From positions 15,789,507 through 15,853,506 of the forward strand of contig NC_083637.1 of the NCBI RefSeq assembly GCF_963576545.1: a stretch of 64,000 bases of DNA, read 5' to 3'. Under the pieces are notes generated by a model that did not search any database, was not told where the DNA came from, and was given only the letters and a program-made list of their open reading frames with translations. Position 1 is the first letter of the stretch. Every line of letters begins with the position of its first letter. This DNA is from Limanda limanda (lineage: Eukaryota > Chordata > Actinopteri > Pleuronectiformes > Pleuronectidae). Shown here in pieces: positions 1-64,000 of this stretch. The translations under genes were made by a program, and so were the position numbers.

Positions 1-1181
1 TTATGTGTGTGCAATACAAAAAAAAAATCAGTTGGAAGATCAGAATGTTAAAATTGAGCTTGCTTTAGTTCTGGTGATGTATATACATTGTGATTGTTGA
101 TTAAAAACAAAAACAAAGATTGAAAATTGCTATTCTTGCTATCAGAGGAATTAAGAGTTTATGTAAAATCCAGTTTATGGGCTACATTTATGTTTGCTAT
201 GAGCTAAGTCATACTGTTTGAATTGTCAGATTTCAACCTATAATACTAATTTAAATGTAAAGAAAAGCAGAGCAGCTTCCACTTTGCATTGAGGTATGTT
301 TGCCTTTATATCAGTGAAATAAGAAATAAGAGAATGTAGCATATATGTAATATATGAAAAATCCAAGACTATTGTGTAGTGCATGGGGGGGATATTGTGA
401 GTAAGAGCATATGATACTATAATATCTTCTGTTCAATCTGTGAATCACTGACTTGTTTGTTTGCATTTGTTAATGTTGTGCATTAGTTCTTGTCCCAAAT
501 GTTTCTGATGTCCTCCAATATCATGGAACTGCTGTAAAAAGACAGTAACAGTTGACATCCAGCGTTAATATCAAATCCTCATATCTCAAGAGGAGGAAAA
601 ACTAGACTCCTGGTTGCAGAAGCATCCCTTATATTTTGTATAAAAATGAGAAGAAAACGAGCCCACTTTTCATAATGTCTGTGACCGTATTGTATGACTG
701 TATGTAGGGTTTCTGTTGTTATTTTATTCTCGTCATTTTCCAGTGTGTTACTTTGCCAGTTGCACAGAGAAGGTGGGAGATGATGAAGACTGAGCGAAGG
801 CACCACAGTCTCTACCTTCAGTCAGTGGAAGCGTCAGCCTGACTGTTGGCTCAGCAGGTCTGCGAGCGTGGTCTCACTGGTAGCGTATGCTGGGAGGACG
901 GTGAAGGAGAGGAGTCAGATGGGACTGTTGGGAAGTCTTCCTCGACGGTCAGTGATTGGACGAGCCAGTTGTCCCCTCGCCGCTGCAGGACAACGCCTCG
1001 TCTTTGTCATCCTTACTGTTTGCTCTTTTCAATTGGTTTGTCTGTTCTTTTTTTTTTCAAGGGGGAAAATGTGATAAAACATTTCTTTTGACGAAAAGTA
1101 TGATGTCAGTGCAATGCACCACTCCTTATATGGTGTGTACCTGTTGCCAGCACGGCAATGGTTGGCTTAACATGTTTATGA
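1..1181 (+). other. probable 3' UTR of a convergent neighbour
   Basis: No convincing coding frame on either strand. AT-rich sequence upstream of a plausible plus-strand polyadenylation signal. The short open frames at 846-1091 have no recognisable protein features. Confidence 0.35.
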
Positions 1182-1191
1182 AATAAATAAA
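1182..1191 (+). terminator. polyadenylation signal of a convergent plus-strand gene
   Basis: Two overlapping AATAAA hexamers on the plus strand, followed by a GT-rich region at 1202-1258. This suggests a gene coming from the left ends here, tail-to-tail with ank2. In vertebrates CAMK2D lies tail-to-tail with ANK2, making camk2d the likely neighbour, but no coding sequence confirms it. Confidence 0.45.
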
Positions 1192-2089
1192 TCAGCTAAA
1201 AGGTGTGATAATGAACACGTTTTTTACTGGTTTTGTGTTGATCGTCTGCTCTGTTGTAAGTTAACGATTTGAAAACAAAAATCCTTCAATTGGGATTTTA
1301 GTCCGAACAATATACTCTTTGCATAAACATACATGATAACATTTGTCCATTAGTCCAACAGGAATATATTGCTGCTTTCATGCAATTTAGCCCACTTTAA
1401 GTTTCATTAAATCACTTTAAACCTTAATTTGGACCTGTTATAGAGTAAAATGGGTAGGTTTGTAATTTCAGTCATTACAGTAATTATAATCTCAATAATA
1501 AACACAGAAACCCTTCAGCTAGACAAATACATTTTAGGAGTCAAGAACAAGGCCTGGATCATCGTTATATCTGTTGATCCTCTTGTTTTATTATTTTCTG
1601 ATTTACTGATGACACCTTGTGGATAGTTTGTGACATATAGGACGTGCTTATCCCTAAGCACAAAAGTAAGTTTTTACTCCCCCTGCTGGTACAGAAAGGT
1701 TCAGTCCTAAATAAGTTCCTTGAGGATGTCTCTTACCCAAACCACGGTTGAACAGACAGTTTTTACATTTAAGACATCATCGTATCACATTAGCTCCCAT
1801 GCCATCGCCTGACTTATTAAAGATTTGTGTGGACATTCATATATAAAAGCAGGTCATTTAAAAGGTTGGACAGAAACTCATCCAACGTGTAGAAGACAGA
1901 CGTGTGCATGGATGACATGTCTATTGTCAACTGACAAGTCAATATATGCTATACACATACTGTGTGTTTTATGTTTGTAAAAAGTTTTGCCAATGAAACT
2001 ATGTGAAGTGCACAGTCAGCTTATGTTTTTTAGCAAAGGAAAAAAAATAATTGTAGCCTACACAGATAAATCCACAAAACACACCACAA

Positions 2090-3755
2090 TACATTTGTAG
2101 ACTTTTATTCTCTATCAGCCATAGACACTGCAGCCGTTTTGTTTTTGTCTTTTTGATACAGTAATACATGCCCTTATAGATATTTATATGCATTGTATAT
2201 GTCTATAACTGTCATCATCACAGAAAAGGGATGCTGATTCTTCAAATTAAAAGCATACCTGTCACAGTGAACTTCCACTAGTTTGCATTTTACATGTTTC
2301 TAAATCACAAAGTAAACGGTGATAGTGAAATAAATACATTACATGTAGATACATACAGTAGCGATACTCAGAGCTGTGATTAATGATAGATTTAAGCTCT
2401 CAACCTGCCTCATTACATGTAAGTCGGCGGTATCATCATCTGTTGGAGACTATCTTTGTGGCTACGATATACTGCACCTCATATCCTGTGCACAAAAAGC
2501 AAGGAGGTGTCTCCTCCCGACATTCAGGAGTGCAAATGCGGTTTGAAGAAAATAAACTTTTTTTTTTTCTTTGCTTAAACTGGCAAAAACCCGTTTACTC
2601 ACACTCATTCTCACGCACACACGCACACAACTGCCAAACGCCTGGTGCAACACTTTCTAGTTCAAAAGATAAAATCTAACATAAAAGCAGAAACACATTA
2701 GTGCATCTGTTGTATCAGACTCTAAAACCACTTTCTTATTTACCTGTGGCAAATTCTGTGGTACCTCCCTGTAAAAAGAAGCTTCTAGTTGGCTGTCAAA
2801 GTAAAGATTAAACTTTATTAACTAGTAAGCTTAAAAAAATAAACTAAAATAATATTTAACTTGACACATGCAGGGACAAACTCAAAACATACAGGAGCTA
2901 CGGTACATCCTCACTCACACATTCACCAGCAAAACGATATGAGTCAAGATCCAATCCCCACCCTGTCAAAAAAAATCGAATTACAAGCAGTCAAAGCTAG
3001 GATCATAATGACGGATGTTGATTAGTCATGCCTGCTCTACTTCACATGAGTGATTATTAATTCCTAGGCTACAGATGTCGGTAATGTCTAGATTATAGAT
3101 AATATATAATTCCCAAAGACCGATTACACATAGCCGACACAAAACACAGCAGCAGCAGCAGCAGTTAAATTCAGTGTTGATACCACCTGACTCAAAGGTA
3201 CAGCTAGTAAAGTGAGTGAAATATATATATTTGTTTCAGTTAGGAATATCTGAGAAACTCTGGGTGTGAGAGGCAGTGCTGTGTGAAATAATCGTCTTTC
3301 AGTCCGAGCACCGAGAGCAGTAGCAGTATTGAGCAGGAAAAGTGTTCTTCACCTTTGTGAGTTAGTAGATGTGAGATATATTTGACCGTTTTCTCTATTT
3401 TTTTTTGTTGCTCTACCACAGAATCAAAACAATAATTTCAGAGACAATTCAAACGTGGAAAGTAAAATTAATCTGGGGGGGAAAAAAACATAAAGGATTT
3501 CTTTGGTCACAAAAAGGCGAAAAACAACATCAGAACATGAAAGAAAACTCATGAATAACGTGACACCAGCCAGGGAAGAGAACTCCACATCGGGAACAGG
3601 ACGTCTTCTTCCAGGACTTCAGTGGGAAGACTGTGGTAGCTTTGAGGAGCCAATGGTGCACACTGGGATTACAGTTGGCTAATGCATAGGATTAAGGGGG
3701 GTGGTGCTTGACAAAGCCAGGAAGTCATGGGGAAGGGGGAGCATTACACATTCCT
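2090..3755 (-). other. ank2: ank2 3' untranslated region
   Basis: About 1.67 kb from the TAG to the best polyadenylation site. No long frame. Contains a short CTG tract on the mRNA strand (plus-strand CAG repeat at 3147-3164). A second AATAAA at 2814-2819 (minus strand) could give a shorter UTR but lacks a clear GU-rich downstream element. Confidence 0.7.
2104..2109 (-). terminator. polyadenylation signal AATAAA (ank2)
   Basis: Minus-strand AATAAA followed 10-35 nt later by a GT-rich stretch (2070-2092), the classical arrangement for cleavage near 2090. Confidence 0.7.
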
Positions 3756-3963
3756 CTATTCTTCCTCCTCCTCTTCATCATCATCAGTGTCCTCCTCGTC
3801 TTCTTCGTGGAAATTATGAAAGAGCTGGTGGAGATGCTCCTGGAGCACGCATAGTTTTGACCCTTTCCTGGGATGGTCCACTTGCTCGAGCAGGACCTGT
3901 TTGCGCCGCCCAGCTTCCTTCACCACCGTCCGTCTGAGGGTGCGACCTTTACGCATGTGAGCC
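3756..3963 (-). CDS. ank2: ank2 terminal coding exon
   Basis: Phase 2 in, TAG stop at 3756-3758. Codes AHMRKGRTLRRTVVKEAGRR then KQVLLEQVDHPRKGSKLCVL, LHQLFHNFHEED and a run of Asp/Glu to the end. The LQ..L.QLF.HF.EED pattern matches the ankyrin-G C-terminus; the highly acidic tail is longer here. Confidence 0.92.
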
Positions 3964-4669
3964 CTAAAGATGGAGGAAAGAGGAAGTGGATACACACAGA
4001 TGAAGACACTTCAACCGCAACAGAAGTGTACCTGTAGCCATGGCGAAAGAAACAGACTTTTCTACAGTTGTAAGAGAAACACAACACCCACAATCTATAT
4101 TATGCTTTGTTAATCTAGCATGCAGTTCAAGTCCAACTCCAGAAATCTAAAAATTATGTTAAAAACACTTCAAATCAGGCATTGGACGAATTGTATCTTC
4201 TGCCCTGTGGTACATTCACAAGAACTACATATATCTGCCATCAACTGAAAATAAAAATAATAAAATAAAAAACCCTCAACATAAAGCGTATTAGATGTTG
4301 TATAACCTTAAACTATCAAACCAACTCCGGTGCTCCTCAGCATAGATTTTCCATGTTTTTGGACAACTACCCAAGGAATGAACACAATCTTTGACATATT
4401 TGCTCTGATGATGGTGTAGAGGGCTATCTGACATGCCCCCCCCCTAAGTGTTCAGCTGGGATGAGATCTGATGACTGGCCAACAGCATATGGTTTACAAA
4501 ATCATTTTTTAGAGGTATTTTTGATTATTTCACCTCAGGATGAATATATTTTGGTATGTTAGTACTATATTCATTCAGTATTAGTAGATGGAATACCAGT
4601 AAACCTCAAAAATCCACAGCAAAGAAGTCACACGCACAACCAAAGAGGTGCGCTCCAGCACTCACACAC

Positions 4670-4725
4670 CTCCTGACCACAGTTCCATCTTCTTTGACAG
4701 TCTCTCTCTCTACTACATGAGGGAG
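4670..4725 (-). CDS. ank2: ank2 56-nt C-terminal exon
   Basis: 56 nt, phase 0 in, 2 out; LPHVVERETVKEDGTVVR. Matches LPSLVESEVLKEDGSIIKR of ankyrin-G. It is required: without it the last exon is out of frame and stops after four codons. Acceptor AACACAG, donor GTGTGT. Confidence 0.88.
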
Positions 4726-4947
4726 CTGTGTTCTGCTTGAACCATTTATATAACCTAGTGCCTGGTGGCATTAAAGGGAGAAAACAGTCATCACTTCATT
4801 TGGAATGATTTAGATGTGAAAACAAAAAACAAAGATTTGGTTCCTTCCCTGAAATGATTTTTGCACAAGCACTGTAGGTGATACACGACTAATCCCGTAA
4901 ATTCTGCAAAGTCTAGGTTATAGAATAATTATATCGAGGTTACAAAC

Positions 4948-5121
4948 CTGTTTGAAGTCATCTTGGGCTGTGGGGAGGTCAGATGCCAAAGATGGATCAC
5001 CCTGGTGCGTCATTGTCCTTTCACCCTCCAACACCTTCGTTCTTTCCCCGAGACTGACCTTGCGACCCTCGGTCGACTCCTGCCTTGATGCTGAGAAACC
5101 CTCACATTCAGCAAATGTTAC
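4948..5121 (-). CDS. ank2: ank2 C-terminal exon
   Basis: 174 nt, phase 0/0; VTFAECEGFSASRQESTEGR then KVSLGERTKVLEGERTMTHQ, GDPSLASDLPTAQDDFKQ. GDPSLA.DLP.A.DDF matches the C-terminal region of ankyrin-G, so this extended tail is an ancient ankyrin feature retained here. Confidence 0.92.
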
Positions 5122-5258
5122 CTAGGTCAGAGGAAAAGGTTACTTATTATTTACTTGCCAGATGTTTTCTACTCCTGATATATATGGTTTGTCTCATATT
5201 TTCTGTTAAAAAATAGATTTTGATGACAAAGAACACACATAATATATAGGACACACAC

Positions 5259-5423
5259 CTCTGTATGTTCTCCTTCACTCTTCAGTACTGTCCGCTTCAC
5301 AACTTTGGAGTAACTGTCTCCCTCTGCTACACTGATGGACGTCTGCGGAGCTCCTTCCAACGTCACCTCCTCACGCTCCACGCCATCGGCAGAAATACAC
5401 TTGCGGATAATTTTACGGGTTAC
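5259..5423 (-). CDS. ank2: ank2 C-terminal exon
   Basis: 165 nt, phase 0/0; VTRKIIRKCISADGVEREEV then TLEGAPQTSISVAEGDSYSK, VVKRTVLKSEGEHTE. Mammalian ANK2 ends shortly after this point in its canonical form; here splicing appears to continue. The donor is GTGTGT, embedded in a GT repeat. Confidence 0.94.
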
Positions 5424-5549
5424 CTGAAGAAGACGGGTAATTGAAAGGTAATTGTCTTTATATTTTGTGGCAAACCAATTTTGTCTGAGTTTCACCAAAG
5501 AGCCTTTGGTATTGCTGCACAATCACAAAGTTGCTTTATTAGGCTTTAC

Positions 5550-5633
5550 CTTTTTGACAACAAGGTGCCCATGTTCGTCCTTGTACTGCTCCTCTGTCAT
5601 TGACTGAGTGGGCAGGTCAGGCATTTCATCCGC
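5550..5633 (-). CDS. ank2: ank2 C-terminal exon
   Basis: 84 nt, phase 0/0; ADEMPDLPTQSMTEEQYKDE then HGHLVVKK. Aligns with DDMPEIPPETVTEEEYIDEH of mammalian ANK2 and with small ankyrin-1, where it forms the second obscurin contact. Confidence 0.95.
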
Positions 5634-6078
5634 CTGTGAGGAAAACATGATAAACAAAAATCAGCAATGCAATCTCAGATCAGTGTAATGTTAACCTGTT
5701 TAGTTCTCCACTTCAAAAACACAAAGCCAACGCACGTTACAGAAGAAATGGGACAAAAAACTTGCATATTAGGATGAAATTCAGTGAGAGAATCAGGACT
5801 TCTGGGGATACAGGAGACAAACTTGCATTCTCGGGGAGGAAAAAGTTGTCAAATAAAACAACTGCAGCATAAAACAGGTCCAGCCATGTATGCAAATCAA
5901 GTCGTTTCTTTCAAATCCTACATCTTCACATACATATCTTCTTTCCCCATTTTGAAAGGATGTTAGACAGTAAATTCATGAACTTGACGATAAAGACCTT
6001 GCTTGGTTAAAGTTGCACTCTGGATGCCACACTCTCCATGCTCAGTAAAAACACCATCAGTCATGCTAGATCGGATAC

Positions 6079-6168
6079 CTGTATGACAACTCTTCTTCGC
6101 ACTACTCTGGTGGTCAAAAATTCATCGTCTGAACTTTCGGACATTGATCCGAGCTCTGCAGTGACCTC
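6079..6168 (-). CDS. ank2: ank2 exon: obscurin-binding-type segment
   Basis: 90 nt, phase 0/0; EVTAELGSMSESSDDEFLTT then RVVRRRVVIQ. The SDDE..TTRVVRRRV core closely matches the basic segment of small muscle ankyrin-1 known to bind obscurin (SDDEETISTRVVRRRV). Suggests isoforms anchored to the sarcomere M-band/sarcoplasmic reticulum region (inference from family). Confidence 0.9.
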
Positions 6169-6648
6169 CTGACCAAGCAACACAAACCCCGTTAACATTT
6201 AATGTATGACAATGTACGAATGCTATGTTGTCAGCAAAGTGGGCAGGAAGCAGACTGATATGGTGCACTTTCCATTGGGTTCGAGAATCTTACAATGAAT
6301 TTTTCATGTCTTACATGGGAAAGTACAACATGGCAGTCTGTAGCTTGGCAAAATATTTGCAAAACACAGCATGCTTTTACTTAAGTAAATAATTTATGTG
6401 ATTATTGCTGTAGCTTATGCAATTACTGTAAGTGATTAAGTGACAAAGCTGGTTACAAGCAGCAGAGTGACATGCTGAGTAAGCACAGGTTAAATCTGAA
6501 AAAGTAAAAGGGTTATAGGGAGTTTTAGGTCCAATCCATGTGGCCAGAGGGTTAGCAGTCATTTCTCTTTTCAGCAAATATTAAATTTTTATAAGCTCAG
6601 CTCCGGGGAAACTTGCAGGCTGGGACGTTTTACCAAATGACATCTTAC

Positions 6649-8445
6649 CCTTGTCAGAGATTTATCAGTATCATCATATGCCCCTATTTCACAGACAGGG
6701 GGCGGTTGTGTAGCCTCACATAGGGTGAATTCGTCATCGGAAGCTTCTGAATAGTGTATTAATTCTTCACTCTCTTCGTATACACTCTGAAGAGGCTCAT
6801 GGACAAAAGGAGCATCCTCGTAATCTTCGCTTCCAGAGGATAAAAGCTCTCCTCGATTCACCCTAGAATGGCTGACGAAATCCAGAGGGACCTCTTCACT
6901 TGGCTTAGATCTTGACTCAGGTTCATCGGGCTCGGTCTCTGAGAAATCCGACGTAGCTTGTTTGCACTCAAAGAATGGCTCTGGGTCATAGTATTCAAAG
7001 GTAGGGCAGTCTGCACCACCTTGCACAACGTCCGCATATCTGGGAGGCACGCAGGTATTGAAGGTTGCAGGAGAAGTGGTCTCTGAGTATCCAGGTGTAA
7101 TGATATATTCCTCATCAGTACTCGATGAAGTCGTCTCTGCTTTAGGTTCCACTGAAGTGGGTTGAGAGGCAAAACATTCATAGTCTACTGCTGATTCATC
7201 TAAATACTGTCCACTGATCCTTGGACTATCCACTTCTGGAGATGTCTCTACGTTCCTTGAAGAGGAGAATGGGATCGATTCCTCAAAGCTAAAATGTCTT
7301 GCACACGTAACTGTCTCAGGTGTCAAATCAGAAAGAGACTGGGAGGAAACGTCTTCAGTCTGAACAGCTTCCACAGAGGACACCCCCCACGAAAACGGAA
7401 GTTGATACATACTCTGTGTTGATGGTTCTTTGGTCACATCCCATGAGAAATTATATGGTGTAGTTGATTCATGCTGTTCTTTTCCATGAATAACCTCAGT
7501 TGTAGAATCTTGCTCAACTTGAACAGCCAGATTGTTTTCAGGTATGTGAGAATGACAAGCTATTCTGGGCAAAGACACTGACGAAAATGTCTCAGAAGAA
7601 TTTTCACCATATTTGTTTGAGTCGAATATGTCCAAAAGAAAACTTGATGGTTCTGTTGCGTCACAAAATCTTTGGGGAGATTCTGGGTTTGAATGTGACT
7701 TAGTAGAGGATGCAGGACCGTCTTTATCTCTAGCTAAACTTGCTGGTGCACTTGTCTCAAAGGTATTTGTTTGATCGGGAGCAGTTGGGACTAATTCAGG
7801 TTCATCTTGAGGGGATGTCTGGAAACGTGAGATCTCCTCGATGTTTGTGTGATAACTGTCATTTGTGAGCTGCATAACAGAAATCCTTCTTACGGTATCA
7901 TCATCATCTGTAGGACATTGATCTTCAGGCAAAAGATCTTCAAACTTGTAACTTTGATCAACTGCAGGGCTCTCAGCGCTGGATTCTGACACAAGTGGGC
8001 TAAGTGCCTCTGGACTAAACTTCAGTTTCATCTCCTCCAGATCTGACAGTAGCTGATCAAGCTGAGGGGACCCAGACCCTGGTGGTGTTGGAGTGGATTC
8101 TGAGGACATGATGATTTTATCATGTGTACTGTCTTGGGCTATTAGACAGAGTGAGTCTGGGGTCACTGAGCTTGGTTCAGCTAAGCCACAGTCTTCACTT
8201 TGTGTGGGGAAAGTCATCTGTTCATCCTTTTCTTGTGGTGAGCTACTTTGATCAGTCAATGCAATTTCGGATTTCATTTCAAATAGGTCAAATGTACTTG
8301 GAATCTGCAATTCTAGTTTTTGAGTGGGAAGTGTGTCTGAATCATATGCCAAGGGTGGCAGCTCGTTTGGAAAGACCTGACTCTGTCCTACATCAACATT
8401 TTTTTCTTGATCTGAAAGATCGGTCTTGAAAGAAGCTGCTGATAC
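6649..8445 (-). CDS. ank2: ank2 599-codon C-terminal exon
   Basis: 1,797 nt, phase 0/0; starts VSAASFKTDLSDQEKNVDVG and ends AYDDTDKSLTR. Acceptor TTTCTTGCAG, donor GTAAGA. Acidic, Ser/Thr/Pro-rich and probably disordered, with PPRYADVVQGG and DYEDAPFVHEP motifs. The YADVVQG core is shared with the repeat units of giant exon 2, suggesting a common origin of these C-terminal exons. By position it resembles the tail insertion fragment described in muscle ankyrin-G; no domain is recognised. Confidence 0.88.
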
Positions 8446-9725
8446 CTGCAAGAAATGATACAATGGAGTGGGGACAAATATAAACAAATATGATTTGGAA
8501 ATTTTGGTGATATAAGGTGGAATGATTCAAATGAAACATGCACTTGTCAAGGACAAGCACTTGTTTTAGATGAAGAATTTCGTCATTGTGTCTCAATGAG
8601 GAAATTTACTTGCAGCCCACCGACCACACATCATTTAATATGCATTAATGACTGATAAAGATGAGACAAATCATAATTTTTTTTAAATTCATGATAATAC
8701 TGTCACATGTTTGGAGATATTGCACTGAGGGCATCAGTGGCAAGGCAATATCAGTTTACAATGATTAAAGCAGAATGCAGATGAATTAGGTGGAAATCGG
8801 GATTTGGTATCACAGGAAAGTGGACAAGGATAATTTTTTTATTCTTTCAAATAAATGGTTGCTGTCCTGTTATAATGCAAGAGCAAGAAGCACTGCTTCT
8901 GGCTTTTATCACTGTCACAGTGAGTTTTGTCACTGTCACACTATTATTTTCTGTTCTGCTGCAAGCCTGTCCCTTATTTAGAAAAGTGAATAATTTTGTA
9001 ATTAGAGTTGATTTTCAGATTTCTTCAGTAAAATTCTTCAAAAAATTGTATATTTTGTCAAAAAAAAATTGAAAAAAAAAATACAAAATACAATCAACAC
9101 AAACAACCATTGGTGTTGTGTCTCCTGCCAAAAAATGCATCGGACAATAAAACCCAACAGTCGGAGACATCGTCTAGCTACAGACATGCAAAACATTACA
9201 GGCACCTATGGAGTAATATGTATGTGATCAGTTTATAGGTTTGTTGTAACAGTCGGAGCCTGTGTGTTACAAACAAGAAAGGAAATGTAACAGACAGCGC
9301 ATGCCTCTAGCTGTAGATCTAAACGGGAGCCTATAACGTATTGCAATTACAGTAGAGGTAAGGCACATAGAGAAAATGTAATCAAGGCATTGAAATCCCC
9401 CGTTGCTTGAAGCAGTGCTCTAAAGGCATCACTAAGAACACTGGTTAACTGGCTATAGGCGCAGCATATGAGAACATTCCATGGCCGGGCAAGAAGCTTT
9501 CTGTATTTAATATTGGGTCACTGAAGTTTCCATTAGTTGTGCTTCACTGAGAGATCATCCATTTGACTCCAATGTATACATGCCACAGCAAGACAGTGAA
9601 GCCTTTGTGCATTATTAATAAAAGGTTTAAGAAAGTTCTACATTCACACTATAAGTATCGCCATATTCATTACTTTTGAAAGCCACACCGCAATCAGTGC
9701 TGAGCAAGGCCTTGTGCTGTCTTAC
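8446..9725. other. intron of ank2, nothing recognised
   Basis: 1.28 kb between the 599-codon exon and the 9726 donor. AT-rich; a small run of 'cactgtcac' repeats lies at about 8910-8941. No exon with splice signals and phase was found. Confidence 0.6.
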
Positions 9726-9767
9726 CGACACCATGGAACTTTTGCTCTCGTCCTCACTCATGGGTTT
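9726..9767 (-). CDS. ank2: candidate exon end or alternative first exon (MSEDESKSSMVS)
   Basis: A strong TCG|GTAAGA donor at 9720-9726 is preceded by an open stretch reading KEKPMSEDESKSSMVS. It leaves phase 0, exactly fitting the VSAASFK exon. This frame is one base off from the VSSPDNK frame running in from 10033; the shift falls at a five-A run near 9770. Options are a sequencing or real indel, an undetected acceptor, or an alternative promoter/start at the ATG here. I cannot choose between them. Confidence 0.4.
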
Positions 9768-9994
9768 TTCTTTGCATGTTCTTGGAAATCAAATCTTGGA
9801 TGGGTTGTTGCCTTAAATTGTGATTCAGGGTCCGTCCATTTAAGTTTTCTTCGTTTCACTGATTCTCTCTTTACATGAGTGTTTTCATTGAAATCCTCCT
9901 CAAGCCAGACAGCATGATGAAATCCAGATTTTTGCTCTACAGATGGAATGTGACTCAACTCAAAACTAAAATGGCTAATACTTTGTGAAGTTAC

Positions 9995-10033
9995 CTGATC
10001 TAATCTAAGTTGTTTGTTGTCCGGGGAGGAGAC
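9995..10033 (-). CDS. ank2: ank2 39-nt exon (VSSPDNKQLRLDQ)
   Basis: 39 nt, phase 0/0, coding VSSPDNKQLRLDQ. Acceptor is a run of T then ATCAG; donor GTAACT. The frame stays open past this donor for another 79 codons (SISHFSFELSHIPSVEQKSG and so on) and stops at a TGA at 9758-9760. Either the short exon is used in normal isoforms, or the longer version ends the protein. Confidence 0.6.
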
Positions 10034-10095
10034 CTGATAAAAAAAAAAGACTGGTCATCTGTGTGTTAAGATGTAAGTATGGGTCCTGTGTAAGC

Positions 10096-13000
10096 TTATT
10101 CAGAGTGGGATAGTGAGGAATCCTGCAATGAGTCTGTTGTGCTGCTGTCAAAATGACATGGTGTGGCCTGGCTATGTGGATCCCCCATGCTGACTACTAC
10201 ATCTTCAAATGAGTTTTGATCGGAAGCCTTTTCAGACAAATTATCAGCAACCTCTTCAGAATAATTATTCTTATCACCGGCACATTTCTCTTCATAGACT
10301 GGATCAACCTCGTGTTCCATTGAAGTCCCAGAGAGTTGCTTAGATGTAATCTTATTGTCTTCAGAAATAGTGGCATCAGGGTCACTTTGCCCACATGGCA
10401 GCTGGTTTAATACTTCATCTACTCCTCCTATTGATTCTGGAAATTGGGGTGGAAAAGGTCCTAACTCAGACAAATGCACGTGACTACAGGGTTTGCAGTC
10501 GAACTGAGGAACGTGAGATTCAGGAGAAAGGGCAGATAACTCAGCATATGAGGAATATGATTCTGGAGAAGGTGGTCTCATATAATTGAAATGGGAAGGA
10601 CTCTGATTATCCAACTGTAATGTTTCAGGTGACTGTGGTATATATTCTGAAGATGAAGGACTCTCAATTCTTTCAAATTCCTCTGCTTGCTCTCGAGGAC
10701 TTGTGGATGTTGTGTCAGCTGAAATTCTATCATCTCTTTTGTCTTCTGATTTATGTGTTAGCCTTGAAATGTTGTCTGCAATTGTGGTGGCAAACATGGC
10801 AGTTTGTGTTGGTGGTGTAAAATTGACAAAACATGACTGTGTTTTTAGGGAAGATTTGATTAAACATATCTCACCACAAGAACATTTTCCCTTATACAAA
10901 GGATCATGTAAATGTGACATTAAGTTGATGAATGAAGGCTTTTGTCCAACCCGGCATTCTTTAATTAATGGCTTGGCGTTTAATGACATGGATTCAGATA
11001 AAACAAGTTTGTTTTGGTTGAGGTTTCTCTCTGGCTTTTGTACTGATGACGAGAGTTCAGCAGAAAATGTGATCCCAGGGGACAAACTATGCTCTTTAGT
11101 TGAAGCTACAGATTCCGGTGAGGTCACAGCTATGATTGTGATACTGGGTTCACTCCCTAAAGTCAATGAATCCGGGGAATCGGCTCTGTCTTCGTCAAAC
11201 AATTCCTCAAGACAGAACGTGTAGTACTCAACATCTGACAATGTTGAAAGAGGGGACATTGGTCTGTCTTCAGAGTACTTTAAGTAATAGTTACAATGTT
11301 GATTATTCATATGTGCAAATTTAAATCCCAGAGACAAACAGTGCTCTTCAGGTGAAGCTACAGATTCTGGTGAGGATGCTCTAAAGTCTGATAACCAGCT
11401 CTGCAAGAGTGAAAAGTCAAAGTCAGAAGAGACAGACTCTGGGGACAATGCCCTGCTGCAAAATAACCTATCAATTTCAAAGTCTGATAAAACTGACTGT
11501 GGTGACTCTGGTCTGATCTCGTCAAACAGGGCTTCCAGACACAAACCAGTATCACCCCAGTCTGAAAGTATTGAATCTGGTGTATACGACCTGTGCCTCA
11601 ACAGTTCCGCATCATAAGCGAAATAAGGACATCTGAACTGAGGAACAGGCGAGTCAGGAGAGAGGGGCCTAAGTTCACTTTGAGATTCAACTGACTCTGG
11701 AGACTCTGGTCTTAACTCGTCAATCCAATGGTCTATGGAGAACTCTTTATCTGATGGTAATGAGGGAAGGTAAGAGGGTCTCACTTCTAATGATTTGATG
11801 TTGCACAAATCATGAGCTTGGTTTTCTTGTGTTTTTCCCCCCACAATGTCTGCATATGTAAGAGGTTTTCGAGCAAACAGTGGCAGAGAGGAGGTCAGGG
11901 CCATATTTGTGATACTGGGTTCACTCCCTAAAGTCAACGAATCCGGAGAATCTGCTCTGTTGTCGTCAAACAATTCCTCAAGACAGAACGTGGAGTACTC
12001 AACATCTGACAATGCTGAAAGAGGGGATATGGGTCTGTCTTCAGAGTACTTTAAGTAATAGTTACAATGTTGATTATTCATTTGTGCAAATTTAAATCCC
12101 AGAGACAAACAGTGCTCTTCAGTTGAAGCTACAGATTCTGGTGAGGATGCTCTAAAGTCTGATAACCAGCTCTGCAAGAGTGAAAAGTCAAAATCAGAAG
12201 ACACAAACTCTGGGGACAACGCCCTGCTGCTAAATAACCTATCAATTTCAAAGTCTGATAAAACTGACTGTGGTGACTCTGGTCTGGTCTGGTCAAACAG
12301 GGCTTCCAGACACAAACCAGTATCACCCCAGTCTGAAAGTACTGAATCTGGTGTATACGACCTGTGCCTCAACAGTTCCACATCACTACTGAAATATTGA
12401 GATCTGAACTGAGGAACAGGTGAGTCAGGAGAGAGGGGCCGAAGTTCACTTTGAGATACCACTGACTCTGGAGACTCTGGTCTTAACTCGTCAATCCAAT
12501 GGTCTATGGAGAAGAAAGTTAACTCCTCGTTTGGTGACATAGACGGAAGGTAAAAAGACCTTAAGTCAAATGTTTCGATGCTGCATGAAGCTCGGTTTTC
12601 TTGTTTGTAGCCCTGCACAACATCTGCATATGTAGGAAGTCTTCCAGCAGACTGTGACAGAGAGGTCCCAGCTATGTGTGTGATACTGGGTTCACTCCCT
12701 AAAGTCAACGAATCCGGGGAATCTGCTCTGTTGTCGTCAAACAATTCCTCAAGACAGAACGTGGAGTACTCAACATCTGACAATGCTGAAAGAGGGGATT
12801 TGGGTCTGTCTTCAGAGTACTGTAAGTAATAGTTACAATGTTGATGATTCATTATTGCACATTTAGTTCCCGGAGACAAACAGTGCTCTTCAGTTGAAGC
12901 TACAGATTCTGGTGAGGATGCTCTAAAGTCTGATATCCAGCTCTGCAAGAGTGAAAAGTCAAAGTCAGAAGAGACAGACTCTGGGGACAATGCCCTGCTG

Positions 13001-16000
13001 CAAAATAACCTATCAATTTCAAAGTCTGATAAAACTGACTGTGGTGACTCTGGTTTGGTCTGGTCAAACAGGGCTTCCAGACACAAACCAGTATCACCCC
13101 AGTCTGAAAGTATTGAATCTGGTGTATACGACCTGTGCCTCAACAGTTCCGCATCATAAGCGAAATAAGGACATCTGAACTGAGGAACTGGCGAGTCAGG
13201 AGAGAGGGGCCTAAGTTCACTTTGAGATTCAACTGACTCTGGAGACTCTGGTCTTAACTCGTCAATCCAATGGTCTATGTAGAACTCGTCATCTGATGGT
13301 AATGAGGGAAGGTAAGAGGGTCTCACTTCAAATGATTTAATGTTGCACAAATCATGAGCTTGGTTTTCTTGTGTTTTTCCCCGCACAATGTCTGCATATG
13401 TAAGAGGTTTTCGAGCAAACAGTGGCAGAGAGGAGGTCAGGGCCATATTTGTGATACTGGGTTCACTCCCTAAAGTCAACGAATCCGGGGAATCTGCTCT
13501 GTTGTCGTCAAACAATTCCTCAAGACAGAACGTGGAGTACTCAACATCTGACAATGCTGAAAGAGGGGATATGGGTCTGTCTTCAGAGTACTGTAAGTAA
13601 TAATTACAATGTTGATGATTCATTATTGCACATTTAATTTCCGGAGAAAAACAGTGCTCTTCAGTTGAAGCTTCAGATTCTGGTGAGGATGCTCTAAAGT
13701 CTGATATCCAGCTCTGCAAGAGTGAAAAGTCAAAATCAGAAGAGACAGACTCTGGGGACAATGCCCTGCTGCAAAATAACCTATCAATTTCAAAGTCTGA
13801 TAAAACTGACTGTGGTGACTCTGGTCTGGTCTCGTCAAACAGGGCTTCAAGACACAAACCAGTATCACCCCAGTCTGAAAGTACTGAATCTGGTGTATAC
13901 GACCTGTGCCTCAACAGTTCCACATCACTACTGAAATATTGAGATCTGAACTGAGGAACAGGCGAGTCAGGAGAGAGGGGCCGAAGTTCACTTTGAGATT
14001 CAACTGACTCTGGAGACTCTGGTCTTAACTCGTCAATCCAATGGTCTATGGAGAAGAAAGTTAACTCCTCGTTTGGTGACATAGACGGAAGGTAAAAAGA
14101 CCTTAAGTCAAATGTTTCGAGGCTGCATGAAGCTCGGTTTTCTTGTTTGAAGCCCTGCACAACATCTGCATATGTAGGAAGTCTTCCAGCAGACTGTGAC
14201 AGAGAGGTCCCAGCTATGTGTGTGATACTGGGTTCACTCCCTAAAGTCAACGAATCCGGGGAATCTGCTCTGTTGTCGTCAAACAATTCCTCAAGACAGA
14301 ACGTGGAGTACTCAACATCTGACAATGCTGAAAGAGGGGATATGGGTCTGTCTTCAGAGTACTGTAAGTAATAATTACAATGTTGATGATTCATTATTGC
14401 ACATTTAATTCCCGGAGACAAACAGTGCTCTTCAGTTGAAGCTACAGATTCTGGTGAGGATTCTCTAAAGTCTGATAACCAGCTCTGCAAGAGTAAAAAG
14501 TCCAAGTCAGAAGAGACAGACTCTGGGGACAATGCCCTGCTGCAAAATAACCTATCAATTTCAAAGTCTGATAAAACTGACTGTGGTGATTCTGGTCTGA
14601 TCTCGTCAAACAGGGCTTCCAGACACAAACCAGTATCATCCCAGTCTGAAAGTATTGAATCTGGTGTATACGACCTGTGCCTCAACAGTTCCACATCATA
14701 AGCGAAATAGGGACATCTGAACTGAGGAACAGGCGAGTCAGGAGAGAGGGGCCTAAGTTCACTTTGAGATTCAACTGACTCTGGAGGCTCTGGTCTTAAC
14801 TCGTCAATCCAATGGTCTATGTAGAACTCTTCATCTGATGGTAATGAGGGAAGGTAAGAGGGTCTCACTTCTAATGATTTGATGTTGCACAAATCATGAG
14901 CTTGGTTTTCTTGTGTATTTCCCCACACAATGTCTGCATATGTAAGAGGTTTTCGAGCAAACAGTGGCAGAGAGGAGGTCAGGGCCATATTTGTGATACT
15001 GGGTTCACTCCCTAAAGTCAACGAATCCGGGGAATCTGCTCTGTTGTCGTCAAACAATTCCTCAAGACAGAACGTGGAGTACTCAACATCTGAAAATGCT
15101 GAAAGAGGGGATATGGGTCTGTCTTCAGAGTACTGTAAGTAATAATTACAATGTTGATGATTCATTATTGCACATTTAATTCCCGGAGACAAACAGTGCT
15201 CTTCAGTTGAAGCTACAGATTCTGGTGAGGATGCTCTAAAGTCTGATATCCAGCTCTGCAAGAGTGAAAAGTCAAAGTCAGAAGAGACAGACTCTGGGGA
15301 CAATGCCCTGCTGCAAAATAACCTATCAATTTCAAAGTCTGATAAAACTGACTGTGGTGACTCTGGTCTGGTCTCGTCAAACAGGGCTTCCAGACACAAA
15401 CCAGTATCACCCCAGTCTGAAAATATTGAATCTGGTGTATACGACCTGTGCCTCAACAGTTGCGCATCATAAGCGAAATAAGGATATCTAAACTGAGGAA
15501 CAGGCGAGTCAGGAGAGAGGGGCCTAAGTTCACTTTGAGATTCAACTGACTCTGGAGACTCTGGTCTTAAATTGTCAATCCAATGGTCTATGTAGAACTC
15601 GTCATCTGATGGTAATGAGGGAAGGTAAGAGGGTCTCAGTTCTAATGATTTGATGTTGCACAAATCATGAGCTTGGTTTTCTAGTGTATTTCCCCGCACA
15701 ATGTCTGCATATGTAAGAGGTCTTCGAGCAAACAGTGGCAGAGAGGAGGTCAGGGCCATATTTGTGATACTGGGTTCACTCCCTAAAGTCAACGAATCCG
15801 GGGAATCTGCTCTGTTGTCGTCAAACAATTCCTCAAGACAGAACGTGGAGTACTCAACATCTGACAATGTTGAAAGAGGGGAAATGGGTCTGTCTTCAGA
15901 GTACTGTAAGTAATAGTTACAATGTTGATGATTCATTATTGCACATTTAATTCCTGGAGAAAAACAGTGCTCTTCAGTTGAAGCTACAGATTCTGGTGAG

Positions 16001-19000
16001 GATGCTCTAAAGTCTGATATCCAGCCCAGCAAGAGTGAAAAGTCAAAATCAGAAGAGACAGACTCTGGGGACAATGCCCTGCTGCAAAATAACCTATCAA
16101 TTTCAAAGTCTGATAAAACTGACTGTGGTGACTCTGGTCTGATCTCGTCAAACAGGGCTTCAAGACACAAACCAGTATCACCCCAGTCTGAAAGTATTGA
16201 ATCTGGTGTATACGACCTGTGCCTCAACAGTTGCGCATCATAAGCGAAATAGGGACATCTGAACTGAGGAACCGGCGAGTCAGGAGAGAGGGGCCTAAAT
16301 TTACTTTGAGATTCAACTGACTCTGGAGACTCTGGTCTTAACTCGTCAATCCAATGGTCTATGTAGAACTCTTCATCTGATGGTAATGAGGGAAGGTAAG
16401 AGGGTCTCACTTCTAATGATTTGATGTTGCACAAATCATGAGCTTGGTTTTCTTGTGTATTTCCCCGCACAATGTCTGCATATGTAAGAGGTTTTCGAGC
16501 AAACAGTGGCAGAGAGGAGGTCAGGGCCATATTTGTGATACTGGGTTCACTCCCTAAAGTCAACGAATCCGGGGAATCTGCTCTGTTGTCGTCAAACAAT
16601 TCCTCAAGACAGAACGTGGAGTACTCAACATCTGAAAATGCTGAAAGAGGGGATATGGGTCTGTCTTCAGAGTACTGTAAGTAATAATTACAATGTTGAT
16701 GATTCATTATTGCACATTTAATTCCCGGAGACAAACAGTGCTCTTCAGTTGAAGCTACAGATTCTGGTGAGGATGCTCTAAAGTCTGATATCCAGCTCTG
16801 CAAGAGTGAAAAATCAAAGTCAGAAGAGACAGACTCTGGGGACAATGCCCTGTTGCAAAATAACCTATCAATTTCAAAGTCTGATAAAACTGACTGTGGT
16901 GACTCTGGTCTGGTCTCGTCAAACAGGGCTTCCAGACACAAACCAGTATCACCCCAGTCTGAAAGTATTGAATCTGGTGTATACGACCTGTGCCTCAACA
17001 GTTCCGCATCATAAGCGAAATAGGGACATCTGAACTGAGGAACAGGCGAGTCAGGAGAGAGGGGCCTAAGTTCACTTTGAGATTCAACTGACCATGGAGA
17101 CTCTGGTCTTAACTCGTCAATCCAATGGTCTATGTAGAACTCTTCATCTGATGGTAATGAGGGAAGGTAGGAGGGTCTCACTTCTAATGATTTGATGTTG
17201 CACAAATCATGAGCTTGGTTTTCTTGTGTATTTCCCCGCACAATGTCTGCATATGTAAGCGGTCTTCGAGCAAACAGTGGCAGAGAGGAAGTCAGGGCCA
17301 TATTTGTGATACTGGATTCACTCCCTAAAGTCAACGAATCCGGGGAATCTGCTCTGTTGTCGTCAAACAATTCCTCAAGACAGAACGTGGAGTACTCAAC
17401 ATCTGACAATGCTGAAAGAGGGGATATGGGTCTGTCTTCAGAGTACTGTAAGTAATAGTTACAATGTTGATGATTCATTATTGAACATTTAATTCCCGGA
17501 GACAAACAGTGCTCTTCAGTTGAAGCTACAGATTCTGGTGAGGATGCTCTAAAGTCTGATATCCAGCTCTGCAAGAGTGAAAAGTCAAAGTCAGAAGAGA
17601 CAGACTCTGGGGATAATGCCCTGCTGCAAAATAACCTATCAATTTCAAAGTCTGATAAAACTGACTGTGGTGACTCTGGTCTGGTCTCGTCAAACAGGGC
17701 TTCCAGACACAAACCAGTATCACCCCAGTCTGAAAGTATTGAATCTGGTGTATACGACCTGTGCCTCAACAGTTTCGCATCATAAGCGAAATAAGGACAT
17801 CTGAACTGAGGAACAGGCGAGTCAGGAGAGAGGGGCCTAAGTTCACTTTGAGATTCAACTGACTCTGGTCTTAACTCGTCAATCCAATGGTCTATGTAGA
17901 ACTCGTCATCTGATGGTAATGAGGGAAGGTAAGAGGGTCTCAGTTCTAATGATTTGATGTTGCACAAATCATGAGCTTGGTTTTCTAGTGTATTTCCCCG
18001 CACAATGTCTGCATATGTAAGAGGTCTTCGAGCAAACAGTGGCAGAGAGGAGGTCAGGGCCATATTTGTGATACTGGGTTCACTCCCTAAAGTCAACGAA
18101 TCCGGGGAATCTGCTCTGTTGTCGTCAAACAATTCCTCAAGACAGAACGTGGAGTACTCAACATCTGACAATGTTGAAAGAGGGGATATGGGTCTGTCTT
18201 CAGAGTACTGTAAGTAATAGTTACAATGTTGATGATTCATTATTGCACATTTAATTCCTGGAGAAAAACAGTGCTCTTCAGTTGAAGCTACAGATTCTGG
18301 TGAGGATGCTCTAAAGTCTGATATCCAGCCCAGCAAGAGTGAAAAGTCAAAATCAGAAGAGACAGGCTCTGGGGACAATGCCCTGCTGCAAAATAACCTA
18401 TCAATTTCAAAGTCTGATAAGACGGACTGTGGTGACTCTGGTCTGGTCTCGTCAAACAGGGCTTCCAGACACAAACCAGTATCATCCCACTCTGAAAGTA
18501 CTGAATCTGGTGTATAAGACCTGTGCCTCAACAGTTCCACATCACTACTGAAATATGGAGATCTGAACTGAGGAACAGGCGAGTCAGGAGAGAGGGGCCT
18601 AAGTTCACTTTGAGATTCAACTGACTCTGGAGACTCTGGTCTTAACTCGTCAATCCAATGGTCTATGTAAAACTCGTCATCTGATGGTAATGAGGGAAGG
18701 TAAGAGGGTCTCACTTCTAATGATTTGATGTTGCACAAATCATGAGCTTGGTTTTCTTGTGTATTTCCCCGCACAATGTCTGCATATGTAAGAGGTTTTC
18801 GAGCAAACAGTGGCAGAGAGGAGGTCAGGGCCATATTTGTGATACTGGGTTCACTCCCTAAAGTCAACGAATCCGGGGAATCTGCTCTGTTGTCGTCAAA
18901 CAATTCCTCAAGACAGAACGTGGAGTACTCAACATCTGAAAATGCTGAATGAGGGGATATGGGTCTGTCTTCAGAGTACTGTAAGTAATAATTACAATGT

Positions 19001-22000
19001 TGATGATTCATTATTGCACATTTAATTCCCGGAGACAAACAGTGCTCTTCAGTTGAAGCTACAGATTCTGGTGAGGATGCTCTAAAGTCTGATATCCAGC
19101 TCTGCAAGAGTGAAAAGTCAAAGTCAGAAGAGACAGACTCTGGGGACAATGCCCTGCTGCAAAATAACCTATCAATTTCAAAGTCTGATAAAACTGACTG
19201 TGGTGACTCTGGTCTGGTCTCGTCAAATAGGGCTTCCAGACACAAACCAGTATCACCCCAGTCTGAAAATATTGAATCTGGTGTATACGACCTGTGCCTC
19301 AACAGTTCCGCATCATAAGCGAAATAAGGATATCTAAACTGAGGAACAGGCGAGTCAGGAGAGATGGGCCTAAGTTCACTTTGAGATTCAACTGACTCTG
19401 GAGACTCTGGTCTTAAATTGTCAATCCAATGGTCTATGTAGAACTCTTCATCTGATGGTAATGAGGGAAGGTAGGAGGGTCTCACTTCTAATGATTTGAT
19501 GTTGCACAAATCATGAGCTTGGTTTTCTTGTGTATTTCCCCGCACAATGTCTGCATATGTAAGCGGTCTTCGAGCAAACAGTGGCAGAGAGGAAGTCAGG
19601 GCCATATTTGTGATACTGGATTCACTCCCTAAAGTCAACGAATCCGGGGAATCTGCTCTGTTGTCGTCAAACAATTCCTTAAGACAGAACGTGGAGTACT
19701 CAACATCTGACAATGTTGAAAGAGGGGATATGGGTCTGTCTTCAGAGTACTGTAAGTAATAGTTACAATGTTGATGATTCATTATTGCACATTTAATTCC
19801 TGGAGAAAAACAGTGCTCTTCAGTTGAAGCTACAGATTCTGGTGAGGATGCTCTAAAGTCTGATATCCAGCCCCGCAAGAGTGAAAAGTCAAAATCAGAA
19901 GAGACAGACTCAGGGGACAATGCCCTGCTGCAAAATAACCTATCAATTTCAAAGTCTGATAAGACGGACTGTGGTGACTCTGGTCTGGTCTCGTCAAACA
20001 GGGCTTCCAGACACAAACCAGTATCATCCCACTCTGAAAGTACTGAATCTGGTGTATAAGACCTGTGCCTCAACAGTTCCACATCACTACTGAAATATGG
20101 AGATCTGAACTGAGGAACAGGCGAGTCAGGAGAGAGGGGCCTAAGTTCACTTTGAGATTCAACTGATTCTGGAGACTCTGGTCTTAACTCGTCAATCCAA
20201 TGGTCTATGTAGAACTCTTCATCTGATGGTAATGAGGGAAGGTAAGAGGGTCTCACTTCTAATGATTTGATGTTGCACAAATCATGAGCTTGGTTTTCTA
20301 GTGTATTTCCCCGCACAATGTCTGCATATGTAAGAGGTCTTCGAGCAAACAGTGGCAGAGAGGAGGTCAGGGCCATATTTGTGATACTGGGTTCACTCCC
20401 TAAAGTCAACGAATCCGGGGAATCTGCTCTGTTGTCGTCAAACAATTCCTCAAGACAGAACGTGGAGTACTCAACATCTGACAATGTTGAAAGAGGGGAT
20501 ATGGGTGTGTCTTCAGAGTACTGTAGGTAATAGTTACAATGTTGATGATTCATTATTGCACATTTAATTCCTGGAGAAAAACAGTGCTCTTCAGTTGAAG
20601 CTACAGATTCTGGTGAGGATGCTCTAAAGTCTGATATCCAGCTCTGCAAGAGTGAAAAGTCAAAGTCAGAAGAGACAGACTCTGGGGACAATGCCCTGCT
20701 GCAAAATAACCTATCAATTTCAAAGTCTGATAAAACTGACTGTGGTGACTCTGGTCTGGTCTCGTCAAACAGGGCTTCAAGACACAAACCAGTATCACCC
20801 CAGTCTGAAAGTACTGAATCTGGTGTATACGACCTGTGCCTCAACAGTTCCACATCACTACTGAAATATTGAGATCTGAACTGAGGAACAGGCGAGTCAG
20901 GAGACAGGGGCCGAAGTTCACTTTGAGATTCAACTGACTCTGGAGACTCTGGTCTTAACTCGTCAATCCAATGGTCTATGGAGAAGAAAGTTAACTCCTC
21001 GTTTGGTGACATAGACGGAAGGTAAAAAGACCTTAAGTCAAATGTTTCGATGCTGCATGAAGCTCGGTTTTCTTGTTTGAAGCCCTGCACAACATCTGCA
21101 TATGTAGGAAGTCTTCCAGCAGACTGTGACAGAGAGGTCCCAGCTATGTGTGTGATACTGGGTTCACTCCCTAAAGTCAACGAATCCGGGGAATCTGCTC
21201 TGTTGTCGTCAAACAATTCCTCAAGACAGAACGTGGAGTACTCAACATCTGACAATGCTGAAAGAGGGGATATGGGTCTGTCTTCAGAGTACTGTAAGTA
21301 ATAATTACAATGTTGATGATTCATTATTGCACATTTAATTCCCGGAGACAAACAGTGCTCTTCAGTTGAAGCTACAGATTCTGGTGAGGATGCTCTAAAG
21401 TCTGATAACCAGCTCTGCAAGAGTGAAAAGTCAAAATCAGAAGAGACAGACTCAGGGGACAATGCCCTGCTGCAAAATAACCTATCAATTTCAAAGTCTG
21501 ATAAAACTGACTGTGGTGACTCTGGTCTGGTCTCGTCAAACAGGGCTTCCAGACACAAACCAGTATCATCCCACTCTGAAAGTACTGAATCTGGTGTATA
21601 AGACCTGTGCCTCAACAGTTCCACATCACTACTGAAATATGGAGATCTGAACTGAGGAACAGGCGAGTCAGGAGAGAGGGGCCTAAGTTCACTTTGAGAT
21701 TCAACTGACTCTGGAGACTCTGGTCTTAACTCGTCAATCCAATGGTCTATGTAGAACTCTTCATCTGATGGTAATGAGGGAAGGTAAGAGGGTCTCAGTT
21801 CTAATGATTTGATGTTGCACAAATCATGAGCTTGGTTTTCTAGTGTATTTCCCCGCACAATGTCTGCATATGTAAGAGGTCTTCGAGCAAACAGTGGCAG
21901 AGAGGAGGTCAGGGCCATATTTGTGATACTGGGTTCACTCCCTAAAGTCAACGAATCCGGGGAATCTGCTTTGTTGTCGTCAAACAATTCCTCAAGACAG

Positions 22001-25000
22001 AACGTGGAGTACTCAACATCTGACAATGTTGAAAGAGGGGATATGGGTGTGTCTTCAGAGTACTGTAGGTAATAGTTACAATGTTGATGATTCATTATTG
22101 CACATTTAATTCCTGGAGAAAAACAGTGCTCTTCAGTTGAAGCTACAGATTCTGGTGAGGATGCTCTAAAGTCTGATATCCAGCTCTGCAAGAGTGAAAA
22201 GTCAAAGTCAGAAGAGACAGACTCTGGGGACAATGCCCTGCTGCAAAATAACCTATCAATTTCAAAGTCTGATAAAACTGACTGTGGTGACTCTGGTCTG
22301 GTCTCGTCAAACAGGGCTTCAAGACACAAACCAGTATCACCCCAGTCTGAAAGTACTGAATCTGGTGTATACGACCTGTGCCTCAACAGTTCCACATCAC
22401 TAATGAAATATTGAGATCTGAACTGAGGAACAGGCGAGTCAGGAGACAGGGGCCGAAGTTCACTTTGAGATTCAACTGACTCTGGAGACTCTGGTCTTAA
22501 CTCGTCAATCCAATGGTCTATGGAGAAGAAAGTTAACTCCTCGTTTGGTGACATAGACGGAAGGTAAAAAGACCTTAAGTCAAATGTTTCGATGCTGCAT
22601 GAAGCTCGGTTTTCTTGTTTGAAGCCCTGCACAACATCTGCATATGTAGGAAGTCTTCCAGCAGACTGTGACAGAGAGGTCCCAGCTATGTGTGTGATAC
22701 TGGGTTCACTCCCTAAAGTCAACGAATCCGGGGAATCTGCTCTGTTGTCGTCAAACAATTCCTCAAGACAGAACGTGGAGTACTCAACATCTGACAATGC
22801 TGAAAGAGGGGATATGGGTCTGTCTTCAGAGTACTGTAAGTAATAATTACAATGTTGATGATTCATTATTGCACATTTAATTCCCGGAGACAAACAGTGC
22901 TCTTCAGTTGAAGCTACAGATTCTGGTGAGGATGCTCTAAAGTCTGATAACCAGCTCTGCAAGAGTGAAAAGTCAAAGTCAGAAGAGACAGACTCTGGGG
23001 ACAATGCCCTGCTGCAAAATAACCTATCAATTTCAAAGTCTGATAAAACTGACTGTGGTGACTCTGGTCTGATCTCGTCAAACAGGGCTTCCAGACACAA
23101 ACCAGTATCACCCCAGTCTGAAAGTATTGAATCTGGTGTATACGACCTGTGCCTCAACAGTTCCGCATCATAAGCGAAATAGGGACATCTGAACTGAGGA
23201 ACAGGCGAGTCAGGAGAGAGGGGCCTAAATTTACTTTGAGATTCAACTGACTCTGGAGACTCTGGTCTTAACTCGTCAATCCAATGGTCTATGTAGAACT
23301 CTTCATCTGATGGTAATGAGGGAAGGTAAGAGGGTCTCACTTCTAATGATTTGATGTTGCACAAATCATGAGCTTGGTTTTCTTGTGTATTTCCCCGCAC
23401 AATGTCTGCATATGTAAGAGGTTTTCGAGCAAACAGTGGCAGAGAGGAGGTCAGGGCCATATTTGTGATACTGGGTTCACTCCCTAAAGTCAACGAATCC
23501 GGGGAATCTGCTCTGTTGTCGTCAAACAATTCCTCAAGACAGAACGTGGAGTACTCAACATCTGAAAATGCTGAAAGAGGGGATATGGGTCTGTCTTCAG
23601 AGTACTGTAAGTAATAATTACAATGTTGATGATTCATTATTGCACATTTAATTCCCGGAGACAAACAGTGCTCTTCAGTTGAAGCTACAGATTCTGGTGA
23701 GGATGCTCTAAAGTCTGATATCCAGCTCTGCAAGAGTGAAAAATCAAAGTCAGAAGAGACAGACTCTGGGGACAATGCCCTGTTGCAAAATAACCTATCA
23801 ATTTCAAAGTCTGATAAAACTGACTGTGGTGACTCTGGTCTGGTCTCGTCAAACAGGGCTTCCAGACACAAACCAGTATCACCCCAGTCTGAAAGTATTG
23901 AATCTGGTGTATACGACCTGTGCCTCAACAGTTCCGCATCATAAGCGAAATAGGGACATCTGAACTGAGGAACAGGCGAGTCAGGAGAGAGGGGCCTAAG
24001 TTCACTTTGAGATTCAACTGACCATGGAGACTCTGGTCTTAACTCGTCAATCCAATGGTCTATGTAGAACTCTTCATCTGATGGTAATGAGGGAAGGTAA
24101 GAGGGTCTCACTTCTAATGATTTGATGTTGCACAAATCATGAGCTTGGTTTTCTTGTGTATTTCCCCGCACAATGTCTGCATATGTAAGAGGTTTTAGAG
24201 CAAACAGTGGCAGAGAGGAGGTCAGGGCCATATTTGTGATACTGGGTTCACTCCCTAAAGTCAACGAATCCGGGGTATCTGCTCTGTTGTCGTCAAACAA
24301 TTCCTCAAGACAGAACGTGGAGTACTCAACATCTGACAATGCTGAAAGAGGGGATATGGGTCTGTCTTCAGAGTACTGTAAGTAATAGTTACAATGTTGA
24401 TGATTCATTATTGCACATTTAATTCCCGGAGACAAACAGTGCTCTTCAGTTGAAGCTACAGATTCTGGTGAGGATGCTCTAAAGTCTGATATCCAGCTCT
24501 GCAAGAGTGAAAAGTCAAAGTCAGAAGAGACAGACTCTGGGGATAATGCCCTGCTGCAAAATAACCTATCAATTTCAAAGTCTGATAAAACTGACTGTGG
24601 TGACTCTGGTCTGGTCTCGTCAAACAGGGCTTCCAGACACAAACCAGTATCACCCCAGTCTGAAAGTATTGAATCTGGTGTATACGACCTGTGCCTCAAC
24701 AGTTTCGCATCATATGCGAAATAAGGACATCTGAACTGAGGAACAGGCGAGTCAGGAGAGAGGGGCCTAAGTTCACTTTGAGATTCAACTGACTCTGGTC
24801 TTAACTCGTCAATCCAATGGTCTATGTAAAACTCGTCATCTGATGGTAATGAGGGAAGGTAAGAGGGTCTCACTTCTAATGATTTGATGTTGCACAAATC
24901 ATGAGCTTGGTTTTCTTGTGTATTTCCCCGCACAATGTCTGCATATGTAAGAGGTTTTAGAGCAAACAGTGGCAGAGAGGAGGTCAGGGCCATATTTGTG

Positions 25001-28000
25001 ATACTGGGTTCACTCCCTAAAGTCAACGAATCCGGGGTATCTGCTCTGTTGTCGTCAAACAATTCCTCAAGACAGAACGTGGAGTACTCAACATCTGACA
25101 ATGCTGAAAGAGGGGATATGGGTCTGTCTTCAGAGTACTGTAAGTAATAGTTACAATGTTGATGATTCATTATTGCACATTTAATTCCCGGAGACAAACA
25201 GTGCTCTTCAGTTGAAGCTACAGATTCTGGTGAGGATGCTCTAAAGTCTGATATCCAGCTCTGCAAGAGTGAAAAGTCAAAGTCAGAAGAGACAGACTCT
25301 GGGGATAATGCCCTGCTGCAAAATAACCTATCAATTTCAAAGTCTGATAAAACTGACTGTGGTGACTCTGGTCTGGTCTCGTCAAACAGGGCTTCCAGAC
25401 ACAAACCAGTATCACCCCAGTCTGAAAGTATTGAATCTGGTGTATACGACCTGTGCCTCAACAGTTTCGCATCATATGCGAAATAAGGACATCTGAACTG
25501 AGGAACAGGCGAGTCAGGAGAGAGGGGCCTAAGTTCACTTTGAGATTCAACTGACTCTGGTCTTAACTCGTCAATCCAATGGTCTATGTAAAACTCGTCA
25601 TCTGATGGTAATGAGGGAAGGTAAGAGGGTCTCACTTCTAATGATTTGATGTTGCACAAATCATGAGCTTGGTTTTCTTGTGTATTTCCCCGCACAATGT
25701 CTGCATATGTAAGAGGTCTTTGAGCAAACAGTGTCAGAGAGGAAGTCAGGGCCATATTTGTGATACTGGGTTCACTCCTGAAAGTCAACGAATCAGGGGA
25801 ATCTGCTCTGATGTCGTCAATCAATTCCTCAAGACAGAACGTGGAGTACTCAACATCTGACAATGCTGAAAGAGGGGATATGGGTCTGTCTTCAGAGTAC
25901 TGTAAGTAATAGTTACAATGTTGATGATTCATTATTGCACATTTAATTCCCGGAGACAAACAGTGCTCTTCAGTTGAAGCTACAGATTCTGGTGAGGATG
26001 CTCTAAAGTCTGATATCCAGCTCTGCAAGAGTGAAAAGTCAAAGTCAGAAGAGACAGACTCTGGGGACAATGCCCTGCTGCAAAATAACCTATCAATTTC
26101 AAAGTTTGATAAAACTGACTGTGGTGACTCTGGTCTGGTCTCGTCAAACAGGGCTTGCAGACACAAACCAGTATCACCCCAGTCTGAAAGTATTGAATCT
26201 GGTGTATACGACCTGTGCCTCAACAGTTCCGCATCATAAGCGAAATAAGGACATCTGAACTGAGGAACAGGCGAGTCAGGAGAGAGGGGCCTAAGTTCAC
26301 TTTGAGATTCAACTGACTCTGGTCTTAACTCGTCAATCCAATGGTCTATGTAGAACTCGTCATCTGATGGTAATGAGGGAAGGTAAGAGGGTCTCACTTC
26401 TAATGATTTGATGTTGCACAAATCATGAGCTTGGTTTTCTAGTGTATTTCCCCGCACAATGTCTGCATATGTAAGAGGTCTTCCAGCAAACAGTGGCAGA
26501 GAGGAAGTCAGGGCCATATTTGTGATACTGGGTTCACTCCCTAAAGTCAACGAATCCGGGGAATCTGCTCTGTTGTCGTCAAACAATTCCTCAAGACAGA
26601 ACGTGGAGTACTCAACATCTGAAAATGCTGAAAGAGGGGATATGGGTCTGTCTTCAGAGTACTGTAAGTAATAATTACAATGTTGATGATTCATTATTGC
26701 ACATTTAATTCCCGGAGACAAACAGTGCTCTTCAGTTGAAGCTACAGATTCTGGTGAGGATGCTCTAAAGTCTGATATCCAGCTCTGCAAGAGTGAAAAA
26801 TCAAAGTCAGAAGAGACAGACTCTGGGGACAATGCCCTGTTGCAAAATAACCTATCAATTTCAAAGTCTGATAAAACTGACTGTGGTGACTCTGGTCTGG
26901 TCTCGTCAAACAGGGCTTCCAGACACAAACCAGTATCACCCCAGTCTGAAAGTATTGAATCTGGTGTATACGACCTGTGCCTCAACAGTTCCGCATCATA
27001 AGCGAAATAGGGACATCTGAACTGAGGAACAGGCGAGTCAGGAGAGAGGGGCCTAAGTTCACTTTGAGATTCAACTGACCATGGAGACTCTGGTCTTAAC
27101 TCGTCAATCCAATGGTCTATGTAGAACTCTTCATCTGATGGTAATGAGGGAAGGTAAGAGGGTCTCACTTCTAATGATTTGATGTTGCACAAATCATGAG
27201 CTTGGTTTTCTTGTGTATTTCCCCGCACAATGTCTGCATATGTAAGAGGTTTTAGAGCAAACAGTGGCAGAGAGGAGGTCAGGGCCATATTTGTGATACT
27301 GGGTTCACTCCCTAAAGTCAACGAATCCGGGGTATCTGCTCTGTTGTCGTCAAACAATTCCTCAAGACAGAACGTGGAGTACTCAACATCTGACAATGCT
27401 GAAAGAGGGGATATGGGTCTGTCTTCAGAGTACTGTAAGTAATAGTTACAATGTTGATGATTCATTATTGCACATTTAATTCCCGGAGACAAACAGTGCT
27501 CTTCAGTTGAAGCTACAGATTCTGGTGAGGATGCTCTAAAGTCTGATATCCAGCTCTGCAAGAGTGAAAAGTCAAAGTCAGAAGAGACAGACTCTGGGGA
27601 TAATGCCCTGCTGCAAAATAACCTATCAATTTCAAAGTCTGATAAAACTGACTGTGGTGACTCTGGTCTGGTCTCGTCAAACAGGGCTTCCAGACACAAA
27701 CCAGTATCACCCCAGTCTGAAAGTATTGAATCTGGTGTATACGACCTGTGCCTCAACAGTTTCGCATCATATGCGAAATAAGGACATCTGAACTGAGGAA
27801 CAGGCGAGTCAGGAGAGAGGGGCCTAAGTTCACTTTGAGATTCAACTGACTCTGGTCTTAACTCGTCAATCCAATGGTCTATGTAAAACTCGTCATCTGA
27901 TGGTAATGAGGGAAGGTAAGAGGGTCTCACTTCTAATGATTTGATGTTGCACAAATCATGAGCTTGGTTTTCTTGTGTATTTCCCCGCACAATGTCTGCA

Positions 28001-31000
28001 TATGTAAGAGGTTTTAGAGCAAACAGTGGCAGAGAGGAGGTCAGGGCCATATTTGTGATACTGGGTTCACTCCCTAAAGTCAACGAATCCGGGGTATCTG
28101 CTCTGTTGTCGTCAAACAATTCCTCAAGACAGAACGTGGAGTACTCAACATCTGACAATGCTGAAAGAGGGGATATGGGTCTGTCTTCAGAGTACTGTAA
28201 GTAATAGTTACAATGTTGATGATTCATTATTGCACATTTAATTCCCGGAGACAAACAGTGCTCTTCAGTTGAAGCTACAGATTCTGGTGAGGATGCTCTA
28301 AAGTCTGATATCCAGCTCTGCAAGAGTGAAAAGTCAAAGTCAGAAGAGACAGACTCTGGGGATAATGCCCTGCTGCAAAATAACCTATCAATTTCAAAGT
28401 CTGATAAAACTGACTGTGGTGACTCTGGTCTGGTCTCGTCAAACAGGGCTTCCAGACACAAACCAGTATCACCCCAGTCTGAAAGTATTGAATCTGGTGT
28501 ATACGACCTGTGCCTCAACAGTTTCGCATCATATGCGAAATAAGGACATCTGAACTGAGGAACAGGCGAGTCAGGAGAGAGGGGCCTAAGTTCACTTTGA
28601 GATTCAACTGACTCTGGTCTTAACTCGTCAATCCAATGGTCTATGTAAAACTCGTCATCTGATGGTAATGAGGGAAGGTAAGAGGGTCTCACTTCTAATG
28701 ATTTGATGTTGCACAAATCATGAGCTTGGTTTTCTTGTGTATTTCCCCGCACAATGTCTGCATATGTAAGAGGTCTTTGAGCAAACAGTGTCAGAGAGGA
28801 AGTCAGGGCCATATTTGTGATACTGGGTTCACTCCTGAAAGTCAACGAATCAGGGGAATCTGCTCTGATGTCGTCAATCAATTCCTCAAGACAGAACGTG
28901 GAGTACTCAACATCTGACAATGCTGAAAGAGGGGATATGGGTCTGTCTTCAGAGTACTGTAAGTAATAGTTACAATGTTGATGATTCATTATTGCACATT
29001 TAATTCCCGGAGACAAACAGTGCTCTTCAGTTGAAGCTACAGATTCTGGTGAGGATGCTCTAAAGTCTGATATCCAGCTCTGCAAGAGTGAAAAGTCAAA
29101 GTCAGAAGAGACAGACTCTGGGGACAATGCCCTGCTGCAAAATAACCTATCAATTTCAAAGTTTGATAAAACTGACTGTGGTGACTCTGGTCTGGTCTCG
29201 TCAAACAGGGCTTGCAGACACAAACCAGTATCACCCCAGTCTGAAAGTATTGAATCTGGTGTATACGACCTGTGCCTCAACAGTTCCGCATCATAAGCGA
29301 AATAAGGACATCTGAACTGAGGAACAGGCGAGTCAGGAGAGAGGGGCCTAAGTTCACTTTGAGATTCAACTGACTCTGGTCTTAACTCGTCAATCCAATG
29401 GTCTATGTAGAACTCGTCATCTGATGGTAATGAGGGAAGGTAAGAGGGTCTCACTTCTAATGATTTGATGTTGCACAAATCATGAGCTTGGTTTTCTAGT
29501 GTATTTCCCCGCACAATGTCTGCATATGTAAGAGGTCTTCCAGCAAACAGTGGCAGAGAGGAAGTCAGGGCCATATTTGTGATACTGGGTTCACTCCCTA
29601 AAGTCAACGAATCCGGGGAATCTGCTCTGTTGCCGTCAAACAATTCCTCAAGACAGAACGTCGAGTACTCAACATCTGACAATGTTGAAAGAGGGGATAT
29701 GGGTCTGTCTTCAAAGTACTGTAAGTAATAGTTACAATGTTGATGATTCATTATTGCAAATTTAATTCCCGGAGAAAAACAGTGCTCTTCAGTTGAAGCT
29801 ACAGATTCTGGTGAGGATGCTCTAAAGTCTGATATCCAGCTCTGCAAGAGTGAAAAGTCAAAATCAGAAGAGACAGACTCTGGGGACAATGCCCTGCTGC
29901 AAAATAACCTATCAATTTCAAAGTCTGATAAAACTGACTGTGGTGACTCTGGTCTGGTCTCGTCAAACAGGGCTTCTAGACACAAACCAGTATCATCCCA
30001 GTCTGAAAGTATTGAATCTGGTGTATATGACCTTTGCCTTAACAGTTCCGCATCATAACTGAAATATGGAGATCTAAACTGAGGAACGGGAGAGTCAGGA
30101 GAGAGGGGCCTAAGTTCACTTTGAGATTCAACTGACCATGGAGACTGTGGTCTAAACTCCTCAATGAAATGGTCTCCGTAGGAGAGTGTGAACTCTTCAT
30201 CTGAAGTTAACAAGGGAAGGTTAAAGGGTCTCACCTCTAATGATTCAAGTTTTCTTAAAGCATTATTTTGTATTTTGCATGGGCAGCCCCGCACAACGTC
30301 TGCATAGGTAAGAGGTTTTCCAATAGACAGTGGTCGGGAAGCAGTCCCAGCTCCATTTGTGCTGTTAGTGTCAGCTTGTAAAGTAAGTTCATCTGGCGAA
30401 TCTTGTGTGTTGTTGTTAAACGATTCCTTGACAGAACATGTTGAATATTCAACATCTGACACTGTTGAAAGTGGTGACACTGGTCTACCTTCAGAATATG
30501 CCAAGTAATAGTCACATTGTTGACTCTCTACCTGGCCAAATGTAATCTCAGGAGACAGAAATTGCTGGTCAATTGACTCTACACATTCTTGGGAGGACGT
30601 TACAAAACTGGTTAATAATTGCTCCATTACACTAACCTGTTTTATTTTATCCAAAGTGTTTTCAAGACATACATCATTATAAAATGGTTCTGAACACCGG
30701 GTTGGAGTGTCTAATGTGAGTCTTAATTTGTTAATGTCATCTTCAAGTTGTGTATAATTGCAGTCAGTTTTTGCCTTTTCAAGGTAGGTTGTTTTTAAAT
30801 TTGATATTGGTTGTACTTTATTTGCAAACTTCAGACTGTATTTTGGTCTTGCGGCCAGGTTAAAGATGAACTGTTCGGGTGAATATTGTTTTTTCAGCAT
30901 ATGGCAATCTTCAGGTGATTGTCTTTCATGTTTGGTATAAAAGTTTAGTTTCGGACATTCTTTCTGCCAATGCAAACTTCTGGACTCTTGGAAGTTATTG

Positions 31001-33076
31001 TTTGTTAAATCATTATTTGACTGACTTGGTGATGACGTGTAATCAGAAGATTGTGGTTTTAATTGGGAAAACCAGTAATCAAGAAAAGGATTACTGATCC
31101 CCTCTTCTGCTTTTGGGGGTTCAGATGACAGTGTCCTGGCTTCTGTACTATTTGAACTGTCTGAATGTTCACTTTGGATACTTTTGACATGTGTAAGATA
31201 TGATGCAGCTAAAATAGCTTTTGTTTGCAAGGGTGCCCTTTCTTCATCTGTTGGGTTTATGCCTCTTTGGCATGGTGATGAAAGAGAATGCCCAGAATAT
31301 TGCCAATAATCACTTTTTATATCCTTGTTTTGCGAGACCAACACATGTGATGGGAGATAAGCTTTTGTTGCAAGAGATTCTTGAGACACAGGAGGATTTT
31401 GATTTGAAGCTACTAATTTTGCTGTGAAGGGCCTACCCGGACTCACTTTGTTACTGCAGACTGTATTGTGAGGAGTTGATGTCATAAGTGGTGAGGGGAG
31501 ATTTCCTTCTGAATATTGCAAATAATAATCACAATATTGACTTGAAAGTTGAGCACGAATAGGTTCTGACAGCACAAGTTCAAGAAATGAAAAACTACAC
31601 TGGGAACTCTGAGATTCTCGTGACGATGGTCGACATTCCCTATCAGAAGATCCGTATTCATGAATAGAGGTAGCTGGGTCAGGTGAAGAGGCTCTTGAAT
31701 CAGGAGAAATATCTTCTAGCAAAAATTCATCATACTCAATTTCCAATGTCCCAGGTGAGGTTGCTCTGACTTTAAGTATATTTTCATTATATTTAGGTGC
31801 TTGGGACTTAGCGGACAATGGCCTATTCTTCACCAAGGACTCGGTAGTGGGGTCATCTTTTGTAACAAATTGTGGGTAACGTTCCTCTTTGTGTGACTGA
31901 TGGGGGTGTGATTTACTTTCTTTGAAATCAGTTGTAACTTCTGGTGAGCTCCATGCATCAGACCATGGAGACAGTCTATGTCTGCTGTCAAAAATAACGG
32001 AAAAGTCTTTAGTACAAGTAGGAGAGTCAGGTGACATTGGCCTATAATCATTAATTGACATGACAGATTCAGGAGATGACAGTCTAGTTATGGAGTCATT
32101 AAACATCCATGACTCTAATGAGTCAAATGGATTCTCTGAAGAATCTGAATCAGGGGTCAAAGGGCTAAACTGTGGTGTGAGATTGGGGATGGGGAAAAAA
32201 TGGCTGGAAGAGATCATCTTTGACTTAGAAGTGTAAGATGTATTTTCCCTGACAATGAAATGTTCACTGTCTGGACTAATAAAACTGGAATTATAGTACC
32301 TACCAGTTGAGTCACAAACCATCGGAGCTGAGTCACTGGGTGTCAACATGGTCTTTGTGACCTTCATTTTGATTGGTTTCATCGAGCTGTACTTGGCTGT
32401 GGCAATAACAGAATCTGATGCCTGGACACCGTCCTTATCATCGATGAAGGGCATGTCTTCTGGATATCTATAACTGTATGCTTGGGGTTTTGTGCTTCCT
32501 TCCTTGCTTAATTTGACCTCATTAGACTTCTGAAAGAGCCTGCTTTTTGGAGCTACATCGGTTTCATCTTCAGGCATGGCCGGAGTTGCTTGATGGTCCT
32601 CTTGTGACAATGCTAGCTGGCTAGGGTCAGAGATCATTTTACCGCTGGTTTTAGCTGAATCTCTTTCTCCAAGTTGTAGTGTGTAGCTTAACTCATTACA
32701 AAGCTCACTGAAGTCAGTCTCAGCTTGGTCTGACTCTGATAGACTGAGACCAAAGTCGCTGATTGATATGGATGCTGGCAACTTCAGAATTTCAGGCCAA
32801 TGCCCGTGTTGATCTTCAGAACCACAATGCATCAATGGTAAGATGTGGCTGAAGTCATCTTTGACTTGGCAGTGAGGGCCACTGACGAAATGAACTTGAT
32901 CACTGCAGCAACTTTTCTGGTCTTTCATTTGTGGGTCATTAGCCTGAATTGCTTGGCTTCCCAATGCTGCATCTTTTGAGTTGGGAAGCGTACTTACTTG
33001 CTCATCAGAGTTGTCGTAACCTGTAGGTTCGGGTGTAATTACATCCTCAGAGGTCCACAGATTAGGGTTTAATTCT
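10096..33076 (-). CDS. ank2: ank2 giant exon 2: post-death-domain Ser-Pro repeat exon
   Basis: One continuous open frame of about 7,660 codons following a good acceptor (T-rich tract then TTACAG at 33077-33082), phase 2 in, ending in TAA at 10096-10098. Residues 1 to about 850 are unique, Ser/Pro-rich and disorder-like, with motifs such as RPMSPDSPT and SSPESVMS. Residues about 850 to 7,320 are roughly 25 tandem copies of a 254/257-residue unit. The last 340 residues are again unique. Each unit includes TYADIVRG, DHWIDELRPES, RPLSPDSPVPQF, RSYTPDSILSDW, RALSPESVSSDFDF and NYYLQYSEDRPISPLS. No catalytic or globular domain is recognisable. By position it corresponds to the muscle-specific C-terminal insert region of ankyrins (inference). 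An internal GTAAGT donor after 32998 offers a 79-nt short version of the exon, so this huge form is probably an isoform. Where the giant form ends (stop here, or a weak internal donor such as GAT|GTAGTA near 10200) is not settled. Confidence 0.85.
20318..23400 (-). repeat. higher-order duplicate: 1,542-nt two-unit blocks
   Basis: Two consecutive two-unit blocks (offset 1,542 nt) share the alternation of a TYADIVRG unit and a variant TYADVVQG unit and the private EDTPISPLST variant. A few differences exist (for example DDNRAD versus DDNKAD), so this duplication is slightly older than the 3,057-nt one. Confidence 0.8.
26487..29540 (-). repeat. higher-order duplicate: 3,057-nt four-unit block
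   Basis: This block and the adjacent one at about 23430-26483 appear the same wherever I compared them, offset 3,057 nt (one 771-nt plus three 762-nt units). Both carry the same private variants, such as CLQALFDE, VLSNFEIDRLF, EELIDDIRADS and LTLFAQRPLTY. It indicates a very recent tandem duplication, or an assembly duplication. Confidence 0.85.
32998..33076 (-). CDS. ank2: ank2 short form of the giant exon 2 (alternative 5' splice site)
   Basis: 79 nt, phase 2 in, 0 out; ELNPNLWTSEDVITPEPTGY then DNSDEQ. It ends at a consensus CAA|GTAAGT donor. This exit phase matches all the following exons (39-nt exon, 599-codon exon, obscurin-type exon), whereas splicing straight from the 33354-33564 exon to any of these would break the frame. 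It is therefore very likely the constitutive part of the exon. Confidence 0.8.
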
Positions 33077-33353
33077 CTGTAACCCAAAAAAAATAACACT
33101 TGGATCACAAAATAGGACTTTGCTTGAGTGTGGTAAATCACAGACCTAATCTAAAATGACTGAAAGGCAACACCCCAGTCATCATGATGTGGCCCTGCTC
33201 TATTTTTTACTGGCATGCTGGGAAATACTGACCTCCAGAGAGGCAGCAGGTTTGAGTACTGAGTGTCAAGTGAAGTAAGACAAATGATTGACACCCCATT
33301 ACGCAACTGATGTGTATTGAAGATTCTGGAATCATTAAAACTGAAAGACTTAC

Positions 33354-33564
33354 TGTGGGATTTCAAGCTCGTCCAACAGGTCACCATGGATGCTCTCTGA
33401 GTGGGTATGTCCAGCAGGCTCTGCCCAGGAAGGAATATCCAGTAGGGAAGCAACTGACAGGTCCTCTTCAGAAACAGCTGGGGGTGGTCTGCGATCCGTC
33501 TCCACCATTCTCACAAACCTGGGGCTGTCTACATCCTCTTGCACAGAAGATAGGGCAACTGACA
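33354..33564 (-). CDS. ank2: ank2 exon: tail after death domain
   Basis: 211 nt, phase 1 in, 2 out; [20 protein letters not shown], then [20 protein letters not shown] and [10 protein letters not shown]. The VSEEDLSV segment matches IVSEEDISV of mammalian ANK2. The strong GTAAGT donor leaves phase 2, which only the acceptor at 33077 matches among the downstream exons. Confidence 0.93.
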
Positions 33565-33656
33565 CTGAAAATAAATCACAAATGTGATGAATACAAGTAC
33601 AAGAAAACACAGAAATAGAGCCACGTGTATTGCTGAGTCTTTAGAGGTGTTAGTAC

Positions 33657-33797
33657 CTTCACTGTGATCCAGTGTTTTCTCGATCTCTGCATAAGTTCTA
33701 GATGTTTGCTCTTGAACTGACTTGTTCATCTGAGTTTCAATAAGATGGACTATGTCCATGCGGTTGATCTTGGTTAGCCTCTTAATTAGACAGTCCT
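33657..33797 (-). CDS. ank2: ank2 exon: end of death domain
   Basis: 141 nt, phase 1/1; [20 protein letters not shown] then [28 protein letters not shown]. Conserved [12 protein letters not shown] helix. Confidence 0.96.
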
Positions 33798-34128
33798 CTG
33801 TGGAAGAATTTATTCATTATTAATATACTAGAGAAAGCATTCAAATCACAAAATATAGAAAATAAAATGTAAGAATATATTTAATCTAAAATCTGACATA
33901 ATAATGAATATGGCTCTACTATATGCAAAAATACATTGATCAATTTAAAACCAAAGATAAAATACATTAATTGAACAGGATGTGCTCACATAACTGAGAG
34001 TACATATAAATAAAAAGCTAATATTATGGTCAGTATAGTTAAACAAACAAGCATGGTTACAGGATTTGAAGTATTGAATTGACATGTACCACAAGATGTA
34101 AAATGCAATAAATAAAAACAAAATTTAC

Positions 34129-34260
34129 CTGTGGCATGTTTACCTTCCCGCTCAACCCAGCACTGCAGCAAGGCATGGCTCTGCTCTTGGAGGGAATTAG
34201 GATTCTCTGTTCTCACTGACTGGATTTCATTCTCACTAAATTCCAATTCTCTTGCCAGCT
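34129..34260 (-). CDS. ank2: ank2 exon: death domain
   Basis: 132 nt, phase 1/1; [20 protein letters not shown] then [24 protein letters not shown]. Six-helix death-fold core residues (ENPNSL, ALL..W) are present. In ankyrins this domain contributes to partner binding and autoregulation rather than apoptosis. Confidence 0.96.
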
Positions 34261-34357
34261 CTGAGGTGATAAATAACAGAAGCAAGGGTTCAAATTCAAT
34301 TAAAGTTTAAAAATTAAGATAAAAAACTATGAATGTTTACATAATTTAAAAACTTAC

Positions 34358-34435
34358 CAGTCCAGCTGAAGCCAAGCAGATCTGCAATGATAGCTAATGT
34401 CTCCTCTTTCCTGTCAGCATCATCCTGCCAATCCA
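34358..34435 (-). CDS. ank2: ank2 exon: start of death domain
   Basis: 78 nt, phase 1/1; VDWQDDADRKEETLAIIADL then LGFSWT. Corresponds to mammalian LAYIADHLGFSWTELA. Donor GTAAGT. Confidence 0.95.
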
Positions 34436-34917
34436 CTAAAACGGCCACCAAAGTCAAACATCATATTTTATCATCAGGGTCAACAGTTGAAGGTAAATTA
34501 TATTTTATGGTAAAACCTGTTCCACATTGTAAGTACCAGCTATGTAAAATATCAAGTCAAGATGTATATTGTTATCTCCTGAGGGCTCTATGTTATGGGC
34601 TGTAATACTCTGAAATGAATAGTGGTTCTGTGATGTTGACATGGATGATAACATAAAAGTTCGATTCTCTGACTCTCTGAGGAGGTATTGACTGGTTTAC
34701 AGACCATGACTATTTCGTTGCAATTGACAATTTTTTTTTTTATTAATGATTAGTGTAAGCAATGCTATTATTGCGTTGTTCAAGCAATGTGCAAGCAAAT
34801 ATTAGTAATGTTGTATTAGTAGTAGAGATACCGATGCATCAAAATAGTTGAAGCTAATACTTTAACCAACATGGCTGTTGAATCTTGAGATTGCATATAC
34901 AAGAACATCACAACAGA

Positions 34918-34962
34918 CCCACACACATACACACACGAACACACATACAGACAGACACAGAC
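34918..34962. repeat. CA-rich microsatellite
   Basis: Interrupted CA/CAGA repeats in the intron between giant exon 1 and the death-domain exon. Confidence 0.85.
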
Positions 34963-35124
34963 AATGTTGACAAGGACGTAAAGCAAGATGGAACAGGACA
35001 AATCACAACACAACAAGACAACACAAAATGCCTAATGGAAACATTATATTTTTGGGAAGAGGGGTAGGGGTCTTCCAGCCAGGAAGAGATAGGAAAGCAA
35101 AAGCCCAGGTATTTCTGGCCATAC

Positions 35125-38100
35125 CTGGCGTACATTCTGGAGTTTGGTCATCGGTGATTCTCTGCATCTGAGTTTCCACCGTGTCTTCCCAGGCAGGTCT
35201 TGATTCAAATACATCCTCTTTTCCAGAGGATGGTTTCACGCATGGCAATTGATTGCCATCAGAATCTGAACTATGTGAGGCTGGGATGTCATATGTGAAG
35301 ATAACAGAATCTGGGCTCTTGTGACTGGCACTGCTTGTATCATCAGTATCCAAAGAAGACCTAACAGATGTTTCTATAGTCTTAGAAACTTGGTTTTCTT
35401 TTCTCTGATCAGAGGAAATAACCAGAGGTTTGGAAGGGGGGAAGTTTGCTTTAGAAGAGGATTGACTGCTCTCAGAATAACACCTTGAGTCTTTGTAAGA
35501 GGTTTTACTACTGACACTATCAGTCTGAGATCGAGTTCTACGATCCATGGTTAAGCTTTTATCTGCTTTTCTTTGAACTGGACCAAGCACAGTCATCTGT
35601 GAGTCTTTGGACATCATTTCTGATATGAAATGGGAAGCCTCTTGAATTGGGCTGATTGCAAATGGTGGGGTTGAATCCTGATGACATGCTGGGATGACAG
35701 CCTGCACAGCTGAAATGGACACCTCTATGACTGAGCACTGGTCCTCTTCATCTTCCTCCTCCCCCTCATCATCATCGTTAGAAGAATCTGTGGAGTTGTG
35801 GCTTTCCTCTGAATATGCCGAATGGACAACTGTGGATGCTTCTAATTGAAGCTCAGCTACAGTAGAGTCTAGATAGTCTAGACCAAAGCTGTCAAGGCTT
35901 CCAACCTCACTTTGCACATTGGTTAGTTTCTCCAAGGCATTGGGGGAAACAAGCTGAACCTCAATGGAGCTGCCAAGATTAGCTTCTGAAAGGGGCTTTT
36001 CACTCTCTGACTTGTTACTTGAGTGATTGATGAGCATTCTGGGTTTGGGTATAGGAATATTCTCATTTGAATTTTGAGCCAGAGGAGATGTGGGCATCTT
36101 TTGAGGGGTTGTGTCAGTACACGAATAACTCTTTTCTAAAGTAAAAGACTTAATGACTGACTGACCTTCCCCATTCTCCTCTGCCACATCTTCATCAACT
36201 GGATGCTCCCCAATATGAAAAAATGCATATCCTTCCGCTTCTTCGTCAAAACTTGTCAAATCAATAGCACCCCCTCTGGTCATTTCGAACAGCTTCCCCT
36301 CTTGAAATTGAAATGGGTCAGGATCAGTGCTCTCATCAGCTGGAGTCCGATTAGGTGTTCTGTCCACTGCAGGACAAACAATCATCTGTTTCTCCGCCTT
36401 AACCTGTGAATTCAGGGCCACATCAATGTCACCCTCACACCCAGGTCTGCTGATGGTATCTAAGCTGTCAGTCAGAGGAAACTCAACTTCATCATCATCT
36501 GGATGGTGCTCATCTCTCACAAAGCTGGCAAATTGTGTGTCATTGACTGAGGCATGGTCACTTTCTCTTTCATCTTTCTCTTGGTATATTTGCACTTCTT
36601 TTCTTCTACCTTCAAACATTGGAACATACTCCTCACTGTCTGGATCAGGTTCTTTTTCATTTGTAGGTGAACTCAATGAATCATCATCAGATTGAGTTAT
36701 TTTCAGATGTGACTGAATTTCGTCCTTCTCTGTAATACTTGAATTAACATCTGTTGGTTCAATGAGTGTATGAGTGTCTTCTATCACCCATTTGTCTGAC
36801 ATTTCCCCTGGTGTTTCTTGTGACAAAGACTGTGTTACTGGGCCAGCATAGAGATTTAGTTCAGTGTCTTTGAAATCCCCAGTCACTAAAGAGGTGTCTC
36901 TCTTAAATGTAGACTCCTGGTCCATCTCCTCGAATGTTTTGATCTTTGCAGCCATTTTAAACATCTCCTCTTCTGGGGTGATCTGTTTTTTAGTGGTGTA
37001 ATTAATGTCACTTTCCATTTGGATATTTACGCCAGTTTCTTCATGCTCATCATGCTCACCTTCATACCCGTAAATATTTGTGTCATGAGCGAAACATGCT
37101 TTGAGCTGGGAAGCATAATCCTCATACACAGCTGTCTTGAAGGGCATCTTAAATTCGGATCCCTCTGATTTAGTGGGACTTCCCTCGAGAGAATCTGGAG
37201 AAGGAGATTCTCCAGTAGGGCTTGGCTCAATTGAATCAGGAGATTTTTTTGAAGATCTATCCTCCTCAAGAGGACTGGCCTCGAGTGAATCTCGTTGACA
37301 TGGCTCTTTAGCTGGGTCATTAAATAACATATTGTTGAGGTTCTCCAAATCACATGGACGCTGTAGTGTGCGAGAACTACTTGGTGGTAAAAATGTGTCT
37401 GTCTTGAAGGTTGAATGAGCATCAACTACACTGACATCTTCATGATCACTGTTACAGCCATCAGCTGTTGCATATGACGTTGTAATTCCCACTATCCCTG
37501 CAGTAGACCCATTAAAATCTGACATTGCATCAAGTGAGAATTTAGCCTCACCCTCCTCAGATGAGAAACTCCATCCACTTTCCAAAACCACCTTTTCATT
37601 GATATCCGAAGCGTCTAACTTTGTATCTTTGGGTGAGAGATTTTCTCTTGTTGAGACTTTTTTTAGTATGATTTGTTTGTAGCTCTCCTTGACTAAATCC
37701 TCTTCTTGGTGGTATTGTCTCACATCTGGCCCTTCCTTGAGATACTGATCTAAGTCACTACTGAGCAGTGACAACATGCCTGACATGTCCCTCTCAGCTG
37801 TGGGTGGCTGCTGTGCCTTTTTCATGATAGTAACTTCTTGGAACGGTCTCTCCAAAACAGAACTTGGTGACAGTTCTGAGCCTCCAACCACATCAGTGTG
37901 CATGTACTCATTTGCCTTTTCGCCTACGTTATCCTCCGAATTATTACGTGTCAGTATAACTTGTTTGCAGGTCTCATGGACTAGATGCTCTACTGGATGA
38001 CATTCTGATGCAACTGGCCTTTCCTTGAGATACTGATCTAAGTCACTACTGAGCATTGACAACATGCCTGACATGTCCTTCTCAGCTGCAGGTGGCTGCT

Positions 38101-41100
38101 GAACCTTTTTCTTGATAGTAACTTCTTGGAATGGTCTGTCCAAACAGGAACTGGGAGACAATTCTGAGCCTCCAACCACATCAGTCTGCATGTACTCATT
38201 TACCTCTTCACCAATATTATCCTCCAAATTATTACGTGTCAGTATAACTTGTTTGCAGGTCTCATGGACTAGATTCTCTACTGGATGACATTCTACTGCA
38301 ACTGGCCTTTCCTTGAGATACTGATCTAAGTCACTACTGAGCATTGACAACATGCCTGACATGTCCCTCTCAGCTTCAGGTAGCTTCTGTGGCTTTTTCT
38401 TGATAGTAACTTCTTGGAATGGTCTTTCCAAACGAGAACTGGGAGATAATTCTGAGCATCCAACCACATCAATGTGCATGTACTCATTTGCCTCTTCACC
38501 TATGTTATCCACCAAATTATTACTTGTAATTTTAACTTGTTTGCAGGTCTCATGGACTAGATGCTCTACTGGATGACATTCTACTGCAACTGGCCTTTCC
38601 TTGAGATACTGATCTAAGTCACTACTGAGCAGTGACAACATGCCGGACATGTCCCTCTCAGCTGCAGGTGGCTGCTGTGCCTTTTTCAAGATAGTAACTT
38701 CTTGGAACGTTCTCTCCAAAACAGAACTTGGGGACAGTTCTGAGCCTCCAACCACATCATATTGCATGTACTCATTTGCCTCTTCACCTATGTTATCCTC
38801 CAAATGATTACGTGTGAGTATAACTTGTTCGAAGCTCTCATTGACCAGATCATCATCTGGGTGGCATTGTATTGCCACTGGACTTTCCTTGAGATACTGA
38901 TCTAAGTCACTACTGAGCATTGACAACATGCCTGACATGTCCCTCTCAGCTTCAGGTAGCTTCTGTGGCTTTTTCTTGATAGTAACTTCTTGGAATGGTC
39001 TTTCCAAACGAGAACTGGGAGATAATTCTGAGCATCCAACCACATCAGTGTGCATGTACTCATTTGCCTCTTCACCTATGTTATCCACCAAATTATTACT
39101 TGTAATTTTAACTTGTTTGCAGGTCTCATGGACTAGATGCTCTACTGGATGACATTCTACTGCAACTGGCCTTTCCTTGAGATACTGATCTAAGTCACTA
39201 CTGAGCAATGACAACATGCCGGACATGTCCCTCTCAGCTGCAGGTGGCTGCTGTGCCTTTTTCATGATAGTAACTTCTTGGAACGGTCTCTCCAAAACAG
39301 AACTTGGTGACAGTTCTGAGCCTCCAACCACATCATATTGCATGTACTCATTTGCCTCTTCACCTATGTTATCCTCCAAACGATTGCGTGTGAGTATAAC
39401 TTGTTCAAAGCTCTCATTGACCAGATCATCATCTGGGTGGCATTGTATTGCCACTGGACTTTCCTTGAGATACTGATCTAAGTCACTACTGAGCAATGAC
39501 AACATGCCGGACATGTCCCTCTCAGCTGTAGACTGCTGGTGGTGAGTCTTTCCTTGGATACAAACTTCTTGGAATGGTGTCTCCAAAACAGAACTTGGTG
39601 TCATTTCTTTGACTTCAACCACATCAGCCTGCATGTGTTCATTTTCCTCTCCACTTATCCTTTCCTCAAAATGATGACTTGTCAGTATAACTTGTTCAAA
39701 GCTCTCATGGACTAGATCCTCATCTGGGTGGCATTGTATTGCCACTGGATTTTCTCTGAGATAATGATCTAAGTCATCACTAAGAAGTGAGAACATGCCT
39801 GACATATTCTTCTCAGTTGTAGACTGTTGTTGGTGAGTCTTTCTCTGGATATCAACTTCTTTGACAGGTGTCTCCAAAACAGGATTTGATTTCAGTTCCT
39901 TGACTACGACCACATCAGTAGGCCGATGTTCTTTTGACTCTCCATCAATCTTATCCTCCAAATTAGCACTCGCTTCAACTGTTATTGTTTGCTGCTCATT
40001 TCTTGGATCTTTGGAATTTGGGATCTTAGTGAGAGTGACTTCTTCAAATTTCTCTTGGGTAACATCCTCATCCCGAGGTCTATTATCCACTGGTCTGTCC
40101 TTGAGATACAGGTCCAGGTCACTGCTGATCAGTGATGGCATGCCTGACATGTCCTTTACTTTTGTAGATGGTTGATGTGACATCTTTTTCTTAACCCAAT
40201 CTTCCTTCATTGAAAGTTCTTCAGTCAAGATTGGTTGGATTTCGTCAACTCTCCTTGTAATTGAAAGTTCTTCAATTGTTGCTTGATCTATTTCTTGCAA
40301 GGTCCCATCCATAATTGCTCCTTTGTTTTCATCAGTTATATATGTGAGGATTTCTTTATCCTTGTCCTTTGTTAAAATGATTTGTTCAAATTTATCCTGA
40401 ACAACATCTTCATCTGATGGCTGTCGTACCAGAGGCTGAGCTTGTAGATCCTGATCCAAATCACTGCTCATTAAAGACAACATCCCTGACATATCTCGTA
40501 CTGCAGTGGATGTCTGATTAGATGTTTTCTTCGCGATGTGGACTTCTTTAAGTTTGGCCTCCTCAATTTTGACATTTGGTACTTCAGTGTCAATTTGTGT
40601 ATAGAGGATTTTGTTTCCGTGAGTAGTCGTATTGTCCATCCATGATTCACGCATTTTCTCTTCTGGTGAAGGTGTGTTGCACTTCTCTTCTCTTCCAGCA
40701 GAGTAAGTATGCATTTTGTTGTTCACTTGGTGGGTCAGTATGGGTCCTTCATAATTGTCGCTCTCTCCTGAGCTGGAATGAGGGGTCCTAATACCAACAC
40801 TAGTGTCTGAGGTTTCAGCCATGCCTTCATGTTTGGGACTGTCAGGACTTAGTTCATCATCTTTCTTTTGAGTCTCAAAACGAGAAACATCTTTCCCAAA
40901 ATAATCTTTCATACATGGAATCATTATAGATGCTGGATTTGCATTAGATTCATCACCCTGGGTCTCTTCCTCAGGTTCCTCCATCTGATTGCTAACATCT
41001 GCAGTTGTTGACGTTTGCTTGAATAGCTGGTACTCTGGACTTTGTTCCAGCTCAGCCTTGATGTCGGCACTAAAATCCTCAGAAGGTCTACGATCAGGAC

Positions 41101-43257
41101 TGATTTGCATGTCCACAGATGAACTCCTCCCTTTGCTTATGACAGGCTCTTCTAAGTGCATCCTGCCACGGCTCTTCCCTGTGCACTCTTGTTCCTTACT
41201 TTGAGGGCTAACCCTTCCATCCTCAAATTCAATTGTATCAACATTTGTTGCTGTCTCACCCAAATAAGTGGTACCTGAAAACAGTTGTGATTCCCCAGAG
41301 GCATCTCTTTTTAGGTTTACTGTTTGAGGTTCTACATCCAATGCTCCAGATATGTTGGCATCACTCTCAGGATGGTAAAAAGCAGGATTCTGTATTTGTG
41401 TTTGTAATTCTGGCTCCTGTGTAGGACTGAGTTTGATCCATTCTTTTTGTTCAGGACATACAGATTCAGATATGGTTGTTGAAATACAAGAATAAGCCAC
41501 TGCTTTGGGTTCCAATAGCCCTCCAAAAGATTCCTGTTCAGTTTGGAATGTTTTCATCCGCTCCTTCACAGAGATGGTCTCTTTCTCTGAAAACTCTGTT
41601 GTATCTCTCTGTGGGATAACCCTTCCATCGTCACAGAGAACTGTATCCGCAAATGTTACTGTCTTAACAGAAGGAGCAGCATCGGAATTCAAGGGCATTT
41701 TCTCAGACACATGTGTTGGTTGATCTTCCAAGTCTGTCTCGCCATGGATGTTGACATCGCTTTGTGAATGGAAAATTGTCAGGCTCTGAGCTTGATTTTG
41801 TGATTTTGGCGCTTGGGTAGGACTTTGTTTAAACATCTGTACGTCTTCAGCAACTTCTGATCGGGACATAAATGTTGAAATACAGGAAGCTATAGGTTTG
41901 TGTTCAAATAGCCCTACTCTAGTTTTTGATGGATCTTGCCCAGACTGGAATGATTTCATCAGGTCCTTCACAGACATAGCCTCATTTTCTGACAACTCTG
42001 CTGTCTCTCTCTGCGGGCTTACTCTTCCGTCTTCACATGGATGTGTATCAACAAATTTCACTGTCTTTCTAAAATTATTACTATCGGACCATAACTCTGT
42101 ATCCTCAGAGTTATCTCTAATTAAGAGAACCGGTTCATCTGTTTTGTCACATTTCTTGACATCACTCGCTTGATGTGAAATTGTGGGGCCCTGATGTTGG
42201 ATTTGTGATTGTGGCTCCTCTGGAGTTTGTTGAAATGTATCATTAGAGGCCACAGCTTTGTGTTCAAATAGCCCAGATTTGCTTTTTGAAGGGTCCTGCC
42301 CAGTTTGGAAGGCTTTCATTAGCTCCCTGACAGACATAGTCTCCTCTAATCTTTCTGTTTGAGATTTAGGGGATATGGGAACTCTTGGAAGCTCTGGAAA
42401 GTCTGCCTCCATCTTCCTTGTTGTGATAGACAATTTTTCTCCATGTGTTGGATCTTGAGTATTTTTTTGCACCTCATCAATTTCAACTTTGTTTTGTAAA
42501 GCTTTCACTCTCTCTTTTATAGATCCTATAGATGTTTCAACCACTAAAGGAGAAGCTGGAGGATCCATAACTGGGGTTGGTACAAGGCCACTCTCATTAA
42601 GGACAACATCACCATCCAAAGACTCCTCTGAGCTCATCCTTTCCAGCTCACACTCAGAGCTGCTACATGCAGAACGCTCCCTGTCTCTGAGTTTCTTCCT
42701 AATAGGTTTCTTGATATCTGGAGGACGCCGTTTGCCATCACGCTTGACTACAACCTGTTCAGATCCATCTTCGGCATGTTCTTCTTCAGAACTCTTCATC
42801 ACTTCAGGTCTCTGTTCAAAGTATTCTTCCATGTCTGTGTTAAGGTGTGAAACCATGCCTGACATGTCTCTCACTTCAGTGGTAGATCCAATTAAAGTCT
42901 TCCTGTCAATGCAAATCTCTTGTATGACTTGTTCTTTGACAAGTGAAATACTCGTGTCAGCCTTAGTCTCACAGATTGAACACCGTTGATCTTTTTTAGC
43001 ATCACCACCTTTTACTTCCTTTCGAGTGCTATCCAGTCCATCTCTTTGAGTCTCTGCAACATTTTCCAGTCTGACTACGGCAAAATGCTCAAAGGCTCCA
43101 GCTTCAGTTCCCTCCTCATTCATTTGCCCTGCAGTCAGAATGGCACACAATTTGATGTCCGACATGTCTGAGAGAAGGTCTGGGCTTGCAAGTGTTGCGG
43201 GGTCAAGAGGTTGATTAGTTCTCAGGGAGAATGTCTCAGTTGATTCTGATTCATCAT
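35125..43257 (-). CDS. ank2: ank2 giant exon 1 (440-kDa-type insert)
   Basis: 8,133 nt, about 2,711 codons, phase 1/1, so it can be a cassette. It is the counterpart of the mammalian ANK2 giant exon that makes the axonal 440-kDa ankyrin-B. Conserved landmarks from the N-terminal side: DESESTET, LASPDLLSDMSD, IKKPIRKKLRDRER, MSSEESL, ETSIGSIKERVKALQ, MSVRELMKAFQTGQDPSK, ITPEEEMFKMAAKIKTFEEM, FQEGKLFEMTRGGAIDLTSF and, at the end, SRPAWEDTVETQMQRI. Otherwise acidic, Ser/Thr-rich and probably disordered. Two lineage-specific expansions lie inside: three copies of the MSVRELMKAF module (41.2-42.3 kb) and about ten tandem copies of a 96-residue DMSGML repeat (37.7-40.5 kb). The start is set by the only acceptor that keeps phase with the 22-nt exon; the open frame upstream of 43257 is intronic. 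Confidence 0.93.
37690..40520 (-). repeat. tandem 288-nt coding repeats in giant exon 1
   Basis: Ten copies of a motif around RDMSGMLSLLSSDLDQYLKE. The DMSGM codons sit near 37781, 38069, 38357, 38645, 38933, 39221, 39509, 39800, 40145 and 40487. Seven consecutive copies are spaced exactly 288 nt (96 codons); the three N-terminal ones are about 290-345 nt apart and more divergent. Each unit also carries an ELSPSS..LERPFQEVTI block and an EEANEYM block. A single ancestral-looking copy (DMSGMVSHLNTDMEEYFEQR) lies outside the array near 42860. Confidence 0.93.
41180..42340 (-). repeat. triplicated MSVRELMKAF module
   Basis: Three diverged copies of a 120-133-residue module: MSVRELMKAFQTGQDPSK (about 42311-42337), MSVKDLMKSFQSGQDPSK (about 41951-41977) and ISVKERMKTFQTEQ (about 41551-41575). 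Each is followed by a LFEHK/LLEPK segment and a CEDGRVSPQ-like segment. Mammalian ANK2 has one such motif. Confidence 0.85.
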
Positions 43258-44997
43258 CTTCATTTTGAAAAAAATCATAATCAAAAAGGGTAAAGAACAT
43301 AAGGGACAAATGAAGTGGGGAAGAGAGACATCAGAAAATTGTGATCAAGACAATGCCATCAAAAATCCATCTTCAGTTCACAGAGCAAGTAGAAGGGCAG
43401 AGGATAAAGGAGTCTTGAAAGGAAGACCCAAAAAGGAGATGACCAAGGGTTCCAGAAGAGTTTAAAGGGGAAGAAGACCAGCAGCAGCACAAGCAAAGCC
43501 AGGCGGAGTAACAAAAGAGGTAGAATGTTGGAAAGAATAATGATTTTCTAATTTGTTTGACTACATATTCAGAAATGTAAAGGTTATATATACGATTTTC
43601 ACCGCCACTATATTTCGTAATAATCAGCATCTCTCACCACAACAAATGCATTGTTGGCCATGCCACTGCCAAAAGTCTCCCCTCCCTTTGTGTTCTCTTC
43701 AAACTGTTGCCCTCACGGTCTATAGCTGAACACACGCCTGAACTGGCAACCAACACAAGGAACCGAAAAAAACTCGAATCCCAACACAAACAGAGGGAGT
43801 GTGACTTCATTCTCTGCTCCAGATGCCATTAGGCCCACTCCACAAGAAGATTGCTGATGGCGACAACTTCAATGTTTAAAACCTCGTATATATAACCTTT
43901 AACACAGGAAACACAAAGAACAAGAGGGCTACACAAAGTCTGATGAAACAGGAAGAAAACATAAAAGACAAACAAAAACTCTCAAGATTGTTGCTGACAT
44001 GAAGCGTCATGTCTGCCCACAAATTAAAATTGTTCAAAGAAAGAATAATATATATAAAAATAATAAACTTTGAATACAAAATTAACATGGTTTGTTAGCA
44101 AGAAGAGGTTTAAGGTAATTGTTAATGGATTACATTTTATTTAAGTTTTGTAAATGAGTTACTCTATTTTTTAAAAACTTTAACTAAAACTTAAATCATA
44201 TCTTATAATAAGAAGGAAGTTCCCGATTAATTAGGGAAAAAACGAAGTGTTGTAAAATTGTTTAAATTGTCAACTCCGTGAGTGAGTGAATGAATGAAAG
44301 CAACTAATGAAAGTTGGTAAATGAAGAAGAAATGTTTACATGATGTACACATGTAAGCAAAAGAACAAATAACATAATGTTCTTTGTCAAGTAATTCAGT
44401 ATAAACATGCCACTGCAAACCTTTTAGGAAATGCAATCTGAGAGAATGATAATTGCCAAAAATGAAAATTTCTTAGATATTATTACAGCACAAATAAAAC
44501 TCATCAGCATGGATTTGAATAAAAACTATTACTTTGACCTCCGTTTATGATTTATAAAAGATTGAAAAAGGTCATGGCAAATACAGAAAATGAAAATGGG
44601 TGGGAGAAAGTCAGTGGGGTTTGGAGTAAGAGAATGAGGAGTACGTCAGCCATAGCATAGCTGCCAGTAACAAACACGTAACCAAAGACAGTGTTAGTAG
44701 AGCAAAATAAAAAGGCAGGGTTATTCCAAAGAGGAATTAAAACACACCAATCGGCACATATCGTGGAACTAAGCGATTTCCATATTTCTGCACTTTATAA
44801 CCTTTAGGATCAGTTATTTTTTTATGTGAACTGCACATTATATAATTGCAGATAAATTATGCACTAATACACTCAGGACCAAGATTGACCATCACTAATA
44901 TAAAATGTCTCAAATGCGTTAAACTATATTACACGATCATTATATCTATCACTTAAAACTTTGTTTGTTCTATTCAAATATTTTAAGTTCAGCTTAC
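43258..44997. other. intron upstream of giant exon 1
   Basis: 1.74 kb with no open frame flanked by splice sites. AT-rich, no repeats of note. Confidence 0.7.
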
Positions 44998-45019
44998 ATT
45001 TCTTGTCACTCTTTTCACT
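44998..45019 (-). CDS. ank2: ank2 22-nt exon before giant exon
   Basis: 22 nt, phase 0 in, 1 out, SEKSDKK (mammalian ANK2 has SEKND here). Acceptor TTTCTGCAG, donor GTAAGC. Its phase-1 end fits both giant exon 1 and, if that is skipped, the death-domain exon at 34358-34435. Confidence 0.85.
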
Positions 45020-45118
45020 CTGCAGAAAAAAAGATAAAAAGGGGTAAAGTTAGCTGCAACCTAATACATATATTATTGTTTCTTTGTTGTGCTATTATAT
45101 AAAGTAAACATTAGTTAC

Positions 45119-45151
45119 CTCATCATCTGCATCTTGGTCTGAATCAGACTC
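45119..45151 (-). CDS. ank2: ank2 33-nt acidic exon
   Basis: 33 nt, phase 0/0, ESDSDQDADDE, matching the acidic ESESDQEQEEE stretch after UPA in mammalian ANK2. Acceptor TTTAG, donor GTAACT. Confidence 0.9.
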
Positions 45152-45252
45152 CTAAAGAGAAGAATGCAGCAGAGGGAAAGCAGACAATGGAGTTACTGCA
45201 AAATAAATCACAGTTATAATAGGTACACAAAGTGAATTCTGTTCATAGGAAC

Positions 45253-45375
45253 CTTTGAGTATGTTGGGAGGGTGATGTTCAGGTTGCAGATAGCGTTGTG
45301 GTTCAGACTACGGTACGTCCTTGGGTCCTTCGTAAAGGACAGGCGGCCACACGGCTCCTGCGCTGTGTCTCTAAT
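45253..45375 (-). CDS. ank2: ank2 exon: UPA domain end
   Basis: 123 nt, phase 0/0; [20 protein letters not shown] then [21 protein letters not shown]. The CNLNITLP end is conserved in all ankyrins. Confidence 0.96.
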
Positions 45376-45470
45376 CTGGACATTAAGGAAACAACAATTC
45401 ACTTAGTTATAGATATTTGACTTCTGAACCTCTGAGTAAATCTGTGGTTTTGTCAGACGTATAGTCATAC

Positions 45471-45596
45471 TTTGATGAAGAGCGCCAGTCTGTTCTCCTT
45501 GAAGGCAAAAAAGCTGAACGCGTGGTGTTGTCCACTCTTGGTAAGAGGCACCAGATTTCCAAAGCAGTCAGCAAATATGGGTTTTCCCTCCAGCAC
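45471..45596 (-). CDS. ank2: ank2 exon: UPA domain
   Basis: 126 nt, phase 0/0; [20 protein letters not shown] then [25 protein letters not shown] packs against the ZU5 tandem to form the spectrin-binding supramodule. Confidence 0.96.
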
Positions 45597-45883
45597 CTGT
45601 ATGTGAATTGAAAGTTGTTTTCATGATTCAGACAAATCAGTAAGGTCTTTGTCCAAACAGCAATATTACATTTTTAAGGACATGAGCTGTGGCCATGTTA
45701 AACTTAACCTCAGTGGAACCCCATTCACTAAAAGTTATTTCCATCACACGTTCTCCCGACTCTTCTTAATAATACCTCTGCACTATTGCTACAGGCTTAT
45801 TCAGCATTACTCCTCTCACTTCTTCTCTAGCCCCATTTCGATGATCCCTTTCCCACTCATCTGTCCCCATCATCACACTGCAC

Positions 45884-46112
45884 CTCAACATCTCTGCTGC
45901 GGGCAACTTCAGTGAAGTTCTCCTGCTGCTCCAGGGTTTTGTCCATCTTGTCGTCCGTCATGCAGAAGCACCGCAGCCGGGCCTCGATGGGGTCCAGTGT
46001 TTTGGCGAAAATGACAAACTTGGCCATGTAGGGAACACAGATGATCTCTCTGTACAGCTGAGAAGAAAAACTAACGGATTCTTGGATCTGTCTGCAGTCT
46101 ATCAGCCAGAAC
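45884..46112 (-). CDS. ank2: ank2 exon: ZU5-UPA junction
   Basis: 229 nt, phase 2 in, 0 out; [20 protein letters not shown] then [18 protein letters not shown] and [20 protein letters not shown], ending RSRDVE. Confidence 0.96.
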
Positions 46113-46268
46113 CTGTGTGGATATGAATATTGAGTGATGTTACCATATAGTTTCACAGTATGCTAGTTGCCCGTGGTATGATTTTAAATCACCTAAACAA
46201 AAGAAAAGTAGGATGTCACAAAGCGTTTCACTTAAAAGTGAAAGCCAGATGACCTGGGAAGTACTTAC

Positions 46269-46365
46269 CTTGCTGACACATTTGTGGTAAAGGAAACACA
46301 TTGGTTGACAAAGGTGAGCGGTGTGGAGCCGGTGATGTCCTCCCATTGGGCAGGAGTGGTTCCGC
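46269..46365 (-). CDS. ank2: ank2 exon: second ZU5 domain
   Basis: 97 nt, phase 1 in, 2 out; [20 protein letters not shown] then [12 protein letters not shown]. Donor GTAAGT. Confidence 0.96.
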
Positions 46366-46604
46366 CTGAAACACAGAAAAATGAGTTTTACCGAACAAGT
46401 CTTACTTGTTCATTAATTAGGTTGTATTTATAGAAAGGATTATTAATGACAGAATTTCTCTTTGCCTTTCAGGCATAATGATGAAACAGCCCCAAAACAT
46501 AACCAAACCAAAACAGGAATAAAAAATAAACATTAGATGACTTTAGATTACATATATTTTTACATTGGTTGCTTATTTGATGATTTATTATTTCCCATAC
46601 TAAC

Positions 46605-46812
46605 CAGTAATACTGCAAAGCAAACGTAAGGTGGGGGTCTCCCCACTGTACCCCGAGCTCGGCTCGTCAGGGTTGGAGCTCTTGGGAATCGGGATCGTCA
46701 TGGTGATTGGTTTGTGGAACTTCCTCCTTCTTGGCTCTAGTGTCACAATTGGGCTAAATGTGGCTTTGTTGCCGAGAATCTTTCTCACCACATCCACATC
46801 AATGGGCTGAGC
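46605..46812 (-). CDS. ank2: ank2 exon: second ZU5 domain
   Basis: 208 nt, phase 0 in, 1 out; [20 protein letters not shown] then [20 protein letters not shown] and [11 protein letters not shown]. Confidence 0.96.
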
Positions 46813-46917
46813 CTAAAGCAAGGTACAAAAGCCATATGAATTCACCAGTTTTATTGATTCCTTTAGGATTTAACGTTCCATGAGTACGTGTCTGGCCAAT
46901 GAATGCACTGTATGTAC

Positions 46918-47129
46918 CTGTAGCCCAACTCTGATCTTCTTTGTGAGGGCTCCTTCAGGGAAGACGGCTTGGACCTGAGGCACAAGAGTGCTGCTGAGGA
47001 CCCCACCCTCTGGTCCGATGAAATGACTGTCTTGCTTTATCCGTGAGACCACCGCAAAGTACTGCGGGAAATCTCGGGTCATGATGCGGCATATTCTTTT
47101 CTTCTCAAGCTCCTCAGGAGAATCAAGTT
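46918..47129 (-). CDS. ank2: ank2 exon: ZU5 domains
   Basis: 212 nt, phase 1 in, 0 out; [20 protein letters not shown] then [50 protein letters not shown]. Covers the end of ZU5-N and start of ZU5-C. Confidence 0.96.
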
Positions 47130-47276
47130 CTGAGACAATCAGAAATAGTAAGTATAAATACCCTGAGTGACATTTCTGTGCTGTGGTGTTTTGATGTATT
47201 GTTTGAATCAGAAATGTTGTGGTGGGATTTCAGCTCCTATCAACAACTACATCACAATCCAGTTACGATCCCTTAC

Positions 47277-47431
47277 TTTCATCCATGCCATTAAGTATCA
47301 GGTTCAGTTCTTCTTCGGTGAAGTCACAGTGGTGTTCCCTCCAGCTCTCCCCGGTCTCACTCCGCAAGATCACCAACTCTCTCTCTGTGCCCCGCAGAGC
47401 CGCAAAATGGGGAATCTCCACAATCACAGGC
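47277..47431 (-). CDS. ank2: ank2 exon: first ZU5 domain
   Basis: 155 nt, phase 2 in, 1 out; from [20 protein letters not shown] through [13 protein letters not shown]. Donor GTAAGG. Confidence 0.95.
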
Positions 47432-47941
47432 CTAAAGGGGGCGACAAAGTACAATCAAACACAAACGCCAACCAAAAGAACGTGGTAAGTTTGGACATTT
47501 TTAGGAAATAATATGATGTTTGGGTTGATTTATGCATGACCTCAGTAAAAGTAAAGGAAACAAAACAACAATTCAAATTAAAAGTTAAAAAACATCAGGT
47601 GCACTTCATGCGGAGTAAAACAAACAATATTCATTGAAAAGTAAACTGAGAATTGTTTAAACAGAAAGAAAATATCCACGACACATCAGCAACATAATCT
47701 AACTAGAAAAAAGCCTGGACACTAAGGACATTATGGAGACTATTCAAAAACATAAGAGGCAAAAGGTCAAGTGATTTGAGACTAAAGCTTGCAAGAAAGA
47801 AGGAGGGAAGTCAAGAAAAACAAAACAAAAAAATGTCTTCAAAAAATAAAAATAAAATTATATTGTCTAAGGTGAAAATATGGGGGAGAGGAGGTGAGCA
47901 GGATTCCAGACTAGTGGGGTATTCCCGACCCAGGGTCCTAC

Positions 47942-48040
47942 CCGAGGAACTTGGTTCCTGGAGGACCCAGCTGAAGAATGCGACTGACCAGGCTCTCGCC
48001 CTCATTCAAAGGGGGCGGAGCTGTGGGCAGGTGGAGCTTA
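47942..48040 (-). CDS. ank2: ank2 99-nt alternative ZU5 exon
   Basis: 33 codons, phase 2/2: KLHLPTAPPPLNEGESLVSR then ILQLGPPGTKFLG. It is a divergent duplicate of the 3' half of the preceding exon ([22 protein letters not shown] region). The same sequence is a known alternative insert in mammalian ANK3/ANK2, so strong constraint is likely. Including it lengthens the loop between the first ZU5 strands and PVIVEIPHF. Confidence 0.93.
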
Positions 48041-48172
48041 CTGATCCGTACGCAGCACAGAGAGGGAGTCGAGAAGAAATTATGAACACACCACATTGAG
48101 TGTGGAAACACACAAACTCCGGCAAATGCACATACACAAGGTACACACAAACATAGTGAAACACACACTTAC

Positions 48173-48397
48173 CCCAAGAACTGAGCTCCAGTGGGCCCTA
48201 CTTCTATGATGCGCCCAGCCAGCCCCTCACCCTCCACCATAGGGGGCATAGACGCCAGGCGGTGTCTCTTCACCAGCCTGCACGTCACCCGTGTAGGTGC
48301 AGAACACTTCCTTGGTGGTACGATGATTCGCAGGCCATGGTGACGGCAACCACGCATGGCCCCGCCCCTGGCGTCAACCATGAAGCTGACAAGGAAG
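48173..48397 (-). CDS. ank2: ank2 exon: first ZU5 domain, spectrin-binding
   Basis: 225 nt, phase 2/2. Begins [19 protein letters not shown] and runs through [20 protein letters not shown] to GPTGAQFLG. The Asp-Ala-Arg of FMVDARGG is the triad established as needed for beta-spectrin binding by ankyrin-B and -G. Acceptor is preceded by a T-rich tract; donor GTAAGT. Confidence 0.96.
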
Positions 48398-49356
48398 CTA
48401 CGGAAAAAAAAGGCCCGAGCAATGGATGAAGTGGCATAAGACTCTTTGGTTAAAGACTCAAATCTCTTAACTTCAATGCAGAGAAGGCAACCAAAACAAA
48501 ATTGGGGGACATTCATGATTATAAGTCAGTAGTAACATAACAACGAGCAGGTTTCAGTAGATCATATTTCATTCCATTGTTATATAATATTTCAGTTTCA
48601 TTCCACTTGAAATTCAACTTGCAAGACAGGCAAGCAAAGAGGGGAGATTGCTGAACACAATTATTTCTCTTATGTGTCAAGGAGCAAAGTTTGTAAGTTT
48701 GATTCAGTAAGGGTTCACACCAGCTTAGTTTAGTCCGGTGAAATCGAACCTTGGAGTATTTATGCCTTTGGTGCGGTTCATTTGTATGGTGTGAACATCC
48801 GGTTCAAACCAACGGCAGGAAGCGTACTAGTATATGTGTCATTTCATTGGTTGAAAACAAAATAAACACTTCCATTATTGTCCAACATACTGTTACACCA
48901 ATAATACTTAACAAAAATATTATTGTCATGGGCTTGTAGTTTGGTGGGGTTCGGAATGTACTGAGACACATTACTAGATTATTGCTAAAGAACACCTCAT
49001 GGGAGTAAAATAAAGAATAATACTAGCCTCATTCTTAAAGGACTATCGAATTCAGATCTAGCTCTTAAAAATCCCTAACTGTGAGATGTTGGTACTCAAT
49101 TCCGAACATACAGTGCTGATTCATGTTTAAGATATAACAAGATAAATTGTGTCTGGGTTCTATGTATCAGCAGATCCTCAATCAAAGTTAGATCTGCATC
49201 AAAGATGCAAGTCCCCAAAAATGACAAGTCGTGCATAACGAAATCATGCAGGCAGACATGATGAGAATGAGGTGGGGGTTGAGTAGTGGATGAGGAAAAA
49301 GTAAAGGCCCAGAGGAGAGAAGACTGAGAGAGTAGCCAAACTTAAAAGAGTATCAC
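48398..49356. other. ank2 intron with a possible MITE remnant
   Basis: 0.96 kb intron. A 10-bp inverted pair (GTTCACACCA at 48713-48722 and TGGTGTGAAC at 48787-48796) encloses 64 bp, resembling small hAT-like MITE ends. Nothing else recognised. Confidence 0.4.
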
Positions 49357-49392
49357 CTGCTGTTGTCATGGTCTAGGCACGGAGAGGAACGG
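49357..49392 (-). CDS. ank2: ank2 36-nt cassette (RSSPCLDHDNS)
   Basis: 36 nt, phase 2/2, coding RSSPCLDHDNS between HSG and SFLVSF. A matching small alternative exon (RSSPCLERDNS-like) is known in mammalian ankyrins, so this is probably a regulated cassette. Confidence 0.88.
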
Positions 49393-49700
49393 CTAGAAAC
49401 AGATACAGAACACACACAAACACACACACAATCACGAAAAACAGCCAAGACGAGAGGAGGCAAAATAAATTAAAACCAAAAATTGAATAAAGAAGATTGA
49501 GATGACAAAAGTGAGAGAAAAAGACACAGAAGCAAAGATCAGAGAAGGAGAGAGATAGACAACACAGATGTGAAGGAGTGAAAGATAATGTGAGGAGAAA
49601 TTAAAATTGATTCACAGGTGACACATATAATGCAGAAATGAACAGTGACTGAGGAAGATGGAGTCTCCGTTTCAAGAGCAAGTGAATGTGTGTGCGCGTT

Positions 49701-49761
49701 TGAGAGAGAGAGAGAGAAAGAGAGAAAGAGAGAAAGAGAGAAAGAGAGAAAGAGAGAAGGA
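49701..49761. repeat. GA/GAAA microsatellite
   Basis: GAGA then GAAAGA repeats, 18 nt beyond the donor of the 49779-49879 exon. Confidence 0.9.
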
Positions 49762-49778
49762 GATATAGAGTCATATAC

Positions 49779-49879
49779 CCTGAGTGTAACAGACTGGAGG
49801 ACAGCACCACATTATCAAGGTGCTCCGCTCCCCAGCTCAGACGGAACGATTCCTTGTCTTCTCTCGATAACGTTGAAAC
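49779..49879 (-). CDS. ank2: ank2 exon: linker before ZU5
   Basis: 101 nt, phase 0 in, 2 out; codes VSTLSREDKESFRLSWGAEH then LDNVVLSSSLLHSG. Conserved SFRLSWG and SSS..HSG segments. A GA/GAAA microsatellite begins about 18 nt past the donor. Confidence 0.94.
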
Positions 49880-49973
49880 CTACAGACCAACAAATCATTC
49901 ATTGAGTCACTTAAGACCCTCAGAAAATAAAGATCTACAAATTCTAAAATCAGGATTCATGTTTTATCCTCAC

Positions 49974-50052
49974 CTGGTGGCTGGTGAGCATGTCTTCGAT
50001 AAGAACGCCATCTCTCTGATGGAAGCTTTGGTGAATGGGAGTGTGCTGCTGC
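49974..50052 (-). CDS. ank2: ank2 exon: linker before ZU5
   Basis: 79 nt, phase 2 in, 0 out; codes QQHTPIHQSFHQRDGVLIED and MLTSHQ. The SHQ-VSTL junction with the next exon is conserved in mammalian ANK2. Acceptor CCCAACAG, donor GTGAGG. Confidence 0.88.
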
Positions 50053-50135
50053 CTGTTGGGAAAGCCAAACGTTTAATGCCTGTGAACGTATCATAGATGT
50101 ATGATTAGACTCAGTTGGAGTGTGAGGATCGTGAC

Positions 50136-50262
50136 CTGTCCAGGTTGTGGCTCATGTAGCTGAAGCCGTCCAGGTAATGTCCCGGAAGAGAGTCATCTCC
50201 CAGCTCCCTGAGATCCTCTGCTCTAAGATACTCCCCACCGTCCCCTGTCATGGTGTCCTCAC
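50136..50262 (-). CDS. ank2: ank2 exon: linker to ZU5
   Basis: 127 nt, phase 1 in, phase 2 out. Codes [20 protein letters not shown], then GDDSLPG and [14 protein letters not shown]; matches the mammalian ANK2 linker. The donor GTCACG is weak but is the only one that keeps phase with the next exon. Confidence 0.9.
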
Positions 50263-51140
50263 CTGGGAGACAAACGTGTGACATTTGAGATATTTTATGA
50301 TAAAAGAACATGAAAGTACCTCTGGAGGATTTTAGTCCTAAGTGTATCCACAGTGCTGCTGCTCTTCCTTTTTATCTCTGCTCAGATGCACCTGAGAACT
50401 TTGAGTCGTGGGTTAGGAAAGAACGTACCGGCTGTCGTGATTGAAAAATGTCACGTTGATGAGTCCCAGCCGCCGCTGATCCCCTTTTTATTCATATTGA
50501 ACTTATCACATGTCCAAATTGCACCAAATTGAACACTGCCCTTCCATGGCCCCTTAACATAGCACTTTAAGTATGAAGCCTATAAAATGGACAGTTCTCA
50601 AGATATGAGCCACATACAGAGATTTCTGGAATTGGTAAATAGATGAGATACTTTTCTCTTTGCTTATTTTGAGGTGTTTCACACATCAGAACAAATACCA
50701 CTTGCAAGCATGAACATGTGCAATAAGCATTCCACTTCCTCACACTTTGTGCCGTTAGTTTCAACCAATGCATTAAACTACAATCAACCACACTCTCATT
50801 ATACACCTATAAACATTAAAGTGTTGGATTAAGGTCTGCTCATGTAAAATCAGGTTTATAAACGCACAATAACAAAACTTATGGATTCTCTGGGAGCAGA
50901 GGACCTGAGCGGTTTACTAAGTTAAGAGCAAAAGGCCGAAGACAAAAATCTATCTCAAAAATCTTTATTCAATTTGGAAAGAGCTTTGATAAGACAAGTG
51001 CAAAACCAATGAAGTTGATTTATAATATTTGTATCATTGTGATTACTGAACACTATCAAAATGATCATACAGATTATCTATAAGTACACACAGAGAGCCC
51101 AAACCAAGCAGTCATAGCAGAGCAGGGCATTGTGCGGTAC
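50263..51140. other. ank2 intron, nothing recognised
   Basis: 0.88 kb between linker exons; no coding or repeat feature seen. Confidence 0.6.
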
Positions 51141-51191
51141 CTTCCAGCTCCACAGACATCTCAAATAAGGGCTCGTCCTCCAGCCTCAGAG
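51141..51191 (-). CDS. ank2: ank2 51-nt in-phase linker cassette
   Basis: Seventeen codons (LRLEDEPLFEMSVELE in the middle), phase 1/1. The exons on either side also join in phase without it (EEG then [12 protein letters not shown] as in mammals), so it behaves as an alternative acidic cassette. Acceptor TTCTTAG, donor GTACCG. I do not recognise the peptide from mammalian ANK2. Confidence 0.75.
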
Positions 51192-51393
51192 CTAAGAAAC
51201 ACACAACTTTCAGAACCACAGATTCAAATCGACCTCACCCACTACATACATCTCTTTGTGACCAGTGCAGAAAGGGGGGTAGTGGGTTACAGTATCATAG
51301 TGAATCCTAAACATCTTTGTACATTTCTTGGATAGGAAAAGAATGAGTTTTTATATCATCTCTTTCTTGCTTTTTCTGTTCAGAGTAACTCAC

Positions 51394-51466
51394 CCTCTTC
51401 ATCAGAAACATCAAGGATCTCCGTCATGGTCTCAGGGACGTTGAGCTTGTGTTTCTCTGTGACCGT
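51394..51466 (-). CDS. ank2: ank2 exon: post-repeat linker
   Basis: 73 nt, enters phase 0 and leaves phase 1. Codes [20 protein letters not shown] and then SDEE, the conserved linker between repeats and ZU5. Donor GTGAGT. Confidence 0.95.
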
Positions 51467-51586
51467 CTGATGGAAAGTCATGGAAAACATAGGAAGAGAA
51501 AAGATACATTTTAACTCAGCTTTGTGGGAAATGTAGAGTAAGTGATCCAATGTCCGCAGCCTAAAGGAATCACACTTGAAGTTTAC

Positions 51587-51685
51587 CGTTGTGGTGGTGA
51601 TGATCTCCTCAGAGACAACTTTCAGTGTGTCCACCACGGAGATGTAACCCAGACGCCGAGCAATCGACAGAGCAGTGTTTCCATT
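51587..51685 (-). CDS. ank2: ank2 exon: last ankyrin repeat
   Basis: 99 nt, phase 0/0, from [19 protein letters not shown] through [13 protein letters not shown]. The short helical end and threonine run mark the end of the ankyrin solenoid, as in mammalian ANK2. Confidence 0.96.
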
Positions 51686-51785
51686 CTGAAGGAAAGCAGG
51701 GCGCAGAGTTTGGGCAGAAGAATTTGATTTACAAATCACAACAGTTCCTATGTTTATGAGAGTGAAGTGGATGTTTTTTTCTTAC

Positions 51786-51884
51786 CATTGTAGTAGCATT
51801 GGGTTTGGCCCCATGTTGCAGCAACAAGTTGATTATGTGTGTGTTTCCTTGTTGTGCAGCCTGGTGAAGCGGTGTGTAACCACT
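51786..51884 (-). CDS. ank2: ank2 exon: ankyrin repeat
   Basis: 99 nt, phase 0/0, from [18 protein letters not shown] to PNATTM; GTAAGA donor. Confidence 0.96.
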
Positions 51885-52010
51885 CTGTAGAGCAAATGAT
51901 TGAGGTTTTGTAGGGTCAATATGATTTTGAATATATTTTGTCTCGTCGTTGAGCTTTCAGATTTAAGTGATCAGAGTTTAGATGCTTTCGATTCAACATT
52001 TGACGTCTAC

Positions 52011-52109
52011 CTTGGTTTTGGCATTGACGCCGGCTCCTTGCTGTAATAGGAAGTTCACCATCTTGCCATTTCCATAGTGACAAGCCACGATCAGAGGAGT
52101 ATATCCGAG
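52011..52109 (-). CDS. ank2: ank2 exon: ankyrin repeat
   Basis: 99 nt, phase 0/0, from [18 protein letters not shown] to GVNAKTK. Confidence 0.96.
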
Positions 52110-52483
52110 CTGAAGTGTGGAGGATGATGCAGAGAAAGAAAATGTTATGTTCACATCTGCTTGAATTGTTAAGATCCAACTAATAAACAACAAACTGGTG
52201 TAGATACCAAACCACCTAAGGGCTGTGGACGTGTGATGCTTCCAAAAACCAGTAGGTGGCAGATATGCTTAATTTCTATGAGTGGCATATTTAAAAAGCA
52301 GCTTACAAACCCAGACAATGGCTGTTAATACAAATATAGACAGACCTACAGTATGTCCTGCCATGATTCTCTAATATTTCACCTTAGAATTAAACAAATC
52401 CCCTAACTTCAATTCAGTCTCTTCAGGTCAAGTTGTTGACTGATTGTGTTAGTTTGCACATGCATGTGTGTGTCTGTTTCAAC

Positions 52484-52582
52484 CTTAGTTTGTTGATCCA
52501 GGTTTGCATTGTGTTTTGCCAGAACTTCTGCAGCATTGACTCTGTCCTCCTGGGCTGATAGATGCAGAGGAGTCAGTCCGCT
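52484..52582 (-). CDS. ank2: ank2 exon: ankyrin repeat
   Basis: 99 nt, phase 0/0, from SGLTPLHLSAQEDRVNAAE to ANLDQQTK. Confidence 0.96.
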
Positions 52583-52767
52583 CTGTAACACATGAAGCAC
52601 AAGGTTGTCCACCATTAGTATTTGTATTATATCTAAAGCAACACAACTAACTAAATCCTTGCTGCATATTCTGAATCAGAGATCTAATGATGCTCCTTGC
52701 ACCCACAGAGGATCTTATCAAAATAAGTGTCTGACAATATTAGAATGTGTGTGTGTTCATGTGTGAC

Positions 52768-52965
52768 CTTGGTGCATGTGTTGACGTGGGCTCCTTTTCC
52801 CAGCAGCAGACTGGCCATCTCAGCGTGTCCTTCCTGGGCTGCCAGGTGTAGAGGGCTGACTCCCTGCTTGGTCAGAACGTTGGTCTCTGCTCCGTACTGC
52901 AGCAGAGCTACTGCAATATTCTTCTGGTTCTTTTTGGCCGCGATGTGAAGAGGAGTGTAGCCATT
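52768..52965 (-). CDS. ank2: ank2 exon: two ankyrin repeats
   Basis: 198 nt, phase 0/0, from [18 protein letters not shown] to HVNTCTK. The donor is followed by a short CA-rich stretch. Confidence 0.96.
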
Positions 52966-53153
52966 CTGAATAGGGAGGATGGTTAGCAGTTAAATACAGT
53001 GATACCATAGGAACAGCACCAACAGCAGGGAGGCATAACAAAGGCCTGTTAGCATCCCTCCCTTATCATGCCAATATGTTTAAATATGTCAAAGGAAACA
53101 GTTTATCAATTAGTAAACTGTCTGTATCACTTCTTTGATGTGTTCAGTCTGAC

Positions 53154-53252
53154 CTTTGCGGTAACATGAGGTGAAGCCCCTTTATCCAGCAGCAGCAGAG
53201 CTACTTCCTGGTTGTCATAATGAGCTGCCACATGTAGCGGAGTCAGGCCACT
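53154..53252 (-). CDS. ank2: ank2 exon: ankyrin repeat
   Basis: 99 nt, phase 0/0, from [19 protein letters not shown] to SPHVTAK. Confidence 0.96.
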
Positions 53253-53428
53253 CTGTAAGAGGAAGCATGCCATTACAAAACTGAGATTTCTGTGCTTTTA
53301 TGATTTGAAAACAGTTCTGTTCTTCTCTGTAATGAGTCAATTTAAGGAGGAACAAACAAATGAATTCTGGTCGGAGACTGAAAGATTAAGTGCACCGTGT
53401 ATCTCAGTGAAATTAAAAGCATCACCAC

Positions 53429-53527
53429 CTTGCCGGCATCGTCGAGAAGAGCTTTGCGCTGGAGTAGAAGTTTTGCTACGTCCAGGCTTCCATATTTAGC
53501 TGCTACATGTAATGGAGTAAATCCTTT
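53429..53527 (-). CDS. ank2: ank2 exon: ankyrin repeat
   Basis: 99 nt, phase 0/0, from [19 protein letters not shown] to LLDDAGK. Acceptor CTGCAG, donor GTGGTG. Confidence 0.95.
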
Positions 53528-53652
53528 CTGCAGAGGGAAAAAGGAGAGTGTTGACGCTCAGCTGGATAATGAAAAGAACATGCATCCATTACTGTGATCT
53601 ATCAATGTTTCTCTGTATGTGTGAATCACAGCCGACAGTGTCCTCTGCTCAC

Positions 53653-53850
53653 CTTGGTGGCCATTGAGTGTGAGGCTCCGGCCTCCAGCAGCACGGCAGC
53701 AGTCTCCACCTGCCCCTCCCTGGCTGAGATGTGGAGTGGAGTGTACCCGTTGGTCGTGGCAGCATCAGGGTGGGCCATGTGCTGAAGCAGCAACTGGACT
53801 ATGTCGGTTTTCCCCAAACGTGATGCGATGTGGAGCGGAGTCTGCTCCTC
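53653..53850 (-). CDS. ank2: ank2 exon: two ankyrin repeats
   Basis: 198 nt, phase 0/0, from [18 protein letters not shown] to ASHSMATK. Confidence 0.96.
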
Positions 53851-54000
53851 CTGTGGTTGAAGGACGAAATAATCACCCAGAGGTTCAGGGATTAGAGAAA
53901 CACAGACGTGTTAGTCAGAGGCAGGCGACGTGACCAGTGTGTATGAAAAATTTCCTTATTCACTATCAACAGGAGACTCTGATGCAAGGCGCTGACTCAC

Positions 54001-54099
54001 CCTGGCCATGGCATCCACCAGCGCTCCATTTCTCAGCAAACAGCGAACCACTTCCATTTGACCTGCTCGTGCTGCCATGTGGAGAGCCGTCTCACCACG
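54001..54099 (-). CDS. ank2: ank2 exon: ankyrin repeat
   Basis: 99 nt, phase 0/0, from [19 protein letters not shown] to VDAMAR; strong GTGAGT donor. Confidence 0.96.
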
Positions 54100-54231
54100 C
54101 TGATGAGCACACACAGAACATTTATTAGCATTTATCAAAAAAGTGCTGAAGGAAACACTTGTGGTCCGGTAGTGTAGATGCCAAGTGGGCGCACTGACAA
54201 CCTATATTCAAATTCTCAAATTCCTACTCAC

Positions 54232-54330
54232 TATGTTACGGACATCAGGGGAGGCGCCGTTCTGCAGCAGAAGCAGAACAATGTTGAGGTGGCCCATGAA
54301 GGCGGAGACATGGATTGGAGTCAGACCAGA
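54232..54330 (-). CDS. ank2: ank2 exon: ankyrin repeat
   Basis: 99 nt, phase 0/0, from [18 protein letters not shown] to SPDVRNI; strong GTGAGT donor. Confidence 0.96.
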
Positions 54331-54447
54331 CTGAAATGAGAAAGAGACACAAAGATACAGAAAACAGAGAAGATGAGCATTTAGAGTGAAGGGGAATGTA
54401 AGAGTGTACATTACTGACAGATGCTGTCCTGAGACATTCCCACAAAC

Positions 54448-54546
54448 CTCAGTAATGGCCTGGATGGAGGCGCCATATTTGACCAACAGTTCCATCACCT
54501 TCACCCTGTTCTTCTTACAGGCAATGTGGAGCGGGGTGAATCCATT
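54448..54546 (-). CDS. ank2: ank2 exon: ankyrin repeat
   Basis: 99 nt, phase 0/0, from [19 protein letters not shown] to SIQAITE. Donor GTTTGT. Confidence 0.96.
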
Positions 54547-55050
54547 CTGTCAGAGCAAGTGAGAGAAAGATGTATTTCCTAAATGTCTCAATGATCTACA
54601 GCTAAGAGAGAGCGTTTTTCTTATTGTCAAGGAAGATGTTTTTCAGTTGGATTACACAAAGACTACGGAACGGATTTTCATATAACTTGGTAGAAGGATT
54701 GGCCATTGAAACTTCACCAGTGTTTTTTTAATTTGGCCTTGGTGGAGTTGTGCACACAACTGAGTGCCATTCTAGTTTCGACTGCACTATTGTGCACTAT
54801 TTTCATATTGGTATTCATATTATGTGACCATTACTTTTTTCTTCTGGTGAAGAAATCTTACTGGATGTCGTCAAGCAGCTCATCTCTCATTCTTTAATAT
54901 GTCATTAATAGTTCTAAATTATATATTAACCTGTGTCCATGTTAAGCCGCTGTATGTTAATCACTTGTGTCTGTATGTGTGTATATTGATGAGTGTGTGT
55001 TGATGTCTATTTTTGTGCTTGTGCAGTTGCTATTTTGTGTGTCTTCCTAC

Positions 55051-55248
55051 CAGTGCTCTAGCATTGGGATTGGCCTTCTTGTCCAGCAGCAGCTTGGTGA
55101 CTCTGTAGTGGCCACAGTGAGCTGAGACATGCAGCGCTGTGAGGTAGTCCAGGGTGACATCATCAACAGGCGCCTTGTCCTGCAGCAGGAGTTTCACACA
55201 CTCGACGTGGTCTCCCTGGGCCGACATGTGCAGCGGGGACAGTCCGTT
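55051..55248 (-). CDS. ank2: ank2 exon: two ankyrin repeats
   Basis: 198 nt, phase 0/0, two repeats from [19 protein letters not shown] to ANPNARAL, the double-repeat exon conserved in vertebrate ankyrins. Donor GTAGGA. Confidence 0.96.
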
Positions 55249-55482
55249 CTGTGTGCAAGTGTCAGATACATGGAGAGAGGCCATAGGTGGTTAGGGAAAA
55301 ACGCAAAGGAGTAGGATTATGGGAAACACAAGTTAAGTGTATTTAGTAGTTTTCATGTAAAATACTGAAAGGCTGTGTTTTTAAGTAAATTTTATCCCTG
55401 AGCCAAATTGAAAACACATTCATTTCATTGCAGGAATGAATCTGGGGTAGAGTAGGTCAGTGTTGTCACAGCCATTCAATAC

Positions 55483-55581
55483 CTTGGTTCTAGCTAGCAT
55501 CGGTGCTCCTTTCTCCAGCAGCAGCTCCACTGCAGGGTCATGTCCACTCCTGGCTGCACAGTGCAGAGGGGTCAGCCCATC
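55483..55581 (-). CDS. ank2: ank2 exon: ankyrin repeat
   Basis: 99 nt, phase 0/0, beginning [19 protein letters not shown] and ending MLARTK. Confidence 0.96.
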
Positions 55582-55739
55582 CTGGACGACAATTAGACAC
55601 AAACACATGAATATACACAAAATATCGTAGTTAATCCAGTTTGGCTTTCCTGACAAAAGTAAGTATACTACTAGAGGATAATTACACAATTATCACAATT
55701 TAATGAAAACCAATGTCCGGATTGAAAAAAAAGTCTCAC

Positions 55740-55838
55740 CCTTGTTTTAGCGTCTATTTGACCCCCTCTGTCCAACAGCAGGGCCACCATGTTGGTGTTA
55801 CCTCTCTTGGAGGCCACATGGAGCGGAGTTATCATATT
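55740..55838 (-). CDS. ank2: ank2 exon: ankyrin repeat
   Basis: 99 nt, phase 0/0, beginning [17 protein letters not shown] and ending QIDAKTR. Acceptor CAG, donor GTGAGA. Confidence 0.96.
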
Positions 55839-56225
55839 CTGGAATACCATGAGGGAAACAAAGGGAGGTTTATCTCAATTCCCACTTACCCCAGTATATT
55901 TCATTATAGTGGGAGCTCACATTATTCCATTCTTACTCTAAAGCAGTAGTTTCAGTTTTATTAATAAATGATTTAAAATTTTGTAGGACACAGTTATTAA
56001 AAGTCAATAACTATCCAAGAAACTAAATTGTGAACAAGTGTCAGCACGGCTATTTCTCTGCAAACATTTGACCTTTATAACTATCAGGAAAACCAGTAAA
56101 TAAAGGTTTATTTGAAAAAGAAAAGTGATGATTGAAATAGCAAATACACAGTTCCGGAAGCATCTCAGTGAAATGACACAGCAGAGCAGAAAGCTGTGCT
56201 GAAAAAGTGGAAATTGAGGCGCTAC

Positions 56226-56324
56226 CCTGGCAGGGAAGTCCACAGCAGCTCCTCTGTTCATCAGTAGCGTGGAGACGTTCACGTTACCATAGTGAGCCGC
56301 GATGTGCAGAGGGGTGAACCCACT
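56226..56324 (-). CDS. ank2: ank2 exon: ankyrin repeat
   Basis: 99 nt, phase 0/0, beginning [17 protein letters not shown] and ending AAVDFPAR. Upstream of the acceptor the intron is a long TTCC/CTTC repeat (56341-56410 on the plus strand as GGAA), which supplies the polypyrimidine tract. Confidence 0.96.
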
Positions 56325-56340
56325 CTGTATGAGACAGACA

Positions 56341-56410
56341 AGGAGAGACAGAGGAAGGAAGGCAGGAAGGAAGGAAGGAAAGAAGGAAGGAAAGAAGGAA
56401 GCAAGAAAGA
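56341..56410. repeat. GGAA/TTCC microsatellite upstream of an acceptor
   Basis: Purine-rich GGAA/GAAA repeats on the plus strand; on the transcribed strand they form the pyrimidine tract before the SGFTPLH exon. Confidence 0.9.
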
Positions 56411-56803
56411 TAGGAAGATGAGATCTTTCTGGAGCAGATGAAGGATGAAATCTGAATCTGCTGAAGCCGTATAATGATGAGGCATCATGCTGAAAAATGA
56501 AACCAGATGTGGTGAAAGAAGAAGCATACAAAAATATGCTTGACCCAAAAATAGCACATGCAATAAATAATGAATGCAAAGACTGTGTAATTCTGCCATG
56601 CATGGTAAAAAAAATATAACAAAGAAACTGAGAAAAAGAAACCACGAAAAAGGTCAAAATAAAAAGACTTTAAAGACTCAACATCAAGTACAGAAAAGCA
56701 ACTATGCACTGTGTATTTGCTTGGACAGACAAATGGAAATGTGTATATAAGCTGCATATAGAGATAGTTACGGTACACAATTGTAATTGGGCTCAATCCT
56801 TAC

Positions 56804-56812
56804 CTTCCCATT
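56804..56812 (-). CDS. ank2: candidate 9-nt microexon (NGK)
   Basis: Nine bases coding Asn-Gly-Lys, phase 0/0, with CAG acceptor immediately before and a strong GTAAGG donor after. It lies between the MMVNRTTE mini-exon and the SGFTPLH repeat exon, exactly where an extra loop insertion would fall. No homologous microexon is known to me, so this rests on splice signals and phase only. Confidence 0.45.
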
Positions 56813-57278
56813 CTGATGGACGTGGGGCAATTTAATTAAGAAAAAGAGTTAACTTAAATATTGATTTGTTGTTTCAGAGGAAAAACACTGATATCAATGT
56901 GCACAGAGAAGATACATGAAGCAGGTTATGCAGAGAAAAAAATAAGTATATAAACATATCATGCTAATAACTGCTAGATTCATATTATTTAAATTGTAAT
57001 GAATAAAAATAGGAATAAAGTAAACAAAAAGAAATATTATAAATGACTACAAAATGCAATAAACTAACATTCTCTGATATCTTTTATTACAAAACGCTGC
57101 TTTTACTGTCAGCCATGCAGGAGAGGTTATTACAGCCTAGTCAGTTGCATGCATTCATTTTAAAGACACATGATTCTGACGTGCAGGATTGTACAACTCC
57201 TGTTCAAAAAGGGACAGATAAGAACCAAAGAGCTGAAAGAGATGGTCAGAAGTGATAGAAGGTGATGAGTCTGTATAC

Positions 57279-57302
57279 CTCTGTGGTTCTATTGACCATC
57301 AT
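57279..57302 (-). CDS. ank2: ank2 24-nt mini-exon MMVNRTTE
   Basis: 24 nt coding exactly MMVNRTTE, flanked by CAG acceptor and GTATAC donor, phase 0/0. The same eight residues sit between the same repeats in mammalian ANK2, where the exon is a known small cassette. Confidence 0.92.
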
Positions 57303-57617
57303 CTGGTTAGGATGCGTATATAGAGAAAGGGGAAATAGGGAGTCGGGTTGTTAGGGAAAGGGCTTCTCACAACATTCACAGATTACACACAGGGAAAGTC
57401 TCCATGGTCACACACATAGAAAAGGCTAAGACAAAGGAGGAAACAACGAGAGGGACTGTCCATTAATATTATCTTATTCCAAATAAAAACCAAACCGTTA
57501 TTGAAGAAATGAATAAAACTCAGTACATTCCCTCTCTTATTTGTTCTCTTCTTTCCTGTTCTTCCAACATCTTTTCCCTCCCCCCATATCAGTGTCTCCC
57601 TGCCCGCTCTCCCTCAC

Positions 57618-57803
57618 CTTCGACTGGACGTCGGCGTTGTGGTCGTTCTGCAGCAACAGTGCGGCCGACTTGGTGTCGTCCTTGCGGGCGGCGATGTGCA
57701 GGGCCGGCAGGCGAACCTTCCCCTTGGTGTCGTGCTCCAACAGCAGGGAGACCACGGCGTTGTGGCCCTGCTGGAGAGCGATGGCCAGTGGAGTGAAGCC
57801 ATC
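57618..57803 (-). CDS. ank2: ank2 exon: one and a bit ankyrin repeats
   Basis: 186 nt (62 codons), phase 0/0, beginning [14 protein letters not shown] and ending HNADVQSK. The unusual 29-residue repeat containing [20 protein letters not shown] is a hallmark of vertebrate ankyrins at this place. Confidence 0.96.
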
Positions 57804-57891
57804 CTGGAAGAGCAGAGAGAAGAAAAAGACTCAATTTGAATGAAATGAACGGAAAATGTGCATATTGTCGTAAGTGTATTCATTAACCAAC

Positions 57892-57990
57892 CTCTGTTGC
57901 GATGCTTTGGTTCCCATCACTTTCCAACAGGTACCTCACCACCTCCAAGTGATTCTCCTGGGCTGCCATATAAAGTGGAGTGAAGCCATT
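57892..57990 (-). CDS. ank2: ank2 exon: ankyrin repeat
   Basis: 99 nt, phase 0/0, one repeat beginning [14 protein letters not shown] and ending QSIATE. Acceptor CAG, donor GTTGGT. Confidence 0.96.
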
Positions 57991-58263
57991 CTGTAGAAAC
58001 AATGAATATATTCTAATAACTGTGAAAAAAGGTGGACGACGTGTGTCCACTTACACTGGACAAAAGTGAAGCTAAATTATCTTGGATACGGGTGCTGCCA
58101 TGTGGGGAAAAAACTGGTTCTATTACGGAAAGATTTGGTGCATAAGCCAGTCACCAAGTTGATTTTGGCTTCACTTTTGGAAAGCTGTCATGTAGTCTCT
58201 GATTTACTCACAAACAGCTTTATATAGATTGATTTAGCTTGTTTTCACCGAATTGCTACTCAC

Positions 58264-58362
58264 CTGTGACTGAGCGTTGACATCCCCTCCTCTCTTCACC
58301 AGGATACATGCTACTTCTTTCTGTCCTGCCAAGGAGGCAATATGGAGGGCGGTGTTTCCTTT
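58264..58362 (-). CDS. ank2: ank2 exon: ankyrin repeat
   Basis: 99 nt, phase 0/0, one repeat beginning [18 protein letters not shown] and ending NAQSQ. Acceptor CTGCAG, donor GTGAGT. Repeats in this part of ankyrins form the start of the membrane-protein binding solenoid. Confidence 0.96.
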
Positions 58363-58982
58363 CTGCAGAGAAAAATAGGATTAAGGCCTCCAGCCAAGTA
58401 CATATGTGTTTGGTTAAATCATCTGATGTGAATGTCGTGTTCCTTGTTTTGACCATGTGATGTCAAACCAAGGACGTGGACAGGAGAGTGACAGATTCCT
58501 TGTCAGCTGTTAACTGTCTCTCGCTGATAAACCTGATACAGACATCCAGAGTCGAAAAACAAACAACCCTCTCTCTACTGAGGGTTAAAAACCTATTTAA
58601 GATGTAATGTGAAGCCACTGTGACAAGTTCAAAGAACACATTTTATGTCTTGTTATAAGAATCTCGAGTTAGTTTTAAAAAGGAAAGTATCTTAAATTAA
58701 GAATTCTAAAAATGGACCATAAGACATTTTGTTGCTCCCTCATACCGAACACCAGCAGCCTCACGAATCAGGTTTCTCAGATCAAGTGAGAAGCATTGAA
58801 TTACACAGTATTTCACAACTGATGCCATGTATTGCAATGCTTCTTTCTCTTTTTTTGTCTAGTAGTCACCAAGCTGGAGCTCTCACTCTTCCTTCCTAAC
58901 TCCCTCCTTTTTTCTCCCCACATATCCTCCCCCTTTGGGCTAAGGATCCAACTGTACTGAGTTGCTTGTTAAAGGCTGATCT

Positions 58983-59024
58983 GCGTGTGTGTGTGTGCGT
59001 GTGTGTGTGTATGTGTGTGTGTGT
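58983..59024. repeat. GT/CA microsatellite at splice donor
   Basis: On the minus strand a CA repeat starts at the donor of the 59027-59125 exon (GTACACACAC). Confidence 0.9.
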
Positions 59025-59026
59025 AC

Positions 59027-59125
59027 CTTGGTGGAGGAGTCAACAGGTGCTCCTCTCTCCAGCAACTCCTCCACTAAATCTGTGTGTCCCTCCTTTGCTG
59101 CCAGGTGCAAAGCATTCAGACCATT
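59027..59125 (-). CDS. ank2: ank2 exon: ankyrin repeat (first exon seen in window)
   Basis: 99 nt, phase 0/0, coding for one 33-residue ankyrin repeat starting [14 protein letters not shown] and ending SSTK. It resembles the second coding exon class of vertebrate ANK2 and is closer to ANK2 than to ANK1 or ANK3 at this repeat. Acceptor CAG is at 59126-59128 and donor GTACAC at 59021-59026. The donor runs straight into a CA/GT microsatellite. Confidence 0.96.
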
Positions 59126-62100
59126 CTGAAGAGAAAACATCAGCAGCATCAATCAGAAGAGTTCAATAAATCAAATGTAGTTCACTGATTATTGCATCAG
59201 TGCACATGGAGTTACATAACAAACATTAATGCCCAGGCCCCAGAGCCTCGGTCAATGCATATACCTGAATTATACATTACAGGAAGCAGAACAAACAGGG
59301 TGTGGACATAATAACAACAAAACAGTAAATTAAAATAGAATATTCCTGCAATAAATGCTTAAGAATATAAAAGTAATTGTGAGTTATGAGGCAACATTTC
59401 AATGTATTCTGTTACATTTTATCAAACATGTATTATAAATATAATAACATTAAAAACACTGTTATATGTGGTAGTATATCAATATATAACAATATGAGAA
59501 CCAGGAAATTTGTATATTTAAAAAGGCTGTGAATGTGGAATTGATGCACTGAGGGACAACTTGAACTTAATTTCAATGAAACAAGTTCATAAGACAAATC
59601 CTGTGGAGGGTGATTTATAGTTTCAAATTCTAAATATGATCATTGATTTTGAATATTGTGCGTGTACATTATGTGCCCAGCCTAAAATGACATATTAAGA
59701 CACCAATATTCAGAGAAGACACTATTATTTAGAAAGGTCAAGAAAAAAAAGGTAATTAGAAACCAGAGTAGTAGCATTGAAAATATAATAATAATAATAA
59801 ATTATTATTATCAGAAACGTCTTCGGACATCAACGTTAATCTCAAATACAGAAAGTGCTGCTTCAGTCAGGTAGGTGTGATAAGAACACCTGAGGCCTCA
59901 GATCCATCAATCACAGTGACAGGTCATCACAACACAATCTATACAACACACATGTGAAAATGATATTACAACTACGAGACAAACACGAAGAAGAAATCAC
60001 CTCATCCTCCTCTTCTTCCATTCTGGGCTGTGTCTCCCTCCAACTAGGGGGAGTACTTCACCGCAACCTCGTTTTTATCCTTTCTGCTCCTTTTATCAAA
60101 CCAAACGCCAGTCTCTCTCTCTCCCTCTCTCGCTCTCTCGCTCTCTCTCCGTCTTCGTCTTTCCTTTTTGTGCCTCTTTGCTATTCTCTAACTTTAGCTT
60201 TTCTGAAGCAAAACTATTTCTAAATAAGAGACCGAGTTGGACTTAGAAGTGATGGAGCAGCAAAGATCCCCACAGGTCCTCTGCCTCCTTCCTCTGCAGC
60301 TCAACCTTCTGGGTCTCTCTTGCCCCCTTTGCAAGTTCCCTCTGGGTTGGCTTAAAGACAGGAACTGTTGATCCTCTAGATGGAGGAACTGCTATGTTGC
60401 GAACAACAACTCCCCCCGACACACACACACACAGAAACACACATTCTCACTCTCACTCTCTGTCTCTGAGTTGCCAAATGCCAAACAGCCAAAGGGGTAT
60501 CATGTTTCTGCACAGTCATAGAGAGTATGTAGGACATAAATACACACACACACACACACACATATGGAAACACATATTGAGAAGCTACTGTAAATGTCAT
60601 AGATATATAGATATTATATAGATATTGTATAGATATTATATAGATATTATATATATACACACTAGCTGCAATTAAGAACCATTAGGCAGCTCATTCACCA
60701 TGAGTATATTTAACTCGTTCATTCATTATTTAGTCTGTCATTTGTCAGAGAATTGATCACTTTCCCGAACCCAAAGTCTTCAGATTGCTTGTTAGGTCTA
60801 AAACAAAAGCCTAAGACATTGAGCAACTGTAATTTACACTGACATAAAATATGGCAGCTGGAAGCACTAATAACAAATATATTTCAGATATGTGAATAAC
60901 AATCCATTACCAGAGCAAAAGGTGACAAAAAGGAAAAGAAATAAACAAATATTCCAGATTTCAAAATCTCCAGTAACAGTTTTACTTGATTATTGATTTA
61001 AACAATGAATCAATAAAAAAAAAAAAATTGTTCTTCATACTCTTTGTTGACAATCAATGAACTGGTTATTACAGTTGTTTAAGCACTTTCATGAACATCA
61101 TCATTATTTTCATAATCCCCATCACTCAGGCTGTGTGAGGTAACACTGAGTTGGAAACCAGTGCTTCATGTCTAATAATTATTAGCCGTCAGTCAGTGGA
61201 ATCTCTACTGCAGCAGATGAAATGAAACATCTTTCAAACGCGGGACTAAATCCTCTTTGCCGCAGTCAGAGAACATGCAGAAAGTTGAGTTTCAGCTTTA
61301 CATGTCAGCTTTGAGCTCACTGAGTCAGCAAAAAATTACACAATCTTATTAAAGAGTGTTTCAATCACATTTCTACTGATGTGTGTTCCAAAAGAAGCAA
61401 GCAGAGGAACACACATGTACACACTCTGTCACACAAACTGAACTGATTTAAATCTCCGTCTCCTCTGAGCTGCAAGGGAAAGCTTCATTTAGCTAATGGA
61501 CGTCGAGCCCAACGCAGTGATCCCTGCATGGCAGCGTGCAGCTCCGCCTGAAACCGCTCCGTACAACGCAGATTAATATCCCTGCGCCTGACACCACTGA
61601 CCTTTGTTGTAATCACACGTGGTAATAAAGGGAGCTGGTTTATAGGTCCAGGTGTCAGAGGGGATGAATGTCAAGAGGAAAAACGGGGGAAATAATGTAA
61701 ATGAATGCGGATTAAAAAGTAATATCACTCACCATGGATTAACATTTTGGTAGATTAGAGGGGAAGTCCTCTAACCGTGAGGACATGAAACTAAAATACA
61801 AGTACTCGTTTAGAACTAATTCTCTCTCACACACAGAGAGTTGTATTTTCTACAATTTTTAATAAAAACAAAAAGGTCTTATATTATAAAAAGACAAAAA
61901 CATTCTCGGTACACAGCCTTAAAACTGGGAGATGAAGACACAGATCTGTGAGTCAGAGAAGGATCATTTGACTGTTGATCTGTGAGGTTGCCTCTTCATC
62001 TTTCCATGGAGCTGCGTTGGACAGCTGACTGTCCTTGGCGTCAGACTCTGGCCCTGACCAGCCTGTGGCTGCTTTCTAGGATCAGACTCCTCTGTTATTA

Positions 62101-63384
62101 GTGAACACGCTGCTATGGCCAACACTCTGAGTGACGCACCAGCATCTCCCAAGGACTTGCAGGTTTACAGGATGACTTCATATAGCTATTGCATGATATC
62201 TGGTGACTTGGAAATATATAAATAAAATATATATGTAAGTCATAAATATTAATGTTATACTTCAAAGCAGTGTTATAACTGTGAACGTATGATGTAATTT
62301 CCACCCGACTTGTTTTCATTTTAGCCAAGTGATGACACTGCACTGACATACTGGACTAACCCCACAAATTCAATATGTGCTTGGATACAACCCAAGGCTT
62401 CTTATTGTTAAAGTCGATGCAGATAAGTGAGTTATTATCAAGTCATGTTTGTTGATGCTCTTATCATCAGAGCACTGACTCTGCTGACTGCTGACAGCAG
62501 TGTTATACAGTAGATAATGGTTCTGTGGAGTGCTTTGCCACTGACTTGCTTCTGATCCACTCATTAGCTTGAGAGCTATTTTCCTGCAAATAACAGGTAA
62601 CATAACCCTTTGAATGGTCTAAGCTTCCTATCATTGAGCTGTTTGTGGAAACCAGTATCTCCTTGAATTACCATTAAGGTTTAAATGGCACCATATCTGG
62701 GGAAATTTCAATTACCGCTGTTAAAATGTTTTTTACTATTCTGCAGTGTGTTTGTAACTGGCAGTAAACATACAATAATCATACATTGATCCTAAGTCAG
62801 TGAAGGCAACCTTGCAAATTCACCCTAGCGTTACACTGGAAAAGCTTCCTTCAGTCAGCTTTAAACTGCTCATGACAATGGAGTCACAAACCTGTGACCA
62901 TGACAACAGGAAGTCTGAACAGCTGATGATGGTGCTGATCCCACCCAGGGTCACAGTCTGTCAGATGTCAGAGTCATGCACACTAATGGTCAAACTACAT
63001 GCGTGCAAAAGTACATGACTTCTAGAAGTGCACACATGTATGAGGGCAAGCTGGTGCATGTATAAGAGCTGGCTGGTGTTCATCTCTCCTGACTCCATTA
63101 CAAAATGACATTTACTCTATTATGGTATTACCATCTCTCTCTCAGACACAATCACACAGTCACACAGTCACACACACAGTCTCTCTCACACACGCACACG
63201 CACAAGCACACGCACACGCACACTCACACGCACACACACACACATTAAGTGATCACATTGCTAGGATTTAAATGTCACTCGCATGTTCAGTCATCTGACA
63301 AGGGCTCAAATGTGATCATCTGACCCCTGACAGATACTATGAAGGGCAGGGATCTCCTGTTGCAGTGGGGAGGGGACGGCGTGT

Positions 63385-63439
<55 letters not shown>

Positions 63440-64000
63440 TTGATGCAGAAAATAAAAGTCATGCTGTCCATGAAAACAAATAAGTGGTATGTGTGAGCAG
63501 TTGGAAATTCCTGTCTGCCAACCAGGCGTATAAACAGCTACTAGTTAAGGCCAAACGCAACGACACATTAGAAACTAGGAGGCGCTGGCGATGAGCACAG
63601 AGTCACGTAGAGAAGTTCTGCATCTTCCCACCTTGTGACCGCTGTAAATCACATGTAGATGACATAGATGGGCCAGGGGGGGCTGGCACAGACCTGTAGG
63701 AGGACATGTCTTCTGCACAGTGGAATGTGAGGGTGGGTGTGTGTGTGTGTGTAGGGGGGGGGGTTGAGAGCAGCTGTCAGGGGAACCGAGACTGGAGGCA
63801 AGAATGGGTGAGGTGGAGGGAGGGGAGGGGCTTTGATGCTGTGTTAACACATGTTCGTCTGCCACAAACAGTGACACATTAGTGATGATTTAAACATAAT
63901 GTGTCACTTTACAAACTTTCTTGTGTGTGTGGAGATTCGGCTCAGACACAAAGCTACATGACTGGAGCTGTAACACAATTTCATGTCGACATGTTGAAAA
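59126..64000. other. 5' intron of ank2 (incomplete)
   Basis: 4.9 kb upstream of the first repeat exon seen. I looked for the preceding ankyrin repeat exon (LRAARAGNLDKV type) and did not find it. Contains CT-rich (60111-60149), CA (60541-60561), AT-rich TATAGATAT (60601-60657), CA (63146-63244), GT (63381-63434) and GT plus G-run (63736-63763) microsatellites, and one unexplained minus-strand frame at 60243-60440. Confidence 0.7.
63146..63434. repeat. CA and GT microsatellites facing each other
   Basis: A CA-rich stretch at 63146-63244 and a pure GT stretch at 63381-63434, complementary and 136 bp apart, in the 5' intron. Confidence 0.85.

Follow-up and report, generated by a model that had tools for sequence, protein, structure and literature searches.

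Introduction

The locus analyzed here, a 64,000-nucleotide (64-kb) stretch of Limanda limanda DNA referred to below as the window, raises the question of whether a fish ankyrin gene carries a second giant coding exon behind its death domain (DD) and what a protein tail of that size would do. Within the sources cited here, the long exons of vertebrate ankyrins are described before the DD, and giant tails after the DD are those of protostomes and echinoderms. The model outlined in PMC5135030 holds that the ankyrin long exon switched once from behind to before the DD, with chordates showing the upstream arrangement and the position in the lancelet given there as uncertain. Teleost ank2 genes appear to have long exons on both sides of the DD, which implies either a second origin of this design or retention of the old one. 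The reading favored here, with a probability of roughly 0.55, is that ank2a has a second giant coding exon, included when a proximal donor is (as seems likely) skipped, and that its 864-kDa, likely disordered tail would tether the membrane to the cytoskeleton, or space the two apart, over an adjustable length.

Organization of the locus

Judged from its sequence, the host gene is teleost ank2a, with ANK repeats, ZU5-UPA and a DD closest to ankyrin-2. The DD matches Ankyrin-2 (4.6e-35), Ankyrin-3 (1.3e-26) and Ankyrin-1 (8.1e-21), its best PDB match is Ankyrin-2 4d8o, and the ANK repeats are best matched by 4rlv (chain named Ankyrin-1, Ankyrin-2). A probe made from the tail exon matched DD-containing proteins named ank2a at 84–91%, with no match in P0102 and P0110; against proteins named ank2b it gave 39% (P0072) or no match. 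The features of the window are listed below; the label E44 follows mouse Ank3 exon 44 and refers to position alone.

35006–43330, minus strand: giant exon before the DD (giant exon 1), stop-free, 2,775 codons
33657–34435 (outer bounds approximate), minus strand: three DD exons
33354–33564, minus strand: tail exon after the DD, ending in phase 2
10096–33076, minus strand: predicted giant exon after the DD (giant exon 2), 7,659 codons plus TAA
32998–33076, minus strand: short form of giant exon 2, 79 nt, with proximal donor CAA/gtaagt, phase 0
30616–33075, minus strand: non-repeated N-terminal part of the giant exon 2 tail
11134–29994 (low end approximate), minus strand: tandem array, units r1–r25
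23450–29632, minus strand: block with an exact duplication, 3,126 bp letter for letter
9995–10033, minus strand: candidate microexon, 39 nt, phase 0, with strong acceptor and donor
9727–10033, minus strand: frame-broken stretch resembling the 3' tail end of other fish (32–36% to P0006 and P0012)
6589–8445, minus strand: next exon (E44), starting in phase 0, frame to the stop at 6589
3700–6198 (approximate), minus strand: canonical ankyrin C-terminal-domain exons

An open frame behind the death domain

The longest stop-free run in the window (10096–33150, minus strand, 7,684 codons) contains giant exon 2, which from its acceptor ttacag/A at 33076 encodes 7,659 residues and closes in this species with a stop of its own (TAA at 10096–10098). 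The tail exon ends in ...CCA CA/gtaagt at 33354 and the third base of the split codon is supplied by giant exon 2, so that the phases agree. The acceptor stands at the 98.97th percentile among all AG sites on the strand, as scored, like every splice site in this work, with a weight matrix that is approximate. About 1,281 codons of the exon precede the second unit, and the log10 chance of their staying open is about −35. The original prediction of one open frame of about 7,660 codons, with a good acceptor and the right phase, directly after the tail exon of an ank2 DD is thus confirmed, as is a giant frame behind the DD (33076–10096) besides one before it (43330–35006). Residues 82–820 of the tail show an 85% match to Platichthys flesus P0001.

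Probable short and giant forms of the tail

The proximal donor at 32998 scores 9.6 (99.6th percentile, approximate weight matrix), and the short gene models P0156 and P0157 of two flatfish (Paralichthys and Hippoglossus) fit exactly the junction that it would form. Since a donor CAA/gtaagt near the exon start is common to ank2a and its sister gene ank2b, the choice between short and giant tail is probably made by an alternative 5' splice site, as far as the sequence indicates. Its presence also makes giant exon 2 look like an extended small exon; the second giant exon originally proposed therefore stands as regards open frame and splice signals but may be better described as such an extension. 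Within the frame, strong in-phase donors at 30235 (score 9.8, phase 0), 30637 and 31447 could permit removal of the array by splicing.

Position 9995, previously given as a boundary of the span, lies outside the frame and is the end of the separate candidate microexon (10033–9995). The overlapping frame-broken stretch, which also resembles P0106 and P0011 in a by-eye comparison, ends at a would-be distal donor (TCG/gtaaga, last base 9726).

The repeat array and its conserved module

Giant exon 2 contains 25 units, with lengths of 254 or 257 residues, 24 of them near-identical (87.4–100% DNA identity among the full units), while r25 comprises roughly the first half of a unit only; the expected array of about 25 tandem Ser-Pro-rich repeats was accordingly found, the last one being half. 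Units r10, r12, r21 and r23 form a second subtype. The sequence 29632–26507 is identical letter for letter to 26575–23450 over 3,126 bp (lag 3,057), so four units may stem either from a very recent duplication or from misassembly, and because of this exact match the copy number of the array is given as 21–25. Variants among units comprise 44 synonymous and 82 non-synonymous changes against 175 and 605 sites, respectively (ratio 0.54). In single unit pairs pN/pS ranges from 0.41 to 1.05 (10 of 300 possible pairs tried), which points to modest constraint on the unit itself.

The strongest repeat period varies among the species inspected (e.g., 256, 258, 326, 72, 115, 319, 248, 299, and 300 residues). 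The 257-residue unit is lineage-specific, and conservation lies instead in a module, about 26 residues long, that surrounds RPxSPxS; the repeat size predicted at the outset is correct for this species, but it is not the unit that is conserved. The tail holds 191 R-x-x-S/T-P-x-S motifs, where 200 shuffles averaged 1.0 and never exceeded 4, and RxxSPxS motifs number zero in both giant exon 1 and E44. RxxSPxS occurs in 72–191 copies, far over the shuffles, in the eight tails tested, which cover both paralogs and early-branching teleosts. There are 287 S/T-P sites and 92 RPx(S/T)P sites, the latter corresponding to the DYRK1A consensus as applied here from PMC3325943. Ser plus Glu account for 24.2% of the tail (27.5% in ank2b) and Ser/Glu/Thr/Asp/Lys/Pro for 47.2% (52.9% in ank2b); the values reported for ankyrin long exons are about 25% and above 55%.

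A single unit matched no Pfam family at the cut-off. PF23793 stayed below it and, with 1.2e-08 at best (best of five, summed over repeats; nine two-unit pieces), was judged a chance match, as were PF08117 on two-unit pieces, whose displayed member did not reach its cut-off, and the one PDB match to the unit (0.02). Derivation of the unit from E44 was likewise set aside, the best in-frame comparison (E 0.007 without composition correction) being a hint only. A YAD-V-x-G motif is common to the repeat unit and E44. AlphaFold gave two units a pLDDT of 31, in a setting where a positive control with two ANK repeats was likewise low (52).

The EB-type microtubule motif SxIP was dropped as a feature of the tail, its excess not being common to the fish compared. 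It occurs 39 times in L. limanda (shuffled mean 18.7, maximum 31), and in Platichthys, Ictalurus, and Clupea, too, the count is higher than in any shuffle, with no excess in Sparus (8 vs. 11.2), Paramormyrops (10 vs. 10.9), Megalops, and Carassius.

The sister gene and other fish

In the same genome, ank2b has a post-DD frame of 4,100 codons with 81 motifs in the same place as giant exon 2. Its order is ZU5-UPA, a pre-DD frame of 1,570 codons (0 motifs), DD, tail exon, post-DD frame and C-terminal exons. The proximal donor (AAACAA/gtaagt, score 9.6) and a candidate distal donor (CAGAGG/gtaaga, score 8.7) are both in phase 0, and the post-DD acceptor has the same phase as that of ank2a, with a score of only 2.6.

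The comparison set consisted of 194 fetched fish proteins, all database predictions. Those with a DD and at least 10 motifs (57 of 194) carry 5 motifs before the DD and 3,196 after it. Many models lack the array, as the motif count falls below 10 in 64 of the 121 DD-containing proteins. In the 87 of 194 that combine the C-terminal domain with 10 or more motifs, all motifs (5,602/5,602) lie upstream of that domain, which is thus kept behind the tail in 87 of the 129 models whose motif count reaches 10. P0001 from Platichthys has 20 unit matches, 18 of them near-full, with a spacing of mostly 256 residues. The giant post-DD architecture is therefore also present in ank2b and many teleost ank2 gene models; the open-frame check in related fish, set beforehand, came out in favor of the prediction, and the second giant exon is no peculiarity of one gene. 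No non-teleost relative appeared among the named matches of three protein searches, each within length limits (111 rows; 105 rows, with 1,206 candidates scored; and the best 120 of 143, with 7,965 candidates scored), six proteins in the results carrying no name.

Databases already list predicted proteins with the tail, labelled for example 'uncharacterized protein' or 'ankyrin-2b isoform X3', and fish predictions called 'uncharacterized', 'mucin-like' or 'serine-rich adhesin' are likely misnamed ankyrin-2 pieces. No paper describing this exon was present among the matches listed (open-licence papers; titles and abstract starts). The earlier remark that such an exon was not known to be described agrees with those matches, but not with the databases, nor, for animals in general, with the fly and worm precedents in PMC5135030.

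Alternative explanations

It is quite improbable that the array is normally spliced out, in which case the true exon would be the 79-nt form or a 2.8-kb one comprising the non-repeated part up to donor 30235, and the 23-kb frame would be an intron open by chance. The phase 0 donors at 32998 and 30235 (9.6 and 9.8) and the Hippoglossus and Paralichthys models that bypass the tail speak for it, yet 24 near-identical units contain no stop, sequence and motifs are conserved in frame, and open frames with the same motif recur in ank2b and many teleost models. The exact duplication (3,126 bp, lag 3,057) could also signal an array inflated or invented by the assembler; this is very improbable, given that unit pairs outside the duplication differ by 0.3–12.6% (DNA), that ank2b has its own array and that P0001 shows 20 unit matches with mostly 256-residue spacing.

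A coding tail that is tolerated but unused, its repeats changed by unequal crossing-over with no selected role beyond openness, seems unlikely: differing periods among the species inspected, pN/pS of up to 1.05 and the exact 3.1-kb duplication agree with it, but not the retention of RxxSPxS at 72–191 copies in the eight tails, in both paralogs and in early-branching teleosts. Also rather unlikely is a muscle isoform whose tail is an obscurin/titin-binding type of scaffold at the sarcomere or sarcolemma. According to PMC4449188, muscle ankyrin-G has C-terminal-domain inserts and the obscurin-binding domains are encoded by exons 46–49 of mouse Ank3, but these inserts are small exons (54–87 nt) further 3'; identity of giant exon 2 with exons 46–49 is ruled out by its position before E44 and its size, and neither the Pfam result for a single unit nor the sole PDB match (0.02) favors such a scaffold.

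Proposed role and comparison with known systems

Under the preferred reading of giant exon 2 as a coding tether or spacer, the exon would be transcribed and skipping of the proximal donor would include the giant tail, donor choice yielding two isoforms. Each module of about 26 residues would provide one phospho-site on an acidic, presumably disordered chain. Phosphorylation would make this chain extend or contract and would control its binding, its length would change through unequal recombination, and the tail could span from the ankyrin-bound membrane skeleton to the cytoskeleton. In L. limanda the tail, with its own stop, would replace the canonical C-terminal domain. The predicted protein would have 9,360 residues if giant exon 1 is left out and up to roughly 12,130 if it is included, as estimated from the Hippoglossus model P0157 plus the frame lengths in the window.

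The odds appear even for a broader proposal: that teleost ank2 re-created an invertebrate-type giant tail behind the DD through extension of a small exon past its donor before the teleost duplication. Giant tails could then flank the DD on either side in a vertebrate ankyrin, built of a new phospho-module (RPxSPxS with its surroundings, some 26 residues), and in this flatfish the product would rank among the largest proteins of any vertebrate, forming a polymer brush on the membrane skeleton that is tuned by phosphorylation. If expressed, the tail would be found in animals open to genetics (zebrafish, medaka, and killifish) and with natural length series.

The tail of the neurofilament heavy chain, which is long, acidic and disordered, with repeated phosphorylatable Ser-Pro in KSP repeats, is thought to act as a cytoskeletal spacer; it is not an ankyrin and has another repeat, the likeness lying in the possible mode of working only. 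Closer in family is the giant exon of vertebrate AnkB and AnkG (440/480-kDa isoforms), likewise alternative and of biased composition, but it precedes the DD, whereas giant exon 2 follows it; the place between UPA and DD is occupied here by 43330–35006. Zebrafish AnkB has two long exons according to PMC5135030, and as these are, in its S1B legend, halves of a sequence contiguous in mouse and human AnkB, they do not correspond to giant exon 2.

The predicted giant exon 2 is unusually long and lies downstream of the DD, in which it is like the invertebrate-type exons, such as the giant post-DD repeat exons of flies and worms described in PMC5135030, a source that finds no sequence relation among ankyrin long exons even between phyla. 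The C. elegans isoform UNC-44 AO13 has a Ser/Thr/Glu/Pro (STEP) repeat tail from a long exon downstream of the DD, is mainly neuronal and is presented as a cortical microtubule anchor acting via UNC-119 and UNC-33 (PMC5135030, PMC7159925); its repeat is different. Drosophila Ank2-XL has 93 tandem units, each 76 residues long, for which a role as molecular spacer has been postulated (PMC5135030), and its large C-terminal repeat region is reported as essential for microtubule interaction (PMC6703079). The architecture, a tandem array in a giant exon downstream of the DD, is alike, but the fish unit is 257 residues long and composed of modules of about 26, and the fish gene also has a pre-DD long exon. 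The tether function suggested above is modelled on Ank2-XL and UNC-44; if expressed, the teleost tail would correspond, in a vertebrate, to the tails by which flies and worms organise microtubules and axon calibre.

Organization of the Gene

The ank2 gene (ank2a) lies on the minus strand of the window and reads toward falling coordinates in the following order:

About 59.2–51.6 kb, minus strand: ANK-repeat exons
48.4–45.2 kb, minus strand: ZU5-UPA exons
43330–35006, minus strand: frame of predicted giant exon 1, before the death domain (DD)
About 34.4–33.6 kb, minus strand: death-domain exons
33564–33354, minus strand: tail exon, directly after the DD
33076–10096, minus strand: predicted giant exon 2, after the DD, which would encode the "tail"
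8445–6589, minus strand: E44, named after mouse Ank3 exon 44 by position alone

In PDB comparisons the DD matches Ankyrin-2 best (4.6e-35; Ankyrin-3, 1.3e-26; Ankyrin-1, 8.1e-21), and the chain closest to the ANK repeats is 4rlv_A (named Ankyrin-1, Ankyrin-2). E44 is 86% identical to P0157, a protein of Hippoglossus hippoglossus, which probably places the source among the right-eyed flounders and their relatives. Giant exon 1 contains a tandem array of its own at 37665–39882 (7.7 copies of 288 bp or 96 residues, 85% matching), and thus both giant exons of this gene are repetitive.

The Predicted Giant Exon after the Death Domain

The tail exon ends at 33354 (CA/gtaagt) and the acceptor ttacag/A at 33076 restores the frame, which stays open for 7,659 codons as far as the TAA at 10096–10098 and predicts a tail of 864 kDa with a pI of 4.36. 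It comprises 25 tandem units (r1–r25), each of 254 or 257 residues, 24 of which share 87.4–100% DNA identity; the last, r25, represents only about the first half of a unit, and r10, r12, r21, and r23 form a second subtype. A stretch of 3,126 bp occurs within the array in two letter-for-letter copies, so that four units are possibly very young or an assembly error. Single-base variant codons among r1–r24 include 44 synonymous and 82 non-synonymous cases vs. 175 and 605 sites (ratio 0.54), pN/pS between units ranges from 0.41 to 1.05 (10 selected pairs of 300), and constraint on the repeat unit is modest.

Between 11400 and 29841 the array contains 21 acceptor-like (cactcttgcag/AGCTG) and 16 donor-like (AGAA/gtgagac) strings, all in phase 0, and in-frame removal of units by splicing is therefore possible. 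Unit number varies between isoform models of Syngnathus scovelli. A short motif, roughly Y/H-D-P-x-Y followed by G or a basic residue, occurs near the tail end (10888–10914, minus strand) and, near the tail end and elsewhere, in the fish proteins P0001, P0002, P0011, P0072, and P0106 from ank2a and ank2b (e.g., HLHDPLYKG, KLYDPLYQG); it is possibly a partner-binding site.

Relatives in Other Fish

Three protein searches provided a comparison set of 194 proteins. Among the matches listed the named proteins are teleosts throughout, including Paramormyrops, Brienomyrus, Megalops, Clupea, salmonids, carps, catfish and many percomorphs. Their best match to the tail, with 83% identity over the query stretch, is LOC133953471 of Platichthys flesus. 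The strongest array period is not constant across species.

Strongest array period (residues)
Platichthys: 256
Phycodurus: 258
Syngnathus: 248–252
Sparus: 326 and 260
Scomber: 72
Oncorhynchus: 115
Carassius: 299
Pygocentrus: 300

The motif R-x-x-S/T-P-x-S is present in 191 copies in the window tail (mean of 200 shuffles, 1.0) and in 72–167 copies in seven other tails tested, with zero copies in giant exon 1 and E44 of the window. Its median spacing is 25–27 residues (14 in Megalops). Apart from the motif's own letters, which are present by construction, all eight tail sets examined have an acidic residue two positions ahead of R, D or E following P, and another S three positions beyond the final S; seven have P following R, and six have E at the sixth position beyond the final S.

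A recognisable DD was found in 121 of the 194 proteins; 57 of these carry at least 10 motifs (5 motifs before the DD, 3,196 after it) and 64 fewer than 10, and a further 72 proteins have at least 10 motifs in models without a DD. The C-terminal domain is present in 87 of the 129 proteins with at least 10 motifs, and 5,602 of their 5,602 motifs lie upstream of it. All these counts are based on database predictions including several isoforms of one gene, chiefly from S. scovelli, and are not independent.

Parts of ank2 occur in five fish proteins labelled mucin-like or serine-rich adhesin for platelets: P0036, P0064, and P0073 carry the motif tail that follows the DD, and P0125 and P0128 carry giant exon 1, DD, E44 or C-terminal domain. 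These names are likely wrong.

The ank2b Paralog

A search of the Limanda genome (717 Mb, 336 contigs; E ≤ 0.001; 45 candidates scored) with the unit gave 27 matches, 26 inside the window and one on another contig, in the post-DD frame of a second ank2 gene (G000:C22:15879321-15891620), which a weak tail-exon match (36%) suggests is ank2b. Its order, the same as in ank2a, is ZU5-UPA, a 1,570-codon pre-DD frame (0 motifs), DD, tail exon, a 4,100-codon frame (81 motifs) and C-terminal exons. The strongest periods within the latter frame are 130, 454, and 324 residues. Units of the two paralogs are only ~30% identical; that frames so diverged both stay open is hard to explain without coding selection.

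Probable Choice of Tail Length by Splicing

The giant post-DD exon starts in the same phase in both paralogs and contains a phase-0 proximal donor (CAA/gtaagt) 79 nt from its start in ank2a and 61 nt in ank2b, where the acceptor is weak (2.6, approximate weight matrix). Short models of Hippoglossus and Paralichthys, judged from protein sequence, match the junction of this donor to E44 exactly (...DNSDEQ/VS or VP...). In Morone, Syngnathus, and Pseudochaenichthys the giant models continue across the donor (...EQVST...). Together these features indicate that tail length is most likely set by an alternative 5′ splice site. A 39-nt candidate microexon (9995–10033; 13 residues, phase 0, strong acceptor and donor) could lie between the short exon and E44; it is missing from both flatfish short models examined.

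The distal donor of ank2b (CAGAGG/gtaaga), which scores 8.7 and lies 15 nt upstream of the stop, could provide an in-frame return to the C-terminal exons. Its window counterpart (10033–9727, donor 9726) is located behind the TAA and out of frame, and Platichthys P0001 likewise stops near that distal end; hence the predicted giant isoform of this lineage would end before the C-terminal domain. The domain is retained in models of turbot (P0126), Syngnathus (P0011), and Morone (P0106).

Relation to Known Ankyrins and Proposed Function

Jegla and co-workers place long exons upstream of the DD in chordates and downstream in protostomes and echinoderms, with one switch (PMC5135030). The two long exons of zebrafish AnkB described there correspond to one contiguous sequence in the AnkB of mouse and human, which rules them out as giant exon 2. 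A vertebrate post-DD giant exon is not described among the matches listed in the literature on giant and muscle ankyrins and fish ank2, and database records already hold the tail sequence as unnamed or misnamed predictions. As a kind, the giant post-DD ankyrin tail is already known; its occurrence in vertebrates, the architecture on both sides of the DD, the donor switch and the conserved module of ~26 residues around the motif appear to be new. The teleost tail may represent either a second origin of the design or the retention of an ancient exon; the protein searches above were the sole coverage of vertebrates other than teleosts.

The tail is long, acidic, of low complexity and densely set with S/T-P sites, features that suggest disorder (pLDDT of two units, 31; the control itself reached only 52). 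The tail matches the DYRK1A consensus RPx(S/T)P (PMC3325943) at 92 sites. By analogy with Ank2-XL and UNC-44, the predicted tail would likely act as a phosphorylation-tuned tether or brush linking the membrane skeleton and the cytoskeleton. The post-DD repeats of Ank2-XL have been postulated to be a spacer (PMC5135030) and are required for its interaction with microtubules (PMC6703079); cortical anchoring of microtubules is a feature of UNC-44 (PMC7159925).
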